Shown: positions 1-64,000 of the stretch, one piece after another
Position numbering within the stretch: position 1 is the first letter of the stretch
Layout: each line of letters starts with the position of its first letter
NCBI GenBank assembly: GCA_022548915.1
Contig: JAKZES010000015.1
Coordinates: 1-64,000, forward strand
Length of the DNA: 64,000 nt
Direction: 5' to 3'
DNA from: Verrucomicrobiaceae bacterium E54
GTDB lineage: Bacteria; Verrucomicrobiota; Verrucomicrobiia; Verrucomicrobiales; Akkermansiaceae
Translations under genes and position numbers: made by a program
The notes under the pieces: generated by a model
Databases searched by the model: none
What the model saw: the letters and a program-made list of their open reading frames with translations, nothing else
Told to the model about the DNA's origin: nothing

Positions 1-239
1 ATGGGCCGCGTGGCGCGGCGATTGGTTCTAGACATCCCCGCCAGCCTGCCGCCTTACCCCCCAGCGCGGTAGGGGGCCGATTTTAGGACGCTTACAATAG
101 ACCGACGTGTGAGGCCTGAGTTCGCGTCGATCCTCGGTTGCTTGGCGTTGCGTTGACGGATCTCGTGGAGTCGGTCGAGGCTACGGCTTGGAGCTTGGTA
201 GTCCACGTGCGCACACATGCTGCCCACACGGACCAGCAA
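1..239. other. Left edge, no supported gene
   Basis: I see no convincing gene. Short open frames exist on both strands, but none has recognisable motifs or a credible start, and none reads into the sulfatase gene that ends at 240. The stretch may hold the downstream flank of that gene or the end of something outside the window. Confidence 0.5.
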
Positions 240-1748
240 TCAGTCGGTCCCCGACCGTGACGACCGTGCCCGCACGCGTTCGAGGAGGGCCTGCATCTCG
301 GCGACCTTCTTCGGATGATCGCCTATCGCATTGTCGCGCTCGCCAGGATCCTCCCTGAGATTAAAGAGTTGGGGTGGATCGGAGACATACTTCCACTCTC
401 CGTGACGGATGGCCACATCCTTGAAGGAGCATGTAACGATCCAATCGGCACCCTTGGAGTCCTTGCCGGTGAGGGCATTGACAAAGTCCCGGCTGTCGGC
501 CGCCTGACCCGGCGGGATCTCGACCCCGAGCAAGCTGGACAGCGATCCGAGCAGATCAACCTGCGAGAACAGGGCGTCCGACACCCCGGGATCGACCCGT
601 CCCGGCCAGCGGACGATGAAGGGCACCCGGGTACCACCTTCGTAGATCTGATACTTCCCGCCCCGATATGGGCCAGCCGCGAAGTGACCGTGGTCCGCGC
701 CGCCGGATCCGCAGGTTTTGCAGCCGTCGAGGTAGCCGCCATCGATGTACACGGGACCGTTGTCACTGGTGAGGATCACAAGCGTGTCCTTGGCCAGTCC
801 GAGTTCGTCGAGCAATCCCAGCAGGGCTCCCGCGCTCCAGTCGAAAGACACCATCGCGTCACCCCGGAGCCCGTGGTCGCTCTTGCCGCGGAACCGCGAA
901 TGGGGCCACCGCGGGGCATGGATGTCGTTGGCGGAGAAGTACAGGAAGAACGGCTCATCCCCGCTTTCCCGGATAAACGCCGTGGCCTCACGCACCAGAT
1001 CGTCGGCGATGTCCTCGTCCTTGAACAACGCGCTCTTGCCACCCTTCATCTTGCCGATGCGTCCAATGCCGTTGATCACCGAGCCGGAGTGGGCGTGATC
1101 GCCGGGGTAGGCGGTAACCGCGTCCGGCTCGAGCAGCGCGATCGGATAAGGTGTGCCCGCAACGGAATCGGGAATCGGCTCCTCATAGCTCCCGCGTCGG
1201 ACCGTGATCGGATCGTCAGGATCGAGGCCCACCACCCCTCCATCCTCCACATACACCGTCGGCAGCCGGTCGTTGGTGGCGGGGATGATGAAGTGATGAT
1301 CGAAACCGAGGGACTCGGGACCGGGTTCGATTCTTCCGTTCCAGTCAATAGGTTCGTCGTCGAGCCCAAGATGCCACTTCCCAATCACCGCCGTCCGATA
1401 GCCGACCGCCTTGAACAAGTCCGCCAAGGTGAACTGGTCGGGAGAAACAATCATGTTGGACAGTCCGTGGGCAATCCCCATGCGTTCCTTGCGAAGCGGC
1501 AGCTCACCGGTCAGCAGCGAGTAGCGGGAGGGTGTGCAGGTCGAGGATGCGCAGTGGCCATCGGTAAAGCGCAGCCCCTCCGACGCCAGCCGGTCGATGT
1601 TGGGCGTGGGAATTTTCTCCGCCCCGTAGGCACCGACGTCACCATAGCCGACGTCGTCGCCGTAGATGAGCAGAACATTGGGACGGTCAGCCGCACATGC
1701 GAGCAGTGGACAGGCGAGGAGTAGCGCGAAGCAGCGGCTGGAACTCAT
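240..1748 (-). CDS. Secreted formylglycine-dependent sulfatase (arylsulfatase family S1)
   Basis: A 502-residue sulfatase that would hydrolyse sulfate esters on a polysaccharide or other substrate outside the cytoplasm. Seen: an N-terminal hydrophobic signal (about residues 5-19), the metal-binding Asp pair in LLIYGDDVGYGDVG (about 27-39), and the CTPSR motif whose Cys (about residue 71) is the site converted to formylglycine, followed by YSLLTGE. The later GKWHLG and TSDNGP motifs of the family are also present. I chose the ATG at 1748, where the signal peptide begins; the open frame upstream of it overlaps an old transposase tail in another frame. Family assignment is firm; the substrate is unknown. 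An anaerobic-type or FGE maturase is not in the window. Confidence 0.93.
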   Translation of the reverse strand: MSSSRCFALLLACPLLACAADRPNVLLIYGDDVGYGDVGAYGAEKIPTPNIDRLASEGLRFTDGHCASSTCTPSRYSLLTGELPLRKERMGIAHGLSNMIVSPDQFTLADLFKAVGYRTAVIGKWHLGLDDEPIDWNGRIEPGPESLGFDHHFIIPATNDRLPTVYVEDGGVVGLDPDDPITVRRGSYEEPIPDSVAGTPYPIALLEPDAVTAYPGDHAHSGSVINGIGRIGKMKGGKSALFKDEDIADDLVREATAFIRESGDEPFFLYFSANDIHAPRWPHSRFRGKSDHGLRGDAMVSFDWSAGALLGLLDELGLAKDTLVILTSDNGPVYIDGGYLDGCKTCGSGGADHGHFAAGPYRGGKYQIYEGGTRVPFIVRWPGRVDPGVSDALFSQVDLLGSLSSLLGVEIPPGQAADSRDFVNALTGKDSKGADWIVTCSFKDVAIRHGEWKYVSDPPQLFNLREDPGERDNAIGDHPKKVAEMQALLERVRARSSRSGTD

Positions 1749-1828
1749 GTAATGCTTCGGGGTTTCAACACCGGAGTGGAAATAGAGTGTCCGGATCATT
1801 GAATGGAGCAATAGTAAAACGACGTGTT

Positions 1829-2035
1829 TCAATTGGACTTCGCTTGGGCGCGGCTCTTCCCGTAGCGGGGGATCTTGCCGATGTTGTGCACCAGACAGTA
1901 GAGCAGCCACTGGGCCTCAAGCATTTTACGGTCTCCTTAGTAGAAGTCGTCCATGCCCCTGGCGTGCCGGATGTTGCCGAATTTGGGGTCGGTGATGTTG
2001 CTCTTCACCTCCTTCCTTGGGGCTACCTCACTCTG
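1829..2035 (-). pseudogene. Remnant: C-terminal end of an IS1182-type DDE transposase
   Basis: Reading on the minus strand, the segment gives SNITDPKFGNIRHARGMDDFY, then an in-frame TAA at 1937-1939, then GDRKMLEAQWLLYCLVHNIG and a lysine/arginine-rich tail ending at 1829. This order (a Glu/Asp-Pro-x-Phe-Gly block, an Arg-Gly-rich strand, then E-W-L-CL-HN) is the end of IS1182-like transposases with the DDE_Tnp_1_6 fold. The catalytic Glu position appears to be Asp, and the internal stop would remove the last 36 residues. No N-terminal half or terminal repeats were found, so this is a dead fragment. The exact left limit of homology (near 2035) is an estimate. Confidence 0.65.
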
Positions 2036-2249
2036 GAAGGTCAACCGTGAATGCACGCCAAGGGATGCGAAGCGGTAGTGCCACTTCGAGAGAGAGTCGA
2101 CACGACGCATCTTATCAGCCAGAATGCACTGCCCGAATGCTCCGAAATCAGAATTTGTGTCCATTCTTAATTCCTGAATCTGCTCCGAGCGGGTTTTCAA
2201 TGCCTAGGTTGACTATGAGGTCGCCCTGGCAGCATCTCTCAGGACAGCG

Positions 2250-2630
2250 CTACCTGATTCTCTTGCTTCTGGACAAGGCTCTCAGGCGGCTTCGTAGATT
2301 CTCCTCCGGGGAAAAATCTGTGGATAAATCTGTGGAAAACAGATCCTTAGAATTGGATTTACTTTTACTGTTAGAATAAGATTGGCTATCGGAGGCTGCC
2401 ACGAAGTAATCCGGAGGCAGATTGAGCCGCCCGACCAACTCGGTCGGTGCCTTTTCGTGCTCGATCTCGATTCCTCGCCTGACCTTGGGGTTTAGAGACT
2501 GGTGTCTGACGAAATTCACGATGCCGATCCAGCTGTCCTTTCGAACGATCTTCCCGTCGGCCTCGAGCTTCTCGAAGGTCCTCTTAAGCTCCTTGGCCGA
2601 CAGGCCCACGTCAAAAGCCGCTCTCCGATC
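2250..2630 (-). pseudogene. 5'-truncated phage-type replication/DnaD-like protein
   Basis: About 119 residues from a GTG at 2609, with the open frame starting directly after a TAA near 2631. The sequence GLSAKELKRTFEKLEADGKI and WIGIVNFVRHQSLNPKVRRG resembles the winged-helix region of phage replication-initiation proteins (typical pattern: a helix pair, then WIxNFxxHQxxNPxV). It is followed by a Ser/Asn/Lys-rich linker typical of these proteins. The missing N-terminus, the AT-richer codon use in the linker and the neighbouring transposase debris suggest an eroded prophage or plasmid fragment. Homology is by pattern recognition only. Confidence 0.45.
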
Positions 2631-3360
2631 TTACCTGAAAACTTGTATTTTTGCACCCCGGCACAAGCCGGGGGCGATTTTGTCAAGGAACCACCAAAGG
2701 GTTCTCTAATGTTGTAACGCACCCTGGTTCCCCGGGTCAAAGTACCCCATGTGGAAAACTGCTGCGGCCCGCACCCCGACATCCGATCCGACAAAGCCGG
2801 TATGTCGGAGTGACGGGACCGTTGAGAACGGATTCCCGTTGCAAACAAAGGGCCAAACGACTTCCCCCGCGTCGTGCCTGACGCCCCGACTTGCCGCAGC
2901 ATCCGAACGGCTGCCGGGTGAGTCGTCAGGAAAAGCCATGACCGACATCACCATGCTGCGGCAAGTCGGCCCGCCAGGCGGCCACGACGCGGGGGGACTG
3001 GTTCAACGCGGGCTCCGGCCACACCGGACGAAGGATCCATCTACGGGGTGGAAAACGGTTTCGACGACGGGTTACCCGCCCACACGCCCTTAACGTGTTC
3101 CCCTGTCGGGAAGCGACAGCCGTCGAGGCAACGCTCGACCGCTGCCGGCCTCGGCGATCGAGGATCGATTTTCCGCCGCCCCGGTCTATGGGACGATCGG
3201 CAAGGGATCGCTGAGAAGCACCGGTGTCACTGAGGTCGCCGTGGCGAAACGAGCCACCCACTGACGAGGAACTGGCTGGCGGACGTTCCGTGGGATCTCG
3301 TCGGCTACCAGAACGCCGCCTTGTGCGAGGCGAAGTCGCCCCATCACGGACCCATCTCCG
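2631..3360. other. Gene-poor stretch
   Basis: About 730 bases with no supported gene on either strand. Open frames here are short, switch frame often and carry no recognisable motif. The only structure I can point to is a 17-base inverted repeat at 2886-2902 and 2953-2969. Together with the flanking fragments it looks like decayed mobile or prophage DNA. Confidence 0.5.
2886..2969. repeat. 17-bp perfect inverted repeat with 50-bp spacer
   Basis: CCGACTTGCCGCAGCAT at 2886-2902 is the exact reverse complement of ATGCTGCGGCAAGTCGG at 2953-2969. The spacer is 50 bases with no gene. It could be the ends of a small decayed mobile element or a cruciform-forming site; there is no T-rich tract to suggest a terminator. 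Confidence 0.6.
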
Positions 3361-3642
3361 ATGGCCATGAAGCTGCTGCCAAGCTGTGGGAAGAATCGCG
3401 TGGACGCGCGATTGTCCCTCTTCGAACTCGTGGACTTGTGCCGGACCTGTCATCATCTCGCACCATTCACCAACTTCAACGGCAAAACTCTTGCCGCCAT
3501 TGCCCGTGGGCTAATCGATCGACTCGATCTCCGCGCCGATCGGGAGGCCGTGGTCCGAAGTCTGGTGGGACACATCGTGGCCGGTGTCGCGCCCGATCAA
3601 GAGGACCAGGCCTTCGAATCGTTCTGCAACGATTTCCAATAG
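3361..3642 (+). CDS. Hypothetical protein, 93 aa
   Basis: An ATG-initiated frame with codon use like the surrounding genes (strong G/C at third positions). It encodes a 93-residue, predicted soluble, mostly helical protein with three cysteines in the first third, including CRTCHH (around residue 27), which might bind metal. I do not recognise a family. It lies in a gene-poor stretch next to fragments of mobile DNA, so it could itself be the 3' part of an older, longer gene. There is no clear Shine-Dalgarno sequence before the ATG. Confidence 0.4.
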   Translation: MAMKLLPSCGKNRVDARLSLFELVDLCRTCHHLAPFTNFNGKTLAAIARGLIDRLDLRADREAVVRSLVGHIVAGVAPDQEDQAFESFCNDFQ

Positions 3643-3684
3643 CGGATCCGTGAGAGGCAGTTCTTCTCATCACAATTACCTCCG

Positions 3685-3795
3685 CTACCGCGAATCGACT
3701 CCAGCGGCGGCGCCCAGGAGCGGCGCAGCGGCGGTGGTCAGGGTGGCGAGCGCCGAGGTCTCGAGAAAGCCGCGGCGGGAGCAAGAGCAGCACAT
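3685..3795 (-). pseudogene. Orphan twin-arginine signal peptide (truncated gene)
   Basis: A 36-codon frame starting MCCSCSRRGFLETSAL and continuing with an Ala/Thr/Leu-rich stretch ending in LLGAAAG, then VDSR and a TAG stop. This is a textbook Tat signal: the SRRGFL twin-arginine motif, a mild hydrophobic core and an Ala-rich cleavage region. Nothing follows it, so the mature protein is gone or was frameshifted away. Tat-exported iron-sulfur or cofactor proteins are the usual owners of such signals. It is divergent from the gene starting at 3960. Too short for usual gene callers. Confidence 0.55.
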
Positions 3796-3959
3796 GGCGG
3801 AAGTGACAGGGGTTCAGCGACCTGATAATCCCCGGAGACGGTGAGACTGCCGCCGGAGCCATTGACGCGCAGACTTTTCAAGAATCCGCCGCCCCGCCCG
3901 GTGGAGCGGCCCGTCAGTGCCGTATTGCCAGCCCCATCCATGCCCGCCACACTCCGCCC

Positions 3960-4316
3960 ATGGACGACACCCGCGACCGCGGCACGCAGCCCGTTGAGGC
4001 CCTGCTGGAACGCTGGGGACTGAGCAACCACGACCTGGTCGACGCCTCCCCGGAGCAACTCACCCACAAACAGGTCCAGCGGGCCTGCAAGGGCCGACAG
4101 CTGACCCTCGCGATGATGCAGAAGGTCACCCGCGCCCTGAACATCGCGGTGTGGTATCGGCTGACGAAAGAAGAGCGGGAAGACTACTTCGAGTACTTCC
4201 ACAAGCACCTCTTCAACTACGCCAAGGGCTTCGATGCCGCCTTCGAGGATCCGAATGAGGCGCTGATGGCGAAGGTTTGCGAACGCGGCGGCAGGATCAT
4301 CAACCGCGAGGGCTGA
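3960..4316 (+). CDS. Conserved-looking hypothetical protein with HTH-like N-terminal half
   Basis: A 118-residue soluble protein. The first half (about residues 12-60) alternates short helices, SNHDLVDASPEQLTHKQVQR, followed by a second segment with CKGRQLTLAMMQKVTRAL, which resembles the helix-turn-helix of small regulators. The second half is charged and aromatic (EEREDYFEYFHKHLFNY). No signal peptide or membrane segment. I do not recognise a named family; a role in nucleic-acid binding is only an inference from the helical pattern. The reverse strand is open but has no plausible protein features. Confidence 0.7.
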   Translation: MDDTRDRGTQPVEALLERWGLSNHDLVDASPEQLTHKQVQRACKGRQLTLAMMQKVTRALNIAVWYRLTKEEREDYFEYFHKHLFNYAKGFDAAFEDPNEALMAKVCERGGRIINREG

Positions 4317-4408
4317 TCGGGCGCCCTTTTCGCTGGCGGGAAATCGATGCCTCCGATAAATCCCGAGCGCTGCGGTTTTCCCGATGTAAGACAGCCCTTG
4401 TTTCCGCC

Positions 4409-4765
4409 ATGCGTTCCATCCTCCTTCTGATCCCTGCGCTGCTTGCCAGCTGCGGGCCCACCATTTCCCAACGCGAAGTCCTCGGCCGGGCCCGGGCCGA
4501 GGTTGCAGTGCGCGAGACCTGGGCGGACTCGGCGCTGATCAAGGTCAGGAAACGCCCGGCATTTCCGTGGTCCCACTGGAAGATCCAGGCCGGGCAACTC
4601 GATGAATCCAACTACCCGCTTTACGAGGGTCTGGACCTGGTTCCCGGCACCGAGCGCGAATTGAGATTCTCGCGATCCGGCTGCCTCGTCCGCTACGGCG
4701 AGAACCTCACCGGCTGCAACGACCGCTACCTTTCCGGCGTCCCGGCACCTGCTCCGAGCAAGTAA
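4409..4765 (+). CDS. Small lipoprotein of unknown function
   Basis: A 118-residue exported lipoprotein. The start at 4409 gives a short signal peptide, MRSILLLIPALLASCG, with the lipobox L-A-S-C (Cys15) at its end. The mature part has several tryptophans and a pair of cysteines near the C-terminus (GCLVRYGENLTGC) that could form a disulfide. It ends in a Pro/Ala tail. It sits 28 bases upstream of mnmH, so it may share a transcript, but nothing links its function to selenium. Confidence 0.75.
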   Translation: MRSILLLIPALLASCGPTISQREVLGRARAEVAVRETWADSALIKVRKRPAFPWSHWKIQAGQLDESNYPLYEGLDLVPGTERELRFSRSGCLVRYGENLTGCNDRYLSGVPAPAPSK

Positions 4766-4793
4766 GCCGCTCCGCGGAGGCCACCCGCTTGCC

Positions 4794-5831
4794 ATGGCCA
4801 AGGCCCTTCCCACCGACGAATTTCTCGCACGTGCGAAGGATCTGCCGGTCATCGATGTCCGCTCGCCGTCGGAGTTCAACCTGGGTCACATCCCCGGGGC
4901 GGTGAACGTGCCGCTCTTCAGCGACGAGGAGCGCGCCAGGATCGGAAAGACCTACAAGCAACTCGGCCGACAACCGGCGGTCATGCTCGGACTGCGCTGC
5001 ATCGGCCCGCGAATGGACGAGTTCGCCAGGGAACTGCTTGGCCATGCCTCCCGGGCCGGCGACCAAGCCCTGGTCCACTGCTGGCGGGGCGGCATGCGCA
5101 GCGGCAGCGTGGCCTGGCTGCTGGAAAGCTTCGGCTGCCAGGTGGCCACGCTGAAGGGCGGATACAAGGCATTCCGGAACTGGGTCCTCGACGGCTTCGA
5201 GCAGCCAAGGGCGATCCACGTGGTGACCGGGCTGACCGGCAGCGGGAAAACCGAGGTGCTCGGAGAACTGGCGGTGCAGGGGGAACAGGTCATCGACCTT
5301 GAAGCACTCGCCCATCACAAGGGCAGCGCCTTCGGTTCGCTCGGTCAGAAGCCGGCCCCGACCCAACAGCAGTTCGAGAACCGCCTCGCCTTCGAGTGGC
5401 GGGCCGCCGACCCGGACAGGCCGCTGTGGTTGGAAGACGAAAGCCGCACCATCGGCAGAATCCGCCTGCCGCTGGAGATCTGGCGCCAGAAGCAGGCGGG
5501 CGAATTCCATCGGGTCGAAGTGCCGGATGAGGACCGCGTGCAGCACCTCTGCGACGGCTATGCCGGACACCCGCCCACGCTTCTTGCCGAAAGGGTCGAA
5601 GCCATCCGCAAACGCCTCGGCGGCGACCGGGTCAAGGAGGCGATCGAAGCCATCGAGACCGGCGACGCGACCACCGCCTGCCGCATCGTCCTCGCCTACT
5701 ACGACAAGACCTACCGGCACTCGCTGAAGCGGGCCGCTCCCGCCAACCTGACGAGCCACTCCTTCGACCGACTCGACCCCGCGGAAATGGCCTCGACCCT
5801 GGCGGCCGCCGTCCGATCATCTCCCCCATGA
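4794..5831 (+). CDS. mnmH: tRNA 2-selenouridine synthase
   Basis: A 345-residue enzyme that replaces the sulfur of 2-thiouridine at the wobble position of tRNAs with selenium, using selenophosphate. Seen: an N-terminal rhodanese domain (about 1-125) with the active-site Cys96 in VHCWRGGMRS, followed by a P-loop domain with GLTGSGKT (146-153). This two-domain order is diagnostic of MnmH/SelU. The stop codon overlaps the ATG of selD by four bases (ATGA, 5828-5831), so the two are translationally coupled: SelD makes the selenophosphate that MnmH consumes. Length matches the family. Confidence 0.95.
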   Translation: MAKALPTDEFLARAKDLPVIDVRSPSEFNLGHIPGAVNVPLFSDEERARIGKTYKQLGRQPAVMLGLRCIGPRMDEFARELLGHASRAGDQALVHCWRGGMRSGSVAWLLESFGCQVATLKGGYKAFRNWVLDGFEQPRAIHVVTGLTGSGKTEVLGELAVQGEQVIDLEALAHHKGSAFGSLGQKPAPTQQQFENRLAFEWRAADPDRPLWLEDESRTIGRIRLPLEIWRQKQAGEFHRVEVPDEDRVQHLCDGYAGHPPTLLAERVEAIRKRLGGDRVKEAIEAIETGDATTACRIVLAYYDKTYRHSLKRAAPANLTSHSFDRLDPAEMASTLAAAVRSSPP

Positions 5832-6877
5832 AACCCCGACTCACCCAATACAGCTCCGGCGCCGGATGCGGCTGCAAGATCTCGCCCAAGGTCCTCGACC
5901 AGATTCTCTCGGCAGCAGGTGGGACCGCCTCGACCGACCCCCGGCTGCTGGTCGGCAATGACCAGCGCGACGACGCGGCGGCTTTCGCGCTCGACGACGG
6001 CGAGACGGTGCTGCTGGCGACGACCGATTTCTTCATGCCCATCGTCGACGACCCCGAACAGTTCGGGCGCATCGCCGCGGCCAACGCGATCAGCGACATC
6101 TACGCCATGGGCGGCCGCCCGGTGCTGGCGCTGGCGGTGCTCGGCTGGCCCTTGGAAAAACTGCCAGCTGAAGTGGCGGGCGAAGTGCTCGGCGGCGCGC
6201 GGAAGGTTTGCGCCGAGGCAGGCATCGTCCTTGCCGGCGGTCACAGCATCGACAGCGAGGAACCGATCTTCGGGCTGGCGGTGAATGGCATCGTCTCCCG
6301 CTCGCAGCTCAAAACCAATGCCGGTGCAAAACCCGGCGACCTGCTCTTCCTCAGCAAACCGCTCGGTGTCGGCCTGCTCGCGACAGCCGAAAAGAAAGGC
6401 CTGCTGCGCGACGAGGATCGGGGGCGCGCGGCGGCCTCCATGATGCGGCTCAACTCCATCGGGGCCGAGATCGCGCCGCTCGACGGAGTCCACGCGATGA
6501 CCGACGTGACCGGCTTCGGCCTGCTCGGCCACCTGCGGGAAATGGCCGAAGCCAGCGGGGCCATCGCCCGGGTGGACTTCCCGGCCGTGCCTCAAATCAC
6601 CGACCTCGCGCCCTACCTCGAAGCCGGGGCGATTCCCGGCGGCACCCGTCGCAACTGGGCGAGCTACGGCGATGCCATCGATTGCCCCGACGAGTCGCGC
6701 CGACACATCCTCTGCGATCCGCAGACCAGCGGCGGCATCCTCACCGCCATCGACCCGGCACATGCCGGCGGCCTCATCGCGCTTTTCGAGAAGCACGGCC
6801 TCGCCGATCTCGCCCAGCCGATCGGCGAGATCGAAGCCGCCGGGCCCGGAGCGACACGGGTCCGCGTCGCCGGGTGA
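5828..6877 (+). CDS. selD: Selenide, water dikinase (selenophosphate synthetase)
   Basis: A 349-residue cytoplasmic enzyme that makes selenophosphate from selenide and ATP. The catalytic site GAGCGCKIS lies at residues 11-19 with Cys14 in the position that is Cys or Sec in homologues and Lys17 next to it, so this is the Cys form. Further family signs are the DDAAAF and TTDFFMP metal/ATP-binding segments and the Gly-rich VTGFGLLGHL motif. It is the downstream partner of mnmH (4-base overlap). No selA, selB or selC is visible in the window, so the only selenium use supported here is tRNA selenation. Confidence 0.96.
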   Translation: MKPRLTQYSSGAGCGCKISPKVLDQILSAAGGTASTDPRLLVGNDQRDDAAAFALDDGETVLLATTDFFMPIVDDPEQFGRIAAANAISDIYAMGGRPVLALAVLGWPLEKLPAEVAGEVLGGARKVCAEAGIVLAGGHSIDSEEPIFGLAVNGIVSRSQLKTNAGAKPGDLLFLSKPLGVGLLATAEKKGLLRDEDRGRAAASMMRLNSIGAEIAPLDGVHAMTDVTGFGLLGHLREMAEASGAIARVDFPAVPQITDLAPYLEAGAIPGGTRRNWASYGDAIDCPDESRRHILCDPQTSGGILTAIDPAHAGGLIALFEKHGLADLAQPIGEIEAAGPGATRVRVAG

Positions 6878-7008
6878 GGGAGCGCCGGGTTTGCCCGGCT
6901 CCAGCCTGGATCGCAACCGGCACGAAGGATCGGCCCACCTTTTGATTCCGCACATCCGCATCTTTCCCCTACCCCCGCCCCTCGCGCTATGCCACGTTCG
7001 GAGTAGCC

Positions 7009-8034
7009 ATGAAAATCGTCTATTGTGCGCTGTCCGCCGCCGCCCTTCTCGCCGCGGCCTGTCACAAAAGCGAGCCCGCCGCCGGCACCGCCGAAACCCT
7101 TCCGGCGATCGACGCCCGGATCATCGAGGCCACCACCACCGACCTGCCCGTGCACGAGGAAGTAGTCGGCACCGTGCAGCCGGCACTGCAGGCGACGGTC
7201 TCCTCGAAAACGACCGGGCGCATCATCGAGATGAAGGCGATCCCGGGGGTCGCGGTGAAGCAGGGAGAGCTTCTCGCCAAGGTTGAGGCGCCGCAACTCG
7301 AGGCCGCCCTGGCGCGGGCCGAAGCGGCCTTGGAAAACTCCCGCAGTGAGGCCGAGCGCTACCGCTCGCTCCGCGACAAGGGCTCGGTTTCCCAGCGCGA
7401 CATCGACCGCGTGGAAACCCAGCTGCGCGTCGCCACCGCCGAGCGCGACCAGATCCGCAGCCAGCTCGACGAGGCCGAAATCGTGGCCCCCTTCGCCGGA
7501 CGCATCACCCGCCGCCACCTCGACACCGGCGACCTCGTCCAGCCCGGCGCGGCGGTGTGCCGCATCGAGGACCCGACCCGCCTGCGCTTCGAGATGCACG
7601 TCGCCGAGACCCTCGCCAACCGCATCGAGCTCGGCCGGCGCTTCAAGGTCGCGGTCGGCCCGGGCGGAGTCGAAACCGAAGGCACCGTCGCCGAGGTCTC
7701 GCCGGCGGCGGACACCGGCAGTCGCACCTTTCTGGTGAAGCTCGACCTGCCCGCCGGCGAAAAGATGCTCGCCGGTCAGTTCGGCCGCGCCTTCCTGCCG
7801 CGCGGCAGCCGCCCGGCGGTCGTCGTCGCCGAGTCCGCCCTGCTCCAGCGCGGCCAGCTGTGCTACGCCGCCGTCGTCGATGCGGAAAATCTCGCCCATC
7901 TGCGCATCGTGCGCACCGGCCAGCGCAGCCCTGAGGGGGTCGAGATCCTCTCCGGGCTCGAAGCCGGCGAACGCATCCTCGCCGAGATCCCGGCCGACTT
8001 TGCCGGTGGCACTCCGGTGAATCCGTCGCTCTAA
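7009..8034 (+). CDS. RND efflux periplasmic adaptor (membrane fusion lipoprotein)
   Basis: A 341-residue lipoprotein that would bridge the inner-membrane RND pump to an outer-membrane channel. Seen: signal peptide and lipobox LAAAC (Cys18), a biotinyl-lipoyl-like half ([16 protein letters not shown], about 64-79), a coiled-coil hairpin rich in Ala/Glu/Arg (about 97-150), the second lipoyl half ([10 protein letters not shown]), then beta-barrel segments. It lies 22 bases upstream of the pump gene, so the pair is one operon; no TolC-type gene follows in the window. Substrate unknown. Confidence 0.93.
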
Positions 8035-8056
8035 CACCTCCCCCGCCTTCAGACCC

Positions 8057-11000
8057 ATGTCTCCCGACCCGGACGAGCATCGCGGCATTGCCGGCACGCT
8101 GGCGGCCAAGTTCATCAACTCGCCGCTCACCCCGCTGCTGATCCTCGGCTCGGTGCTGCTCGGCATCTTCGCCACCCTCAAGCTGCCGCGCGAAGAAGAA
8201 CCGCAGATCAAGGTGCCGATGATCGACGTGATGGTGCAGATGCCCGGCGCCTCGGCCAAGGAGATCGAAACCCGGGTCACCAACCCGATGGAGAAGCTGC
8301 TGTGGGAAATCCCCGGCGTGGAATACATCTACTCGACCTCCTCGCCCGGATCCTCACTGGTGATCGTGCGCTACAAGGTCGGGACCGACGCCGAGACCGC
8401 GCTGACCCGGCTGAACCACAAGCTCGAGGCGAACTTCGACGTCATCCCCCCGGGTGTCTCGCGGCCGCTGATCAAGCCGCGCGGCATCGACGACGTTCCC
8501 ATCCTCGCGCTCACGCTGCATTCCAGGAGCGCCGACTCGATCACCCTCCGCCGCCTCGCCGCCGAGGTCGAGCACCGCATCAAGCGCGTGCCGCAGGTGG
8601 CCGAAACGATCCTGATCGGCGGCGAACAGCGACAGATCCGCATCGACCTCGACCCCGCCAAGCTCGCCGCGCGCAGCCTCACGCCGGCCGGCATCCTGCC
8701 GGTCCTCCAGCAGGCCAACCGCCAGTTCCGCTCCGGAGAAATCACCGCCTCCGACGAGGTGCTGCTGATCGAGTCCGGCGGCTTCCTCCATTCCCCCGAA
8801 GAAGTCGGCGACACCGTGCTCGGCGCCTACGACGGCCGCCCGGTCTATCTTCGCGACGTTGCCACCATCCACGACGGTGCCGGCGATCCCGAGGCCTACG
8901 TCCTGCACACCGCCGGCGGCTCGGAGCAATTTGAGCCCGCCGTGACCATCACCGTCGCCAAGCGCCCCGGTGCCAACGCGATCACCGTGGCCGACAAGGT
9001 GCTCGAACAGGTCGAACGGCTGAAGGGCCACATCATCCCCGACGACGTCGAGGTCACCATCACCCGCCACTACGGCCAGACCGCCGCCGAGAAGTCCAAC
9101 GAGCTGCTGCTGCACATGGGCATCGCCGTCGTCTCGGTCTCGCTGCTGATCCTCTTCGCGCTGGGAAAACGCGAGTCGCTGGTGGTCGCGCTGGCCATCC
9201 CGTCCACCCTTGCCCTCACGCTGCTGGTCTTCCTGCTCGCCGGCTACACGCTCAACCGCATCACGCTCTTCGCGCTGATCTTTTCCATCGGCATCCTGGT
9301 CGACGATGCGATCGTGGTCGTCGAAAACATCGTCCGCCACATGCGACTGCCCGACCGCGGCGGCAAGTCGATCGGTCAGATCGCGATCGAGGCGGTGTCG
9401 GAGGTCGGCAACCCGACCATCCTCGCCACCTGGGCGGTGATCGCGGCGATCCTGCCGATGGCCTTCGTCGGCGGCCTGATGGGTCCCTACATGCGCCCGA
9501 TTCCGGTCGGCGCCTCGGCCGCGATGGTGTTCTCGCTGCTGGTCGCCTTCATCGTCACGCCCTGGGCTGCGATCCGCATCCTCAAGCCGCACGCCCCGCT
9601 CGCGGCCGGTGCCGATCCGCATGGCGAAGAAGGCCTGCCGACCCGGCTCTACCGGCGCTTCATGCACGGCATGCTTGAGACCGCGCCGCGGCGCTTCGCT
9701 TTCCTCGGTACCATCGCGCTGCTGTTCATCGGGGCCTGCGCGCTGGTTCCGATCGGCTGGGTGCAGGTGAAGATGCTGCCCTTCGACAACAAGTCGGAGT
9801 TCCAGGTGGTGATCAACATGCCCGAGGGCACCGCGCTCGAGACCACCGCCCGCGCCGCCACCGAGATGGCCGCCCGCCTCGGCCGGGAGCCGGAGGTCGT
9901 GAACACCCAGGTCTATGCCGGCACCGCCGCGCCGTTCAACTTCAACGGGTTGGTCCGCCACTACTTCATGCGGCGCGGCCCGAACGTCGCCGACGTCCAG
10001 GTGAACCTGCTGCCCAAGCACGACCGCAAGGCCGCCAGCCACGACATCGCCAAGCGCGTGCGCCCGGCATTGCACGAAATCGCCGGGCGCTACGGGGCCC
10101 GCATCGCCGTCGCCGAGGTGCCGCCCGGACCGCCGGTGCTGCAGACCCTGGTCGCCGAATGCTACGGGGAACGCCGTAGCGACCGGGAAAAGCTCGCCCG
10201 CAAGGTGCGCGGGATCTTTGCGGAAACGCCGGACGTGGTCGACATCGACTACTACTGGGAGGAGGACCAGACCCTCTGGCGCTTCGTCATCGACAAGGAG
10301 AAGGCCGCGCTCAGCGGGATCTCCGCCGCCACCATTTCCGAGACCCTTCGCACCGCGGTCGGAGGGTCGGCGGTCGACCTGATCCACCTGCCCGACGAGA
10401 AGGAACCGGTCGAGGTGGTGCTGCGCCTCGAACGACCCGACCGCACCGACCCGCGGCAACTGCTCGGCCTGCGGGTGCGGGCCGGCGATGCCAACCAGCT
10501 CCCCGAGCAGGTTCCCGGCGAGGCGCCGCCGCTGATCCCCCTCGGCGAGCTGGTCACGCTCGAGAGGGATGTCATCGACAAGTCGATCTACCACAAGAAC
10601 CTGATGCCGGTGACCTACGTCATCGCCGACGTCGCCGGCGAGGCCGAGAGCCCGGTGTATGCGATCGGCGAGATGAACGACAAGATCGCCGCGCTCGACC
10701 CCGCGGAGTTCGGCGGCAGGGACACGGCGATCCGGGTCCACAACCTGGCCATGCCGGAGAGCGACATTGAGCCGTCGATCAAGTGGGACGGCGAGTGGCA
10801 CATCACCCTCGAGGTCTTCCGGGACCTCGGCATCGCCTTCGGCGCGTGCCTGATCCTGATCTACATGCTGATGGTCGGCTGGTTCCGCTCGTTCATCACG
10901 CCGATGATCGTGATGGTCGCGATTCCCTTCTCGCTGATCGGTATCCTGCCGGCCCACGGGGCGATGGGCGCCTTCTTCACCGCCACCTCGATGATCGGGT

Positions 11001-11317
11001 TCATGGCCGGCGGCGGCATCGTCGTTCGCAACTCGATCATCCTCGTCGACTTCATCCAGCTCCGGCTCAGGGAAGGCATGCCGCTACTGGAGGCGGTGGT
11101 CGATGCCGGTGCGGTGCGCTTCCGGCCGATGGCCCTGACCGCGATGGCGGTGGTCGTCGGGGCGGCGGTGATCCTCACCGACCCGATCTTCCAGGGCCTT
11201 GCGCTCTCGCTGATGGCCGGCGAGGTCGCCTCGCTCTTCGTCTCCCGCCTCGCGGTGCCGGTGCTTTATTACATCGTCAACGCACGACGGGCGGCGGTTC
11301 CCACGCCGGAGGCGTGA
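8057..11317 (+). CDS. RND family efflux transporter permease (AcrB/HAE1-like)
   Basis: A 1086-residue inner-membrane pump, the usual length for the family. Seen: an N-terminal membrane segment, a porter domain with [12 protein letters not shown] and the [13 protein letters not shown] segment, a first membrane bundle including [19 protein letters not shown] (the conserved [10 protein letters not shown] proton-relay motif, about residues 414-424), a second large periplasmic loop, and a second bundle ending near residue 1075. The N-terminus resembles the CzcA/HAE1-like pumps common outside Proteobacteria. The last codons lie within a palindromic repeat (11302-11316) that also supplies the TGA stop. 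Confidence 0.95.
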
Positions 11318-11554
11318 CATGACGGTAGCCGGTGGTTGAGCGAGGAACGAGCGACACCACCGGTTGACCATTGCCACAGAACCCGCATGCCGGAGGCATG
11401 CCACGATGGACGGTCGTTCCATCGAACCCGGCCACCAACACCCCACGCCTAACACCCCTGCCAGGGTGCTGGATTTTCATACGTCCGGCCCGGGGGGTGT
11501 CGTCCGCTGCGCGGACTCAACCCCCGGCTACCAGACTTCGACGCCTCCGGCGTC
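11302..11554. repeat. Cluster of two kinds of palindromic intergenic repeat (B-A-B-B-A-B)
   Basis: Two hairpin families alternate. Family A (about 40 bases): begins GTAGCCGGKGGTTGAG, has an inner variable stem, and ends ACCACCGG; copies at 11325-11363 (plus) and 11490-11531 (minus). Family B (15-18 bases): CAC(G/C)CC-GG-(A/C)GGSGTGCC-like palindromes at 11302-11316, 11386-11403, 11453-11468 and 11540-11554. Each A is flanked by Bs. The inner stems of A differ in sequence but stay paired (for example CGAG/CGAGCG versus GTCCGC/GCGGAC), which suggests the hairpin is what is kept. They resemble REP-type elements; no gene lies here. Confidence 0.75.
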
Positions 11555-11560
11555 GGCCCC

Positions 11561-12199
11561 TCACAGTTCCTTCAGCTTCAGCTTGCGCCAGGCCACCTGG
11601 AAAGGGCCCTGGCCTTTGCCGATGCTGTGGACCTGGAGGCCGATGAAACCCTTCGGGTGACTCTTGAACCGTTTCTCGTCAACGAGATCGGAAATCATCT
11701 CACCGTTGATCCAGACCTGGATCCGCGGTCCGTTGGCGACGACACGGTAGGCGTTCCAATCGCCGTCCTTGAAATGCTTGTGCGGCCTCAGGTCGATCTG
11801 GGGCGTCATCCAACCTCCGATTGCCTCGCCGTAGATGTATCCGGCCTCGGCACCCTTCTCGCCGCTGGCCTCGATCTCGACCTGGGGTCCGTTCACCCGG
11901 CCCTTCGGCCCTCCGAAGGTGCCCGAGCGGATCTGCACGCCGGAGTTCAGCGCGTCGTCGACCTTCACTTCGAAGGTCAGCTCGAAGTCGCCATACTTCT
12001 TGTCGGTGCACAGGAAGCTGTTGGGGCTGCCCTCGGCCGTCGTCCCGACCAGCGTGTCGCCTTTGATTTCGTAGGTCGCCGTTCCATTGCGCTGGGTCCA
12101 GCCATCGAGGTCCTTGCCATTGAAAAGGTCCACCCAGCCCTCTCCTCCGAAGGCGGAGGCTGCGGCGGCGACCGTCAGGTAAATCATGGTCTTCATCAT
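11561..12199 (-). CDS. Secreted DUF1080 (3-keto-disaccharide hydrolase-like) protein
   Basis: A 212-residue exported protein: a signal peptide (MIYLTVAAAASAFGG, within the first 20 residues) and one concanavalin-like DUF1080 domain starting WVDLFNGKDLDGW. Family marks are the NSFLCTDKKYGDFELTFE strand, GVQIRS, the Gly-rich loop GGPKGRVNGPQVEIE, WNAYRVVANG and IQVWING. DUF1080 proteins are abundant in Verrucomicrobiota and Planctomycetota; some are 3-keto-glycoside hydrolases or lyases acting after Gfo/Idh/MocA oxidoreductases. The neighbours here do not identify a substrate. A second ATG lies one codon downstream (12196). Confidence 0.88.
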   Translation of the reverse strand: MMKTMIYLTVAAAASAFGGEGWVDLFNGKDLDGWTQRNGTATYEIKGDTLVGTTAEGSPNSFLCTDKKYGDFELTFEVKVDDALNSGVQIRSGTFGGPKGRVNGPQVEIEASGEKGAEAGYIYGEAIGGWMTPQIDLRPHKHFKDGDWNAYRVVANGPRIQVWINGEMISDLVDEKRFKSHPKGFIGLQVHSIGKGQGPFQVAWRKLKLKEL

Positions 12200-12319
12200 A
12201 AGATATGCGCACTACGTGCTCATCCGGCCGGTTTTCGCACCGGTTTTCGAGTTTTTTCTTGGTTCTTGGCTCGATGGTTGCTCCGGATGGCCGCGCTCTA
12301 ACTGCTTTTGCAACGCCGG

Positions 12320-13171
12320 ATGAAAGTCACTCCCCTCCTCACCGCGATCGCCCTGTCCTCCAATCCCCTGACAGCAGGGGTCATTTTCACCGACACCTTC
12401 TCCGGATCCGGCAGCCCGGATCCCGTGTGGGTGACCGACACCAGCGGCGACAGCACGGTCAACGCCACGGTCAGTGTCAGCGGCGGAGCACTCAACGTGA
12501 ACACCGACAGCGTGGAGGGCCTGGCCGTCGCACGGCACACACTTGAACTGACCGGCTCGGGCGCCCCGGTTCTCACACTCGGATCAAGCTGGACCGTTCA
12601 GGCCAACATGACCCTTGCCGACGGATCGGCCTTCGCCACGATGGCCGGCGGTGAGGGGGTCGCTCTCTCCTTCGGTGTTCGAAACAATCTTCCATCCACC
12701 GACGACCGGGCACAAATCAACTTCGCAGCTCTCAACTTCGCCGGTGGCCCCGATTTTGCCGTCCGGGGAGCGCACGTGACCGCCGGTGCCGAAACCGGAC
12801 CCATCACCAATCTCGGGGCCGCCTCGGCCCCGCTCACCGCGACCATGAGGATGGCCTACGATGCGGGTACCGGCCTGATTTCATTCGGGGCGGACACCGG
12901 AGTGGGATTTTTCGAGTTGGTCACGCCTGTCGATACCTCCGTCTGGTCGATGACGGCTTCCGACCCGCTCCTGATCCAACTGGAATTGGGAATGGCGAAG
13001 TTCGATGATCTCCCGGCCGACAGCACCTTCTCGATCGAGGACGGCGAAGCGACCATCAACTCGTTCACGATCTTCGACGAAGTCCTCGCCACCAACACCA
13101 TTCCGGAACCTGGAACGCTGCTGCTTTCCGCTCTAGGCATGGCAGGTTTGGTTCTGCGACGCCGTCGCTGA
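12320..13171 (+). CDS. PEP-CTERM sorted exported protein
   Basis: A 283-residue extracellular protein. It has an N-terminal signal peptide (MKVTPLLTAIALSSNPLTAG), a beta-rich middle of low sequence complexity (many Gly, Thr, Ser, Asp), and the C-terminal sorting signal IPEPGTLLLSALGMAGLVLR followed by arginines. Exosortase is expected to cut near the PEP and attach the protein to the cell surface or matrix. An ATG four codons upstream (12308) is possible, but 12320 gives the standard signal peptide. The function of the mature domain is not recognisable. Confidence 0.88.
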   Translation: MKVTPLLTAIALSSNPLTAGVIFTDTFSGSGSPDPVWVTDTSGDSTVNATVSVSGGALNVNTDSVEGLAVARHTLELTGSGAPVLTLGSSWTVQANMTLADGSAFATMAGGEGVALSFGVRNNLPSTDDRAQINFAALNFAGGPDFAVRGAHVTAGAETGPITNLGAASAPLTATMRMAYDAGTGLISFGADTGVGFFELVTPVDTSVWSMTASDPLLIQLELGMAKFDDLPADSTFSIEDGEATINSFTIFDEVLATNTIPEPGTLLLSALGMAGLVLRRRR

Positions 13172-13235
13172 GCCAATCCGCGCAGGGACGCGGAGAATGC
13201 ATCGACAATCCGGACCCGGCTGGAGAAATTCCGCC

Positions 13236-14753
<1,518 letters not shown>

Positions 14754-14764
14754 TAACCTACAAA

Positions 14765-14793
14765 TTGACAAACTTAGTCAAGTTGACTAAATT
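14765..14793 (+). promoter_or_regulatory. Predicted promoter with palindromic operator for the toxin-antitoxin cassette
   Basis: A consensus -35 TTGACA (14765-14770) lies exactly 17 bases before TAAATT (14788-14793), a fair -10. Between and across them is a perfect 17-bp palindrome, TTAGTCAA-G-TTGACTAA (14774-14790), ideally placed for autorepression by the antitoxin. A start site 7 bases past the -10 would fall on the ATG at 14800, so the transcript may be leaderless. Sequence pattern is seen; promoter activity and autorepression are inferred. Confidence 0.65.
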
Positions 14794-14799
14794 GGCCGC

Positions 14800-15063
14800 A
14801 TGCAAGTCACTATCCACGAAGCGAAGACGCACCTCTCCAAGCTGATCTCGGCGGTCGAGCGGGGGGAAGAGGTCATCATTGCGCGGCGGGACAAGCCGGT
14901 GGTGCGACTGGTGAAGGAAGAGCCGAAGGATGCTCCACGGAAACTGGGTGCCCTGGCCCATCTGAATTTCCAGATCGATGGTTTCGAAGATCCTGCCCTC
15001 AACAAGCAGATTGAGGACGACTTCTACGCCGAGGTCGAAAAGTGCGATCCTGAGGACCAATGA
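14800..15063 (+). CDS. Type II antitoxin, Phd/YefM family
   Basis: An 87-residue antitoxin starting MQVTIHEAKTHLSKLISAVE, the Phd/YefM DNA-binding fold, followed by RGEEVIIARRDKPVVRLV, the conserved strand pair of the family. The C-terminal part, rich in Asp/Glu, would wrap the toxin. Its stop overlaps the toxin ATG by four bases. It would neutralise the PIN nuclease and repress the promoter just upstream through the palindrome at 14774-14790. The cassette sits between the ATPase and permease genes of a sugar importer, which is an unusual position. Confidence 0.92.
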   Translation: MQVTIHEAKTHLSKLISAVERGEEVIIARRDKPVVRLVKEEPKDAPRKLGALAHLNFQIDGFEDPALNKQIEDDFYAEVEKCDPEDQ

Positions 15064-15458
15064 CCTCGGCGCTCCTGGACACCGTCGCCGTTTTGCGCGT
15101 CTTGCTTGCCCCAAAGAAACTCTCTGCGATCGCCAGGGACGTTCTTCAGGGCCGGGGACTTGCTCTCCACTACTCGGCGATAAATCTCTGGGAAATCGGC
15201 ATCAAGATGTCGGTCGGTGGATATCGCGACCTCGAGATTCCGTATGACTGGCAGGTTTGCTTCCCCGTGGCGCTGCAAGAACTGCGTGCGACCCGGCTGG
15301 AAGTAGAGCCCGAGGATTGTCGGAGAATCCAGGATCTCCCCTTCCATCATCGGGATCCGTTCGATCGGATGCTCGTTGCCCAGAGTCTTGAGCGTGGTTT
15401 GGACATCATCAGCCCGGATCGCAGCTTCGACGCCTACGGAGTACGACGAATCTGGTAG
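15060..15458 (+). CDS. Type II toxin, PIN-domain ribonuclease (VapC-like)
   Basis: A 132-residue PIN nuclease: the first acidic residue is in SALLDTVAVL (Asp7), the next conserved acidic in the INLWEIGIK helix (Glu near 46), then HHRDPFDRMLVAQSL (Asp near 98 and 102) and the last in IISPDRSFDAYG. PIN toxins cleave tRNA or rRNA when freed from the antitoxin. Overlap of 4 bases with the antitoxin gene (15060-15063). Only 26 bases separate its stop from the permease gene, so the cassette promoter could also drive the permease and binding protein. Confidence 0.92.
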   Translation: MTSALLDTVAVLRVLLAPKKLSAIARDVLQGRGLALHYSAINLWEIGIKMSVGGYRDLEIPYDWQVCFPVALQELRATRLEVEPEDCRRIQDLPFHHRDPFDRMLVAQSLERGLDIISPDRSFDAYGVRRIW

Positions 15459-15484
15459 CCGCCCCCTCCCGCAGAACTGCTGAA

Positions 15485-16426
15485 ATGCCCGCCCTCTCCC
15501 GCATCCCGTCCGATTGGCGCAGCCGCTTCGGCCTGCTGATCGCGCTGGTCCTCACGGTCACCATCCTGGCCATCCTGCGGCCGCATTTCCTCAGCTCGGC
15601 GAACCTGCTCAACGTCGTCCGCCAGATCTCGATCAACGGCATGCTCGCCGTCGGCGTGACCTTCGTCCTGCTCACCGCCGGGGTCGACCTCTCGCTCGGC
15701 TCGGTGGTCGCTCTAGCCGGGGTGGTCGCCGCCCATTTCGCCCACCCGGGGGACTACCCCGTCTTCGTGCCCGTCGCGATGGGCGTGCTGGTCGGCATCG
15801 GCTGCGGCGCGGTGAATGGCGGTGTCGTGACCTGGGGCAAGGTCGCCCCCTTCATCGCCACGCTCGGGATGATGACCGTCGCCCGCGGGCTCGCGCTGGT
15901 TGCCAGCGGCGGCCGACCGGTTTCCAACATGAGCGACGAGATGAAGGCGCTCGCCGGAGATCTGTGGGGCATCCCGGTGCCCGCCATCATGCTGGCGGTC
16001 GTCGCCGTCGCCGCCTGGTGGGTGCTCAAGTACACCCGCATCGGCCGCCACATCTACGCCGTCGGCGGCAACGAGAACGCCGCCCACGCCGCCGGCATCC
16101 ACGTCGGTCGCGTCAAGATGTTCGCCTACACGATCTGCGGCGCGCTCACCGGCCTTGCCGGCGTGATGCTGGCGGCCCGGATCACCACCGGACAGCCGAA
16201 CGCCGGCGTCGCCTACGAGCTCGACGCGATCGCCGCGGTGGTGATCGGCGGCACCAGCCTCTCCGGCGGCATCGGCACCATCGGCGGCACCATTCTCGGG
16301 GCCCTGCTGATGGGCGTGATCGGGAACGGACTCGACCTCATGAACGTCTCTCCTTACTACCAGCAGATCGTCAAGGGCGCCATCATCGTCGGCGCCGTCT
16401 GGCTCGATCGAAAACACTCGAAATGA
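15485..16426 (+). CDS. Sugar ABC importer, permease subunit (RbsC-type)
   Basis: A 313-residue inner-membrane protein with about eight to ten hydrophobic segments, of the BPD_transp_2 family. Recognisable stretches are NGMLAVGVTFVLLTAGVDLS, GVVTWGKVAPFIATLGMM, and the cytoplasmic coupling loop YAVGGNENAAHAAGIHVGRV that contacts the ATPase. It ends with the GGTSLSGGIGTIGGT block typical of RbsC. Its stop overlaps the start of the binding-protein gene by four bases (16423-16426). Confidence 0.95.
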   Translation: MPALSRIPSDWRSRFGLLIALVLTVTILAILRPHFLSSANLLNVVRQISINGMLAVGVTFVLLTAGVDLSLGSVVALAGVVAAHFAHPGDYPVFVPVAMGVLVGIGCGAVNGGVVTWGKVAPFIATLGMMTVARGLALVASGGRPVSNMSDEMKALAGDLWGIPVPAIMLAVVAVAAWWVLKYTRIGRHIYAVGGNENAAHAAGIHVGRVKMFAYTICGALTGLAGVMLAARITTGQPNAGVAYELDAIAAVVIGGTSLSGGIGTIGGTILGALLMGVIGNGLDLMNVSPYYQQIVKGAIIVGAVWLDRKHSK

Positions 16427-17346
16427 AACGTCTTTTCAAAACCCTCGCGCTCCTCGGAACCGGCGCCCTGCTCGCCGGATGCGACCCCAACGCCGACGAC
16501 ACCCGTCCCGTCGTCGGCGTCTCGCTGCTCAACCTCGCCAACGAGTTCATCGTCACCATCGAGGGCGCCCTCGAGGAGGAGGCCGAGGCCCAGGGCGTGC
16601 GCCTCATCATCAACGACGCCCAGCGCGATGCCAGCCGCCAGATCCAGCAGGTCGAGAACTTCATCGCCCAGGGGGTCGATGCCGTCGTGCTCAACCCCTG
16701 TGAACTCGAGGCCAGTTCCCCGGCGGTCGAGCGGGCGCAGGCCGCCGGCATTCCCATCGTCAATGTGAACTCCGAAACCACCGCCGTGCCCGACGCCTTC
16801 GTCGGTTCGCGCGACGAGGAAAGCGGGCGGCTGGCGATGGCCTTCATCGCCGAGAAGCTCGGTGGCGAGGGCGGCGTCCTGATGATGCACGGCTACATGG
16901 GCCAGGCCGCCCAGATCAAGCGCGATGCCGGAGCCCGCGAAGTGCTCGCCCAGCACCCGGAACTCAAGCTCATCGCAGCCCAGACCGCCGAATGGGACCG
17001 CGCCAAGGCGGTCACGCTCATGGAGAACTGGCTCCAGTCCTACGGCGACGAGGTCGATGCCGTCTTCGCCCAGAACGACGAGATGGCGATGGGCGCGCTG
17101 CTCGCGATCGAGCGTGCCGGAAAGAAGGACGACATCCTCGTCGTCGGCGTCGACGCCATCGGCGACGCCCTGCAGGCGGTCAAGGACGGCCGCCTCGACG
17201 CCACCGTCTTCCAGGACGGCAAGGGTCAGGCCCGCGCCGCCCTCCAGGCCGCCATCGCCCTGAGCAAGGGTGAGACCGTCGAAAAGGAAACCTTCATCCC
17301 CTTCCAGTTGGTGACGAAGGAGAATGTGGGTGAGTTCCTGGAGTGA
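16423..17346 (+). CDS. Sugar ABC importer, substrate-binding lipoprotein (RbsB-type)
   Basis: A 307-residue periplasmic binding protein of the Peripla_BP_4 family, anchored as a lipoprotein: MKRLFKTLALLGTGALLAGC, with Cys20 in the lipobox. The core begins VVGVSLLNLANEF and contains NDAQRDASRQIQQVENFIAQ and VNVNSETTAVPDAFVGSRD, which line the ligand cleft in ribose/galactose binders. It would deliver the sugar to the permease encoded just upstream. Start supported by the ATGA overlap with the permease stop. Confidence 0.94.
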   Translation: MKRLFKTLALLGTGALLAGCDPNADDTRPVVGVSLLNLANEFIVTIEGALEEEAEAQGVRLIINDAQRDASRQIQQVENFIAQGVDAVVLNPCELEASSPAVERAQAAGIPIVNVNSETTAVPDAFVGSRDEESGRLAMAFIAEKLGGEGGVLMMHGYMGQAAQIKRDAGAREVLAQHPELKLIAAQTAEWDRAKAVTLMENWLQSYGDEVDAVFAQNDEMAMGALLAIERAGKKDDILVVGVDAIGDALQAVKDGRLDATVFQDGKGQARAALQAAIALSKGETVEKETFIPFQLVTKENVGEFLE

Positions 17347-17407
17347 GAACTATTTCGGCTCTCAGTCCCGCTTGTCATGGAGAAAAGCCCGAAGCACCCC
17401 GCTTCAT

Positions 17408-17602
17408 GGCACGCCTCCGGCGTGCAAATCCCCAACCTTCCGGACCCGGTGGTATCGCCCGCAGAAGCGGGCTCAACCACCGGCTACCATCATCTGACGC
17501 CGGAGGCGTCGCATTTCGGTAGCCCGGGGTCGACCCCGCGAACGCGGGGGAACCACCCCGGGGAAGAAAGCCCGAAACACCCCGCACCCCGGCAGGGGTG
17601 CC
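17408..17602. repeat. Second cluster of palindromic intergenic repeats (B-A-B-A-B)
   Basis: The same two families as at 11.3-11.55 kb. Family A copies: 17446-17487 (minus; inner stem GCCCGC-AGAA-GCGGGC) and 17519-17562 (plus; inner stem CCCCGCG-AA-CGCGGGG). Family B copies: 17408-17425, 17496-17510 and 17585-17602. A short sequence, GAAAGCCCGAARCACCCCGC (with one extra A in the first copy), recurs before two of the B copies (17382 and 17566). The whole 340-base gap between the binding-protein gene and the next gene (17347-17685) is made of this; I see no gene in it. Confidence 0.75.
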
Positions 17603-17685
17603 ATGCTTTGCGGGTGGAGAATCCCCACCACCCGAAGCTCCCCATGTCATGCCCCATTTCCGGCATCACCGGCTGCTAGCGGGAG

Positions 17686-18072
17686 TCACGGCTCAATCAC
17701 CTCCAAGCCGGGCACTTCCCGAAAGTGCGCGTCCCGCGTCATCACCGCCGCACCAACCCGGCGGGCACAGCAGGCGATGACCACGTCCTGCAAGGGCAAC
17801 ACCCGGCTCTCGCGATCGAGTTGCCATGCCAGCTGCCAGACCTCATCCCAAAGACTCCCCGAAGTCGCGACCGTCTGGGTCACCGCAAAGAAGCACTGCA
17901 TGGCCTCAAGCCGCCTTGGGCCCTTGATCCCTCGCAGCACCTCCGCTTTCACCACTCCGCAGCTGACGACATCGTCGAGACTGTAGCGCCGACCGATCTC
18001 GGCCACCGGATCGAGCCCAGCCCGGATCACTTCGATGTAGACGCTCGAATCAATCAGGACGAGGCGCCTCAT
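17686..18072 (-). CDS. vapC: Type II toxin, PIN-domain ribonuclease (VapC)
   Basis: A 128-residue PIN nuclease. The conserved acidic residues are visible in LVLIDSSVYIEVI (Asp8), the central helix VVKAEVLRG (Glu), and the C-terminal DVVIACCARRVGAAVMTRDAHF block. Its start lies 23 bases inside the end of the preceding antitoxin gene, the usual VapBC coupling. It is convergent with the sugar importer operon and separated from it by repeat elements. Toxin cleavage target unknown. Confidence 0.92.
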   Translation of the reverse strand: MRRLVLIDSSVYIEVIRAGLDPVAEIGRRYSLDDVVSCGVVKAEVLRGIKGPRRLEAMQCFFAVTQTVATSGSLWDEVWQLAWQLDRESRVLPLQDVVIACCARRVGAAVMTRDAHFREVPGLEVIEP

Positions 18073-18304
18073 AAGCCTTCGGGTCTTCAGCGACGCGCAA
18101 CTTCACCGGGTCGTAGTCCTCGTAAACCGCATCCTTCCATTCCTCGGCGGGCAGGCCGAGGCCGTCCTTCAACATCGCCTTCAGCCGCGCCTTCCGGTCC
18201 AACTCATTCAACGCGAAATGGACCGCGTCCGTCTTGGTCTCCAAGCCGTACTTTTCCATGACCCTTGCCAACAAGGCCTCGTCGATGTGCATGGTCATCT
18301 TCAT
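18050..18304 (-). CDS. vapB: Type II antitoxin, VapB family (ribbon-helix-helix)
   Basis: An 84-residue antitoxin beginning MKMTMHIDEALLARVMEKYG, then LETKTDAVHFALNELDRKAR: a short strand and two helices, the MetJ/Arc fold of VapB (PF09957-like) antitoxins. The C-terminal acidic region AEEWKDAVYEDYDP would bind VapC. I chose the ATG at 18304 because the strand that binds DNA starts there; upstream codons belong to another region. It is divergent from the sulfatase gene starting at 18378, with only 73 bases between. Confidence 0.9.
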   Translation of the reverse strand: MKMTMHIDEALLARVMEKYGLETKTDAVHFALNELDRKARLKAMLKDGLGLPAEEWKDAVYEDYDPVKLRVAEDPKAYEAPRPD

Positions 18305-18377
18305 GCCATACACGGTATGGCAAGCGCGATTCCCGGCCCGCTCTTCCCTTGTCGGCCGAAATCGCGAGACTCCCGCC

Positions 18378-19829
18378 ATGAGAACCTGGCTTCACGGAGC
18401 GATCACGGCGGTCACCCTCCACACCGGCGCGGTGGCCGCCAGTCCACCAGAAGTGCTCTTCATTGCCATCGACGACCTCAACGACTGGGTCGGCTGCCTC
18501 GGTGGCCACCCGCAGGCGCTCACGCCGAACATCGACCGCCTCGCCGGCGAGGGCGTGCTTTTCACCAACGCCCACTGCCAGGCGCCGATCTGCGGGCCGT
18601 CGCGGGCCTCGATCATGACCGGCCTCGCCCCCACAACGAGCGGCATCTACCTGCAAATCGACGATCGCGACATCCGCAACGCCAACCCGGCAACCCGCCG
18701 GGCCGTGTTCCTCCCCGACTACTTCGAGAACCACGGCTACACGACCCGCGGCGCCGGCAAGATCTACCACAAGGGCGACGCGGCACGCACCTTCGACGAA
18801 TTCGGACACGGCACCAACATGGGCCCAAAGCCGAAGAAGCGCTTCAAGTGGGACCCGAAGGCGATGGGGCTCGAGAGAAACACCCAGACCGACTGGGCCG
18901 CCTACCCCGAGCGCGACGCCCAGATGCCGGATTTCAAGACGGCGGCCTACGCCATGGCCCAGCTCCGATCGGATCGCAACCAACCGCTGTTTCTCGCCGC
19001 CGGCTTCGTGCGCCCGCACGTGCCCTGGTATGTGCCGGCGAAATGGTTCGCGAAGCATCCAGTCGCCGACATCGAAACTCCTCCCTATCGTGCCGATGAC
19101 ATGGACGACGTCCCGGCCATGGCGAGGAAAGTGGCCGAGGTCCCGATGATGCCCACCACCGAATGGGCAATCGCCCACGGAGAATGGAAAGCCATGCTCC
19201 AAGCCTACCTCGCCTGCGTGACCTTCGTCGACGCCCAGGTCGGCAAGGTTCTGGACGCCCTTGAGGAAAGCGGACGGGCGGACCGCACGGTCGTCGTCCT
19301 GTGGTCGGACCACGGCTACCACCTCGGTGAGAAGAACCGCTTCGCCAAGCAGGCGATCTGGGAGCGCGACACGCATGTGCCGCTCATCATCCGGGCTCCC
19401 GGCATCGCGGGCAGGCGGCGCTGCGACGCTCCGGTCCAGCTCCTCGATCTCTACCCGACGCTGCTCGAGCTGTGCGGACTGCCACCGAATCCGCAAAACG
19501 ACGGCCACAGCCTCGTCCCGCTGCTGGAAGATCCGGAAGCCGACTGGCCCCACCTCGCCGTGACCTCCTACGGAGCCGGGAACGTCTCGATCCGCAACCG
19601 ATCCCACCGCTACATCGTCTACGAGGACGGCTCGGAGGAACTCTACGACCTGCGCAACGATCCGAACGAATGGACCAACCTCGCCGACCGGCCCGCCTCG
19701 GAGGCCCTCAAAAAGGCCTTGTCGCAGGCACGCCCGACGAAGCCAGCCCCGCTCGCGGACAAGTCCCGCTACGACATCAACCCCTACTGGCGCCAGAAGA
19801 CAGCCGCTCGGAAGAAGGGCGAACGTTGA
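18378..19829 (+). CDS. Secreted sulfatase, iduronate-2-sulfatase-like
   Basis: A 483-residue S1-family sulfatase. Signs: signal peptide MRTWLHGAITAVTLHTGAVA, metal-binding Asp pair in FIAIDDLNDWVGCLGG, LTPNIDRLAGEG, and the formylglycine motif ICGPSRAS with Cys72 as the residue to be converted. The IDDLNDW pattern and the later HGYHLGEKNRFAKQAIWER segment are typical of iduronate-2-sulfatase/choline-sulfatase-like enzymes. It is followed by two secreted carbohydrate-active genes in the same direction, suggesting joint degradation of a sulfated polysaccharide. Substrate is inferred only at that level. Confidence 0.94.
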   Translation: MRTWLHGAITAVTLHTGAVAASPPEVLFIAIDDLNDWVGCLGGHPQALTPNIDRLAGEGVLFTNAHCQAPICGPSRASIMTGLAPTTSGIYLQIDDRDIRNANPATRRAVFLPDYFENHGYTTRGAGKIYHKGDAARTFDEFGHGTNMGPKPKKRFKWDPKAMGLERNTQTDWAAYPERDAQMPDFKTAAYAMAQLRSDRNQPLFLAAGFVRPHVPWYVPAKWFAKHPVADIETPPYRADDMDDVPAMARKVAEVPMMPTTEWAIAHGEWKAMLQAYLACVTFVDAQVGKVLDALEESGRADRTVVVLWSDHGYHLGEKNRFAKQAIWERDTHVPLIIRAPGIAGRRRCDAPVQLLDLYPTLLELCGLPPNPQNDGHSLVPLLEDPEADWPHLAVTSYGAGNVSIRNRSHRYIVYEDGSEELYDLRNDPNEWTNLADRPASEALKKALSQARPTKPAPLADKSRYDINPYWRQKTAARKKGER

Positions 19830-19874
19830 GTTCCGAAGGATCCGGCGGCCCGGTGGCGTAGCCATGCCAGCACC

Positions 19875-21482
19875 ATGACTGCCCGGACCATCCCCTTGCT
19901 CCTTTTTGCCTGCGCCTCATCTGCCCTCGCCGGGCCATCGACTCCACCCGCGACGCCCGACGATGCCATCGCCCGGGCCCGCGCCTCGGCAGAGATCGCC
20001 GGGCGCTCGCTGAGCAAGGTCCAGTGCTGGCTCCACGAGAAGGCGCTGCCGAAGATCGACCCGAAGACCGGGCTCTACATCTCCCACACCTCCGGCAGCG
20101 GCCGCTACCGGTCGTCGCTGTGGAACTACGACGACGCGGCCGCCGACACCTACCCCTTCCTCTTCTGGGCGGCGTGGTACACCGACCGCGAAAAGATCGA
20201 CGGACCCATCCTCGGCGTCCTCGAGGCCGAGCAGCGGATCTGCAACCACCTCGACCGCATCCCGACCGCGGTGAACCCCGCGACGCTTGAAAAGCAAATC
20301 CGCAGCAAGGACGACCTGATCTTCGCCGCCTCGGAATACGTGAAGGACGGTCTGATCGCGATCGTCGAGGTCGCCGGCCGGGACAACCCGTGGTTCGAGC
20401 GGATGCGGGCCATCGAAGACGACATCTGGAAGCACGCCGACGTCGACACCGATTACGGTAAGATCCCCACCGGGAACCTCGAGGCCAACGGCGAGCAGAT
20501 CCAGGCACTCGTCCGGCTCTTCACCGCGACCGGTGAGGTGAAATACCTCGACTGGGCCGAGCGCCTTGCCGACCACTACCTGCTCGGTGGCGACTTCCTG
20601 CCCACCCGTCTGCGCGACCACGGCTGCGAGATCATCGGCGGGCTCGGGCTGCTGTTCGCGGTCGAAACGGTCCACCGCCCGGAAAAGGCGGCCGCCTACC
20701 GGCCCCACCTCCGCCGCATGTTCGACGAGATCCTCGAGCGCGGCACCAACGAGGACGGCATGATGTTCAACGCCCTCGACCAGAAGAAGGGGCCGTTGAG
20801 CGACGGCTGGGGCTACAACTACGTCGCCTACCTGTGCTTCGACATGGCCACCGGCGAGACAATCTATCAGCCGGCCGTCGAGCGGACCCTCGCAAACCTT
20901 TCCAAGCCCCTTTATCAGGACTACCGCTGGGAGGGGAACTCCATCGACGGCTTCGCCGACTCGATCGAAGGCGGTCTCTACCTGATAAACCGCCTGCCGG
21001 TTCCCGAGGCGATCGCCTGGGCCGACGACCAGAGCGCGAAGCATCTCGTGAAGGTCGCGGACGAGGATCACCTCTGGGGCACCATGAAGCTCGAGTCGAA
21101 CGGCGTCCGCACCGTCCTGCAGCATGCCATGATGCACACCCGCGGCACCACCGCCCACCCGTGGCAGCAGGGACTGCAACTCGGCGCGAGCCAGCAGGAG
21201 GATGGCCTGACCGTGGTGGTGAAGTCCGACAAGGCATGGACCGGACGGCTGGTCTTCGACAAGCCCCGCCACCGCCTCGGGATGGGCTTTTCAAAGGACT
21301 GGCCGCGCATGAACACCATGCCCGAGTGGTTCACGGTCGAACCGGATGCCCGCTACGTCGTCGAGGACCCCGCCACCGGACAACAGGCGACCCACCCCGG
21401 CACCAGCCTCATCGAAGGCCTCGAGCTGACGCTCGAGCCCGGGGTTGAAAGGCAACTCGTGATCCGCAAGAGCGCCCTCTGA
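19875..21482 (+). CDS. Secreted alpha/alpha-barrel protein, probable six-hairpin glycosidase
   Basis: A 535-residue exported protein: signal peptide MTARTIPLLLFACASSALAG, then a long helical domain with repeated aromatic-rich hairpins (for example SLWNYDDAAADTYPFLFWAA, DYGKIPTGNLEANGEQIQAL, SDGWGYNYVAYLCFDMATGE, and IDGFADSIEGGLYLINRLP), ending in a small beta domain (about 420-535). This pattern suggests a six-hairpin glycosidase or uronyl-hydrolase-like fold; I cannot name a GH family. It lies between a sulfatase and a GH2 enzyme, so a role in the same polysaccharide breakdown is likely. Confidence 0.75.
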   Translation: MTARTIPLLLFACASSALAGPSTPPATPDDAIARARASAEIAGRSLSKVQCWLHEKALPKIDPKTGLYISHTSGSGRYRSSLWNYDDAAADTYPFLFWAAWYTDREKIDGPILGVLEAEQRICNHLDRIPTAVNPATLEKQIRSKDDLIFAASEYVKDGLIAIVEVAGRDNPWFERMRAIEDDIWKHADVDTDYGKIPTGNLEANGEQIQALVRLFTATGEVKYLDWAERLADHYLLGGDFLPTRLRDHGCEIIGGLGLLFAVETVHRPEKAAAYRPHLRRMFDEILERGTNEDGMMFNALDQKKGPLSDGWGYNYVAYLCFDMATGETIYQPAVERTLANLSKPLYQDYRWEGNSIDGFADSIEGGLYLINRLPVPEAIAWADDQSAKHLVKVADEDHLWGTMKLESNGVRTVLQHAMMHTRGTTAHPWQQGLQLGASQQEDGLTVVVKSDKAWTGRLVFDKPRHRLGMGFSKDWPRMNTMPEWFTVEPDARYVVEDPATGQQATHPGTSLIEGLELTLEPGVERQLVIRKSAL

Positions 21483-21615
21483 GATCCGGTGCTCTGCCCA
21501 GCCCGCGGCGGCGGGGATTTTCTTCGATTTTGCGAATGCCCGCGTCTCCTGCTCATGTAATAGGGGCGGCGTCCGGCGGATCCGTCCCGGCGGCGCTCCT
21601 GTCAGTTCCAAGCTC

Positions 21616-24210
21616 ATGATGTCCCCGCTCCACTCCCTCTTCGCCGCCCTGCTCGTCTTCGCAAGCATCGCCGCCGCCGACACCACCCGCAGTCGCGAAT
21701 GCTTCGATCCCGGCTGGTCCTTCTTCAAGGGCGACCTGGAAGGCGCCGAGCAAGCGGACTTCGATGCTTCGGACTGGCGCCAGCTCGACCTGCCCCACGA
21801 CTGGAGCGTCGAGGGCCCCTTTGATCCCGACGCCCCAGCCGGTGCCCCGGGCGGCTACCTCCCCGCCGGCATCGGCTGGTACCGCAAGGCCTTCAAGGTG
21901 CCTGCCGATCTCGAAGGGCGGCGACTGTTCATCGAGTTCGACGGCATCTACATGAACGGCGAGGTCTGGATCAACGGCCAGCGTCTCGGCAAACGTCCCT
22001 ACGGCTACATCGGCGTCCAGTATGAGCTGACCCCGCACATCGACTTCGGCGGCCGCAACGTGATCGCCGTGAGAGTCGACGACTCTCTCCAGCCCTCCGC
22101 CCGCTGGTATGGCGGCGCGGGCATCTACCGCCACGTCTGGCTGACCCATACCGATCCGATCCGGGTCGACCACTGGGGCACCTACGTCCGCACCCCGGAG
22201 GTCACCGACGAGGTCGCCACGGTCGCGATCGATACCACCATCGACAAGGGCCCGCCCGGCGACCGCCGGATGGGTCTCACTCAGGAAATCCTCTCGGCCG
22301 ATGGCGAAGTGGTCGCGACCGACACCCAGCAGCTGCTGGTGAAAGGTGCCAAGCGGACGACTACCACTCAGACGCTGTCACTGCCCCGGCCCCGACTCTG
22401 GTCACCCGACGCACCCAACCTCTACACGGTTCGCACGACCTTGAAGACCGGGAACAAGGTGCACGACATCCACCACAGCCCGCTCGGTGTCCGCACGCTG
22501 CGCTTCGACCGCGAAAAGGGCCTCTTCGTGAACGGCGAGCCCGTCATCATGCGCGGCATGTGCAACCACCAGGACCTCGGCCCGCTCGGCACCGCACTGT
22601 GGGACGAGGCCCTCCGTCGCCGCATGGAGATGCTCAAGGACATGGGGGTCAACGCCCTGCGCACCGCCCACTACCCGCACTCGCCGGAGTTCATGCGGAT
22701 GGCCGACGAGATGGGCTTCCTCGTCATCGACGAAACCTTCGACGAGTGGCGGCGCGGCTGGAACTTCGAGGACGGCCAACTCGTCTCCAGCCCGAACGAC
22801 CGCGGCAAGGCGCGCAACGGCTACAACCGCTACTTCACCGAGTGGTGGGAATGCGACCTCGTCGATCACCTCAGGCGCGACCGCAACCACCCCTGCGTGA
22901 TCATGTGGAGCATCGCCAACGAGGTGCCCGAGGCCCAGAAATACGGAGAACTCGAAACGGTGCAGAAAGTCGTCACCCTCGCCAGGAAGACCGATCCCAC
23001 CCGTCCCATCACCGCCGGCATCAACCACATCCACACCGCCAACGAGACCGGCTTCCTTGATCACCTCGACATCGTCGGCTACAACGGCGGTGGCGGCTCC
23101 TGCTTCCTCTACGAGAAGGACCACGAGCGCTTCCCCGACCGCATTATCTACGCCTCCGAGGTGCCGCACTCGCTTCAGACCCGCGGCGAGTACCGCACCC
23201 ACACCAACTACCGGGAGAAGGAACACCAGACGCCCAACCTGACCGAAACCGAGGTCTTTCCCGAGACCGACGCCTGGTATGAGTCGTCCTACGACAACGC
23301 CGGCGTGCGCATCAATGCCCGCGACTCGTGGCACCTGACGAAGACCCTGCCCTACGTCCTCGGCGAGTTCCGTTGGACCGGCTTCGACTACATCGGCGAG
23401 TCGGGCGGCTGGCCGCGGGTGCTCGGCAATTTCGGCATCATCGACCTCTGCAACTTTCCCAAGGACACCTATTACTTCTACCAGAGCCAGTGGACCGACC
23501 AGCCGATGATCCACATCCTCCCCCACTGGAACTGGCCGGGCAAGGAAGGCACCGTGATTCCGGTGCATGCCTACACCACGGGCGACGAGGCCGAGCTTTT
23601 CCTGAATGGCGAGTCGCAGGGCATCCGGAAGTTCGGCGAGGAAAACCCCTACCACCTCGAGTGGATGGTCCCCTACGCTCCCGGCGAACTGAGGGCCGTC
23701 GCCCGCAAGAATGGCGACGAGATCGCCACGACCACCATCCGCACCGCCGGACCTCCGGCGCAGTTTGCCTTAGAAACCGACCAAACCGAACTCGACCCCC
23801 GCAAGCGCGAGCTCGCCTACCTCACGCTGCGCGTCGAGGACGCCGAGGGGAACTTCGATCCCAAGGGCGAGCGCTGGGTTGCGATCCGCATCCAGGGTCC
23901 CGCCCGCATCCTCGGCGTCCACAACGGTGATCCGCTCAGCCACCACCCGTTCCAGTCGCGCACGGTGAAGACTTTCAACGGCCTCGCCCGTGTGATCCTC
24001 ACGGCAACGACCGGCGAGGACGTGATCAAAAAGAACGAGGAACGCGAACCGGGCGAGATCATCGTCACCGCCAACGTCCGCGGCTTCGAGCCCCGCGAGC
24101 TGCGGCTGAAGCGCACGCATGAAGGCACGTCCGAATCCGTCTTCGAGCCCGACAATGCCGGCCCCGGCGCCACCGACGTCTACGACGAGGGCGTTCCGCC
24201 GGTGGATTGA
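21616..24210 (+). CDS. Secreted glycoside hydrolase family 2 (beta-galactosidase-like)
   Basis: An 864-residue exported enzyme. Domains in order: signal peptide (to about residue 20), sugar-binding jelly roll with LPHDWSVEGPFD and GIGWYRKAF, an immunoglobulin-like domain, and the GH2 TIM barrel with RGMCNHQDLG, NALRTAHYPHSPEF and the acid/base IMWSIANE (Glu about 436) and nucleophile GEFRWTGFDY (Glu about 584). A DUF4982-like domain (ELFLNGES, near 660) and another beta domain complete it. It would remove beta-linked galactose, glucuronate or similar residues from oligosaccharides released by its neighbours. Confidence 0.94.
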   Translation: MMSPLHSLFAALLVFASIAAADTTRSRECFDPGWSFFKGDLEGAEQADFDASDWRQLDLPHDWSVEGPFDPDAPAGAPGGYLPAGIGWYRKAFKVPADLEGRRLFIEFDGIYMNGEVWINGQRLGKRPYGYIGVQYELTPHIDFGGRNVIAVRVDDSLQPSARWYGGAGIYRHVWLTHTDPIRVDHWGTYVRTPEVTDEVATVAIDTTIDKGPPGDRRMGLTQEILSADGEVVATDTQQLLVKGAKRTTTTQTLSLPRPRLWSPDAPNLYTVRTTLKTGNKVHDIHHSPLGVRTLRFDREKGLFVNGEPVIMRGMCNHQDLGPLGTALWDEALRRRMEMLKDMGVNALRTAHYPHSPEFMRMADEMGFLVIDETFDEWRRGWNFEDGQLVSSPNDRGKARNGYNRYFTEWWECDLVDHLRRDRNHPCVIMWSIANEVPEAQKYGELETVQKVVTLARKTDPTRPITAGINHIHTANETGFLDHLDIVGYNGGGGSCFLYEKDHERFPDRIIYASEVPHSLQTRGEYRTHTNYREKEHQTPNLTETEVFPETDAWYESSYDNAGVRINARDSWHLTKTLPYVLGEFRWTGFDYIGESGGWPRVLGNFGIIDLCNFPKDTYYFYQSQWTDQPMIHILPHWNWPGKEGTVIPVHAYTTGDEAELFLNGESQGIRKFGEENPYHLEWMVPYAPGELRAVARKNGDEIATTTIRTAGPPAQFALETDQTELDPRKRELAYLTLRVEDAEGNFDPKGERWVAIRIQGPARILGVHNGDPLSHHPFQSRTVKTFNGLARVILTATTGEDVIKKNEEREPGEIIVTANVRGFEPRELRLKRTHEGTSESVFEPDNAGPGATDVYDEGVPPVD

Positions 24211-24382
24211 GGGGAGGGCAGACACTCCTGTCTGACTCGGAAGCCAAGGAGACGCGTGAGCCCCCTCGCGCATGAACCGGCCGGGCAGAGAACTCCGGCA
24301 GCCGAGCCCCGCACCGTCCTCAGGCCGGACCGCACGCATGCAGCGCCTTGAGTTCCGGCGAGTGCCATGGTTGAATCGCTTC

Positions 24383-24622
24383 ATGCTTCCACTCTCTCGG
24401 CATCTCTTCTGGGACACCGACCCGGCCGCGATCGATCTGGAGCGGCACGCCGCCTGGCTGGTCAAGCGGGTGCTCGAACACGGCCGCTGGAGGGACTGGA
24501 AGATCCTTGTCGAGACCTACGGTCGCCCTCGCCTCGCGGAGATTGCTTCGGGCCTTCGATCGCTTGACCCCAGGGCTGCCGCCTTTGCGAGTGCCTATCT
24601 TTCGTCCTCGGATCCCTGCTGA
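24383..24622 (+). CDS. DUF6922-like small protein, partner of the nucleotidyltransferase
   Basis: A 79-residue protein. LPLSRHLFWDTDPAAIDLER, then WLVKRVLEHGRWRDWKILVE and YGRPRLAEI match the short domain (HLFWD...RVLExGxxxDW...YG) that commonly precedes AbiEii-like nucleotidyltransferase genes. I chose ATG 24383 so that the domain starts at the N-terminus; ATGs at 24338 and 24272 are also in frame. It ends two bases before the next ATG. By analogy with such pairs it is probably the antitoxin or accessory half of an abortive-infection/toxin module. Confidence 0.7.
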   Translation: MLPLSRHLFWDTDPAAIDLERHAAWLVKRVLEHGRWRDWKILVETYGRPRLAEIASGLRSLDPRAAAFASAYLSSSDPC

Positions 24623-24623
24623 C

Positions 24624-25235
24624 ATGCTCCGTTTCGAATCGGTTCCGGAGGCGGTCGGGGACTTGCTGGAAACGCTCGCGCCGGAGCCGTTCCTGAAGAC
24701 CTTCGCCTTGGGTGGAGGCACTTCTCTCGCCCTCCGGTTCGGCCACCGGATCTCCGTCGATCTCGATTTCTTCACGACGGAGGAGTTCGCCCCGGAAGCC
24801 CTTCTTCTCGATGCCGCGTTCCCGCACGAGCCGATGGTGCTTGGCCGGTCGTCGGGATCGCTCACGCTTGAGTGTGGCGGGGTCAAGATCGAGTTCCTGC
24901 AGCATCGATACCCACTTCTTGAACCGGTGGAACAGGTTGGCGCAGTCCGCTTGCTGTCACTCGCCGACGTCACCGCAATGAAGCTCAACGCCATCGCGAA
25001 CCGGGGATCGAAGAAGGACTTCTTTGATTTGGTCCGGATACTCGAGGAAAGGGGCCTCGAGGAGGCGCTGGACCTCTTCGAGCGCAAGTATTCGAATACC
25101 GATCGCTTCGTGGCGGCTCGAAGCCTGGCGTGGTTCGAGGACGCCGAGGGCGAACCCGATCCAGTGGCACCGGCAGGGCCGACATGGACCGAGGTGAAGC
25201 AATGCGTCACGGCGGCTCTGGCCGATTTGTCCTGA
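24624..25235 (+). CDS. Nucleotidyltransferase, AbiEii/AbiGii toxin-like
   Basis: A 203-residue member of the nucleotidyltransferase superfamily. The catalytic motif is FALGGGTSLALRFGHRISVD followed by LDFFT, giving the Gly-Gly-Thr-S and D-x-D signature (about residues 30-52). The third acidic region is near VKIEFLQ, and the C-terminal helical part includes LADVTAMKLNAIANRGSKKD, a hallmark of the AbiEii family. Such enzymes act as type IV-like toxins that modify tRNA or other targets. It is coupled to the small gene before it with one base between. Confidence 0.88.
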   Translation: MLRFESVPEAVGDLLETLAPEPFLKTFALGGGTSLALRFGHRISVDLDFFTTEEFAPEALLLDAAFPHEPMVLGRSSGSLTLECGGVKIEFLQHRYPLLEPVEQVGAVRLLSLADVTAMKLNAIANRGSKKDFFDLVRILEERGLEEALDLFERKYSNTDRFVAARSLAWFEDAEGEPDPVAPAGPTWTEVKQCVTAALADLS

Positions 25236-25290
25236 AACTTTTCCCGGCAGGATCTCTTAGAGCTTCCCTACCCCATCGGACCCGCCTCGC

Positions 25291-26373
25291 TCACTTGCCT
25301 TTCGGCACCGGCCCGATGCTTCCGCCCTCGATAAACTTCGCGCTGAAGTAGCTCAGTCGGGTGTCCGGTTTGCCGCGGGCGACGTGTGACGCCCATTTGG
25401 CCACCCGGCGCAGCAGCGGAGCATACTTCCAACGGATGTGGGAGACTGAAGGCTCACACCACTCAAAGCTGGGTGCGAGTTCGTCACAGACCAGTGAGAC
25501 ATCCCGGGGCGCGGCGATGCCCCGTTGGGCGAGGTGCTGCAAGGCGGCGGTGTAGAGTTTGGGTTCGATGATGAAGAGCGCGGTGGGGGGCGTGTGTTCG
25601 AACAGCCTGTCGAGGCAGCGGAGGAAGCCATCCTTGCTGTCCTCCCAATCCGGAAAATTGTAGGGCCCAGTGGGCAGGCCGAGGCGTTCCATTTCCTCGA
25701 GGAACTCCGCCTCGGCCAAGGCGGGGTGGGGTTTGCGGCGCTCTTCGCGCACCAGCAGCACGATCCGCCGGTGGCCGAGTTCGACCAAACGACGCAGGCC
25801 CTCGATCATGGCGGGCGACTTGCGGGGGCTGGCTCCGGCCATGTTGAGGCCTGAGGAGCGCCCGAAAATCGCAAAGGACGGAAAGGGTTGCTCGCTGAAC
25901 CACTGAAGCACCGCTGAGGACCCCGCGATGATCACCCACGCATCGGCTGGGTGATCCCCCACAAATCTGGCGACCCGTCTCGGGTCCATTTTCAAATCGT
26001 GCAGGTCTTTCTCGGCGAAGTGGACCGCGTGACCTTCCTCTTGGAGCGCGTGTAGCAGGCCTTCGCCGTGAATGCTCTGCCGATCGGCTTTCTCGTAGGC
26101 GAGGATGCTGATCCGAAGCTGTGGAGTGGCGGCACTTTCCGGCAACACAATGAGTCGCCGCCGGCCCTTGCCCTGTGGCACCAGCCATCCTTCCTGCTCG
26201 AGCAACTTGACCGCGGTCTTGAGGGTGTCGCGGCCGACCCCGAGCCGGGCCACCAGACGGTCCTCACCCGGCATCGTCCCCGTCCAGATGCCACGCAGGA
26301 TTTCCTGACGAAGGTGGGCCGCCACTTGCTCGGAGGCGGTGAGAATCTGCAGCTTCCGCATGGCAACAGACAT
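25291..26373 (-). CDS. Transcription regulator: GntR-type winged helix plus LacI-like sugar-binding domain
   Basis: A 360-residue regulator. The N-terminus (about 8-75) is a GntR-like winged helix: ASEQVAAHLRQEILRGIW, RLVARLGVGRDTLKTAVKLL and EQEGWLVPQGKGRRRL. The rest is a periplasmic-binding-like effector domain, seen in LRRLVELGHRRIVLLVREER and TALFIIEPKLYTAALQHLAQ, typical of LacI-family regulators. Such hybrids control sugar genes. It faces the alpha-L-fucosidase pseudogene across a 238-base divergent gap, which makes that gene its likely former target. Start chosen at 26373; an ATG four codons later is also possible. Confidence 0.87.
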   Translation of the reverse strand: MSVAMRKLQILTASEQVAAHLRQEILRGIWTGTMPGEDRLVARLGVGRDTLKTAVKLLEQEGWLVPQGKGRRRLIVLPESAATPQLRISILAYEKADRQSIHGEGLLHALQEEGHAVHFAEKDLHDLKMDPRRVARFVGDHPADAWVIIAGSSAVLQWFSEQPFPSFAIFGRSSGLNMAGASPRKSPAMIEGLRRLVELGHRRIVLLVREERRKPHPALAEAEFLEEMERLGLPTGPYNFPDWEDSKDGFLRCLDRLFEHTPPTALFIIEPKLYTAALQHLAQRGIAAPRDVSLVCDELAPSFEWCEPSVSHIRWKYAPLLRRVAKWASHVARGKPDTRLSYFSAKFIEGGSIGPVPKGK

Positions 26374-26611
26374 AGTGGATTTGAGGTGTGGTCGGCAATG
26401 AGCAATGCAATGAAAAATGCGCGTTCGCACCGATACGACAATCAGCGCCTGCAGCCACCACCGGCCCGACTGCAATGAGATCCAACCCAGGAATCCAGAG
26501 GAATCACGCATCCCGCTTGACCCGGCTTGCGCTTCCCCGGGGAGCCCGCCTGACATCTCCCCTTCCGCCAAGGCTTGTGATTGCCGGGCCTGGAGCTAAA
26601 ACAGACACGCC

Positions 26612-27367
26612 ATGCAGACATCACGATTGTTGAGCATCACCCTTTGCCTTGCGCTGGCGCTCACAGGCGCATCCCCGGGAGTCCCGCCCCAGCCGCTCGG
26701 CGATCTCCGCAACGATCCCGCCCGCGAGCAGGAATTCATGGACTGGGGAGTCGGCATGTTCATCCACTGGAGCCTCGATGCCGAACTCGGCAGCGTGATT
26801 TCCCACAGCCTGGTCGGGGCCTCCGACGACTACGTGGAGCGTTACTTCAAGGAGCTCCCGCAGTACTTCAAGCCCACGCACTACGATCCCGAGCAGTGGG
26901 TCAAGTTGGCGAAGCTCTGCGGCTTCAAATACCTGGTGCTGGGCACCAAGCACCACAGCGGCTTCTGCCTGTGGCCGACCAAGACCACCGGTTTTTCCAT
27001 CGTCAACACCCCCTAAAAAAAAGACCTGCTCAAGCCCTATGTGGAAGCCTGCCGCAAGCACGGCATGAAAGTCGGCTTCTACTTTTCACCCGAGGACTTC
27101 TGGTTCCTCCACCAACAGGGCCATGTGATCCGGCGCAAGGCCGATTACGCCGACATTTCGAACAACCCCGGCCTGCTGGCCCACAACCAAAAGCAGATCC
27201 AGGAGCTGTTCACCCATTACGGCCCCATCGATGTCGCCTTCCTCGACGCCTTCGACAACGCCGCCATCCGCGATCAGATCCACCAACTCCAGCCCCAGTG
27301 TCTGATCACCCGCGGCGAGATGGAGACCCCGGAGCAGGAGATCCCCGACGAGCCCCTGCCCGGGCCC
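26612..27367 (+). pseudogene. Alpha-L-fucosidase (GH29), disrupted by nonsense codon and IS insertion
   Basis: Signal peptide (MQTSRLLSITLCLALALTG) and the GH29 barrel opening FMDWGVGMFIHWSLDAE, GTKHHSGFCLWPTKTTGFS and the later DVAFLDAFD segment. Two lesions: codon 135 is TAA (27014-27016) where homologues have Tyr (NTP-stop-KKDLLKPYVEAC, same frame on both sides), and the reading frame runs into the end of an IS element at 27367, whose first bases give the stop. The remaining 3' part (from the usual PGPWE motif on) is not found on the other side of the element. The intact enzyme would release fucose from glycans. Confidence 0.85.
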
Positions 27368-29118
27368 TGATCTTTACACACATCTCGTTGATCCGTTGAT
27401 GGAGAATGTCGTAAATTTTTGCGGACTCGGAAGTGGTCCTGGTTGGAGCCTCCTCCAGCCCATCCACCTCTCCCGCGGCCGGGGCGCGGCCCTGCAATCC
27501 GGGCACGCCAAACCGGACGGTCTGCAAAGACCGCCAGCCCCCGACCCCCTCCCTCATCGCCCGTGGATCGTCTCCCAGGCCAAGGCGAAGTCGCTTATCC
27601 GTCCCATTCCGACCCAGATTCTCTGCGGCCCGGGAGGACCGTCGCCCTTCCGCCCCGGGTGGCCACCAAGCTTCCCAACGATGCCGATGAATTCCCCGAG
27701 GGTCGGCTCCCCGGCTTGCGGGTCGCGCTTGACCACCGCGCACGCGGACTTCCATTCCGCTTCAGCAAACACACTGCCACACGGCAATTCCGGACAACGC
27801 CGTCCCAGATGAGTCAGGTAAAGGATCCGCCAGGCGATCACCACGTAGATCATCAATGCCCTGATCAACGCATCGGCCTGCTTGAGCTGGATGCGCTCGA
27901 CACGGCACCCGGTCTTGAGCACCCGGTGGAAAACCTCGATATCCCAGCGCCGGAGATAGATCCTCACCATCCGGCAGGCATCCTCGAAGGACTCAACCGG
28001 CTTGCTCGTCAGCAGCAACCAACGGAGCGGATCCTGTCCTTCCGGCGGGTTCTCTTCTTCGGCAAGAATCGCCCAGAAAGTCACCGGCGCGACCTTTCCT
28101 CCGCCGGGTCGTTGAGGCGGGCGAGGAGTGATCTTCATCATGCGGAGGGTCTGGCGCACCCTCCTCGCGGTCCGCGGGTTGGAGACCCGCGAACCCTTCT
28201 TCTTGGTCACGCGCGACATCTTCGCGCTGATTTCGAACTCGACATGACCGAGGACCGGGGCGGCCTCGAGGGCGGCGAAAAGCCTTGCCGGACCGGCACC
28301 TTCAACCTCGACCAGAGCCCGATCCTGATTGGCCCGGATCAGCCAGTGGGCGGCCGCGCCGCCCGCCGCGGCGGCCTCGCGCCGCGCCTCGAAGACTTCG
28401 TGGATGTCTCCTTCCCGGTCGCTCACCGAGAAAACCTCGCGCCCTTCGGGCAGGGCGCGCGCCAGTTCGCAGGTCTTGCGGTATCCCGCCAGCCAGCGGT
28501 AACTCTCCTTCTCCTCAATAGGGCGCTTCTTGCGCTTGGAATTGATGCGGAAATGCTCGTCGTCACGGATGTTGATTGCCGCATCGAGGATGCCCAGAGG
28601 CAGGCCTTGCTCGGATCCGACATGGAGCGAGTGCATGAAAAAGCCACGACGCTGCTCGCTGTTGAGCGGGCCGAGTCCTTCGGTGGCCTCCATGTGGGTG
28701 AAATCCAACTCGGTGGTATCTTGGGAGACGATCAGGCATGCATGATCGGCGCAGCGGCGGGTCACGGCTTCCCGATGAGGGCCGAGCAGGGACTCCGGCG
28801 TCGCCTTGTCGCAATGCAACAGCCGGAGTGCGCCGACAATCTCCGCCCAACCTCCGCAAGCAGCGCTGATGCTCGCGGCGGGGGCATCGGCAAGGGCGGA
28901 GACGACTTTCAGCAGGCGCTCTTGAAGCCGCCCATCCTTGAGATCGGCACCCTTGAATTCATCGGCAATATTCTCGGACATTCGGACGACGGCATCAGCC
29001 GCAACCCGATTCTGGGGAAGTCCTAAAAAAAAAGTACAGATTTGAATTCGATTATTTCAAATAACTAACGATCAACAGGTAACGGAGCCTTCCGATGAGA
29101 GATGTGTATAAAGATCAG
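27367..29118. mobile_element. IS50-like insertion sequence (IS4 superfamily) with Tn5-like ends
   Basis: A 1752-bp element. The ends are 20-bp inverted repeats with one mismatch: CTGATCTTTACACACATCTC (27367-27386) and, read inward from 29118, CTGATCTTTATACACATCTC. These closely resemble Tn5/IS50 ends (CTG-TCT-CTTATACACATCT). It carries a single transposase gene on the minus strand. The 9 bases outside each end (GCCCGGGCC and GGCCAAGTG) are not the same, so the expected 9-bp target duplication is absent. That, and loss of the 3' part of the fucosidase gene, points to a deletion next to the element after insertion. Confidence 0.88.
27554..28981 (-). CDS. IS50/Tn5-like transposase
   Basis: A 475-residue DDE transposase. 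The N-terminus FKGADLKDGRLQERLLKVVS and CGGWAEIVGALRLL match the Tn5 DNA-binding domain; catalytic residues are in LIVSQDTTELDF (first Asp), FSVSDREGDIHEVF (second Asp) and the YREK signature YLRRWDIEVFHRVLK, whose Glu is the third. Length is that of Tn5 Tnp (476). The gene looks intact, so the element could still move. It is antisense to the interrupted fucosidase gene. Confidence 0.94.
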   Translation of the reverse strand: MSENIADEFKGADLKDGRLQERLLKVVSALADAPAASISAACGGWAEIVGALRLLHCDKATPESLLGPHREAVTRRCADHACLIVSQDTTELDFTHMEATEGLGPLNSEQRRGFFMHSLHVGSEQGLPLGILDAAINIRDDEHFRINSKRKKRPIEEKESYRWLAGYRKTCELARALPEGREVFSVSDREGDIHEVFEARREAAAAGGAAAHWLIRANQDRALVEVEGAGPARLFAALEAAPVLGHVEFEISAKMSRVTKKKGSRVSNPRTARRVRQTLRMMKITPRPPQRPGGGKVAPVTFWAILAEEENPPEGQDPLRWLLLTSKPVESFEDACRMVRIYLRRWDIEVFHRVLKTGCRVERIQLKQADALIRALMIYVVIAWRILYLTHLGRRCPELPCGSVFAEAEWKSACAVVKRDPQAGEPTLGEFIGIVGKLGGHPGRKGDGPPGPQRIWVGMGRISDFALAWETIHGR

Positions 29119-29205
29119 GGCCAAGTGCCGAGGCCCCGTTCGGGGCTTGAAGAGGATCCATCGGCCCCCTGGCTCCGGACCCTTCTGCAACGGTCCATTG
29201 CAGGT

Positions 29206-30003
29206 TCATGGTGCCGTGGCGAACGGTGTCGCGCTCTCACGTCTCTCAACCTCGTCCGGCATCCACTTCCAAGGATCGGCCCCCTTCTCTCCGAACACCG
29301 CCAGTCCGATCACGCCGACATTCCGGGTATCGCCATGACGTCGATTCGCGTAGGACGCCCCGACGCTGGAGAACTCGAAACGGGCCACCGTATCCCAACC
29401 GCTCCGCCAGCCCTTCACCTCCAGCGTATCACCCGGCGCAATCAGGTAGCCGCGCTTGGCGAAAGACGCCGGCTTGCCGTCCATCACGTCGAGCCCGTCC
29501 ACGCTCAAGACCACCTCGACCCGGCTGCGACAACGGTTTTTCACCACGATTGAATAGGCCTTTCCAGGCGAACCCACCACGAAGCGCTTTCCTCCCGACT
29601 CGTAGCAGGTCGCGTATCCGAATCCGCTCTTGATCCCCCACTCCACCATTCCCCCGGCGGCCTGACGCGTTCCGCCGGTCTTGTAGGGGTGGGAGGTCAT
29701 CGCCTCGATTCCGCTACGATCATTGTAGTAAATACGGTCCGTCCCGACTGGCTGCTTTGATGCCCTCACGAAGCTCCGCCGGACCATCGGGTCGCGCAAC
29801 TCGTCGCCGTACTTCGTCGCCAGCCCGGGGCGCTCTTCCGCTGGGGGCATCGGCGCGTTCAGCGGCATCACGGCGTCGGATGCCAGCGGTGCTTCGGGCG
29901 ACACTGAAGGCATCGCCCCCTCGGGACCCGTCGCGCACGAACTCCACCAGAGCGCCGGAAGGGCCAGAAGCACGAAGCGGAGACGACCGGCAAGAAGACT
30001 CAT
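29206..30003 (-). CDS. Lipoprotein of unknown function
   Basis: A 265-residue predicted lipoprotein: MSLLAGRLRFVLLALPALWW then SSCATG, with the lipobox Cys about residue 23. The mature part has a Pro/Ala-rich spacer and a beta-rich domain from about residue 75 (RIYYNDRSGIEAMTSHPYKT, GFGYATCYESGGKRFVVGSP, CRSRVEVVLSVDGLDVMDG, YLIAPGDTLEVKGWR). I recognise the block as one seen in uncharacterised planctomycete/verrucomicrobial proteins but cannot give a function. The open frame extends upstream through a repeat-rich stretch encoding Gly-Arg-Asn-Gly units; the start at 30003 is preferred because it has a GAAAGGG site and begins the signal peptide. Confidence 0.72.
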   Translation of the reverse strand: MSLLAGRLRFVLLALPALWWSSCATGPEGAMPSVSPEAPLASDAVMPLNAPMPPAEERPGLATKYGDELRDPMVRRSFVRASKQPVGTDRIYYNDRSGIEAMTSHPYKTGGTRQAAGGMVEWGIKSGFGYATCYESGGKRFVVGSPGKAYSIVVKNRCRSRVEVVLSVDGLDVMDGKPASFAKRGYLIAPGDTLEVKGWRSGWDTVARFEFSSVGASYANRRHGDTRNVGVIGLAVFGEKGADPWKWMPDEVERRESATPFATAP

Positions 30004-30101
30004 CGGCCCTTTCCACTCCCACCCCACCATCGACTCATCGCGCCATTCCCCGTTTCGTTCCCCGCGCTGCTCCCCGCCCGGCTCCCCTCCTCGTTCCCCA
30101 T

Positions 30102-30191
30102 TCCGGCCCCCGTTCCGGCCCCCGTTCCGGCCCCCGTTCCGCCCGGTGAAGCCGAGGCCTGCGAGGCGGAGCGGCCCATTCCGGCCCCCGT
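30102..30191. repeat. 12-bp tandem repeat (CCGGCCCCCGTT)
   Basis: Three adjoining copies of CCGGCCCCCGTT at 30102-30137 and a fourth at 30180-30191, with related GTTCC-rich sequence around them (30050-30215). On the minus strand a 12-bp unit is four codons (Gly-Arg-Asn-Gly), so an upstream-extended lipoprotein frame would contain a Gly/Arg/Asn repeat; I think it is untranslated leader DNA. Confidence 0.7.
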
Positions 30192-30280
30192 TCCGGCCGT
30201 TTCCCATTCCTGCAACCCTCCCCGGACTCCCTTCTGCAGAGGCAGAGCTCTCGGTCGACATTCGCTTTCGGTGCTGTTTC

Positions 30281-30349
30281 ATTGCTGCTAAGAAAACAGC
30301 ACTTCAGGAGGCGAAGGTCAACGCCAAATGCTGTTTTTTTAGCAGCAAT
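30281..30349. promoter_or_regulatory. 21-bp inverted repeat, probable operator upstream of blaI-type gene
   Basis: The 21 bases at 30281-30301 (starting ATTGCTGCTAAG and ending AACAGCA) are the reverse complement, with one mismatch, of those at 30329-30349 (TGCTGTTTT to AGCAGCAAT). The arms are 27 bases apart. A further TGCTGTTT at 30272 pairs with AAACAGCA at 30294. Each arm is itself a weak dyad (TGCTG-n9-CAGCA). It sits between the divergent lipoprotein gene and the BlaI-like repressor gene, which suggests repressor binding sites. Binding is inferred. Confidence 0.55.
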
Positions 30350-30447
30350 GGCTTGCGTTCGGCGAAGGGGAGCGAGTAGGGTCCGATCGCATGGGGAAAA
30401 CGGGAGATCTCGGCGGCGGGCGGGAAGAAGCGGGGGAGAATACGCGC

Positions 30448-30816
30448 ATGGGTGACGGCCTGTCGCGGCGGGAGAGGGAGATCATGGACGCGCTCTATCG
30501 CGCGGGCGAAGCGTCGGCGCACGACATCCGCCGCGTCATGCCCTCTCCCCCCAGCTACTCCGCGGTTCGTGCACTGCTGGCCGTCATGACCGAGAAGGGC
30601 CTCATCCGCCACCGCAAGGAGTCGCGCCGCTACCTCTACCGTCCGGCGGTTTCGGAAAAGAAGGCCAAACGCTCCGCCCTGCGACGCTTGCTGGGTACCT
30701 TCTTCGACGACAGCCCCGAGAAACTCGTCGCGGCACTGCTCGACCCCGCCGACCCGCAACTCAACGACGAGGAGATCGACCGCATCCGCAAGCTCATCAA
30801 CACCCGAAAATCCTGA
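30448..30816 (+). CDS. BlaI/MecI/CopY family repressor
   Basis: A 122-residue winged-helix repressor: LSRREREIMDALYRAGEASA, VRALLAVMTEKGLIRHRKES and RRYLYRPAV are the DNA-binding half (about 5-75), and the rest is the short helical dimer region. Start at 30448 is preceded by a GGGGAG site. It is followed 16 bases later by an M56 metallopeptidase gene, the BlaI-BlaR1 arrangement in which the peptidase inactivates the repressor on a signal. The inverted repeat at 30281-30349 is the likely operator. No beta-lactamase gene is nearby, so the regulated genes are unknown. Confidence 0.92.
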   Translation: MGDGLSRREREIMDALYRAGEASAHDIRRVMPSPPSYSAVRALLAVMTEKGLIRHRKESRRYLYRPAVSEKKAKRSALRRLLGTFFDDSPEKLVAALLDPADPQLNDEEIDRIRKLINTRKS

Positions 30817-30832
30817 ATCGCCCCGCCCCGGC

Positions 30833-31729
30833 ATGAGCACCGTGCTGCCCGCCGCCTTCGCCTTTTCCGTCGTCGCCACGTTCGCCGTCCTGCTGGTGGG
30901 ACGCCGCGACGCCTTCGGGACCGATCGGCTCAGCGCCGCCGCCCTGCTGCTCCTGGTTGCCCTGCCCTTCCTTTCCCTGCTCCCCGGGTGGACGGTGCTG
31001 CCCGCCAGCGAGCAAGCCCGTCCCGGCGCTCCGGCTTTCTTCGTCGCCTGGCTGCTGCCGGCCGGCATGACCGTCGGACTTGTCCGGCTGCTCTGCGCGA
31101 CCCGACGACTCCGCCACTTGATCGGAAAGTCGCGTCCGGTCGATCAATGCCTCACCCCGAAGGGCCGCCGGATCGAAATCCGCATGCTCGACGAAATCAC
31201 GAGTCCTTGCGCCGCCGGCGTGATCCGCCCCGTGGTCCTCGTGCCGCCCCACTGGTCCGCCCTGCAGCCCGCGCATCGGAAAATGGTGCTCGCCCACGAG
31301 ATCGCCCACCACCACCGCCGCGACCCTCTCTGGCGCCTGCTCGGCGTCCTCGCGTGCGCCCTCCACTGGTTCAACCCGCTCGTCTGGTGGCTCGCGCGGC
31401 ACCATGCCTACCAGGCCGAACTCGCCTGCGACGCCGCGGTTCTCGCCACGGGTGCACGCCCTGATCGCTACGCCCACCTGCTTTGCGACCTGGCCCAGAC
31501 ACGCGCCACGCCCCTGGTCGCCGCCATGGCCGGGTCAACGCTTGGCAGACGGATGGAGCGACTGCATCAGCCACGACCCCGCCTTACGCGCGCATGGCTC
31601 ATCGCCCATCTGCTCCTGCTCGTGATCACGGGACTTGCCTTCGGGCTCAGTCGTCCCGCCCGGCCGCCGGTTTCAAGCTCCGAGGTCCACCTCCGCCTCA
31701 CCGCGGAGCCATTTCCCGGCAACCGCTGA
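30833..31729 (+). CDS. M56 family membrane metallopeptidase (BlaR1-like)
   Basis: A 298-residue integral membrane peptidase. Membrane segments lie near residues 4-22, 34-50, 66-88 and at the C-terminus (about 262-280). The zinc site HEIAHHHRRD (His155, Glu156, His159) is in the cytoplasmic loop, followed by NPLVWWLARHHAYQAELACD, whose Glu completes the gluzincin-type site. Unlike BlaR1 it has no large C-terminal penicillin-binding sensor, only a short tail after the last membrane segment. The partner repressor gene is immediately upstream. Confidence 0.9.
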   Translation: MSTVLPAAFAFSVVATFAVLLVGRRDAFGTDRLSAAALLLLVALPFLSLLPGWTVLPASEQARPGAPAFFVAWLLPAGMTVGLVRLLCATRRLRHLIGKSRPVDQCLTPKGRRIEIRMLDEITSPCAAGVIRPVVLVPPHWSALQPAHRKMVLAHEIAHHHRRDPLWRLLGVLACALHWFNPLVWWLARHHAYQAELACDAAVLATGARPDRYAHLLCDLAQTRATPLVAAMAGSTLGRRMERLHQPRPRLTRAWLIAHLLLLVITGLAFGLSRPARPPVSSSEVHLRLTAEPFPGNR

Positions 31730-31796
31730 TTCCTCTGGCAGCTCCGGCATCCTGCCGCATTACCTCGCCGCGGCTTGGCACGGGGTCCGTCAACCC

Positions 31797-33296
31797 TCAC
31801 GAACCGACCATCTCCTTCAATTTGGGATAGTCGATTTTCGACTGATGGCGCCGGTCCATCGGCAGCAGGTCCACGGACCTCACCTGTGAACAGCCCAGCT
31901 CCCGCGCCGCTCTCTCAAACTCCGGATCCGCCTCGCCCTCGACCACCAGCACCACCTCGTCGGCGACTTCCAGCGCCGCGGTTCTCCGCTCCGGAAAACG
32001 CAAGCGCAGGGCAGCCTCGATTTGCAGGGGATAGCGTTCGCCCAGTTTCGCCGTGCAGCGCCCGACCAGCCAGAGTCCTCCGCCGGCATCGAGCCAACCG
32101 GCATCGCCGGTCCGATGCCAGACCCGGTCGCCCACCCGGATCTTGGTTTCGTCGTCGTCGCGGCCATCCAGATATCCCGTAAGAACCTGCGGCCCGGCCA
32201 CCACGATCTCTCCGATCTCGCCCACGGCCAAACGCTGCGCCTCGAAAGCGTCGGCAGTCATCGCCTCCACCGGCTCCCCGAAACGATCCGGAAGAACGGC
32301 CACCTCCAGGACCGGTCTCCCGGCGGGAAGCCCCCGCCCTGCCTTGATCTTCTCAAGCACCTCGGGCGTCCACCCCTTGGAAGGAAATTCCGCGACCGGC
32401 TCGGCTTCGGTCGAACCGTAAACCGCCGTTGCTTCGATCCCCACCTCCCGGAGACGCCGGATCAGATCGGGAAGCACCGGGGCGCCTCCGGTGAATACCT
32501 TTCGCAGGGTGCCTGCCTCGCCGCCGGCAAGGAGGGCCTCGAAAAAGGCCGGGGCCGCCGTCGCGCGTTCCACCTCCCAACGCCGGCACTGGGCGACGAT
32601 CCGCCCGGGATCCGCCTCGCCCGGACGCCCGAGATCGGCATCGGCCAGCACGCTGGTCACCCCGCTCGCCAGATTGGCCAGGGCAAAGACCGGCAAGGTC
32701 ACCAGGTCGCGCTCGCCCGGCACCAACTCAAGGGCCGCGCTCAGTGCCTGATGCTGCGCCAGCAGGAACCCGTGCGTCCGCACCGCTCCCTTCGGCTCAC
32801 CGGTGCTGCCGCTGGTAAAGGTGATCAGGGCCGGATGCTCGGCCTGCACCTCGAAAAGCCCGGCCTCCCGGGTGCCGTTCATCACGGGTCGCGATGCCGG
32901 CCACCATCCCCGCGGATGCATGCCGTGCGGAATCCGCCGCAGCGACCCGATCGTCCACCGCAGCAGGTGCGCCTTGCGGCTTCCGAAAAAAGCCTCGGGC
33001 CGCACCCGCTCGCAAACCTGCTCCAGGAATCCGCGCCCGCCCGAGGGGTCTGCCAGCACCACCGCCACTCCCGCGTGGAAACACCCGAGAAGGAATTCAT
33101 ACAACTCGATCGCCACCGGATGAAACACGAGCACCCGGTCACCCGGACCGAGCCCCGCCCGATCCAACTCGGCCGCAACCCGGCGGACGCTCTTCCACAG
33201 GCCGCCGAAGGACACCGCCCGCCCGCCCCCGTCCACCAGCGCCCATCGCTCCGGATCCAGCTCCGCCTGAGCCCCGAGTTTTTCTACGAGATTCAT
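31797..33296 (-). CDS. AMP-forming acyl/aryl-acid ligase (ANL superfamily)
   Basis: A 499-residue adenylating enzyme, last gene of the 31.8-41.3 kb operon. Motifs: the phosphate loop ITFTSGSTGEPKG (about 165-177), VYGSTEAEPVAEF, the hinge-region WHRTGDAGWLDAGGG, and the C-terminal catalytic Lys in HQSKIDY (about 488). The RRHQSKID ending and short length resemble fatty-acid ligases such as OleC-like enzymes more than aminoacyl NRPS domains. It probably activates a carboxylic acid, by CoA or direct transfer, for the pathway encoded upstream. It overlaps the GNAT gene by four bases (33293-33296). Confidence 0.9.
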   Translation of the reverse strand: MNLVEKLGAQAELDPERWALVDGGGRAVSFGGLWKSVRRVAAELDRAGLGPGDRVLVFHPVAIELYEFLLGCFHAGVAVVLADPSGGRGFLEQVCERVRPEAFFGSRKAHLLRWTIGSLRRIPHGMHPRGWWPASRPVMNGTREAGLFEVQAEHPALITFTSGSTGEPKGAVRTHGFLLAQHQALSAALELVPGERDLVTLPVFALANLASGVTSVLADADLGRPGEADPGRIVAQCRRWEVERATAAPAFFEALLAGGEAGTLRKVFTGGAPVLPDLIRRLREVGIEATAVYGSTEAEPVAEFPSKGWTPEVLEKIKAGRGLPAGRPVLEVAVLPDRFGEPVEAMTADAFEAQRLAVGEIGEIVVAGPQVLTGYLDGRDDDETKIRVGDRVWHRTGDAGWLDAGGGLWLVGRCTAKLGERYPLQIEAALRLRFPERRTAALEVADEVVLVVEGEADPEFERAARELGCSQVRSVDLLPMDRRHQSKIDYPKLKEMVGS

Positions 33297-34216
33297 AGTG
33301 GTTTCGACAACAAGGCGTAGCGCCGCATCACCGAGCCCCCGAAACGACCGGTGATCCGCAACGAGGTGTTGGCCTCGTGCTGCAGGGCGTGGATGGCATG
33401 AGTAAAGCCAGCCTGAAGCCCCGCACTCTGGACCCGGTCGACCAGGAGGCTCCCGAGTCCCGCCGTCCGGCGGTCCCGCTTCACTGCCAGCGTCTTCACG
33501 ATCAGGTCAGGGGGCTCGCCGCGCTGCATCGCCAGCGCGTCCGGCACGCTGAAGACGAATCCCGCCAATCCATCCTCGTCCTCCGCCAGCCAGACCAGCC
33601 CGGGCCGCACCAGTTCGCGCACCTTCGCATACATCGCCACAAACTCGGGCTCCGCCAGCGGGGTGTAGAGGAAGTTTCCGGCGAAGCTTTCCAGTGAAAG
33701 CCGATGAATCAGCCGCAGCTCATCCTCGAAGCGTGCCGGATCCAGCTCCCTCACACGCACTCCCCGGTCGGCGAGGCGTTGCTCGATCCGGTCCATGCCG
33801 GCTTTTGCCTCGCCCAGCACAAGCCGCGACGACGAATACCGGCTGAGCACCGAGAAGCCCTCGTCCTGCCACCACCCCGGCCAGTCCGGAGGATTCGATG
33901 GCTCGAGAAAGAACGGCGGTCGTTCCCCGGGCTCGACCACGAAGCGATGGCGGCGCCAGGTGTTTCCATCCATCGGACCGATCGCCCGGGAGCAGCCCAC
34001 CTCCCGCAGCCGGTCACAGGCAGCCGTCAGCAGTGCCTGTGCCGCTTCACGATCCACCGCCTCGAAGCCTCCAATGCAACCGACCATTTCGCCCGGCATC
34101 GACGGCACCTCGCTCCACCACAGTCCGGCCTGTCCACGCTCGCCGCCACCATCATGGGCAATCCACGTTTCGTCGGCACCCGCCCGGCCCGGATTCATTC
34201 GCTCCACTTTCATCAT
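33293..34216 (-). CDS. GNAT-fold acyltransferase-like protein (operon member)
   Basis: A 307-residue soluble protein with two GNAT-like halves. The first contains IGPMDGNTWRRHRFV and EPSNPPDWPGWWQDEGF; the second has the strand LVWLAEDEDGLAGFVFSVPD and KTLAVKRDRRTAGLGSLLVD, where RRTAGLGS is the acyl-CoA pyrophosphate loop. It could acylate an amine or hydroxyl, or bind CoA without catalysis. ATGA overlaps at both ends tie it to the kinase-like gene upstream (34213-34216) and the ligase downstream. Confidence 0.8.
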   Translation of the reverse strand: MMKVERMNPGRAGADETWIAHDGGGERGQAGLWWSEVPSMPGEMVGCIGGFEAVDREAAQALLTAACDRLREVGCSRAIGPMDGNTWRRHRFVVEPGERPPFFLEPSNPPDWPGWWQDEGFSVLSRYSSSRLVLGEAKAGMDRIEQRLADRGVRVRELDPARFEDELRLIHRLSLESFAGNFLYTPLAEPEFVAMYAKVRELVRPGLVWLAEDEDGLAGFVFSVPDALAMQRGEPPDLIVKTLAVKRDRRTAGLGSLLVDRVQSAGLQAGFTHAIHALQHEANTSLRITGRFGGSVMRRYALLSKPL

Positions 34217-35514
34217 CCATCAATCCACAAGGCCACCAGCGACGGCACCAGCGCGAAAGCACCCCGCGCCAATCGGAAGGTCGATTGATCTCCACCCAGC
34301 CGGTCGCAAAACTCGAAGAAAACCCGTCCGGAAACCAACGCCAGCAGGCCGCCCGCCAACGCCAGCCACCCGCTCCGGCCGACACCAAGCCAGACGACAA
34401 CCGGTGCCAGAACCACCAACAGCTTCACGATTCCCCACATCCAGCCGGCGCCCTCCCTGCCCAGGTAGCGCCGGGTCCCGAGATGCATGATCCAGAGCAT
34501 GGCCGCGGCACCCAGCGCGCAGCCCAGCAAGGCGGTACTTTCTCCAACCCACAAGTTCGCGGCCGCCCATGGCAAGGTCGCCAAGGCCACGGCAAAGACC
34601 GGCTCCCGCCCATGCCGCAGTTCCCCGGCGAGGCCGTGCCACCAGGTTGTTGCGAGATGCACGCCGAAGACGCCCAGCGCCGGCAACAGAAATCCGATCC
34701 CGCCGAATACCGCCAAACCGTAACCGAGAAGTCCCGCCGCCAACAGAGCCGCGCCGTCGAGCGTCGAGAGCTTTCCCAGCACCACGACCAGAACCAGCAA
34801 CCCGACCACCGTGCCACACCGGATCATCAAGGCCGGCTCACCCAACTCACCGAAACGGCTCAGCAGGAAGAACACCCACAAGGGCAGGACCAGATTGTCA
34901 CTCCCCCGGTCGGAAAGCCCCTCCGCCATGGTGGCCAGCAATCCGACGGTGAGCGAAATCCACATCACCTTCCCGGGCGCGAAGCGGCCATCAGCGACCA
35001 ACGGCACCGCGACGCAGGCGATCGCCAGAAAAAGGAAGGCCGCGGATCCCTCGACCGACTTCCACCCCGCGCCACTGCCGTAGCGTGAGACTCCCCACTT
35101 CGTTCCGGCCAGCGCACCGGCCGCATCGGCCAGGGTCAGCACCAGCACCGATGCAAGATAGTAGCCGACCTGCTCCCCGGACAAGGCGAAGACCAGAGCC
35201 ACCGCCGGCGCAAAGAACAGCTCGCCCAACGACACCCGGCCAATGCCGTGCAAGGCACCACCGATGCCACCACGAAGCGCGGGCAGGAGCCTGACCAGCA
35301 GCAACCCGAGCGTCGCCACCGCCGCCAGCACGCCGACGGCCCATGCCTCGTCGAAGACCCACGGAAAGGCCAGACACACCAGGCCCATGAGTCCGTGGAC
35401 AAGCTTGCGCGAAACCTCCGGCGACCAGCCGGCCCTGCGGCCGAGGCTGCCCACCGCCCACAGCAGGGCTGCCAGAATCGCACTCACCCCCGCGATGCCC
35501 AGCAAGGGGTTCAC
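34213..35514 (-). CDS. Phytol/dolichol-kinase-like integral membrane protein (operon member)
   Basis: A 433-residue membrane protein. I chose the GTG at 35514, which overlaps the preceding stop (GTGA, 35511-35514). The N-terminal half has the pattern of the CTP-dependent polyprenol/phytol kinase family: SRKLVHGLMGLVCLAFPWVF, then LADAAGALAGTKWGVSRYGS and KSVEGSAAFLFLAIA, where the ADxxG...G..KSVEG signature is close to VTE5/SEC59 and CdsA-like proteins. About ten or more hydrophobic segments follow, so the C-terminal half is a further membrane domain. Inferred role: phosphorylation of an isoprenoid alcohol. The reading frame extends further upstream, inside the previous gene, but has no sensible start there. 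Confidence 0.78.
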   Translation of the reverse strand: MNPLLGIAGVSAILAALLWAVGSLGRRAGWSPEVSRKLVHGLMGLVCLAFPWVFDEAWAVGVLAAVATLGLLLVRLLPALRGGIGGALHGIGRVSLGELFFAPAVALVFALSGEQVGYYLASVLVLTLADAAGALAGTKWGVSRYGSGAGWKSVEGSAAFLFLAIACVAVPLVADGRFAPGKVMWISLTVGLLATMAEGLSDRGSDNLVLPLWVFFLLSRFGELGEPALMIRCGTVVGLLVLVVVLGKLSTLDGAALLAAGLLGYGLAVFGGIGFLLPALGVFGVHLATTWWHGLAGELRHGREPVFAVALATLPWAAANLWVGESTALLGCALGAAAMLWIMHLGTRRYLGREGAGWMWGIVKLLVVLAPVVVWLGVGRSGWLALAGGLLALVSGRVFFEFCDRLGGDQSTFRLARGAFALVPSLVALWIDG

Positions 35515-36608
35515 GAGGCCACCTCCTCCACGATGAAGCGACTGTAGAAGAACGCCTGATCCCGTCGGAAGAGTTCCTCCGCCAGATCGGCCAGCGGACG
35601 CACCCCGTCGTGCAACGATGCCGGGGACGATCTCGGCGCGAGCATGTTCCAGTACGCCCAGCGGGTGCCCGGCGTCGACGCGGCGGCGATCCCTTTCATC
35701 AAGCGCCCGCAGTTCGCCTCGCTCATGTACTCGAAGATGTCGCTCAGGTTGAACGCATCGGCCTTCCGGCCCTCCTCCAACCATCCCTCGAGACTGCCCT
35801 CGAAGCACTCGAAGCGCCCCTCGCGCAAGGCATCGGCGATCGACTCGAAGCGGTCTTCCCGCAGTGCCTCCGGCAGTGCCTCACCGAAGCCCCCGGTGAG
35901 AATCCACCAGAGATAGGGATTGGCCGCCGGCTCAAGCTCGACCAGTGCATGACGGGTCCTCTCGAGGATCCGGTCCGCCACCGAGCCCTCGACGTAGCGG
36001 AAGAACTCCGGATCCCGGCCAAGGCGACCCATCACGAAACGCGAGAAGAACACCTGGAAAATCCCGCGCCAGCGACGGTTGTTCCACACCTGCTCGTAGA
36101 ATCGTTCCCGATCGTCCGGCGACCGAGGCTCCAGCAGCTCCCGCACCCGGCGACGGGTATGGGCGAAGGGCAGCGCCCGCCTTCGAAACAAGCGGAAGTA
36201 GCCCTCGAACCTCCCGACTCCGATCGCCCCCGTCTCCAGCCATCCCGGCAGGTTCCGCCAAAACTTCCGCGCCTTCTCCGGCATGTCCCCGGCGACCTTC
36301 TCGAACAGCGTCCGCCGTCGCCCGGATGGCCGGGCACCGAGCAACTCGAGCATCTCACCGTGCCGCAGATTCAGATACGCCGCACGCCGTAGTTCGATGC
36401 ACGCCACCTGCGCCGGGTTCATCTCCACCGCCGTCACCCGACTCGCTCCGGCTCCGAGCAGGGCGAAGCTGTTGTCACCGGCCGAACCGATGCTCACGCA
36501 ATGGCGGCCGGCCGGCTCCAGCGCCTCGACCAGGATCGCCGCATCCTCCCAGCACTGGCCGTAGCGCACCTGCTCGAACTTCGCCCGCTGCTGGATCTCG
36601 CTGCTCAT
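35511..36608 (-). CDS. DUF3419 family protein, BtaA-like 3-amino-3-carboxypropyl transferase
   Basis: A 365-residue soluble protein. YGQCWEDAAILVEAL near the N-terminus and VSIGSAGDNSFALLGAGAS followed by VTAVEMNPAQ (SAM-binding fold), then LELRRAAYLNL-like helix, WNNRRWRGIFQVFFSRFVMG and NLSDIFEYMSEANC are the block order of DUF3419/BtaA. BtaA moves the aminocarboxypropyl group of S-adenosylmethionine to diacylglycerol in betaine-lipid synthesis. No btaB (N-methyltransferase) lies next to it, so the product may be an unmethylated homoserine lipid, or another acceptor is used. ATGA overlap with the preceding gene (36605-36608). Confidence 0.85.
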   Translation of the reverse strand: MSSEIQQRAKFEQVRYGQCWEDAAILVEALEPAGRHCVSIGSAGDNSFALLGAGASRVTAVEMNPAQVACIELRRAAYLNLRHGEMLELLGARPSGRRRTLFEKVAGDMPEKARKFWRNLPGWLETGAIGVGRFEGYFRLFRRRALPFAHTRRRVRELLEPRSPDDRERFYEQVWNNRRWRGIFQVFFSRFVMGRLGRDPEFFRYVEGSVADRILERTRHALVELEPAANPYLWWILTGGFGEALPEALREDRFESIADALREGRFECFEGSLEGWLEEGRKADAFNLSDIFEYMSEANCGRLMKGIAAASTPGTRWAYWNMLAPRSSPASLHDGVRPLADLAEELFRRDQAFFYSRFIVEEVAS

Positions 36609-38986
36609 TCCTGGTCCTCCTCCACCTTCACCACCTGCCCACTGCTCCCATCCATTTCCACCCACTGACCCGTCTCCAGCCAATCCATCACCCCCGGCAG
36701 ACTCACCACGCAGGGCAGGCCCAGCTCGCGCGACACGATCGCCGAATGCGAGAGCACGCTTCCCCGCTCGACCAGCAACCCCGCCGCCTGGGGAAACAAC
36801 ACCACCCAGCCCGGATCCGTCTGCCGCGCCACCAGAATCTCGCCCGCCTCGAGTCGCGCACTTCTCGGATCCTCCACCACCCTTACGCGGCCCCGCACCA
36901 CCCCCGGGCAGGCTCCCACCCCCTGAAGGTTTTCTCCATCAGGCTTCACCGCCCGGCTCATTGCCTCGAAGCTTCGATAGCGATGCAGCGGACCCCGCGT
37001 GGCCAGACGATCCGGCGGCGCCGTCGCCTCCAGGCATCGGAAATACTCGGCTTTCCGGGCCGCGGCCAATGCCCCCAGAGGCACCGATGTCCGGGTTCCC
37101 TCCCACGCACCGAGCAATTCCTCCAGCTCGAGATGGAACACGTCGGCGAGATCGGCCAACTGTCCGTCCGCATGCAAGCGCCGGCCCAATTCGCGCACGA
37201 TCCGCCTCACCCGGCCGAACAAGCGGGTCCTCTCGAAGCGCAGGTTCTCCCGGTCCCGCACCCGGGCCCGGGTGGCCGCCAGCACCTTTCCAAACAGCCA
37301 ACCGGGCGGCACCTCGACCGGTGCCGCATCCCGACCGCTCGCCCCGCCCCTCAGGGCCATCGCCCCGATCGAGGCAAGCAGACTGCCGGGATCATCCTCC
37401 AGGGTCGGGCTCTCCAGCTTCAGCTCTTCCAGGCAGCGGTCCCCGAAGTCCGCGACGTACTGATCAAAGACCTCCGCCAGCTCCGGCAACTCCCGCAGCC
37501 TCGAGCGCTTGACCCACGACTCCACCCCGGGATCGGCCAGCATCTCCGCCAGGCCGTCCACCTTGGACGCCAGCTCACCCATCTCCCGAATCCTCCGCGC
37601 CGGCTCGGCCGAAATGATCTCTCCACAATCCGCGATCAGCCCGTTGGCCAGGTCCTCGCCACCGGGACGCTTCGCACACATCTTGCGCAGCACGCCGTTG
37701 CAGATCATGGCCAGGAAATCGTTCACCAGCGGCGCGTCCCAGCGTTTGAGCAGGCTCGACTCCAGCCGGCGGTATTCCGCCACCAACTCATCACCACTCA
37801 TCCGGGCATGCGGCACTTCGGGCTCACCCAGGGCCTCGTCGAGGCGCTCGCGGAATTCCGCGATGCGGCGCTTCAGGGTCAGCTGACTCCAGACCAATCC
37901 CAGCAGCGTTCTTGCCAAGGCCATGCCGTCCGCAAACTTCCCTTCCCGCGTCTCGGCGGCGATGGCCTCGGTCAGGTTCCCGGGCAGCGACTCCTTCACG
38001 CCCATCATCTGCTCCATGAAACGCCGGTTCACCGAAAATCCGGGCAACAGGGCCAGCACCCGGTACCAGCTCAAGAGGTTGTAATACACCCGCCCCTCGA
38101 TCATCCCGAGCATCCGGGAAAAGACGGCATCCCCGCGCTCCATCCGACGGCCGGGAACCTTCATCATCCGGCAGAACTCGCGATAGACGTGCTCGTAGAT
38201 CCGCCTCGCGAACGAAAAGGTCAACGCTGAGGTCACCCCGCCATAACTCTCGGCGATGTTGCTGTTGTCCCAGATCTGAAGTTCGTCGTCGGGATCGGGA
38301 AGCCCCCCGAGCGTGGTGATCGCCCGCGACTGAAGCAGCCACAGCTTTCCATCGCCATCGACGGCCCACTCGATGTCCTGCGGACGGCCGAAGAAGGCCT
38401 CACACCGCCGTGCCAGATCGATGATCGACCGCACGGTCTCATCATCCAGCAGCGTTCCCTTCTCACGCCAGTCACCATCGTGACACCACATCTCCCCGTC
38501 GACCTCTCCCGACACCAGACGCTCCGCAGTCCCTTCGACCGCTGAGATGACGGTCACCCGCCGTCTCCCATCGACCGGATTCGCGCTGAAGGCCACCCCG
38601 GCAAAACGCGCCTCAATCATCCGCTGCACGATCACCGCCGTTTCCAGCTCTCCCGTCACGCCACGCTCGTCCTGATACTTCCGCACCGATGCCTTCGCGC
38701 CCGACTCCCTCACATCCTCGACCCGCGCCGTCACCTCCTCCAGTGGCACCCGGAGAAAGCTCTCCAACTGACCCGCAAACGAATGCTCGCCCCCGTCTTC
38801 ACCCTGCGCCGATGACCGAACGGCAAACTCCGTGCCACCAAGTGCCGCGACATCCTCCAACGACACCGCCTCGCCCGGCAGCACCGCCACCCATCCCGGC
38901 ACCGGAAAACCCGCCCGCTCCAACTCGCGCAGCGCCGCCCCCTTTCCTCCGAGCCTTTTGAAATCGTTTTTCATGCTCCTGCGCAT
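36605..38986 (-). CDS. PPDK/PEP-synthase-like dikinase without PEP barrel (rifampicin-phosphotransferase-like)
   Basis: A 793-residue enzyme. N-terminal ATP-grasp domain (about 1-220): GGKGAALRELERAGFPVPGW, FAVRSSAQGEDGGEHSFAGQ, MIEARFAGVAFSANPVDG, DIEWAVDGDGKLWLLQSRAI. A long middle domain (about 250-640) is unlike PPDK, and the C-terminal phosphohistidine domain carries RGSVLSHSAIVSRELGLPCV with His747. The PEP/pyruvate TIM barrel is absent. This three-part architecture is that of rifampin phosphotransferase and related small-molecule dikinases, which pass the ATP beta-phosphate through His onto a hydroxyl. The substrate here is likely an intermediate of this operon. Starts 6 bases after the UbiA stop. 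Confidence 0.85.
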   Translation of the reverse strand: MRRSMKNDFKRLGGKGAALRELERAGFPVPGWVAVLPGEAVSLEDVAALGGTEFAVRSSAQGEDGGEHSFAGQLESFLRVPLEEVTARVEDVRESGAKASVRKYQDERGVTGELETAVIVQRMIEARFAGVAFSANPVDGRRRVTVISAVEGTAERLVSGEVDGEMWCHDGDWREKGTLLDDETVRSIIDLARRCEAFFGRPQDIEWAVDGDGKLWLLQSRAITTLGGLPDPDDELQIWDNSNIAESYGGVTSALTFSFARRIYEHVYREFCRMMKVPGRRMERGDAVFSRMLGMIEGRVYYNLLSWYRVLALLPGFSVNRRFMEQMMGVKESLPGNLTEAIAAETREGKFADGMALARTLLGLVWSQLTLKRRIAEFRERLDEALGEPEVPHARMSGDELVAEYRRLESSLLKRWDAPLVNDFLAMICNGVLRKMCAKRPGGEDLANGLIADCGEIISAEPARRIREMGELASKVDGLAEMLADPGVESWVKRSRLRELPELAEVFDQYVADFGDRCLEELKLESPTLEDDPGSLLASIGAMALRGGASGRDAAPVEVPPGWLFGKVLAATRARVRDRENLRFERTRLFGRVRRIVRELGRRLHADGQLADLADVFHLELEELLGAWEGTRTSVPLGALAAARKAEYFRCLEATAPPDRLATRGPLHRYRSFEAMSRAVKPDGENLQGVGACPGVVRGRVRVVEDPRSARLEAGEILVARQTDPGWVVLFPQAAGLLVERGSVLSHSAIVSRELGLPCVVSLPGVMDWLETGQWVEMDGSSGQVVKVEEDQE

Positions 38987-38992
38987 CCAACG

Positions 38993-39937
38993 TTAGAACC
39001 ACTTCAGCCCCATGGGAACCACACCCAGCATCGCATAGAGCACCAGCGTCCACGCGCCGGCCAGTCCTTCGATCACCCTCCCCTTCAAACCGCCCTTCAC
39101 ATAGCGGATCCCGACCGCCAGCGAGACGACCATCAGGACCGCCAGCGTCGATGCCACCGGCAACGCGAAGCCGATCCTTGCGGCGGCGACCGTTGCAAAG
39201 ACGAGGGTCAATCCCTGGCACCCGATCCAGACCGCGAGACCCCGCTTGCGGCCCCACAGGGCCGAGTAGGTTTCCACGCCCTCCTCCTCGTCCTCCGGTT
39301 GGCGCAGCTTGCGCCCGACCTCGATCACGATCCCATTGAAGAAGCTCGCCGCGAGAAAAGGACCCAGTCCCGCCGGCGGACCACCACGCGGCATCCAGTC
39401 GCAGGCCGTGGCAAAGAAGTCCACCAGCGGCATGATCCCCATGTGGGTGAGCAGGTAAACGACCGGCCGCGCCTTCAGCCAATCGCGGGCGAAGAACTCG
39501 ACACTCATCAGGGCCAGGTAGGCCCACCCGATCGCCAGCACCCAGCCAAGCCGGAAGTCATAGAACAGCGACAACCCGAGCTGCACGACCGCCGCCATCA
39601 CGAACACCCACCCCAACTCGCGCAGTTTCACCAGCCCGCGCGGCACCGGGCGATACGGACGCCAGCGGGCATCCTCCCCGGCATCCTTGAACTCGTCCGC
39701 GATCCGCAACTGGAGGAAGAACAGCAGGCACACCCCGAAAGCCACGGCATACGCCGGCCAGTGCGGCTCGCCGCCGCGAAGCAACGCCGAATACGACACC
39801 GCGCAGGCACTGAACACCAGGATCAGCGGCCCGTGCGCGAGCAACGGAAACCGCTCCTTCTGATAGATCCACCATCGCATGGAATGAGAGGCTATCACCT
39901 CCGGAGTTCTCGATGAAATCGAAGTTTCATAAGTCAT
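38993..39937 (-). CDS. UbiA-superfamily prenyltransferase (operon member)
   Basis: A 314-residue membrane enzyme with about eight hydrophobic segments. The first Asp-rich motif is RIADEFKDAGEDARWRPYRP (Asp81, Asp85, Asp89), the second is EVGRKLRQPEDEEEGVETYS (about 206-224); together these bind the isoprenyl diphosphate through magnesium. It would attach an isoprenoid chain to an acceptor in the membrane. Start chosen at ATG 39937; an internal ATG (39880) with a GGAGG 17 bases before it is possible. It begins 59 bases after the HMG-CoA reductase stop. Confidence 0.87.
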   Translation of the reverse strand: MTYETSISSRTPEVIASHSMRWWIYQKERFPLLAHGPLILVFSACAVSYSALLRGGEPHWPAYAVAFGVCLLFFLQLRIADEFKDAGEDARWRPYRPVPRGLVKLRELGWVFVMAAVVQLGLSLFYDFRLGWVLAIGWAYLALMSVEFFARDWLKARPVVYLLTHMGIMPLVDFFATACDWMPRGGPPAGLGPFLAASFFNGIVIEVGRKLRQPEDEEEGVETYSALWGRKRGLAVWIGCQGLTLVFATVAAARIGFALPVASTLAVLMVVSLAVGIRYVKGGLKGRVIEGLAGAWTLVLYAMLGVVPMGLKWF

Positions 39938-39938
39938 T

Positions 39939-39998
39939 ATCGATTCTATCGATGTTACAGGCTTCCTCCCATTGGACCTGTCGGACCCATGGGACCTA
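39939..39998. repeat. Short repeats between HMG-CoA reductase and UbiA genes
   Basis: ATCGAT-TCT-ATCGAT (39939-39953) just before the UbiA start, and an imperfect 9-bp tandem unit NNNGGACCY, three copies (39971-39997), directly after the reductase stop. On the minus strand the 9-bp unit would read as Gly-Pro-x collagen-like triplets, but no gene uses that frame. This 59-base gap is the only sizeable one inside the operon. Confidence 0.5.
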
Positions 39999-41267
39999 TT
40001 GCCCCACGCTCCTCTCCCGGGCGAGCTTGCGATGGGCCCGCGAAAAATGACCGGCCGCCATGGCACCGATGATCGACAACTCCCCGGCCAGCATCAGTCC
40101 GGCAGCCACTTCGGCCAGCGCCCGGGCATGACCGGCCCCGGCCAGCCCCATCAGCTCGAGGCACGCCCGTTGCGTCGGCAGCCCGGTGCCGCCGCCCACG
40201 GTGCCGATCATCAGGCCGGGCAAGGTCACCGCCGCGTAAAGTTCTCCGGCGTCCCCGACCTCGAAGCGGGTCACACCCACCGCCGATTCCGCCACACAGG
40301 CCACATCCTGACCAGTCGCCAGATACAACGCGGCGAGTCCGTTCGCGAAGTGGCCCTGCACGCCGAAGCTCCCGCTCAGCACACCGCCCATCGCCGACAC
40401 CCGCCAGTAGCGCTCCAGTTCCTCCGGTGTCGTGTGGAGGCGCTTTTCCACCAGCGCCGACGGGATCCTGACCTCGGCGGTCACCTTCTTTCCCCGCGTC
40501 GTCGTGAAGGATTTCGCCGACGCCTTCTTGTCGCCGGACAGGTTTCCCTCCACCCACATCCTCTCCGGCTTCACCGGGCTCTCGGCCATGATCGCATCGC
40601 ACACCGCCTGGGTCGCCAGGGTCACCATGTTCTGCCCCGACGCATCGCCGGTGGAAAACTCGAAGGTCAGATACACATGATTGCCTTCGAAGGTCGCGCC
40701 GAGATCGATCATCTCGCCGTGGCGCGTCGTGCCGGCGGCAAGCTTCTTGAAATGATCCACCTGACTCACGACCCACGCAATGAACTGCCCGGCCTCAGCC
40801 AGGGTGCGGAACGCGAATGCCGGTGAACGGCCCACCGTTTCGTAAAGCAGCATCGCCGTGCAGCCACCGGCCTCACCGATCAGGGCGCAGCCGCGGTGGT
40901 AGGACGCCACCAGGGCCGCCTCGGTCGTCGCCAGCGGAACGAGGTAATCGCCCTGCGCGCAAAGCCCGTGCACCCGCAACGGTCCGGCCAACCCCACGGG
41001 CATTCGAACCTCGCCCAGGCAGTTTTCGATGTTCCCCTGATAGACGGACGGATCGCTCTCTCCGAGCAATTCGCGGCGCAGCGTCTCCGGAGCCCCGATC
41101 CGCTCCCACAACTTGATCGTGCGCTCCCGGCTGACCTTGCCACTGGCGGGCAGCAGACGCAGTGCGTCGGACGGATCAGGGCTCAGGGCCTGCTTCAATT
41201 CCTGCAGATCGCGGCCGTCGACCAGACTCCTCACCTGACGCGCCGACAGTGAATGCTTTCCCGACAT
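39996..41267 (-). CDS. Hydroxymethylglutaryl-CoA reductase, class I (NADPH type)
   Basis: A 423-residue enzyme making mevalonate from HMG-CoA. Family motifs: IENCLGEVRMPVGLAGPLRV (about 80-99), the catalytic Glu in TTEAALVASYHRG (Glu116), NADPH/CoA-binding GDASGQNM (207-214), GNLSGDKKASAKSF (Lys247/248), ATGQDVACVAESAV (Asp321), TVGGGTGLPTQRACLELMG and the C-terminal His412 in FSRAHRKLARE. These match class I enzymes, mostly of eukaryotes, archaea and some bacteria. It heads the tight operon; dxr elsewhere in the window shows that the cell also has the MEP route. Confidence 0.95.
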   Translation of the reverse strand: MSGKHSLSARQVRSLVDGRDLQELKQALSPDPSDALRLLPASGKVSRERTIKLWERIGAPETLRRELLGESDPSVYQGNIENCLGEVRMPVGLAGPLRVHGLCAQGDYLVPLATTEAALVASYHRGCALIGEAGGCTAMLLYETVGRSPAFAFRTLAEAGQFIAWVVSQVDHFKKLAAGTTRHGEMIDLGATFEGNHVYLTFEFSTGDASGQNMVTLATQAVCDAIMAESPVKPERMWVEGNLSGDKKASAKSFTTTRGKKVTAEVRIPSALVEKRLHTTPEELERYWRVSAMGGVLSGSFGVQGHFANGLAALYLATGQDVACVAESAVGVTRFEVGDAGELYAAVTLPGLMIGTVGGGTGLPTQRACLELMGLAGAGHARALAEVAAGLMLAGELSIIGAMAAGHFSRAHRKLARERSVGQ

Positions 41268-41308
41268 GCAGGCATTCCACCAGCCGGGGTGCGGACTGAC
41301 GAAACAAA

Positions 41309-41902
41309 TCAGTCCCCGCCCACCGCAGCCACCCTACCAGCCAGCTCCGCCAGGCGCCCGGCCAGGGCGACGCCCGGCGTCGTCGGGGGGATGCTTTCCA
41401 AGTCATCCAGATTCCAGCGGAAGATCACCTTGTAGCCGTCCCATTCGGCCGCCGCGCCGGTGTCGCGCATCCAGCGAACCGCCGTCACGTTCTCCGGCAT
41501 GGTGTAACCGACAAACCGCCGCACACCCGCGGCCATCGCATCGACCCACGCCGCCGCAAGGAGGAGGGTCCCGACACCCCGCCGCTGGTCGGCATCGAGC
41601 ACCGTACAGGAAAACTCCGCTTCATCCGGGTCCTCCCGGGATCGCCACCAGCTACCGGCCCCGACCCCGGGATACTCCCGGGCCGGATCCAGCACCGCCC
41701 AGACCGCGTGGTTCACCGGATCGTTTCCCAGGATCCGGTCGAGCATTCCTTCACCGATGGTTTCTCCGGTCCGGACCCAGAACCGCTGATAGCGGGACTC
41801 GGGCGACAACAACCGGTAGCCTTCGGCCAGACCGTCGCGGTCGTCCGGACCCAACCGGCGCAACCGGACCGCGGTGCCGTCGTCCAGCGTTGTCTCGATC
41901 AC
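41309..41902 (-). CDS. GNAT family N-acetyltransferase
   Basis: A 197-residue GNAT protein: RLRRLGPDDRDGLAEGYRLL and SPESRYQRFWV near the N-terminus, the acidic AEFSCTVLDADQRRGVGTLL strand and acetyl-CoA loop (RRGVGT, about 109-114), and a C-terminal GYTMPENVTAVRWMRDTGA helix (the N-x-x-A-x-x-x-M/L-x-x-x-G pattern of the fold). It starts with GTG at 41902. Its stop is 41 bases upstream of the reductase ATG in the same direction, so it may be the first gene of the operon. Substrate unknown. Confidence 0.82.
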   Translation of the reverse strand: MIETTLDDGTAVRLRRLGPDDRDGLAEGYRLLSPESRYQRFWVRTGETIGEGMLDRILGNDPVNHAVWAVLDPAREYPGVGAGSWWRSREDPDEAEFSCTVLDADQRRGVGTLLLAAAWVDAMAAGVRRFVGYTMPENVTAVRWMRDTGAAAEWDGYKVIFRWNLDDLESIPPTTPGVALAGRLAELAGRVAAVGGD

Positions 41903-42043
41903 GTGGAAACGTTATCCCGGTGCGTGGCCGGCGGCGAGCCTGTTCGCCTGCCGACCCGATTCCTCCGAAATTCCCCGCCCCCTTCACCTTTCCTTCACGC
42001 GCCCCCCGGAGACTCCACCCACCTTCACCACCCACCAGGCACC

Positions 42044-42739
42044 ATGCGCATCCTCCTTGTCGAAGACGAACCCTCCATCGCCGACACCCTCGTCTATGCC
42101 CTCAAGACCGAGCGCTTCGAAGTCGAGCACTCCCTCACCGGCGGCGGGGCGCTCAAGCTCCACGCGGACGACCCCTTCGACTTCGTCATCCTCGACATCG
42201 GCCTGCCCGACATGACCGGCCTCGAGGTCTGCAAGCAGCTCCGCGAAACCTCGGCGGTTCCCATCCTTTTCCTGACCGCCCGCGACGGCGAACTCGACCG
42301 GGTCCTCGGCCTGGAAATCGGCGGCGACGACTACGTCACCAAGCCCTTCAGCCCACGCGAGGTCGTCGCCCGCGTCCGCGCCATCCTCCGCCGCTCCGAA
42401 GGCAGGGAAGAGCGGTCCGGGCCGTCCGATGAACCCACCGGCGACTCCGACTCCCCCCTCGCCCACGACGAGTCCGCGATGCGGATCCTCTGCCAGGGGC
42501 AGGCACTCGACCTCACCGCGCACGAGTACAAGCTTCTGCTCGTCTTTCTCCGCCGGCCCAACCGGGTCTTCACCCGCGACCAGCTTCTCGACCACGCCTG
42601 GGAGGATCCCGGTGCGGTGACCGACCGGACGATCGACGCCCACATCAAGACCATCCGGGCCAAGCTCCGCGCCCTTTGCCCCGGCACCGAGGAACTGATC
42701 CAGACCCGCCGCGGCCTCGGCTACGCCTACGTGCCGTAA
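42044..42739 (+). CDS. creB: Response regulator, OmpR/PhoB family (CreB-like)
   Basis: A 231-residue regulator: receiver domain (1-120) with acidic pair Glu7/Asp8, phospho-acceptor Asp51 in FVILDIGLPDMTG and Lys101 in YVTKPFSP, then an acidic linker and a winged-helix domain (about 140-231) with DLTAHEYKLLLVFLRRPNRV and RTIDAHIKTIRAKL. The order and the CreC-type kinase downstream make CreB the closest known relative. Start chosen at the receiver's first strand (MRILLVEDEPS). It is divergent from the GNAT gene. Confidence 0.9.
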   Translation: MRILLVEDEPSIADTLVYALKTERFEVEHSLTGGGALKLHADDPFDFVILDIGLPDMTGLEVCKQLRETSAVPILFLTARDGELDRVLGLEIGGDDYVTKPFSPREVVARVRAILRRSEGREERSGPSDEPTGDSDSPLAHDESAMRILCQGQALDLTAHEYKLLLVFLRRPNRVFTRDQLLDHAWEDPGAVTDRTIDAHIKTIRAKLRALCPGTEELIQTRRGLGYAYVP

Positions 42740-42753
42740 CGCGGCTCAGCCCC

Positions 42754-42844
42754 GAAGTTCCAAGTCGGAAAGTTCCAAGTGCCAATGAAGAGCCACAGGA
42801 ATGAGCGAAGCGTTTGGAACTTGGCCCTTCTCACTTGGAACTTC
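42754..42844. repeat. Inverted pairs of AAGTTCCAAGT motif between creB and creC
   Basis: Left: two direct copies of AGTTCCAAGT 15 bases apart (42756-42780). Right: inverted GGAACTTGG and ACTTGGAACTT copies (42816-42844), so the two halves can pair. The related sequence GGAACTTGGAACTT...ACTTGGAACC recurs at 63595-63621 before tmk. No gene; no obvious start signal for creC apart from a short gap. Confidence 0.65.
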
Positions 42845-42849
42845 GAACC

Positions 42850-44286
42850 ATGCGCCTGACCCGCCTCACGCTGATCGCCATTGCCCTCGTGATCGGCGTG
42901 GGCTTCTACTTCCTGCTGCGCCAGCAGCTCGAGGCGGTGGAACCACGGACCTATCAGGCCACCGAGGAGGTCATGATCGACACCGCCCAGGTCCTGGCAT
43001 CGATGGTGGGTGAGGATCTCGATCCCGGGCCACTGGCCGACGCCTTCGACAAGGCGCACGGCCGCGCGTTCGAAGCCCGGATCTTCGAGCACCTCAAGAG
43101 TCATGTCGGCATCGACTGCTACATCACCGACGCCGAGGGCATCGTGATCTTCGACTCCGACCGCGGACGCCGCGTCGGCCGGGACCTCTCCGACATGCGG
43201 GACGTGGTGCTCACGCTCGACGGGAAATACGGTGCCCGCAGTAGCCGGACCAACAAGGAGGACCCTCTCACGTCCGTCCTGCACGTCGCGGCGCCGATCG
43301 GCGACCCGGCCGACCCGGCAGGCGTCCTCACCGTCACCAAGCCGCAGGCCGACGTCTTTCCCATCGTCCGCCGCCGCCGCGCGGAGATCTGGTGGGGCAC
43401 CGGGCTCATCGGCGGCGGCATCCTGTGCTTCGTCACCGCCGTCTTCATCTGGCAATATCGGCCGATCAGCCGTCTGACCGACTACGCCCACGCCATCGAG
43501 CAGGGCAAACGACCCCCGCTTCCGCCGCTCGGAGCCGGCCGCGAGGTCAACACCCTCGCCCGCGCGCTCGAGTCGATGCGCGAGGCGCTCGAGGGCCGCA
43601 AGTATGCGGAGCGCTACGTCCAGAACCTCACCCACGAGATGAAGAGCCCGCTCGCCGCCATCCGGGGCGCGGCGGAATTGCTCGATGAGGACATGCCGGA
43701 AGAGGACCGGCGACGGTTCATGGACAACATCCGGGCCGAGACACTGCGCGCCGACCGGCTGCTCAACCGGCTGCTCGAACTTTCCGCCCTCGAGGGCCGG
43801 ACCGGCCTCGAAGATGCCGGCGAGGTCGACCTCCGCGAAATCACCCTGCGCGCCATCGACCAGGCCCGGCCCATGGCCGAACTCGCAGGCGTCGAGCTCG
43901 AGCCGGAGCTTCCGGAGGACCCGGTGGCGCTGTGCGGCGATGCCTTCATCCTTCGCGCCGCCATCACCAACCTGCTCGAGAACGCCATCGACTTCTCGCC
44001 GGCGGGCGCAGCCGTCCGGGTGTCGCTCGGCACCGCTGATGCCATCGTCCTGACCATCGAGGACCGCGGCCCCGGCATTCCGGATTACGCAAAGGAGAAG
44101 GTCTTCGATCGATTCTTCTCGTTGCGGCAGTTCAAGGCCGGCCGCAAGGGCACCGGCCTCGGCCTGACACTGGTCAAGGAAGCCGCCGAACTTCACGGCG
44201 GCAGCATCGCCTTGGAGCCCGTCGAACCCACCGGCACCCGGGCCATTCTTTCCATCCCCCAGGCGGGCGGTTCACGAGCCGCATAA
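42850..44286 (+). CDS. creC: Sensor histidine kinase (CreC-like)
   Basis: A 478-residue inner-membrane kinase: membrane segment at residues 5-22, a periplasmic sensor with an FDSDRGRRVGRDLSDMRDVV block (dCache/CreC-like), second membrane segment near 183-203, HAMP, then the histidine kinase core. The H-box is NLTHEMKSPLAAIRGAAELL with His262; N-box TNLLENAIDFSP and G-boxes DRGPGI and GTGLGLTLVKE follow. It would phosphorylate the regulator encoded 110 bases upstream. What it senses is unknown; in Escherichia coli CreC responds to carbon/redox state. Confidence 0.92.
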   Translation: MRLTRLTLIAIALVIGVGFYFLLRQQLEAVEPRTYQATEEVMIDTAQVLASMVGEDLDPGPLADAFDKAHGRAFEARIFEHLKSHVGIDCYITDAEGIVIFDSDRGRRVGRDLSDMRDVVLTLDGKYGARSSRTNKEDPLTSVLHVAAPIGDPADPAGVLTVTKPQADVFPIVRRRRAEIWWGTGLIGGGILCFVTAVFIWQYRPISRLTDYAHAIEQGKRPPLPPLGAGREVNTLARALESMREALEGRKYAERYVQNLTHEMKSPLAAIRGAAELLDEDMPEEDRRRFMDNIRAETLRADRLLNRLLELSALEGRTGLEDAGEVDLREITLRAIDQARPMAELAGVELEPELPEDPVALCGDAFILRAAITNLLENAIDFSPAGAAVRVSLGTADAIVLTIEDRGPGIPDYAKEKVFDRFFSLRQFKAGRKGTGLGLTLVKEAAELHGGSIALEPVEPTGTRAILSIPQAGGSRAA

Positions 44287-44499
44287 GGCAAGGGACGCGG
44301 AACTCGGCTCGTGACGGTGCCGTCCGGAAGCCGACGCCGGGGCACTTCAGGACCTTCGGGATCGCGCATGGAACAATTTTTCACCTCGTGGGCGACTTCT
44401 GGACTCCACCGGGGTTTTCCCCTCGGCCCGCGGCCCCTGCCGCCGGGTCATTTTCCGTGCGGCAGCGCCGCGACGGAACCACATGACAAACCAAACACC

Positions 44500-44814
44500 A
44501 TGAGAACCACGACATCCCTCGTGATCGCCCTCGGCCTCGCCGCGACTTCGGTCGCCTTCGCCGAAAAAGCCCCGGACGCCCCCAAGAAGGGCAAGCCCGA
44601 CCCCGCCAGGGCCTTCAACAAGAAGGACACCGACGGTGACGGCTTCCTGAGCAAGGACGAGTTCACCAAGGGAGCCAAGGATCCGGAAAAGGCCGCGAAG
44701 GCCTTCGAAAGGAAAGACAAGACGGGCGACGGGAAACTCAGCCCCGAGGAGTTCAAGCCGCAGAAGAAGGCCCCGAATCCCGACAAGAAGAAGAAGGACA
44801 AGGGCACCAACTGA
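44500..44814 (+). CDS. Exported EF-hand protein
   Basis: A 104-residue protein: signal peptide MRTTTSLVIALGLAATSVAF (cleavage near AFA), then a Lys/Pro/Ala-rich mature part with two canonical calcium-binding loops, DTDGDGFLSKDE and DKTGDGKLSPEE. Both have Asp or equivalent ligands at 1, 3, 5 and Glu at 12. The C-terminus is a lysine/aspartate tail. Such small EF-hand exports are common in this phylum; function unknown. A strong hairpin terminator follows. Confidence 0.88.
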   Translation: MRTTTSLVIALGLAATSVAFAEKAPDAPKKGKPDPARAFNKKDTDGDGFLSKDEFTKGAKDPEKAAKAFERKDKTGDGKLSPEEFKPQKKAPNPDKKKKDKGTN

Positions 44815-44829
44815 TCCCGCACTTTCTCC

Positions 44830-44866
44830 AAGCGCCCTTTCCGGCCCCGCCGGAAAGGGCGCTTTT
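44830..44866 (+). terminator. Rho-independent terminator after the EF-hand gene
   Basis: A perfect 16-bp stem: 44830-44845 (AAGCGCCCTTTCCGGC) pairs with 44849-44864 around a 3-base loop, ending in TTTT. It starts 15 bases past the EF-hand gene stop. The palindrome would also fold on the opposite strand. Confidence 0.85.
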
Positions 44867-44961
44867 GCGTCCCGGGTGGATCCCTTCATCAGGACATCAC
44901 CGCGATTTCGAGAATCCCGCATCACGACTTCATCCCCTCCCGTGGAAATGAAGCCACTCGA

Positions 44962-45729
44962 ATGCGTGACCTCCTCGATCCACCCATCCAGACCCTCGCC
45001 CGTGCCGGGGCGCGCGACCTTGGTCGGGCGGCGGTGGTGACGGCGATGGGCTTCGCCCTCTACGGGTTCACCGTCGGGTTCTGGCGGTCGCCGGTCATGG
45101 GCCTCTACGTCGCGGTGAAGATGCCGCTGCTCATCGCCTGCACCCTTGGCTGCAACGGGCTCCTCAACGGCATGCTGGGCCTACTGCTCGGCAGCGACCT
45201 CGGCTTCCGCCAATCCCTCCAGGCGCTGCTCAGCGCCTTCGCCATCAGCGCCCTGGTCCTCGGCTCGATCGCGCCCGTCACCTTCTTCCTCGCACTCAAT
45301 GCCCCGCCGCCGGACTCACCCCAGGCGACGACCGCCCACGCCGGCTACCTGCTCTCCCACACCACGCTGATCGCGATTGCCGGCTGCATCGGCCTGCTGC
45401 GCCTCCGCCGCCTGCTGGAGCAGCACTGCCGGACCCGGCGGATCGCTCTGGCCACCCTCGGCGCATGGATCGCCGGCAACGCCTTCATCGGGGCCCAGTT
45501 CTCGTGGATCCTGCGGCCCTTCTTCGGCTCGCCAAGGCTCGAGGTCGCCTTCCTTCGCGACCACCCGATGCGCGGCAGCTTTTACGAAGCCGTGTGGGCG
45601 TCCCTCAACCGCCTGCTCTTCGACTCCGTCCCGGGACTCCCGGGATTTCTCGTGCTGCTACTCATTCTCGGAGGCCTCTTCTACTGGATGCACCTCCGCC
45701 TCAACCAACCACGCCACACAAGACCATGA
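44962..45729 (+). CDS. Integral membrane protein of unknown function
   Basis: A 255-residue protein with six likely membrane segments (about 25-45, 60-83, 92-112, 125-146, 158-180 and 228-245). Stretches such as SPVMGLYVAVKMPLLIACTL and FIGAQFSWILRPFFGSP are shared by a family of uncharacterised proteins in Planctomycetota and Verrucomicrobiota. It overlaps the next membrane protein gene by four bases, so the two are probably subunits or partners. Function not known. Confidence 0.82.
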   Translation: MRDLLDPPIQTLARAGARDLGRAAVVTAMGFALYGFTVGFWRSPVMGLYVAVKMPLLIACTLGCNGLLNGMLGLLLGSDLGFRQSLQALLSAFAISALVLGSIAPVTFFLALNAPPPDSPQATTAHAGYLLSHTTLIAIAGCIGLLRLRRLLEQHCRTRRIALATLGAWIAGNAFIGAQFSWILRPFFGSPRLEVAFLRDHPMRGSFYEAVWASLNRLLFDSVPGLPGFLVLLLILGGLFYWMHLRLNQPRHTRP

Positions 45730-46484
45730 CCCACACCAACGACCCCACGCCACCACCCGTTCCCGCTCCGGAACCCACGCCCCAACCGGAACCCCGGCTC
45801 GAACCACTGCCGGACCGCATCGACATCCGGAACCTCTTCGAGGCCCTGCTCCGGCGGCCCGCCGATCTGGCCGGCCACCCGAGCATCGACACCCCGGCGA
45901 CCCTTGGTCGTCTCGCCATCATGGCCTTCGTGGCCATTCTCGTGTTCGGCTTCGTCCTCGGGACCTTCGCCTATCACGAACAGCTCTGGGCCGCGCCGCT
46001 CAAGCTCGGTGTCGGCCTGATCTTCGCCGGGCTGATCTGCTTCCCGAGCTTCTACATCTTTTCCTGCCTCGCGGGCTCGACCGCCTCGGCCGGACGCCTC
46101 GCCTCACTGCTCGGTGCCACCCTCGCCCTGGCCGGACTCCTGTTGCTCGGCTTCGCCCCCGCCGTCTGGATCTTCACCCAGGGAACCAGTTCCTTCGGTT
46201 TCATGGGCACGCTCTCGATCGGCTCCTGGCTCGTCGCGCTGGGCTTCGCCTTCCGTTTCGCCACCACGGCCCTCAAGGTCCAAGGCGCCCGCCAGCGCGG
46301 ACCCATCGCCATCTGGTGCGTGATCTTCCTGCTGGTCACCCTCCAGTTGACCACCTCGCTGAGACCCATCCTCGGCCGCTCCGACCGGCTCCTGACCGAC
46401 GAGAAGAAGTTCTTCCTCCAGCACTGGAGCGAGACCGCCGGGAAGTCGCTCACGGAATGTCGGGAAACCCCTGGCGACGAATGA
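45726..46484 (+). CDS. Integral membrane protein of unknown function, partner of the preceding one
   Basis: A 252-residue protein. It opens with a Pro/Glu-rich, cytoplasmic-looking tail (about 1-40), then five or six membrane segments from about residue 63 to 215, and a soluble end. It is distantly like the preceding protein in layout (both have an FYIF/FSWIL-type middle). The start at 45726 is supported by the ATGA overlap with the upstream stop (45727-45729), and its own stop overlaps the next ATG by four bases. Confidence 0.8.
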   Translation: MTHTNDPTPPPVPAPEPTPQPEPRLEPLPDRIDIRNLFEALLRRPADLAGHPSIDTPATLGRLAIMAFVAILVFGFVLGTFAYHEQLWAAPLKLGVGLIFAGLICFPSFYIFSCLAGSTASAGRLASLLGATLALAGLLLLGFAPAVWIFTQGTSSFGFMGTLSIGSWLVALGFAFRFATTALKVQGARQRGPIAIWCVIFLLVTLQLTTSLRPILGRSDRLLTDEKKFFLQHWSETAGKSLTECRETPGDE

Positions 46485-46552
46485 AGGACCATCCACCGGA
46501 ACCGCCGCCCGAAGACGATCTCTTCGAGGCACTGCGTGAGGAGCTTCTCTGA
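46481..46552 (+). CDS. 23-residue ORF coupled to membrane protein gene
   Basis: ATG at 46481 overlaps the stop of the membrane protein (ATGA, 46481-46484). It encodes a very acidic, proline-rich peptide: MKDHPPEPPPEDDLFEALRE ending in ELL. Length 23 residues. The coupling arrangement matches the two genes before it, which argues for translation. No family known. It could instead be chance. Confidence 0.4.
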   Translation: MKDHPPEPPPEDDLFEALREELL

Positions 46553-46572
46553 TCGGGGATCAGATCGGTGAC

Positions 46573-46591
46573 GATGATCTTGAAGATCATC
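46573..46591. promoter_or_regulatory. Perfect palindrome upstream of the xylulokinase-type gene
   Basis: GATGATCTT-G-AAGATCATC is a 19-bp perfect palindrome with a one-base centre, 155 bases before the kinase ATG. It could be an operator or a hairpin. No adjoining T-tract. Function inferred only from position. Confidence 0.4.
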
Positions 46592-46746
46592 TTGTTATCG
46601 AGATCATCCTCAGGCTGATCCAACACAAGGGGCTGGTCTCCGTATGCGAGGAGGAAACCCGCACGGAAACCAGTCGGCAGGATGCCGACTCTCCCCGCCT
46701 TGCTTTCCCACTGGCAGGGCGCGCTTCGGTTTGTTTTTCTTCCACC

Positions 46747-48300
46747 ATGTTCCTCGGCCTCGATTCCTCGACCCAGTCGCTCTCCGCCCTCGTGATCGAT
46801 CCGGCATCCGGTCGAATCGTTCACGAGGAGTCCGTCAACTTCGGCACGGACCTGCCGCAGTACAGAAGCCCCAGCGGCTTCATCCCGGGAGGACCTGACG
46901 GCGAGGTCCATGCCGATCCCCGGATGTGGATCGAGGCGATCGACCTGCTCTTCTCCCGTCTCGCGGAGAGGACCGACCTCGGAACGATCGACGCCGTGGC
47001 CTGCTCGGGGCAGCAGCACGGATCGGTCTACCTCGACGACTCCTTCGCCGGGCGCCTGGCCGGACTCGATTCCGGGTCGTCACTGGTCGAGCAGCTTTCC
47101 CCCGCCCTCAGCCGCGCCACCTCGCCCATCTGGATGGACACCGCCACCGGCGCGGAGTGCCGCGAAATCGCCGACGCCGTCGGCGGCGACGACGAGGTCT
47201 GCCGGCGCTCCGGCTCCGTCGCCATCGAGCGTTTCACCGGCCCGCAGATCCGGCGTTTCTTCAAGCAGGACCCGGAAGCCTACTCGAAGACCGCCGTCAT
47301 CCACCTCGTGTCCTCCTTCGTCGGTTCGATCCTGGCCGGCAAGAACATCGCCATCGACCATGGCGACGGCGCGGGCATGAACCTTCTCAACCTGCGGTCT
47401 CTCGAGTGGGACTCCGACCTTCTCGATGCCACCGCTCCCGGCCTGGGGGACAAGCTCCCCGCCACCGCTCCATCCGCGACCGCCGCCGGGGAGATCAGCG
47501 GCTACTTTGCTTCGAAATACGGCCTCTCCAGTAGCTGCAAGGTCATCCTTTCCACCGGCGACAATCCTTCCTCACTCGTCGGCATGGGCGCCACCTCGCC
47601 CGGCACCTTCGTCATCTCGCTCGGCACCAGCGACACCTTCTTCGCGGCGATGTCCGAGCCGGTCACCGATCCGGCCGGCTTCGGCCACGTCTTCGGCAAT
47701 CCGGCCGGCGGGTTCATGTCGCTGATCTGTTTTCGCAACGGCTCGCTGGCCCGGGAGCAACTGCGCGATGATCTCGGCCTCGGCTGGGATGATTTCGACG
47801 TCGCCGGCCTGGGCAAGACGCCTGCGGGCAACGAGGGAAGGATCATGCTGCCCTTTTTCGGCCCCGAGATCACGCCGCGCCATGACTTCACCGGGCCGGT
47901 GAGGAATTTCAGCGACGACGCCCCGCCGGAAGTCCAGGTCCGCGCGCTGCTCGAAGGTCAGTTCCTCAACATGCGGCTTCATTCGCAGTGGCTCGGTGAG
48001 AAGCCCACACTGATCCGTCTGACGGGTGGTGCTTCCGGAAACGATGGCATCGCCGGACTCATCGCCGACATCTTCCAGGCGCCTGTCGAGCGCTTTGCCG
48101 TGGCCAATGGTGCCGCTCTCGGCGCTGCCATCCGGGCCGCCCATGCCTGCGGCAACGATCTCGCGCAGCTCACCGCGGCATTCTGCCAGCCGGCCGCCGA
48201 TTCACGGATTGATCCCGACCCGGACCTGGCCGCGGTCTACGAGGCCGAGCTGGCCCGCTACCAGGCGCTGCTTGGGGAGGCGATGGAGCGCCGGTTATGA
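46747..48300 (+). CDS. FGGY-family sugar kinase (xylulokinase-like)
   Basis: A 517-residue cytoplasmic kinase. The N-terminal half begins FLGLDSSTQSLSALVID, the ATP/sugar-binding strand-turn; SGQQHGSVYLD supplies substrate contacts and SPIWMDTATGAEC is typical of XylB. The C-terminal half has SLGTSDTFFAA and RLTGGASGND (adenosine-binding motif). It would phosphorylate xylulose or a related ketose from the cytoplasm. No xylose isomerase or transporter is in the near neighbourhood, so the sugar is unconfirmed. Confidence 0.9.
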   Translation: MFLGLDSSTQSLSALVIDPASGRIVHEESVNFGTDLPQYRSPSGFIPGGPDGEVHADPRMWIEAIDLLFSRLAERTDLGTIDAVACSGQQHGSVYLDDSFAGRLAGLDSGSSLVEQLSPALSRATSPIWMDTATGAECREIADAVGGDDEVCRRSGSVAIERFTGPQIRRFFKQDPEAYSKTAVIHLVSSFVGSILAGKNIAIDHGDGAGMNLLNLRSLEWDSDLLDATAPGLGDKLPATAPSATAAGEISGYFASKYGLSSSCKVILSTGDNPSSLVGMGATSPGTFVISLGTSDTFFAAMSEPVTDPAGFGHVFGNPAGGFMSLICFRNGSLAREQLRDDLGLGWDDFDVAGLGKTPAGNEGRIMLPFFGPEITPRHDFTGPVRNFSDDAPPEVQVRALLEGQFLNMRLHSQWLGEKPTLIRLTGGASGNDGIAGLIADIFQAPVERFAVANGAALGAAIRAAHACGNDLAQLTAAFCQPAADSRIDPDPDLAAVYEAELARYQALLGEAMERRL

Positions 48301-48325
48301 AACCGGCATCCCGACGGCCGGTTTC
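48299..48325. terminator. Hairpin between convergent kinase and ABC exporter genes
   Basis: GAAACCGG (48299-48306) pairs with CCGGTTTC (48318-48325) around an 11-base loop, starting at the kinase stop codon. The gene on the other strand ends at 48342, so it can serve both directions. The 8-bp stem has no T-tract, so it is a moderate call. Confidence 0.5.
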
Positions 48326-48341
48326 AGCACCGGCGTTCCAT

Positions 48342-50111
48342 TCAGCTCAGCTGTGTCTCGACCAGCATGCGGTAGGTGGCGCCCTGCCCCATCAACTCGT
48401 CGTGAGTGCCGCTCTCGACCACCTTCCCGTGATGCATCACGAGGATGCGGTCGGCGTGGCGCACAGTCGACAACCGGTGCGCGATCACCAGGCTGGTCCG
48501 GCCCTGCATCAGCCGTTCGAGCGCCTCGTTCACCAGGCGCTCGCTCTCGGCATCAAGCGCGCTGGTCGCCTCGTCGAGGAGCAGGATGCGGGGATCGGCG
48601 AGGATGGCGCGGGCGATCGCGATCCGCTGCCTCTGCCCGCCCGAGAGCTTCACGCCCCGGGGGCCGACCACCGTGTCGTAGCCCGCGTCCGTGTTGAGGA
48701 TGAATTCGTGGGCGTTCGCCTGCTTCGCCGCCTCCTCGACCTCTTCCGCGGACGCGCCGGGGCGACCGTACTCGATGTTCTCCCGGATCGTCCCGCCGAA
48801 GAGCATGACCTCCTGCGGCACCACCGCGATGCCGCGGCGCAGGGACTGCAGGTCGAGGGCGGTTGCGTCCCGCCCGTCGAAAAGCACCTTCCCAGCCTCC
48901 GGCCGGTGATAGCCGAGGACGAGGGTGAACACCGTGGACTTCCCCGCACCCGAGGGACCGACCAGGGCGACCCGCTGGCCCGGCTCGACCCCGAAGGACA
49001 CGTCGTCGAGCACGACGTGATCCGGCCGGGACGGGTAGCGGAAACGCACGCCCTCGAAGGCGACCCGACCCTCCAGACTTTCGACCACCTCGCCCCCTTC
49101 GCCTTCCGCGGCCTCGCCCAGAATCTCGCGCAATCTTTCGGTGGCACCCGTCATCGCCTGGATCTGCGAGACGATCTCCGGCATCGACCCGAGCGACGCC
49201 CCGACGAAGACACTGAAAAGCACGAATCCGGTAAGCTCTTCCTGGCTGATGTCGCCGCGCACCGCCATGCGCACCCCCAGCCAGGCCACCCCGGCGATGG
49301 TGCCGAACATCACGAAAATCACGAACGCCAGGAAGCTCGCCCGGGCGAAGGCACCACGAAGGGTCACCCGGTAGAAGTCCTCCAGCGCGCTGGAGTAGCG
49401 CCGGCGCTCGAACTCCTCGTTGGTGAAGGCCTTGACCTCGGTGATCGACTGCACGCTCTCCTCGATCACCGTCCCGGCCTCGGCCAGCGAGTCCTGGGCG
49501 TCCTTCGAGTAGTTCCTCACCTTGCGTCCGGCCAGGGCCACCGCCAGCACGACGAAGGGGACGCAGGCGAGCATGGCCAGCGAGAGTTTCCACGACATGA
49601 CGAAGACCAGGATCAGCGACCCGGTCAGCACCACGACCTGGCGACCCGCCTGCGGCAGGGTGCTCATCAGGGTTTCGCGCACGGTCGCGAGGTCCGCCGC
49701 CACCCGCGTGCTCAACGCGCCGGCCCGGTGCTCGTGGAAAAACGAAACGGGAAGGTGCAGCAGGCGGCCGAAAAGGTCGTTGCGCAGGTCGTTCAACGCC
49801 GCTTCTCCCGAGCGGATGAATCCCTGGACACGGAAGAAGCCGATCACCGCCTGAAGCGCCAGCGCTCCGAGCAGCCAGCCGATCGTCCGATTTGCCGAGC
49901 TGAGGATTTCCTCGGTGGGCACCCCCCGCCGCAGATCGTCGATGGTGCCGCCGAAGAGTTCCTTCATGAACCACGGGAACGCCAGCGAGAGCGCCGCGGT
50001 GGTCAGCAGCGCGATCATCGAGGGCACGAACACCCGCCCATGCGGCCGCAGGTAGGAGAAGACCCACCGCAGCCCCTCGGTGGAGAACCTCGATTCCTTG
50101 TCGCGCGCCAT
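48342..50111 (-). CDS. ABC exporter, fused permease-ATPase (MsbA/lipid-A or multidrug type)
   Basis: A 589-residue half-transporter. A six-segment membrane domain (about 20-310) includes LPVSFFHEHRAGALSTRVAA, the conserved coupling region FH..R.G.L..R. The ATPase domain (about 345-589) has Walker A GPSGAGKST, Q-loop, signature LSGGQRQRIAIARAI and Walker B ILLLDEATSALD. Start ATG 50111 begins MARDKESRF; the ORF runs a little further upstream. Lipid or drug export is the usual role; substrate not deducible. Confidence 0.93.
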   Translation of the reverse strand: MARDKESRFSTEGLRWVFSYLRPHGRVFVPSMIALLTTAALSLAFPWFMKELFGGTIDDLRRGVPTEEILSSANRTIGWLLGALALQAVIGFFRVQGFIRSGEAALNDLRNDLFGRLLHLPVSFFHEHRAGALSTRVAADLATVRETLMSTLPQAGRQVVVLTGSLILVFVMSWKLSLAMLACVPFVVLAVALAGRKVRNYSKDAQDSLAEAGTVIEESVQSITEVKAFTNEEFERRRYSSALEDFYRVTLRGAFARASFLAFVIFVMFGTIAGVAWLGVRMAVRGDISQEELTGFVLFSVFVGASLGSMPEIVSQIQAMTGATERLREILGEAAEGEGGEVVESLEGRVAFEGVRFRYPSRPDHVVLDDVSFGVEPGQRVALVGPSGAGKSTVFTLVLGYHRPEAGKVLFDGRDATALDLQSLRRGIAVVPQEVMLFGGTIRENIEYGRPGASAEEVEEAAKQANAHEFILNTDAGYDTVVGPRGVKLSGGQRQRIAIARAILADPRILLLDEATSALDAESERLVNEALERLMQGRTSLVIAHRLSTVRHADRILVMHHGKVVESGTHDELMGQGATYRMLVETQLS

Positions 50112-50143
50112 CCGCGCGATGGGAGACCATCCCCCGCCCGGCG

Positions 50144-51085
50144 TCAACGACGGCGATGCCCGATGCCAAGTAAAGCAGCCAGCAGCAGCAAGACGACCGG
50201 ACCCGGCTCCGGGATTCCGGTGATCAACGCGATGTCCTCGTAGTAGGTGCTGATCCGGGTCGAGTAGAAGCCGCTGGGTTCCGGTGCCCCTTCATCTTCC
50301 ACCAAGGTCCATCCGTCGGCATCCGAGCCCACATACATGCCGCGGGCATCATAGAGGGCGGCACGGAATCCATTCCCGTCGGCGACGCCATTGTAGTCCC
50401 AGTCGCCATCGACCGCGTAGTTGATGCCTGCCAGTTTCCACACCCCGCCATCCTGGATGAACACGGCACCCCCGGAATCACCGCTCGAGAGGTGCGCCTC
50501 GTCGCCACCCGCTGCCGCGTCGAAGGTGGCGTAGAGGTAGTCCGCTCCTCCAAGCGCGACGGTTGCCGCTACTTGGTTGGTTCCCCAGCGGGCCTTGTTA
50601 TCGGCGGTGCCCCAGCGCCAGCCAATGTCGTCGCCGGAGAGCGTCACCGTGGTCCCCCGCTGGGTGCCGCGGCCCATCACCACCAGATCCTTGCCGACTT
50701 CGTCGGTCCCCGTGTAGAGCGGCGCATAGGAAGCGAAAGTTTCGTTGATCTCGTAGATCCGCAAATCCGTGCCGGTGATGTCCTTGTAGCCCACGCCGGC
50801 AAAAGCGGTCGTATTGACCGTGTAGGTCACGTCGGAACCGCCGTTGTAGTAGCCTTTCGAAACGAAGGTGCTCGACGGCACCCCGAAGTGCACCGCGGTG
50901 ATGAAGTGGTTCGGAGAGATCGCCGTGCCGGAATACACCCCGAACTCACCCTGAAATTGCCAGCCCGAGCCCGCCAGCGCCCCTCCGGGAGCCACCTCGC
51001 GATTGTGCGCCGGATCCGCGGTGGCATAGAAGATCACCGCCGATGCCGGCGACGCCAAAGCCAGAAGACAGGAAACAAACCTCAC
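50144..51085 (-). CDS. PEP-CTERM-anchored trypsin-like serine protease
   Basis: A 313-residue exported protein read from a GTG at 51085: signal peptide VRFVSCLLALASPASA, a trypsin-fold domain and the C-terminal sorting signal IPEPGPVVLLLLAALLGIG followed by HRRR. The catalytic triad is recognisable as TAVH (His66), DLRIYEI (Asp107) and SSGDSGGAVF (Ser204), a clear match for a chymotrypsin-like site. The mature enzyme would act at the cell surface or matrix. A further GTG at 51139 lies inside the end of dxr. Confidence 0.82.
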   Translation of the reverse strand: MRFVSCLLALASPASAVIFYATADPAHNREVAPGGALAGSGWQFQGEFGVYSGTAISPNHFITAVHFGVPSSTFVSKGYYNGGSDVTYTVNTTAFAGVGYKDITGTDLRIYEINETFASYAPLYTGTDEVGKDLVVMGRGTQRGTTVTLSGDDIGWRWGTADNKARWGTNQVAATVALGGADYLYATFDAAAGGDEAHLSSGDSGGAVFIQDGGVWKLAGINYAVDGDWDYNGVADGNGFRAALYDARGMYVGSDADGWTLVEDEGAPEPSGFYSTRISTYYEDIALITGIPEPGPVVLLLLAALLGIGHRRR

Positions 51086-51095
51086 TGTCGCCAGT

Positions 51096-52268
51096 TTAGG
51101 ATTTTCCGGTCCTTTGGCAAGCTGCCGCTGCCTCGTCACGCGCCCAGTGATCCGCCGCGATCACCGACTCGAGCGATCCTGCATCCCGGACCTCGTGGGC
51201 GTCCATCGTCCCGCCCACAACCTTCCAGATATCGGTGAAGCCGATCCTCCGCTCGACGAAGGCATCGACCGCCACCTCGTTCGCCGCATTGAAGACCGCC
51301 GGCAGGGTGCCGCCGGCCAGTCCCGCCCGCCGCGCCAGGCCCAAGGCCGGAAAGTCGTCATGCCGCGGGGCCTCGAAGTCCAGCTTCGCGAGTCCGGCGA
51401 AGTCCAAGGGCTTGAGGCCGCCCTGCACCCGATCCGGCCAGGTCAGTGCATACTGGATGGGAAAACACATGTCGGTGCGGCTCAGCTGAGCGAGCACCGA
51501 GCCGTCGACGAACTCGACCATCGAATGGATGATACTCTGCGGGTGAACCACCACGTCGATCCGGTCCATGCCGATGCCGAACAGCCAACGGGCCTCGACC
51601 ATTTCGAGCCCCTTGTTGAACAGCGTGGCTGAATCGATGGTGATCTTGCGGCCCATGTCCCAGGTCGGATGCTTGAGCGCCTGCTCCACAGAGACCGACG
51701 CGAGTTCCGCCGATGGCGTCTGCCGGAAGGGTCCGCCCGAGGCGGTGAGGATGAGCCTTGAGACCTCCTTGGCCCCACCGCGGTGTCCGTCGAGACACTG
51801 GAAAATCGCGTTGTGCTCGCTGTCGACCGGCAGGATGGACACGCCGTGCTTCTCCGCCGCAGCGGTGACCACCTCACCCGCCATCACCAGGATCTCCTTC
51901 GAGGCCACCGCCAAATCCTTGCCGGCCTCGATCGCGGCGAGGGCCGGGTGCAGGCCACCGGTCCCGACGATCGCCACCAGAACCACGTCGGCCTCGGCCA
52001 GGGTTGCGAGTTCCACGAGTCCTTCGGCACCCACATGCACGGTGACATCGGCGGGCAGTAGACTCCGGAGTTCCGCTTCCTTGGCGGGATCGGCGATCGC
52101 CACGTGGCGCGCTCCCGTCTCCCTCGCCTGCTCGGCCAGACGGCCGACATTCGAGTGGGCCGCCAGCCCCACCAGTTCGATCCGCTCCGGAAGCTGACGG
52201 GCGACCTCCAGGGTCGAACATCCGATCGACCCGGTCGCCCCGAGCAGCACCACCCGCTTGCGCTTCAT
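51096..52268 (-). CDS. dxr: 1-deoxy-D-xylulose-5-phosphate reductoisomerase
   Basis: A 390-residue enzyme catalysing the second MEP-pathway step, DXP to MEP. Seen: NADPH-binding VVLLGATGSIGCSTLEVARQ near the N-terminus, SKEILVMAG, LPVDSEHNAIFQCL (metal-binding Asp/Glu), LTASGGPFR, MGRKITIDSATLFNKGLE and VVVHPQSIIHSMVEF. ATGA overlap with cdsA (52265-52268), the classic cdsA-dxr pairing of envelope/isoprenoid genes. The following gene is a PEP-CTERM protease rather than rseP. It shows that the MEP pathway supplies general isoprenoids here. Confidence 0.97.
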   Translation of the reverse strand: MKRKRVVLLGATGSIGCSTLEVARQLPERIELVGLAAHSNVGRLAEQARETGARHVAIADPAKEAELRSLLPADVTVHVGAEGLVELATLAEADVVLVAIVGTGGLHPALAAIEAGKDLAVASKEILVMAGEVVTAAAEKHGVSILPVDSEHNAIFQCLDGHRGGAKEVSRLILTASGGPFRQTPSAELASVSVEQALKHPTWDMGRKITIDSATLFNKGLEMVEARWLFGIGMDRIDVVVHPQSIIHSMVEFVDGSVLAQLSRTDMCFPIQYALTWPDRVQGGLKPLDFAGLAKLDFEAPRHDDFPALGLARRAGLAGGTLPAVFNAANEVAVDAFVERRIGFTDIWKVVGGTMDAHEVRDAGSLESVIAADHWARDEAAAACQRTGKS

Positions 52269-53170
52269 CCCGTCACCCATGTCACGTAGAAGTAGAGAAG
52301 CGGAAGCGTGAAGCACATCGAGTCGATCAGGTCGAGCGCCCCGCCGATGCCCGGCAACACCTGTCCGGAATCCTTCACGGAGAGGCTGCGCTTCAAGACG
52401 CTCTCGGCCAGGTCGCCCACCACCGCCACCAGCGCCAGCGCGATGCTCAGCCCGATCACCAGCCCCCAGCCACCCAGCACGTGGAGGCCGGCCGAGAAGT
52501 TCGGCATGTCGTCTTGGAACAAGGCATAGAGTCCGCATCCGGCGAGCAGGGCGAAGGCAATCGCCCCACCAAATCCCTGCCAGGTTTTCCCGGGACTGAT
52601 GTGGGGACACATCTTGTGGCGGCCGATGGCCGATCCCACGATGTAGGCGCCCATGTCGGTGAACTTTGTCACCGCGATCCCCCACAGCAGGAGCATCGCC
52701 CCGGGAACCTCGCCCGGTCCGGGAACCGCGAAGACCACCCGGGCACCGAAATTGAAGAAGAAGGCGATGTAGAGGAAACCCAACACGCTCATCGCCACGC
52801 CGGTGATCGAACCCAGCCCCTCGACGGGTCGCCGCAACTGGAGGACAAAGGCACCCGCTAGCGAGGCAAAGATCGCCAAACCATCGAACCACACCGGCAC
52901 ACCGTCGCCCAGGAGGAAGGCGTAGAGACCGACCGAGTAGGCGATGGTCAGCAGCAGCGTGTAGCCGGGGAAGCCCTTCACGCCGCCATCCTTGAGCATC
53001 CGGAAATACTCGATGGTCGCCAGAACCACCAGCAGCCCGATCAGCGCCACGTAGGCCCAACCGATCCGGCTGACGAACGCCAGCGTCACCACCGCCCAGA
53101 GTCCGAGCGTGCTGGAGGTGCGCTTGACGAAGGTCAGGGCCTTCGAGTCTTTGGCGGGAACTGAGGTCAT
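52265..53170 (-). CDS. cdsA: Phosphatidate cytidylyltransferase
   Basis: A 301-residue membrane enzyme that makes CDP-diacylglycerol from phosphatidate and CTP. About eight membrane segments. The signature is near the C-terminus: ESVLKRSLSVKDSGQVLPGI then GGALDLIDSM, matching S-x-x-K-R-x4-KD-x6-PGxGGxxDRxD with D/L-I-D at the end. MCPHISPGKTWQGFGG is another conserved block. Coupled to dxr. Start at ATG 53170. Confidence 0.94.
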   Translation of the reverse strand: MTSVPAKDSKALTFVKRTSSTLGLWAVVTLAFVSRIGWAYVALIGLLVVLATIEYFRMLKDGGVKGFPGYTLLLTIAYSVGLYAFLLGDGVPVWFDGLAIFASLAGAFVLQLRRPVEGLGSITGVAMSVLGFLYIAFFFNFGARVVFAVPGPGEVPGAMLLLWGIAVTKFTDMGAYIVGSAIGRHKMCPHISPGKTWQGFGGAIAFALLAGCGLYALFQDDMPNFSAGLHVLGGWGLVIGLSIALALVAVVGDLAESVLKRSLSVKDSGQVLPGIGGALDLIDSMCFTLPLLYFYVTWVTG

Positions 53171-53320
53171 CGCGCTGAGGTGCGGGCATCCAATCGGCCC
53201 GCGTCCCCGCTGGCAAATCATTCCGCCGCGCATTCCGCCGCGCAACCTTTTGCGAAGCGCCGGGTTTCATGATGCAGATTCGGGATTCTCCGTTTCCCAA
53301 AACATCCAGACAACAACGAC

Positions 53321-53854
53321 ATGAAATACGCAATCACCACCACACTGGCCCTGGCATTGGCAGGGTCCCTTGCCGCCGCCCCCCGCGACGGAGACGGCGC
53401 CAAGCCGGAACGCGAACGCCGGGGTCCGCCACCGGAGATCGTCGAGAAGTTCGACAAGGACGGCGACGGCAAGCTCAACGAGGAAGAACGCAAGGCCGCG
53501 ATGCAGGCCCGCCGCGAACGGGCCGGCCAAATGCGCGAGAAAATGCTCGAGAAGTTCGACACCAACGGCGACGGCAAGCTCGATGAAGGCGAGCGCGAAG
53601 CGATGCGCGAGGCCATGAAGGCCAAGCGCGAGGAGATGCTCAGGAAATACGATGCCGACGGCGACGGACGCCTCAGCCCCGAGGAACGCAAGGCGGCGAT
53701 CGACGCGGGTGAGAAGATCCCGCCGCGCCCGATGCGCCGGCCCGGCGCCCGCGATGGCAAGGGCAAGGGCGCTCCCGGTCCCGGTGGCCCCGGTCGCGGC
53801 AAGGGTGGCCCCGGTCCGCAAGGCCGGCCGGGTCCCGGCGGTCCCGACGCCTGA
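53321..53854 (+). CDS. Exported protein with three EF-hand loops
   Basis: A 177-residue protein: signal peptide MKYAITTTLALALAGSLAAA, then three 12-residue calcium loops, DKDGDGKLNEEE, DTNGDGKLDEGE and DADGDGRLSPEE, separated by Glu/Lys/Arg-rich helices, and a Gly/Pro-rich tail (about 135-177). It is a larger relative in style of the EF-hand protein at 44.5 kb. Function unknown; calcium buffering or matrix binding is inferred. A hairpin terminator follows. Confidence 0.9.
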   Translation: MKYAITTTLALALAGSLAAAPRDGDGAKPERERRGPPPEIVEKFDKDGDGKLNEEERKAAMQARRERAGQMREKMLEKFDTNGDGKLDEGEREAMREAMKAKREEMLRKYDADGDGRLSPEERKAAIDAGEKIPPRPMRRPGARDGKGKGAPGPGGPGRGKGGPGPQGRPGPGGPDA

Positions 53855-53875
53855 GTCCACCGCTCTTCATTCCCT

Positions 53876-53899
53876 GGCCCGGAGGTTCGCCTCCGGGCC
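53876..53899 (+). terminator. Rho-independent terminator after the EF-hand gene
   Basis: GGCCCGGAGG-TTCG-CCTCCGGGCC: a perfect 10-bp stem with a TTCG loop, followed by GTTTCTCGTT. It lies 22 bases after the EF-hand stop and 10 before the end of the convergent GTPase gene. Confidence 0.8.
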
Positions 53900-53908
53900 G
53901 TTTCTCGT

Positions 53909-55621
53909 TCACGGCTGATGGTCCTGCTCGATGGACCTCAACTCGAGGTGCAGCCGGTCCCACTGGTCCTGGCGGGGTTTCAAGGTCTCCTGACGGTCGG
54001 CAAGCTGGCGGCGCACGCCGATGAGACCGTTCGCGTATTCATCGAAGAGTGCCCGGACCGCCTCGCCGTAATCCTCCCGCATCGCCGTTTCGAAACGCCC
54101 GACCGAATCCCGCAGGCGCTCGCGGGTCTGACCCACGATCCGAATCCGGCTGACCCAGGCCGAGAGAAGAAGCACCCCACCCATGCCCGCCGCCGCGAAG
54201 GCCAGCGGCCACGCCCAGCGGTCAATGCCCAGCGCCCCGCACGCACCCGCCGCCGTCGTCAGCAGCAGCACCATCGCCAGCAGGAACCGGAGACGTCGAT
54301 TGCGGGCCCTCAGGGGAGAATCCAGACAGGCCCGCACCCGGAGCTGCCCCAGCACCCCGGGAACCGCCCTCGCGACGTTCGCCACGAAGCGACCGGTGCT
54401 CGCTTCGCGCCCGTCGCCATGGATGGCCGCGGTGCCCGGATCCAGCCCCATCCGCTCGATCACCCGCGGACGGACGTCGTTCCAGTGGCCCTCGCACTCC
54501 TCGAGCAGCCGCTCCGCATCCACGGCGGCAAAGTCCCGGATCGCTTCGCCCAATCCATCCGCCAACCGCGCCTCGATCCGCGCCGGCGAGGCGTCGCCAA
54601 CGAACAAGCGCCACAGCGTCGGACCCACGCCCAGCATCCGGCCGAGTGCCCGGGAAAGACGCGCCACCTCGTTCTCGTAGCGCCCACGCGCTCCGGCCAG
54701 CGTCTTCGGCGAGTTCTCAAGCACCAGGTCCCTGAGCTGCCTGGCCTCGCGCTCCAGGCCCGCCAGAAACCAGCCGTCGTCATCCATCGACCGCCTCTGG
54801 CGATCGAGCGCCGACTCGATGTCGCGCAGGCGGTCCCCCGCCTCCTGCATCGTCCGGTCGATCAGGTAGCGACGCGACGGGGACTCGCAGACCGTCGCCG
54901 TGAGAAACTCCTCGAAGGCCCCGAAGCGGCTCGCCGACCACGACTTGCGGGCCTCGCGCGGGTCCAGCTTCGCCTCCAGCGCCAGACCGGCGGCCACCGC
55001 CACGATCGGCAACTCGCGACCGACCTTCTTCAGGCACAGGTCGCGCATGTGCCCCTCGATCACCCGGAGATCCTCCGGCGACTTCTGGTCGGACTGCTGG
55101 ACCACCAGCGCGGTGCGCTCCAGCGCCTCGTCGCCCAGCGCCGAAACGAGATCCCAGGTTGCGGCCGTCCAGGTGTTCCCGGAGGGAAACACCACCAGCA
55201 GCAGGTCCGCCTTCTCGAAACGGGGGATGTCCGCAAAAACCCCGTCCCTCCACCCCGAATTGGTGCCCGGCGTATCGATCAACTCGAAGCGCCTGAGCAA
55301 ATCCAGCGGCCGGCCGAGGATCTGCCAGCCGTTTCTTTCGGTCGCCCGCTCGGAAGACGCGTGGCGGTAGAGCGTGGTCCGCTGCGTCGTCGGCAGCGGC
55401 CCCGCCGGGCAGAGTTCCGCGCCGACCAGGGCGTTGAGCAGGGTCGACTTTCCGGCATTGATCTCGCCGAGCACCACCAGGCGGATCGGCCGGGCGAGTT
55501 TTTCCCTCGCGCTGCCGGACTCGTCGGGCCATTCGACGCCGCTCGACGCCGCCAGGTCCCGGATCCGGGAAAAGCAGCCCAACAAGCGATCCCGTGCAGC
55601 GAAATGACGCTCGCCGACCAT
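53909..55621 (-). CDS. Dynamin-like GTPase
   Basis: A 570-residue protein with an N-terminal GTPase domain: P-loop GEINAGKST (52-60), switch I in PLPTTQRTTLY, G3 ELIDTPGTNSGW and a VVQQSDQKS block (near G4). A long helical stalk/middle region (about 255-440) follows, then two membrane-associated hydrophobic segments (about 440-495) and a helical C-terminal GED-like part. It belongs to the bacterial dynamin-like family, which bends or fuses membranes. A partner DLP gene is not adjacent. Confidence 0.88.
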   Translation of the reverse strand: MVGERHFAARDRLLGCFSRIRDLAASSGVEWPDESGSAREKLARPIRLVVLGEINAGKSTLLNALVGAELCPAGPLPTTQRTTLYRHASSERATERNGWQILGRPLDLLRRFELIDTPGTNSGWRDGVFADIPRFEKADLLLVVFPSGNTWTAATWDLVSALGDEALERTALVVQQSDQKSPEDLRVIEGHMRDLCLKKVGRELPIVAVAAGLALEAKLDPREARKSWSASRFGAFEEFLTATVCESPSRRYLIDRTMQEAGDRLRDIESALDRQRRSMDDDGWFLAGLEREARQLRDLVLENSPKTLAGARGRYENEVARLSRALGRMLGVGPTLWRLFVGDASPARIEARLADGLGEAIRDFAAVDAERLLEECEGHWNDVRPRVIERMGLDPGTAAIHGDGREASTGRFVANVARAVPGVLGQLRVRACLDSPLRARNRRLRFLLAMVLLLTTAAGACGALGIDRWAWPLAFAAAGMGGVLLLSAWVSRIRIVGQTRERLRDSVGRFETAMREDYGEAVRALFDEYANGLIGVRRQLADRQETLKPRQDQWDRLHLELRSIEQDHQP

Positions 55622-55640
55622 TGGAGCCGCCCTCGGTCCC

Positions 55641-56519
55641 TCAGGGGTTGGACGGGGTCACCGAAGCCTGCGCCGGCGCTTCCTCCTTCGGCTTCATCGC
55701 CAGAAGCTGGGACACGGTCACGAACTTGTAGCCCTTTTTCAGCAGGCCATCGAGCGTGGCCGGCATCGCATCCACCGTCGGCGCATGCAGGTCGTGGGCG
55801 AGGATGATCGCACCGGGTGTCGCGCCGGAAAGAATGCGCGAGGTCACCACCGAAGGCCCGGGGCGCTGCCAGTCGCGCGGGTCCACCGACCACATGATGG
55901 TCGGATAATTGAACTCGGAGTGGATCCAGGTCCGCTGGCGCTGGAGCAGGGCCCCGTACGGCGGGCGCAGCGTGCGCGGCTGGACTCCCGTCGCCTTGGC
56001 GATCGAGGCCCGGCACTTCATCAACTCGTTGCGCACCGAGTCATCCCCCATCTTGGTGAGGTTGCCGTGCGTGTAGGTGTGGTTCCCGATCTCATGGCCT
56101 TCGGCCACGATGCGGCGGGTGATTTCCGGATACATGTCGACGTTCCGGCCGATCACATAGAAGGTCGCCTTGATGTTGCGGTCGCGCAGCATGTCGAGCA
56201 GCCGCGGCGTGTTGCTCGGATGCGGCCCGTCATCAAAGGTCATCGCCACGAAGGGCTGCGAAACCGACACCCGTGAGAAGGTCACGCCGGCATCCTTGCC
56301 GAAGCTCGACGAAAGCGACATGTCCGGATTGCGCGGCACCGGCCCCCTCGTGCTCGGGGCCCGGTAGGCATTGTTGGCCTGGCTCTTGACCGGCTTCACA
56401 GCGTCGTCCGCCAGATTCTTGTCGGCATTCTTGCAGCTTCCCAGCGACATGCCGAGGAGGGTGAAACAGAGGGCGTGGAGGGCGACTTTCATTAGCAATT
56501 GAAGCTGAGTGCGATTCAT
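55641..56519 (-). CDS. Polysaccharide deacetylase lipoprotein (NodB domain, CE4)
   Basis: A 292-residue predicted lipoprotein: signal with lipobox MSLGSC (Cys29) if started at 56519; an alternative ATG at 56492 gives a shorter but similar signal. CE4 motifs are VAMTFDDGPHPS (Asp96-Asp97), HEIGNHTYTHGNLT (metal His-x3-His), TLRPPYGA and a C-terminal AIILAHDLHA. It would deacetylate peptidoglycan or another N-acetylated polysaccharide in the envelope. No Shine-Dalgarno sequence resolves the start. Confidence 0.92.
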   Translation of the reverse strand: MNRTQLQLLMKVALHALCFTLLGMSLGSCKNADKNLADDAVKPVKSQANNAYRAPSTRGPVPRNPDMSLSSSFGKDAGVTFSRVSVSQPFVAMTFDDGPHPSNTPRLLDMLRDRNIKATFYVIGRNVDMYPEITRRIVAEGHEIGNHTYTHGNLTKMGDDSVRNELMKCRASIAKATGVQPRTLRPPYGALLQRQRTWIHSEFNYPTIMWSVDPRDWQRPGPSVVTSRILSGATPGAIILAHDLHAPTVDAMPATLDGLLKKGYKFVTVSQLLAMKPKEEAPAQASVTPSNP

Positions 56520-56580
56520 CAGATGGGTGGACTATGCCGGACGGATCCGAAATGTCACGTCCGCATTTCTTGCTTTATTG

Positions 56581-57441
56581 TCATCCGAATCTCTGAAGCA
56601 GCGGCCACAGGCTGCGGACGGTTTTTTCAGGCCAGCGGGCCTTTTCCGTCATGATCGCACCGTCCAAGGCACGGTGCTCGGGCCAGTCAGGGGTCTCCGG
56701 CACCAGGGGAATCGCCCGTGCCAGCACGCTTTTCGCGAGGCTCACGTTCGCCTGGAGATGACTCATGACCGACCCGGCACTCACCGCCTCCTCCTCGATT
56801 TTCCAGCAATCGTAGTCGGTGATCATCGCCATCGTCGCCGCCGCGATCTCGGCCTCGCGGGCCAGCTTGACCTCGGGAAGATTGGTCATCCCGATCACGT
56901 CGAACCCGAGCTGGCGGTTCGCCTCGCTCTCCGCGCGCGTCGAGAAGGCCGGGCCGTCCATGTTCACGTAGGTCCCGCCGTCGTGCACCTTCGCCCCCTC
57001 GGCATCGAGTGCCTGCTTGAGGATGCCACGCAGGCCGGCACTGATCGGTTCGCCGAAGGACGCGTGCGCGGCGATGCCACGGCCGAAGAAGGTGTGATGC
57101 TCGCGCCGGCTGGTGCGGTCGAAAAACTGGTCCGGCAGCAGCACGTCGCGAGGCGCGTATTCTTCACGCAGGCTTCCCACGGCCGTCACGCAGATGAGGA
57201 ACCTGACATCGAGGCTTCGCAAGGCCCACAAATTCGCACGATGATTGATCTCATGAGGCAGCAAGCGATGACCCCGACCGTGCCGCGGCAGGAACCACGC
57301 CTGACGGCCCGCCAGCTCGCCGCCCACCAGCACGTCCGACGGTTCACCGAAAGGCGTCTCGACGCGGCGTTCCTCCGACTTCTCGAAGCCTTCGATTTCA
57401 TAAAGCCCGCTCCCTCCGATGATCCCGATCGCTGCTGACAT
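56581..57441 (-). CDS. mtnP: S-methyl-5'-thioadenosine phosphorylase (or related purine nucleoside phosphorylase)
   Basis: A 286-residue cytoplasmic enzyme that splits MTA with phosphate during methionine salvage. Family blocks: IIGGSGLYEIEGFEKSEERR, TPFGEPSD, FLPRHGRGHRLLPHEINHRA, VTAVGSLREEYAPRD, YVNMDGPAFSTRAESE and a C-terminal MTEKARWP. The MTAP-type NMDGPAFSTRAE with a downstream Asp (DYDCW) favours MTA over adenosine or guanosine. Its start codon overlaps that of the divergent gene (CATG at 57439-57442). Confidence 0.93.
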   Translation of the reverse strand: MSAAIGIIGGSGLYEIEGFEKSEERRVETPFGEPSDVLVGGELAGRQAWFLPRHGRGHRLLPHEINHRANLWALRSLDVRFLICVTAVGSLREEYAPRDVLLPDQFFDRTSRREHHTFFGRGIAAHASFGEPISAGLRGILKQALDAEGAKVHDGGTYVNMDGPAFSTRAESEANRQLGFDVIGMTNLPEVKLAREAEIAAATMAMITDYDCWKIEEEAVSAGSVMSHLQANVSLAKSVLARAIPLVPETPDWPEHRALDGAIMTEKARWPEKTVRSLWPLLQRFG

Positions 57442-58318
57442 GCCCGAAGCCCTAGCCAAGCCCTCCCGCCCCGTCGAGTCCTCAAACGGACCGCGAGCTT
57501 TGGCTCGCCGAACCGCTTCAACAGCTGGCCCGACCACTTCACCGCCTCAACACCTGCCGCTCGTTCTCGCCCTCCTCTCGACCCTTCTCATTCCCTCCTG
57601 CCGTGGCCAGGATCCCTCCCGCGTGGAGGACTCCGTCGACAGCTCACTGCCCGGCCCCGAGCGCGCCGCGGCAGCCGCCGCACGGGTCAAACCCCTGCTC
57701 GCCCCCGCCCTGGCGAAGCACGGGCTGGCCGTCGGCGACCCGGTCTTCCTTCGCGCCTTCAAGGAGGAAAAGGAGCTCGAAGTCTGGATGCAGCCGGACG
57801 GTGCCGACAGGTTCGTCCTCTTCCGCACCTACCCCATCGCCGCCACTTCGGGAAAACCCGGACCCAAGCTCGCCGAGGGCGACCGGCAGGTTCCCGAGGG
57901 ATTCTACTATTTCTCCCGTAGGGGGCTGAAATCCGACTCGCGCTTCCACCTGGCGATGAACATCGGATACCCGAACACCTACGACCGCCACCACGGCCGC
58001 ACCGGCTCCTTCATCATGATCCACGGCAACCGCGTGTCGATCGGCTGCCTGGCCATGACCGACCCCGGGATCGAGGAAATCTACACCCTCTGCGATGCCG
58101 CGCTCGCCGGAGGACAGCGCTTCATCCGCGTGCACCTCTTCCCCTTCCGCATGACCGACGCCCGGATGAAGGAGGCCTCATCCAACCACCGCTGGATCGA
58201 ATTCTGGAGAAACCTCAAGGAAGGGCACGACCATTTTGAGCAAGCCCGCGTGCCGCCCGACACCGTGGTCGAGGGCGGACGCTATGGGTTCAGGGGCGCG
58301 GACGCCTCACTCGATTGA
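57440..58318 (+). CDS. L,D-transpeptidase-like (YkuD fold) lipoprotein
   Basis: A 292-residue frame with a lipobox, LLIPSC, and a YkuD-type catalytic motif HGNRVSIGCLAM (His-Gly-n3-Ser-n-Gly-Cys) near residue 195. Other features: FYYFSRRGLKSDSRFHLAMN, a pattern shared with the YafK-like branch. It would cross-link peptidoglycan or hydrolyse such links (YafK-type proteins detach Lpp). The ATG at 57440 overlaps the divergent gene's ATG and leaves no room for two promoters; an in-frame TTG at 57500 would start LARRTASTAG and put the lipobox about 33 residues in, so the true start is uncertain. Confidence 0.83.
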   Translation: MPEALAKPSRPVESSNGPRALARRTASTAGPTTSPPQHLPLVLALLSTLLIPSCRGQDPSRVEDSVDSSLPGPERAAAAAARVKPLLAPALAKHGLAVGDPVFLRAFKEEKELEVWMQPDGADRFVLFRTYPIAATSGKPGPKLAEGDRQVPEGFYYFSRRGLKSDSRFHLAMNIGYPNTYDRHHGRTGSFIMIHGNRVSIGCLAMTDPGIEEIYTLCDAALAGGQRFIRVHLFPFRMTDARMKEASSNHRWIEFWRNLKEGHDHFEQARVPPDTVVEGGRYGFRGADASLD

Positions 58319-58822
58319 CCCGCCAGCGGCGTCGGGCTGATCGAAGAGCGCCTTCACGCCCGGGCGCTGGAGGACGATGATGGTGAAGATGCCAAGGATC
58401 GTTCCCAGGGGCATGTTGATGCACTGGATGCAGGCGATGACGAACACGAAGGTCCACTTCCGCCGGTGCGCCAGATTCCTCGCACAGAGGAACAGGCACA
58501 CCGCCAGGCCGAGGGCGTACAGGGCCCCCAGACCGCCGAAGAACCCATAGACCCACCCCATCATCTCGAAGACCCGCGCATCGGCCGGCGACATCCCCGA
58601 ACTGCTTCCCGCACCCGAACCGCCGGAAGTCGCGGCGACCGGAATCATCGCCCCGAAGAACACGCCGATCAGGGCGTACATTGCGGCGAAGCACGCCCCG
58701 AGGACCGCGAGCCCGGCCATCACGTAGTGGAAGATCGACAGGAGTCGAAGGTGCTCCGCGTCCTGGATGGACTGCGGGGTCGGCATCGGCGCGGGCATCT
58801 GAGGCGGGGGCTGGGCCTGCAT
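58307..58822 (-). CDS. Small membrane protein of unknown function
   Basis: A 171-residue protein with a Pro/Gln-rich cytoplasmic start, then four likely membrane segments (about 28-55, 88-110 and 122-150, with a further loop rich in Gly/Ser about 64-80). It resembles uncharacterised DUF4870-style small membrane proteins only in general layout. Its end overlaps the end of the convergent transpeptidase gene by 12 bases. Confidence 0.7.
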   Translation of the reverse strand: MQAQPPPQMPAPMPTPQSIQDAEHLRLLSIFHYVMAGLAVLGACFAAMYALIGVFFGAMIPVAATSGGSGAGSSSGMSPADARVFEMMGWVYGFFGGLGALYALGLAVCLFLCARNLAHRRKWTFVFVIACIQCINMPLGTILGIFTIIVLQRPGVKALFDQPDAAGGSIE

Positions 58823-58903
58823 GGGAGTAAGTTCATCAGATCAAGCTCCCCGCCTCCAGTCTTGTCTCGGCCCGGAATCGAAGCTACCCCTCGGCCCGCG
58901 CAA

Positions 58904-58977
58904 GCGCCCGTAGCTCAGTTGGATAGAGCACCCGCCTTCTAAGCGGATGGTCGCTGGTTCGAATCCAGCCGGGCGTG
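58904..58977 (+). tRNA. tRNA-Arg (anticodon TCT)
   Basis: A 74-base cloverleaf. Acceptor GCGCCCG pairs with CGGGCGT (one G-T pair at the end), D-arm GCTC...GAGC, anticodon stem CCCGC/GCGGA around loop CTTCTAA with anticodon TCT, T-arm GCTGG-TTCGAAT-CCAGC. The 27-43 position is C-A, a mismatch. The CCA end is not encoded. It reads Arg codons AGA/AGG. The 3' end is duplicated downstream (58962-59107). Confidence 0.93.
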
Positions 58978-59107
58978 CGTTCACAGCGTGGACAAGCGCC
59001 GTGAGCATCCCATCGCGAGCGGCGGCGAGCGCACGTCGGGATGGCGTGAGCGGAGCGAGGGCAATCCAGCCGGGCGTGCGTTCACAGCGTGGACAAGCGC
59101 CGTGAGC
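58962..59107. repeat. 45-bp direct repeat starting in the 3' end of tRNA-Arg
   Basis: The 45 bases at 58962-59006, whose first 16 are the 3' end of the tRNA, recur exactly at 59063-59107, 101 bases away. The 56-base insert between the copies is GC-rich with an ATCCC...GGGAT dyad. Duplicated tRNA 3' ends are the usual footprint of tyrosine-recombinase integration, though a simple tandem duplication is also possible. No integrase gene is nearby. Confidence 0.7.
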
Positions 59108-59146
59108 GGATCGCCCACGCCCTCGGGGTGCCCGCTCATCCTGCCC

Positions 59147-60514
59147 TCAGCACACCCGCCACTTTTCGCGAACGGGTTGCGGGCCCAGCATTTTTGCGGC
59201 CTCGGGATTGCCGACGACCTTTTCCTTCTCCGGGTCCCACTCGACCGCCTTGCCGGTGAGCGCGGCGGCGCGGGTGAGGTGGCAGATGGCGTCGCAGCGG
59301 ATCGCCATTTCCACCGGGCAGATCGGCTCCTCGCGCGACTTCACGCAGTCGATGAAGTTGCGGTTGTGCTCCTTCGACACCGGCAGGCGTTCGTCGTCGC
59401 TCCTGAATTCGTTTTTCCACAGGCGGCGGTCGCTCGCATCGAAACCGCCGGAGATGTTGCCGATCCAGCCCTCCGTTCCGTGAAAGACGACCCCGTCGTC
59501 GCCCCGCCATTCCTTGTCGTGATAGCCGGCGACGACCGGTTGCGCGGCCCGCGTGTCCATCAGCCGAAGGATCACGCCGTTCGCGTACTCGCAGCTCATG
59601 TCCCAGTGCTCGAGGGTGCGGTAGATCCCCTCGTCCGGGATGTTGCCGGTGCCCTCGTAGCGAACCGGGCTGGTGTCGTCGCTCCGGTTCCCCCACTGCG
59701 CGACGCCGAGCGGGTGGATCGCACAGCCGGCAAGGAAGCCGAGCGATGTCTCCGGACAATGGAAGCCGCCCCAGTTGGTGCAACGGTCCACCGTGTAGGG
59801 CACCATCGGCGACGGCCCCTGCCACGCATCGAAGTTGAAGCCATCCGGCACCGGCACCTCCTCGGTCGATCCGTAGGGGGCGACGTGATACTTCGCCTTG
59901 TCGTTGTGGACGTTGCGGCTCCACACGTCGATCCGCTCGAGCTCGCCGATGTATCCGTTGCGGACCAGCTCCACCATCTGCCGGTAGCGCCCTTGTGAAC
60001 GGTACTGGGTGCCGAACTGGAACACCCGCCCGTGTTTCCTGACCGCCTCACGCAGGATGGGGGTCTGGCTGTAGTCGAGCGCCAGCGGCTTCTGGCAATA
60101 CACGTCCTTGCCGGCACGCACCGCGGCGATCGACATCGGCGTGTGCCAGTTGTCGTGCACCGCCACGATCACCGCATCGACATCCTCGCGCGCAAGCAAC
60201 TCGCGGAAGTCGTCGTTCACCGTCGCGACCTCGCTGCCGTAGTCCTTGTTGTACTGGCTGGCGCGGGTCACCGCCCGGGACCGGAACGCGTCACAGGTGG
60301 CCACCACGCGCACGTCGTCCATCTGCCTGAGCTGGCTGCGGTGGAAGTAGTCGGAAATGTTGCCACAGCCGATCTGCCCCACATTCACCCGGTCGTTGGG
60401 CATCACCCGGCCCCGCCCGGCAACGACCTGCGCCGGAACGATGGTGGGGAAGCCGACCGCCGCACCGGTCGCGGCCACCCCTTTGAGGAAATCTCTTCGC
60501 CTGATTGGTTTCAT
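59147..60514 (-). CDS. Tat-exported Gfo/Idh/MocA-family oxidoreductase
   Basis: A 455-residue NAD(P)-dependent sugar dehydrogenase-like enzyme with a Tat signal, MKPIRRRDFLKGVAATGAA (RRRDFLKG). The Rossmann part shows VNVGQIGCGNISDYFHRSQL near residue 42, and the catalytic-region motif EKP appears here as CQKPLALD. Such proteins oxidise sugars, often as glucose-fructose-oxidoreductase-like partners for 3-keto-sugar chemistry in the periplasm. Its start overlaps the stop of the upstream isomerase (60511-60514), so the two form an operon. Confidence 0.9.
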   Translation of the reverse strand: MKPIRRRDFLKGVAATGAAVGFPTIVPAQVVAGRGRVMPNDRVNVGQIGCGNISDYFHRSQLRQMDDVRVVATCDAFRSRAVTRASQYNKDYGSEVATVNDDFRELLAREDVDAVIVAVHDNWHTPMSIAAVRAGKDVYCQKPLALDYSQTPILREAVRKHGRVFQFGTQYRSQGRYRQMVELVRNGYIGELERIDVWSRNVHNDKAKYHVAPYGSTEEVPVPDGFNFDAWQGPSPMVPYTVDRCTNWGGFHCPETSLGFLAGCAIHPLGVAQWGNRSDDTSPVRYEGTGNIPDEGIYRTLEHWDMSCEYANGVILRLMDTRAAQPVVAGYHDKEWRGDDGVVFHGTEGWIGNISGGFDASDRRLWKNEFRSDDERLPVSKEHNRNFIDCVKSREEPICPVEMAIRCDAICHLTRAAALTGKAVEWDPEKEKVVGNPEAAKMLGPQPVREKWRVC

Positions 60515-61404
60515 GGTTCGTTGGGAGTTGCGTCGTTTCGGAGATAATCCACGGCCTTGGCGACCGCCGCCGCCATTTCGTCCTGCGGCAGTCCGCCGTG
60601 CATGAAGGGGGTCATCCAGTGGGAATAGTTCACCGCGGAAAGGGCCCGCATCCACGGCTCGAAGTCGGCCGGCCCGTGACCGGGCAGTTGCTTGGTCCCG
60701 CCCGCCGACTGCCACGCGTAGAAGAACAGCAAATGGTCGCCGCAGATGCCGATCACCTCGGACACATCGGCCTTGCGCTTCTGCAGGTGATAGGGCGCCA
60801 CGCCGAGGCCCACGACATCGGGCGCGGGGTTGTGTCGCTTGAACGCTTCGAAGGACTGCGGGGAGTCAAGAAGGGCGTGGCCGTGGTTCTCGATCGCGAG
60901 GCGGACCTTGTGTTTGCGGGCAAGTTCGATCTCCGGACGAAGCTCTGCGAAGAACTCTCGCATGGCCGCGTCGAGTTGATCGGCGGCGAAGCTTCCATAC
61001 TTCGATTCGCGAACCACCACCCCGCCGCCACAGCCACCGATGAACTCGGCGAAGCCGGGAAACCCCTCGTCGTGGCCCTTGGTCCGGTAGGTCGTCCAGG
61101 CACCGATCTCGAGGTCGTGCGCCCGGAGCAGCTTGCGGAATTCATCAACACCGAGTTCGCGGGCCCGGGCCAGATGGCGGCAATCGCCGAAGGGCCCCCA
61201 CAGGTCGATTCCCTTGAACCCCAGCTCCACTGCCTGCCGACAAAGTTCCTCGAGCGACAGGTCGGAGAACATCACCGATGACAGAGCGAGTCTCGGCCGC
61301 CAGGCGTCGGTCCCACCACCTGCACGCAGCAATCCGGGGGTGCCGAGCAAGGCCGCGATCATGGCGGACTGCTTCAGGAATTCACGTCGCGCGGGATGTT
61401 TCAT
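60511..61404 (-). CDS. Tat-exported sugar phosphate isomerase/epimerase-like TIM barrel
   Basis: A 297-residue AP-endonuclease-2-type barrel with a Tat-like signal, MKHPARREFLKQSAMIAALL. Barrel marks: ELGFKGIDLWGPFGDCRHLA, VRLAIENHGHALLDSPQSFE (metal-binding Glu-Asn-His), VGLGVAPYH. These proteins bind Mn or Co and rearrange keto-sugars. It overlaps the oxidoreductase by four bases. An export signal on such an isomerase is notable but seen in this phylum. Confidence 0.85.
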   Translation of the reverse strand: MKHPARREFLKQSAMIAALLGTPGLLRAGGGTDAWRPRLALSSVMFSDLSLEELCRQAVELGFKGIDLWGPFGDCRHLARARELGVDEFRKLLRAHDLEIGAWTTYRTKGHDEGFPGFAEFIGGCGGGVVVRESKYGSFAADQLDAAMREFFAELRPEIELARKHKVRLAIENHGHALLDSPQSFEAFKRHNPAPDVVGLGVAPYHLQKRKADVSEVIGICGDHLLFFYAWQSAGGTKQLPGHGPADFEPWMRALSAVNYSHWMTPFMHGGLPQDEMAAAVAKAVDYLRNDATPNEP

Positions 61405-61510
61405 GCACTGTCGGGGTGATACGGTTGTGCGAGCTTCGTCTTGTGGATTCAGCATGATGGGAGAGGTCTTTCGCAAAATTCGCGGTCCGGTCGGGCTCTG
61501 GAGATGGATT

Positions 61511-62344
61511 TCAGGCCCCGATCTGCTTCCTCAGGAAGTCGAGGCTTCTCGCGGCTTCGTCGATCGTCCCGCATTCGACGCTGAGGAAGATCTCGCGGTC
61601 CACCGGCTCCATGATCCGGATCACCCGTTCCCAATCGACCACTCCATCGCCACAGGCGCAGCCCACCGGCGTTCCGGTGACCTTGCCCTTCTCGCGCTCG
61701 CTGTGCTCCATCGAGATGTCCTTGGCGTGGATGTGGAAGACCCGGTCGCGGACCTTTTCCAGCGCCTCGTACGGATCCTCCAGGCCGGCGAGGTAGCTGT
61801 TTCCGGTGTCCCAGTTGACCTGGATCCACGGTGAATCGACCAGGTTGACGATCCGCATCAGACCGTCGGTGTGCGCGGTGTAGATGCCGTGGGGCTCGAT
61901 GCAGAGGTACTTGCGATGACGCGCGCAGACCTGCTCGATGCGGGTCAGGGTGTAGCGCATCGTGTCGTGGGCGAAGTCGTCGTCCATCCACTCCGGCCTG
62001 ACCATCTCGTCGGTGTTGAGGAAATCGCAGCCGACGAAGGTGGCCAGCACCGCGGCGCGGGTCAGGCGGTCGACCGCCGCCTCGGGCTTCATCAGGGGCG
62101 AGTGCGCGGAAAGGCTGGCGACCTTCACGCCGTGGCGGTCGCAGATTTCCTTCATCAGCAGTGGGTCCTCCTCCATCGAGAACGAGTGAAAGTATTCGAC
62201 CTCGCTGAGCAGCTCCCAGCCGGTGTGCACCATCGGCTCGATCCACTCGTAGCCGAGTTCCGACGCGATCTTCACCCCCGCCTCGAATGACTTGTCCGCC
62301 GAGCGACAGAATTCCATATTGATCGCGATCTTGAACGTGGCCAT
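61511..62344 (-). CDS. Sugar phosphate isomerase/epimerase-like TIM barrel (cytoplasmic)
   Basis: A 277-residue barrel of the same superfamily, without a signal peptide: FEAGVKIASELGYEWIEPMV, the metal-binding YLCIEPHGIYTAHTDGLMRI and QVNWDTGNSYLAG, and FHIHAKDISMEHSER and SVECGT near the end give the Glu-Asp-His-Glu metal site. It is read the same way as, and lies 106 bases upstream of, the exported isomerase, so it may lead the operon. Start at ATG 62344. A divergent AraC gene begins 57 bases upstream. Confidence 0.88.
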   Translation of the reverse strand: MATFKIAINMEFCRSADKSFEAGVKIASELGYEWIEPMVHTGWELLSEVEYFHSFSMEEDPLLMKEICDRHGVKVASLSAHSPLMKPEAAVDRLTRAAVLATFVGCDFLNTDEMVRPEWMDDDFAHDTMRYTLTRIEQVCARHRKYLCIEPHGIYTAHTDGLMRIVNLVDSPWIQVNWDTGNSYLAGLEDPYEALEKVRDRVFHIHAKDISMEHSEREKGKVTGTPVGCACGDGVVDWERVIRIMEPVDREIFLSVECGTIDEAARSLDFLRKQIGA

Positions 62345-62401
62345 GGCGGCATCCCAGCAGGTCCCCTCCGGCCTCGCGTTCCCCATCGACCGCGAATTTT
62401 C

Positions 62402-63400
62402 ATGAACACCGGGGATCCAGCGCACCAAGCCGACGACTGCCAGCCCCTGCGGCAGGCGGTCACCCGCGGCGAGGTCAAAATGGAGGCCCGCGTCCGCGGC
62501 CAGTACCCCGGCACGCCGCTCGGCCGCGGACGCCTGCCCGGCCTCCGCACCATCGGCTATTGGGATGCCGTGGGTCCCCAATCGTGGGGCTTGCCGATGC
62601 ACCGCAACGAGGGCATCGAGATCTGCTACCTGCTGCACGGCGAGACGGTCTTCGCCACCGACCGTGAATCGGTGCTGCTGCGCCCCGGCGACATCACCAT
62701 CACCCGCCCGTGGCAGCGCCACCGGCTCGGCGACCCGGCAATCCGACCATGCCGAATGTTCTGGCTCATCCTCGATGTCGAGAACCGCAAGGACGGCCAG
62801 CAGTGGCAGTTTCCGAAGTGGATTGGACCCGACCCGGAGTCCAGACGCGAGCTACTGCGGATCTTTCGTGCCAGCCCCCGCTGCCATGCCGTCGATGAAG
62901 GACGGTCACTGACACCCTTTCTCGAGGATTCCTGCCGACGCCTCGCGGACTCCGGTCCGCTGGAAGCCGCCCATCTCGCCGACACCGTGAACCACCTGTT
63001 GGTCGCGGTCGCCCGAATCATCGCCAGCGAGGCGACCGACCCTGGAAACGACCCGCACGGTTTCGACCCGACGGTGCGGGGCTTCTTCCACGGTCTCGAG
63101 GCCAGCGTCGAGATCGCCGCCGAGCCTTGGACGGTGGCCGAAATGGCGCGGGCCTGCCGGGTCGGTCCGACCTATCTCAACGCCTCGTGCAAGGAGATCT
63201 TCAACGCGACCCCGTCCGACCAGTTGTGTCGGACTCGGCTGGCCCACGCCGCACGGCTGCTGAGGGAAGACCCGCAACGCCCCGTCACCGACATCGCCTT
63301 TGCGGTGGGCTTCAACTCCAGCCAGCACTTCGCCACCCGCTTCCGTCGGCAGTTCGGCACCACGCCCGGGGCATTTCGCGAGCCGGAGTCCTCTAGGTAG
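62402..63400 (+). CDS. AraC family transcription regulator
   Basis: A 332-residue regulator. The N-terminal cupin-like effector domain shows EICYLLHGETVFATDRESVL and LRPGDITITRPWQRHRLGDP, and the C-terminal double HTH (about 235-328) shows WTVAEMARACRVGPTYLNAS, LLREDPQRPVTDIAFAVGFN and SSQHFATRFRRQFGTTPGAF. It is divergent from the sugar isomerase gene, the likely target of its control. Sugar or sugar acid is the likely effector. Confidence 0.92.
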   Translation: MNTGDPAHQADDCQPLRQAVTRGEVKMEARVRGQYPGTPLGRGRLPGLRTIGYWDAVGPQSWGLPMHRNEGIEICYLLHGETVFATDRESVLLRPGDITITRPWQRHRLGDPAIRPCRMFWLILDVENRKDGQQWQFPKWIGPDPESRRELLRIFRASPRCHAVDEGRSLTPFLEDSCRRLADSGPLEAAHLADTVNHLLVAVARIIASEATDPGNDPHGFDPTVRGFFHGLEASVEIAAEPWTVAEMARACRVGPTYLNASCKEIFNATPSDQLCRTRLAHAARLLREDPQRPVTDIAFAVGFNSSQHFATRFRRQFGTTPGAFREPESSR

Positions 63401-63593
63401 GGGTCAGCTCACTGCGCCTGAGGGCCAGCTCGTAGAGGATCTCGCCCGTGGCCTCAACGAGCTTGTAGGTCACGGTCGGATCCACTTGGGAAACATCAAA
63501 GGCGAACTCGTTGTCGAAGCCGTAAAGCCGGGTGGTCCACTTCCCGCTCTTTGCCGCAGGGCCACTCCTTCCACCCAGGCTGGCGGGCTCGAT
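63393..63593 (-). pseudogene. 3' fragment of an unidentified gene
   Basis: On the minus strand an open frame without a start ends at a TAG (63393-63395). Its last part, RLYGFDNEFAFDVSQVDPTV then TYKLVEATGEILYELALRRS, reads as a protein tail with normal codon use. The frame runs into the repeat at 63595-63621 and then a stop, so its 5' end is missing. I do not recognise the family. Confidence 0.35.
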
Positions 63594-63594
63594 G

Positions 63595-63621
63595 GGAACT
63601 TGGAACTTTTCACTTGGAACC
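63595..63621. repeat. Copy of the ACTTGGAACTT intergenic repeat before tmk
   Basis: GGAACTTGGAACTT-TTC-ACTTGGAACC. The same ACTTGGAACTT words occur inverted at 42754-42844 between creB and creC. It ends 21 bases before the tmk start codon and so lies in its leader. Confidence 0.6.
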
Positions 63622-63642
63622 CAGCTCGGTCAGTCTCCCGCC

Positions 63643-64000
63643 ATGTTCATCGTCCTCGAAGGCATCGACGGCACCGGCAAGTCGACCCAGTCCCGCCTGC
63701 TGGCGGAGTGGTTCGGGCAACAGGGACGGGAGGTGGTGACCAGCCGCGAGCCGACCGACGGCCCGTGGGGCCGGAAACTGCGCGAGTCGGCCTCGACCGG
63801 GCGCCTCTCGGCGGAGGATGAACTGGAGTATTTCCTCAAGGACCGGAAGCAGCACGTCGACGAGTTGATCCAACCCTCCCTTGAGGCCGGCAAGGTGGTG
63901 ATTCTCGACCGCTATTACTTTTCGACGATGGCCTATCAGGGCGTGCGGGGATTCGACCCGACGGAAATCCGGCGCAAGAACGAGACCTTCGCGCCGGTGC
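63643..64000 (+). CDS. tmk: Thymidylate kinase, 5' part (runs off the window)
   Basis: 119 residues of dTMP kinase, which makes dTDP. MFIVLEGIDGTGKSTQSRLL has the P-loop (7-14), TSREPTDGPWGRKLRE contains the substrate-binding Arg-Glu-Pro, and VVILDRYYFSTMAYQG is the conserved DRY region. The frame continues beyond 64000. Start ATG 63643. Confidence 0.95.
   Translation, partial: MFIVLEGIDGTGKSTQSRLLAEWFGQQGREVVTSREPTDGPWGRKLRESASTGRLSAEDELEYFLKDRKQHVDELIQPSLEAGKVVILDRYYFSTMAYQGVRGFDPTEIRRKNETFAPV

Follow-up and report, generated by a model that had tools for sequence, protein, structure and literature searches.

The HMG-CoA reductase (HMGR) homologue encoded at one end of a seven-gene unit in the window, the whole stretch of 64,000 nucleotides that was analysed, is probably a dedicated thioester-to-alcohol reductase acting on a substrate other than HMG in a lipid-like pathway. 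The reduction chemistry is indicated by the catalytic set, which is kept, the change of substrate by an altered pocket together with missing enzymes for HMG-CoA, and the lipid nature of the pathway by the partner genes. The genes of the unit are:

39996..41267, minus strand: HMG-CoA reductase homologue of clade A, 423 residues, assigned from PF00368, catalytic residues, pocket residues and the tree
38993..39880, minus strand: UbiA-family prenyltransferase, 295 residues, ATG after GGAGG
36605..38986, minus strand: PEP-synthase-like protein, 793 residues, with a PPDK_N (ATP-binding) and a C-terminal PEP-utilising mobile domain
35511..36608, minus strand: DUF3419 protein (family of BtaA), 365 residues, PF11899 184.3 bits, cut-off 28.2
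34213..35514, minus strand: membrane protein x5, 433 residues, GTG start, N-terminal half CdsA / phytol-kinase-like
33293..34216, minus strand: tandem GNAT N-acyltransferase, 307 residues, PF00583 32.5 bits
31797..33296, minus strand: AMP-forming acyl ligase, 499 residues, PF00501 172.4 bits, nearest to PRK09274 / OleC-type models

The ORF named for the reductase in the preliminary description is real, and the strand, which was not given there, is minus; the plus-strand reading of 39996–41267 is interrupted by internal stops. The product matches PF00368 with 363.8 bits against a cut-off of 27, and is the sole PF00368 match in its own genome. The catalytic residues Glu116, Lys247/248, Asp321 and His412 are exactly where they had been placed, and the class I label is borne out by the nearest solved relatives, the best being 6hr7 (E 7.7e-82), the sequence of a methanogen enzyme. 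Class I enzymes of plants and human come next, with E about 1e-56 to 1e-55, and class II-type matches begin only at E 2.1e-10. The NCBIfam model TIGR00533 gives 318.7 bits, under its cut-off of 441.8, an early sign that the reductase is a non-standard family member. Judged by its sequence, the protein is a member of the HMGR family by descent, and should not be filed as a functional HMG-CoA reductase since the substrate-contact residues fail and TIGR00533 is not reached.

The residues of the pocket are numbered as in human HMGR, with Glu559 set at TTEG, and were counted in 28 complete rows of clade A (the operon-type HMGRs, which have Glu at human position 684 and lack Lys735), 19 distinct mevalonate-type rows of the phylum and 4 references. 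The partial rows L006, L008 and L009, all of which carry Glu at 684, and the duplicates L036, L058, L064, L069 and L072 were removed beforehand, and separate counts were made for L043, the four Vibrionaceae, and the rows from Alteromonas, Sinorhizobium and Streptomyces (L116). The catalytic set Glu559, Lys691, Asp767 and His866 is intact in all 28 clade A rows, which likewise keep Ser565, Arg568, Arg590, Asn686, Asp690, Lys692, His752 and Asn755. Position 684 is Glu and position 688 is Ser in 28/28 clade A rows, whereas the 4 references and all 19 mevalonate-type rows have Ser and Cys respectively; position 689 is Gly throughout clade A. Lys735 is present in 0/28 clade A rows against 23/23 canonical rows (references plus mevalonate-type). 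In the same 28 rows position 736 is Ser (25) or Ala (3) and position 750 is Gln (20) or His (8), both being Asn in all 23 canonical rows. The location of 735 hinges on the placing of a one-residue gap; with the alternative placement the residue is Val, Met, Ile or Thr, never Lys, among the clade A rows listed, and the residues near 735 vary within the clade (Arg, Gln, Lys, Glu, His), indicating that no fixed basic residue is found there. Arg627 is kept in just 12 of the 28 rows and Asn567, which is variable also in clade B, the other HMGRs of the phylum, in 6. The cofactor motif DAMGMN reads DA(S/A)GQN in most clade A rows, with Asp653 in 27 of 28 (one row is without it) and Gly656 and Asn658 in every row.

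Two of the positions that differ, 684 and 735, are contacts of the HMG group. In a study of plant HMGR with pitavastatin, the HMG-like moiety of the drug is bound through its carboxylate, which forms a salt bridge with the Lys735 equivalent, and polar contacts are made by the equivalents of Arg590, Ser684, Asp690, Lys691, Lys692 and Asn755 (PMC9500038); Ser684 is also listed as a substrate-pocket residue in a second paper (PMC3875450). An invariant Glu in place of a carboxylate contact would be expected to repel the carboxylate of HMG.

The genome carries genes of another route to isoprenoids. The dxr gene, located in the window at 51096–52268 on the minus strand, is intact as described earlier (TIGR00243 461.5 bits, cut-off 315.7), and ispE, ispH, ispG and dxs are found elsewhere in the genome, so that a check for lost MEP genes found all five that were searched present. 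HMG-CoA synthase (PF01154) has 0 matches in the genome, with a control search in which 7 of 14 control genomes match, 6 of them above cut-off. The search for mevalonate-type kinases and decarboxylase with PF00288 found no match above cut-off belonging to the mevalonate pathway: the GHMP kinases above cut-off are a galactokinase, a homoserine kinase and IspE. A fourth match, sub-threshold at 18.8 bits and with two stops, is no kinase gene. The HMG-CoA lyase model has three matches in the genome, the best with 34.5 bits against a cut-off of 246, and a supply of HMG-CoA from leucine breakdown is unsupported with the lyase model so far under its cut-off. Completeness of the genome is put at 97.49% by the tool used, so single gene absences are strong but not absolute. 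The view that the reductase has no house-keeping role in isoprenoid synthesis is hence supported, with mevalonate genes not found and five MEP genes present. The genome also encodes a second, divergent IspH-like protein of 282 residues (G000:C187:7988-8596; L015 1486-2334, minus strand) that reaches 90.4 bits with TIGR00216, cut-off 187.85; the normal IspH has 409 residues.

A tree with bacterial homologues, proposed in the preliminary description, was built from 59 rows, four reference HMGRs among them, and places the operon-type clade apart from the canonical enzymes. Canonical and non-canonical HMGRs split at 100/98, with human, plant, 6hr7, the Streptomyces mevalonate HMGR and the Verrucomicrobiota mevalonate type on one side, and clade A and its kin from Vibrionaceae, Alteromonas, Sinorhizobium and Streptomyces (L116) on the other. 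Clade A, the Vibrionaceae and L043 are grouped at 100/97, and the placement of the long Sinorhizobium and Streptomyces L116 branches is unsure. Hyphomicrobiales and Devosia rows nest within the 100/97 group, which together with a plasmid-borne copy of the cluster (see below) speaks for transfer between phyla. Compared with the class I enzymes 6hr7, plant and human, the window clade shares the family, the catalytic Glu, Lys, Asp and His, Arg590 and Lys692, but it differs in Ser684 to Glu, Cys688 to Ser, the loss of Lys735 and the changes at Asn736 and Asn750, and in its separate branch and a host in which the mevalonate pathway was not found.

Clade A proteins are about 48–79% identical to the window protein. 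The 79% identical copy is that of Haloferula luteola, the nearest relative of the source organism, which the kinship of the genomes places in the same genus. Those of clade B, of the same family and phylum, have a shorter match with a score of 306 bits or less, are 34–37% identical to it, and group in the tree with the HMGR of the Streptomyces mevalonate cluster, which clade A does not. With queries from that cluster, eight clade B loci (L085-L092) were examined for context; all keep the HMG pocket, and an IDI2-like gene lies within 1 kb of HMGR in 7/8, HMG-CoA synthase is found at 3/8, a mevalonate-kinase-like gene at 2/8 and a decarboxylase at 1/8, beside the MVK-like gene. At L091 all four, IDI2-like, HMG-CoA synthase, mevalonate kinase and decarboxylase, were not found. 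Mevalonate-pathway genes do occur in Verrucomicrobiota, beside a different HMGR clade. The same queries found no mevalonate gene in ten clade A stretches (L076-L084 and the window), apart from a weak mevalonate-kinase hit in L076 to an ORF that by eye looks like a galactokinase. Two HMGR matches occur in seven genomes. G087 has two fragments of the short type, and in G067, G070, G111, G213, G241 and G413 the scores point to one operon-type and one short-type match. Alignment shows a kept pocket in the short copies of G067, G111 and G213; those of G070, G241 and G413 were assigned by score and match start only.

Several relatives counted apart from these two groups were seen. The four Vibrionaceae proteins (L093 14938-16200; L094, L118, L119; on Vibrio and Photobacterium replicons) have Asp at 684 and no Lys735, and a Vibrio member of the non-canonical group is annotated simply as hydroxymethylglutaryl-CoA reductase. 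On the V. fluvialis plasmid no operon partner was found around the reductase within the 31 kb seen. On the Photobacterium replicon L119 a predicted qnrS-type quinolone resistance gene (12003-12668) is located about 2.8 kb from the HMGR relative. The Alteromonas plasmid protein (L096 7878-9044) has Ala at 684, and slightly upstream, at 2283-6116, are genes for a thermostable hemolysin, an AMP-binding protein, an iron-containing redox enzyme and an SDR protein. In the Sinorhizobium medicae plasmid protein (L097 7884-9128) the SGN motif is lost; its neighbours are acyl-CoA carboxylase, biotin carboxylase and indolepyruvate ferredoxin oxidoreductase genes. L043 (3962-5260) is a clade A paralogue with Glu at 690, Arg at 692 and an altered DAMGMN motif, with no operon partners and in a genome without DUF3419, and it is either decayed or repurposed again.

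In the window, DUF3419, x5, GNAT and AMP ligase genes each overlap the preceding gene by 4 bases, which suggests translational coupling. The start of UbiA was picked from conservation and the ribosome site, and its score with PF01040 (51.5 bits, cut-off 34.2) was obtained on the longer ORF 38993-40066. The PEP-synthase-like protein matches PF01326 with 133 bits and PF00391 with 79.1 bits, and the solved entries closest to it bear the name PEP synthase; the NCBIfam PRK06241-type PEP synthase model gives 643.4 bits, under its cut-off of 883. The AMP ligase likewise stays below the NCBIfam PRK09274 cut-off (308.4 bits, cut-off 478). The tandem GNAT protein has a predicted model with pLDDT 91 that matches tandem GNATs (7q3a, E 2.3e-13). 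For x5 the AlphaFold model has pLDDT 89, and its N-terminal half aligns with the CDP-DAG synthetase 4q2e at Z 8.5 and rmsd 4.1 over 163 residues, which is weak for a helical bundle. PF01148 (CTP_transf_1) has no match for the x5 of the window and 22 bits, below the cut-off of 24, for the relative in L106, and a Foldseek search with x5 gave no match at E 0.001 or better. A C-terminal half of the DUF92/VTE6 type is unsupported, no such Pfam match being found, and the comparison with CarS 5guf (Z 5.6) is too weak for use.

The reductase had been placed at the head of a specialised operon. This holds for the conserved seven-gene unit, but a GNAT gene on the same strand (41309-41902, minus; PF13302 29.5 bits, cut-off 25.4) is located 41 bp upstream of HMGR, so the transcript may begin before HMGR. 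Among the 13 related stretches used for comparison, none shows a clear equivalent of the upstream GNAT. A Tn5-type transposase gene (27554-28981, minus) lies about 2.8 kb past the operon end.

The reductase is present in 15 of 57 genomes of relatives, the window's own genome counted. The synteny comparison took in 37 stretches and left out L043, L006 and L009; a clade A reductase is present in 30, and all seven genes are clustered in 17 of these 30, in two block orders: the window, L031-L034, L037-L040, L042, L073-L078 and L095, with internal gaps up to 2.9 kb in some. L095 is an alphaproteobacterial plasmid, from Roseinatronobacter sp. S2 (NZ_CP121116.1), which has the gene order of the window with HMGR truncated by the record start. 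Two-gene blocks are mostly kept, UbiA with the PEP-synthase-like gene, DUF3419 with x5, and GNAT with AMP ligase, with exceptions in L038 (780 bases between DUF3419 and x5), L078 (2.9 kb between GNAT and AMP ligase), L079 and L082. In other gene orders HMGR directly adjoins DUF3419 (L076-L079, L081-L083). Among the remaining clade A stretches, the sequence of L004, L005, L007 and L035 runs out 61 bases or less from the last visible gene, L079 has HMGR-DUF3419-x5-GNAT and then 2.3 kb to the contig end without AMP ligase, and L080 and L081 have HMGR-DUF3419-x5 with 1.3 and 0.9 kb left before the contig end. L082 and L083 have UbiA-PEP-HMGR-DUF3419 with no GNAT or AMP ligase seen adjoining, x5 coming next in L083 and L082 showing only a distant x5 piece. 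L008 and L041 carry HMGR-UbiA-PEP only, and L084 and L003 HMGR alone; the L041 genome has a DUF3419 gene, and the L084 genome an x5 gene, at another place.

The converse is also found, as the six other genes occur without HMGR at five loci (L102, L103, L106, L107 and L108), whose genomes (G171, G060, G061, G278 and G138) are absent from the 72 PF00368-positive genomes; G171 is a single-contig genome. Either the reductase performs an add-on or tailoring reaction, or another enzyme does the step in these clusters, and the five loci indicate that it is most likely a tailoring, not a founding, step. Of the 387 sampled genomes of the phylum, 72 have an HMGR and 15 carry the operon type, with a score of at least 335 bits. 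In all 15 clade A genomes x5 reaches at least 150 bits, as it does in only 4 of the 372 others (Fisher value 1e-23, with shared descent ignored); a lower score line adds G278 and G138 (127 bits), giving 6/372, and up to four candidates were scored per genome so carriers may be undercounted. No relative was found among viral contigs. The literature search, with subscription papers mostly outside it, found no paper on the seven-gene cluster, and within the same scope none of the four papers naming DUF3419 deals with such a cluster, judging by title and start of abstract.

The seven-gene pathway is probably for the synthesis of an isoprenoid-containing polar lipid. The AMP ligase would make an acyl-CoA, and the HMGR homologue would take a thioester to the alcohol; we infer its substrate and product to be a CoA thioester other than HMG-CoA and a primary alcohol, linked by an NADPH-dependent four-electron reduction. 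The x5 protein might phosphorylate or activate a lipid alcohol with CTP, UbiA would transfer a prenyl group from the MEP pathway, DUF3419 may use S-adenosylmethionine to add a 3-amino-3-carboxypropyl group, the tandem GNAT protein could acylate the amine, and the PEP-synthase-like enzyme might provide phosphoryl- or ATP-driven coupling.

Parts of the unit resemble known systems. BtaA is the diacylglyceryl-homoserine synthase, and PF11899 covers most of the length of the operon DUF3419 protein. The identifiable operon members have 177–230 bits (G000, G003, G010, G025, G289 and G299, with G024 in two pieces), unlike many other DUF3419 genes of the class, which form a higher band of 325–397 bits that we take to be BtaA-like, and unlike the BtaA system there is no BtaB-type (N-methyltransferase) gene in the seven-gene unit. 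The alignment of x5 with 4q2e, and motifs that presumably resemble those of VTE5, are points of likeness to phytol kinase, dolichol kinase and CdsA, but x5 continues into a C-terminal membrane half of about 200 residues that they lack, and is under the Pfam cut-off. Phytol salvage in the tocopherol route pairs an alcohol-activating membrane kinase-like protein with UbiA; in comparison the operon adds HMGR, AMP ligase, DUF3419, GNAT and the dikinase-like protein, and has no aromatic-precursor gene. The clade B reductases differ from the operon type in the shorter match, in the kept HMG pocket and in their vicinity to IDI2 and sometimes HMG-CoA synthase or MVK/MVD, and both score classes occur in six genomes.

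The preliminary description left two uses open, the provision of mevalonate and action on a different acyl-CoA, and the second is better supported, as Ser684 and Lys735 are lost in 28/28 clade A rows and no lyase is above cut-off. A true HMG-CoA reductase making mevalonate as a building block, and not for isopentenyl diphosphate, is unlikely, although it would fit the kept catalytic residues, Arg590, Asp690 and Lys692, and the operon has its own AMP ligase; HMG-CoA would have to be supplied by a ligase that uses 3-hydroxy-3-methylglutarate, or by some source not yet recognised. Against it are the loss of two contacts that 19/19 mevalonate-type relatives of the phylum keep, the expected repulsion of the HMG carboxylate by the invariant Glu, and HMG-CoA synthase and lyase not found above cut-off in the genome. 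That the reductase serves ordinary isoprenoid synthesis, in a mevalonate pathway whose genes are scattered over the genome, is next to impossible. Pathway genes exist in the phylum near the other clade, but the genome has no HMG-CoA synthase, three GHMP kinases above cut-off none of which is of the pathway, and five MEP genes, so that this reading is refuted unless the entire pathway lay in the small part of the genome that is missing. A catalytically dead or vestigial passenger is most improbable, the catalytic set being intact in 28/28 rows that are as little as about 48% identical to the window protein (up to 79%); the changes at Asp690, Lys692 and the cofactor motif that would suit it are those of the partnerless L043.

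As a special case of the preferred explanation, a non-HMG thioester reductase, the substrate could be amino-acid-like and the product an amino alcohol. It would be the 3-amino-3-carboxypropyl group installed by DUF3419, with acylation by GNAT giving a ceramide-like head, and the role of the acid at 684 would be to bind the ammonium. The acid (Glu in 28/28 clade A rows, Asp in 4/4 Vibrionaceae), the adjoining of HMGR and DUF3419 in other gene orders and the optional reductase, as expected of a tailoring step, are consistent with this, but it is quite unlikely: the substrate is a guess, the AMP ligase scores closest to fatty-acid and not amino-acid ligases, Arg590 and Lys692 are kept, clusters exist without reductase, and no cluster lies near the reductase of the V. 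fluvialis plasmid or of L084. Further still goes the very doubtful idea of an undescribed class of bacterial lipids, in which HMGR, by Ser684 to Glu and loss of Lys735, switched from a carboxylate- to an ammonium-bearing thioester and makes an amino alcohol, which would be a new way to a sphingoid-like head. The seven-gene pathway building such lipids would have crossed between phyla and would combine an isoprenoid part (UbiA), an amino-acid part (DUF3419) and acyl parts (GNAT, ligase). The preferred explanation itself, a dedicated reductase of another thioester in lipid synthesis, has points against it. Arg590, Asp690 and Lys692 are also contacts of the HMG-like group, so that some HMG-CoA activity is possible. 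The reductase is not essential to the cluster, as it is absent at five loci, and copies without nearby partners in L084, L003, L043 and the V. fluvialis plasmid indicate that it may have uses outside the seven-gene pathway. The lipid assignment rests on family names, with a weak fold match for x5.

HMG-CoA reductase is among the best-studied enzymes and a drug target, and a bacterial homologue is easily taken as a mark of the mevalonate pathway. Here a whole clade has a rebuilt pocket, and the copy in the window is found in a genome with MEP genes, next to six unrelated partners. The clade is a warning for pathway annotation and offers a test of how an old reductase changes its substrate, and the cluster is a handle on an undescribed pathway.
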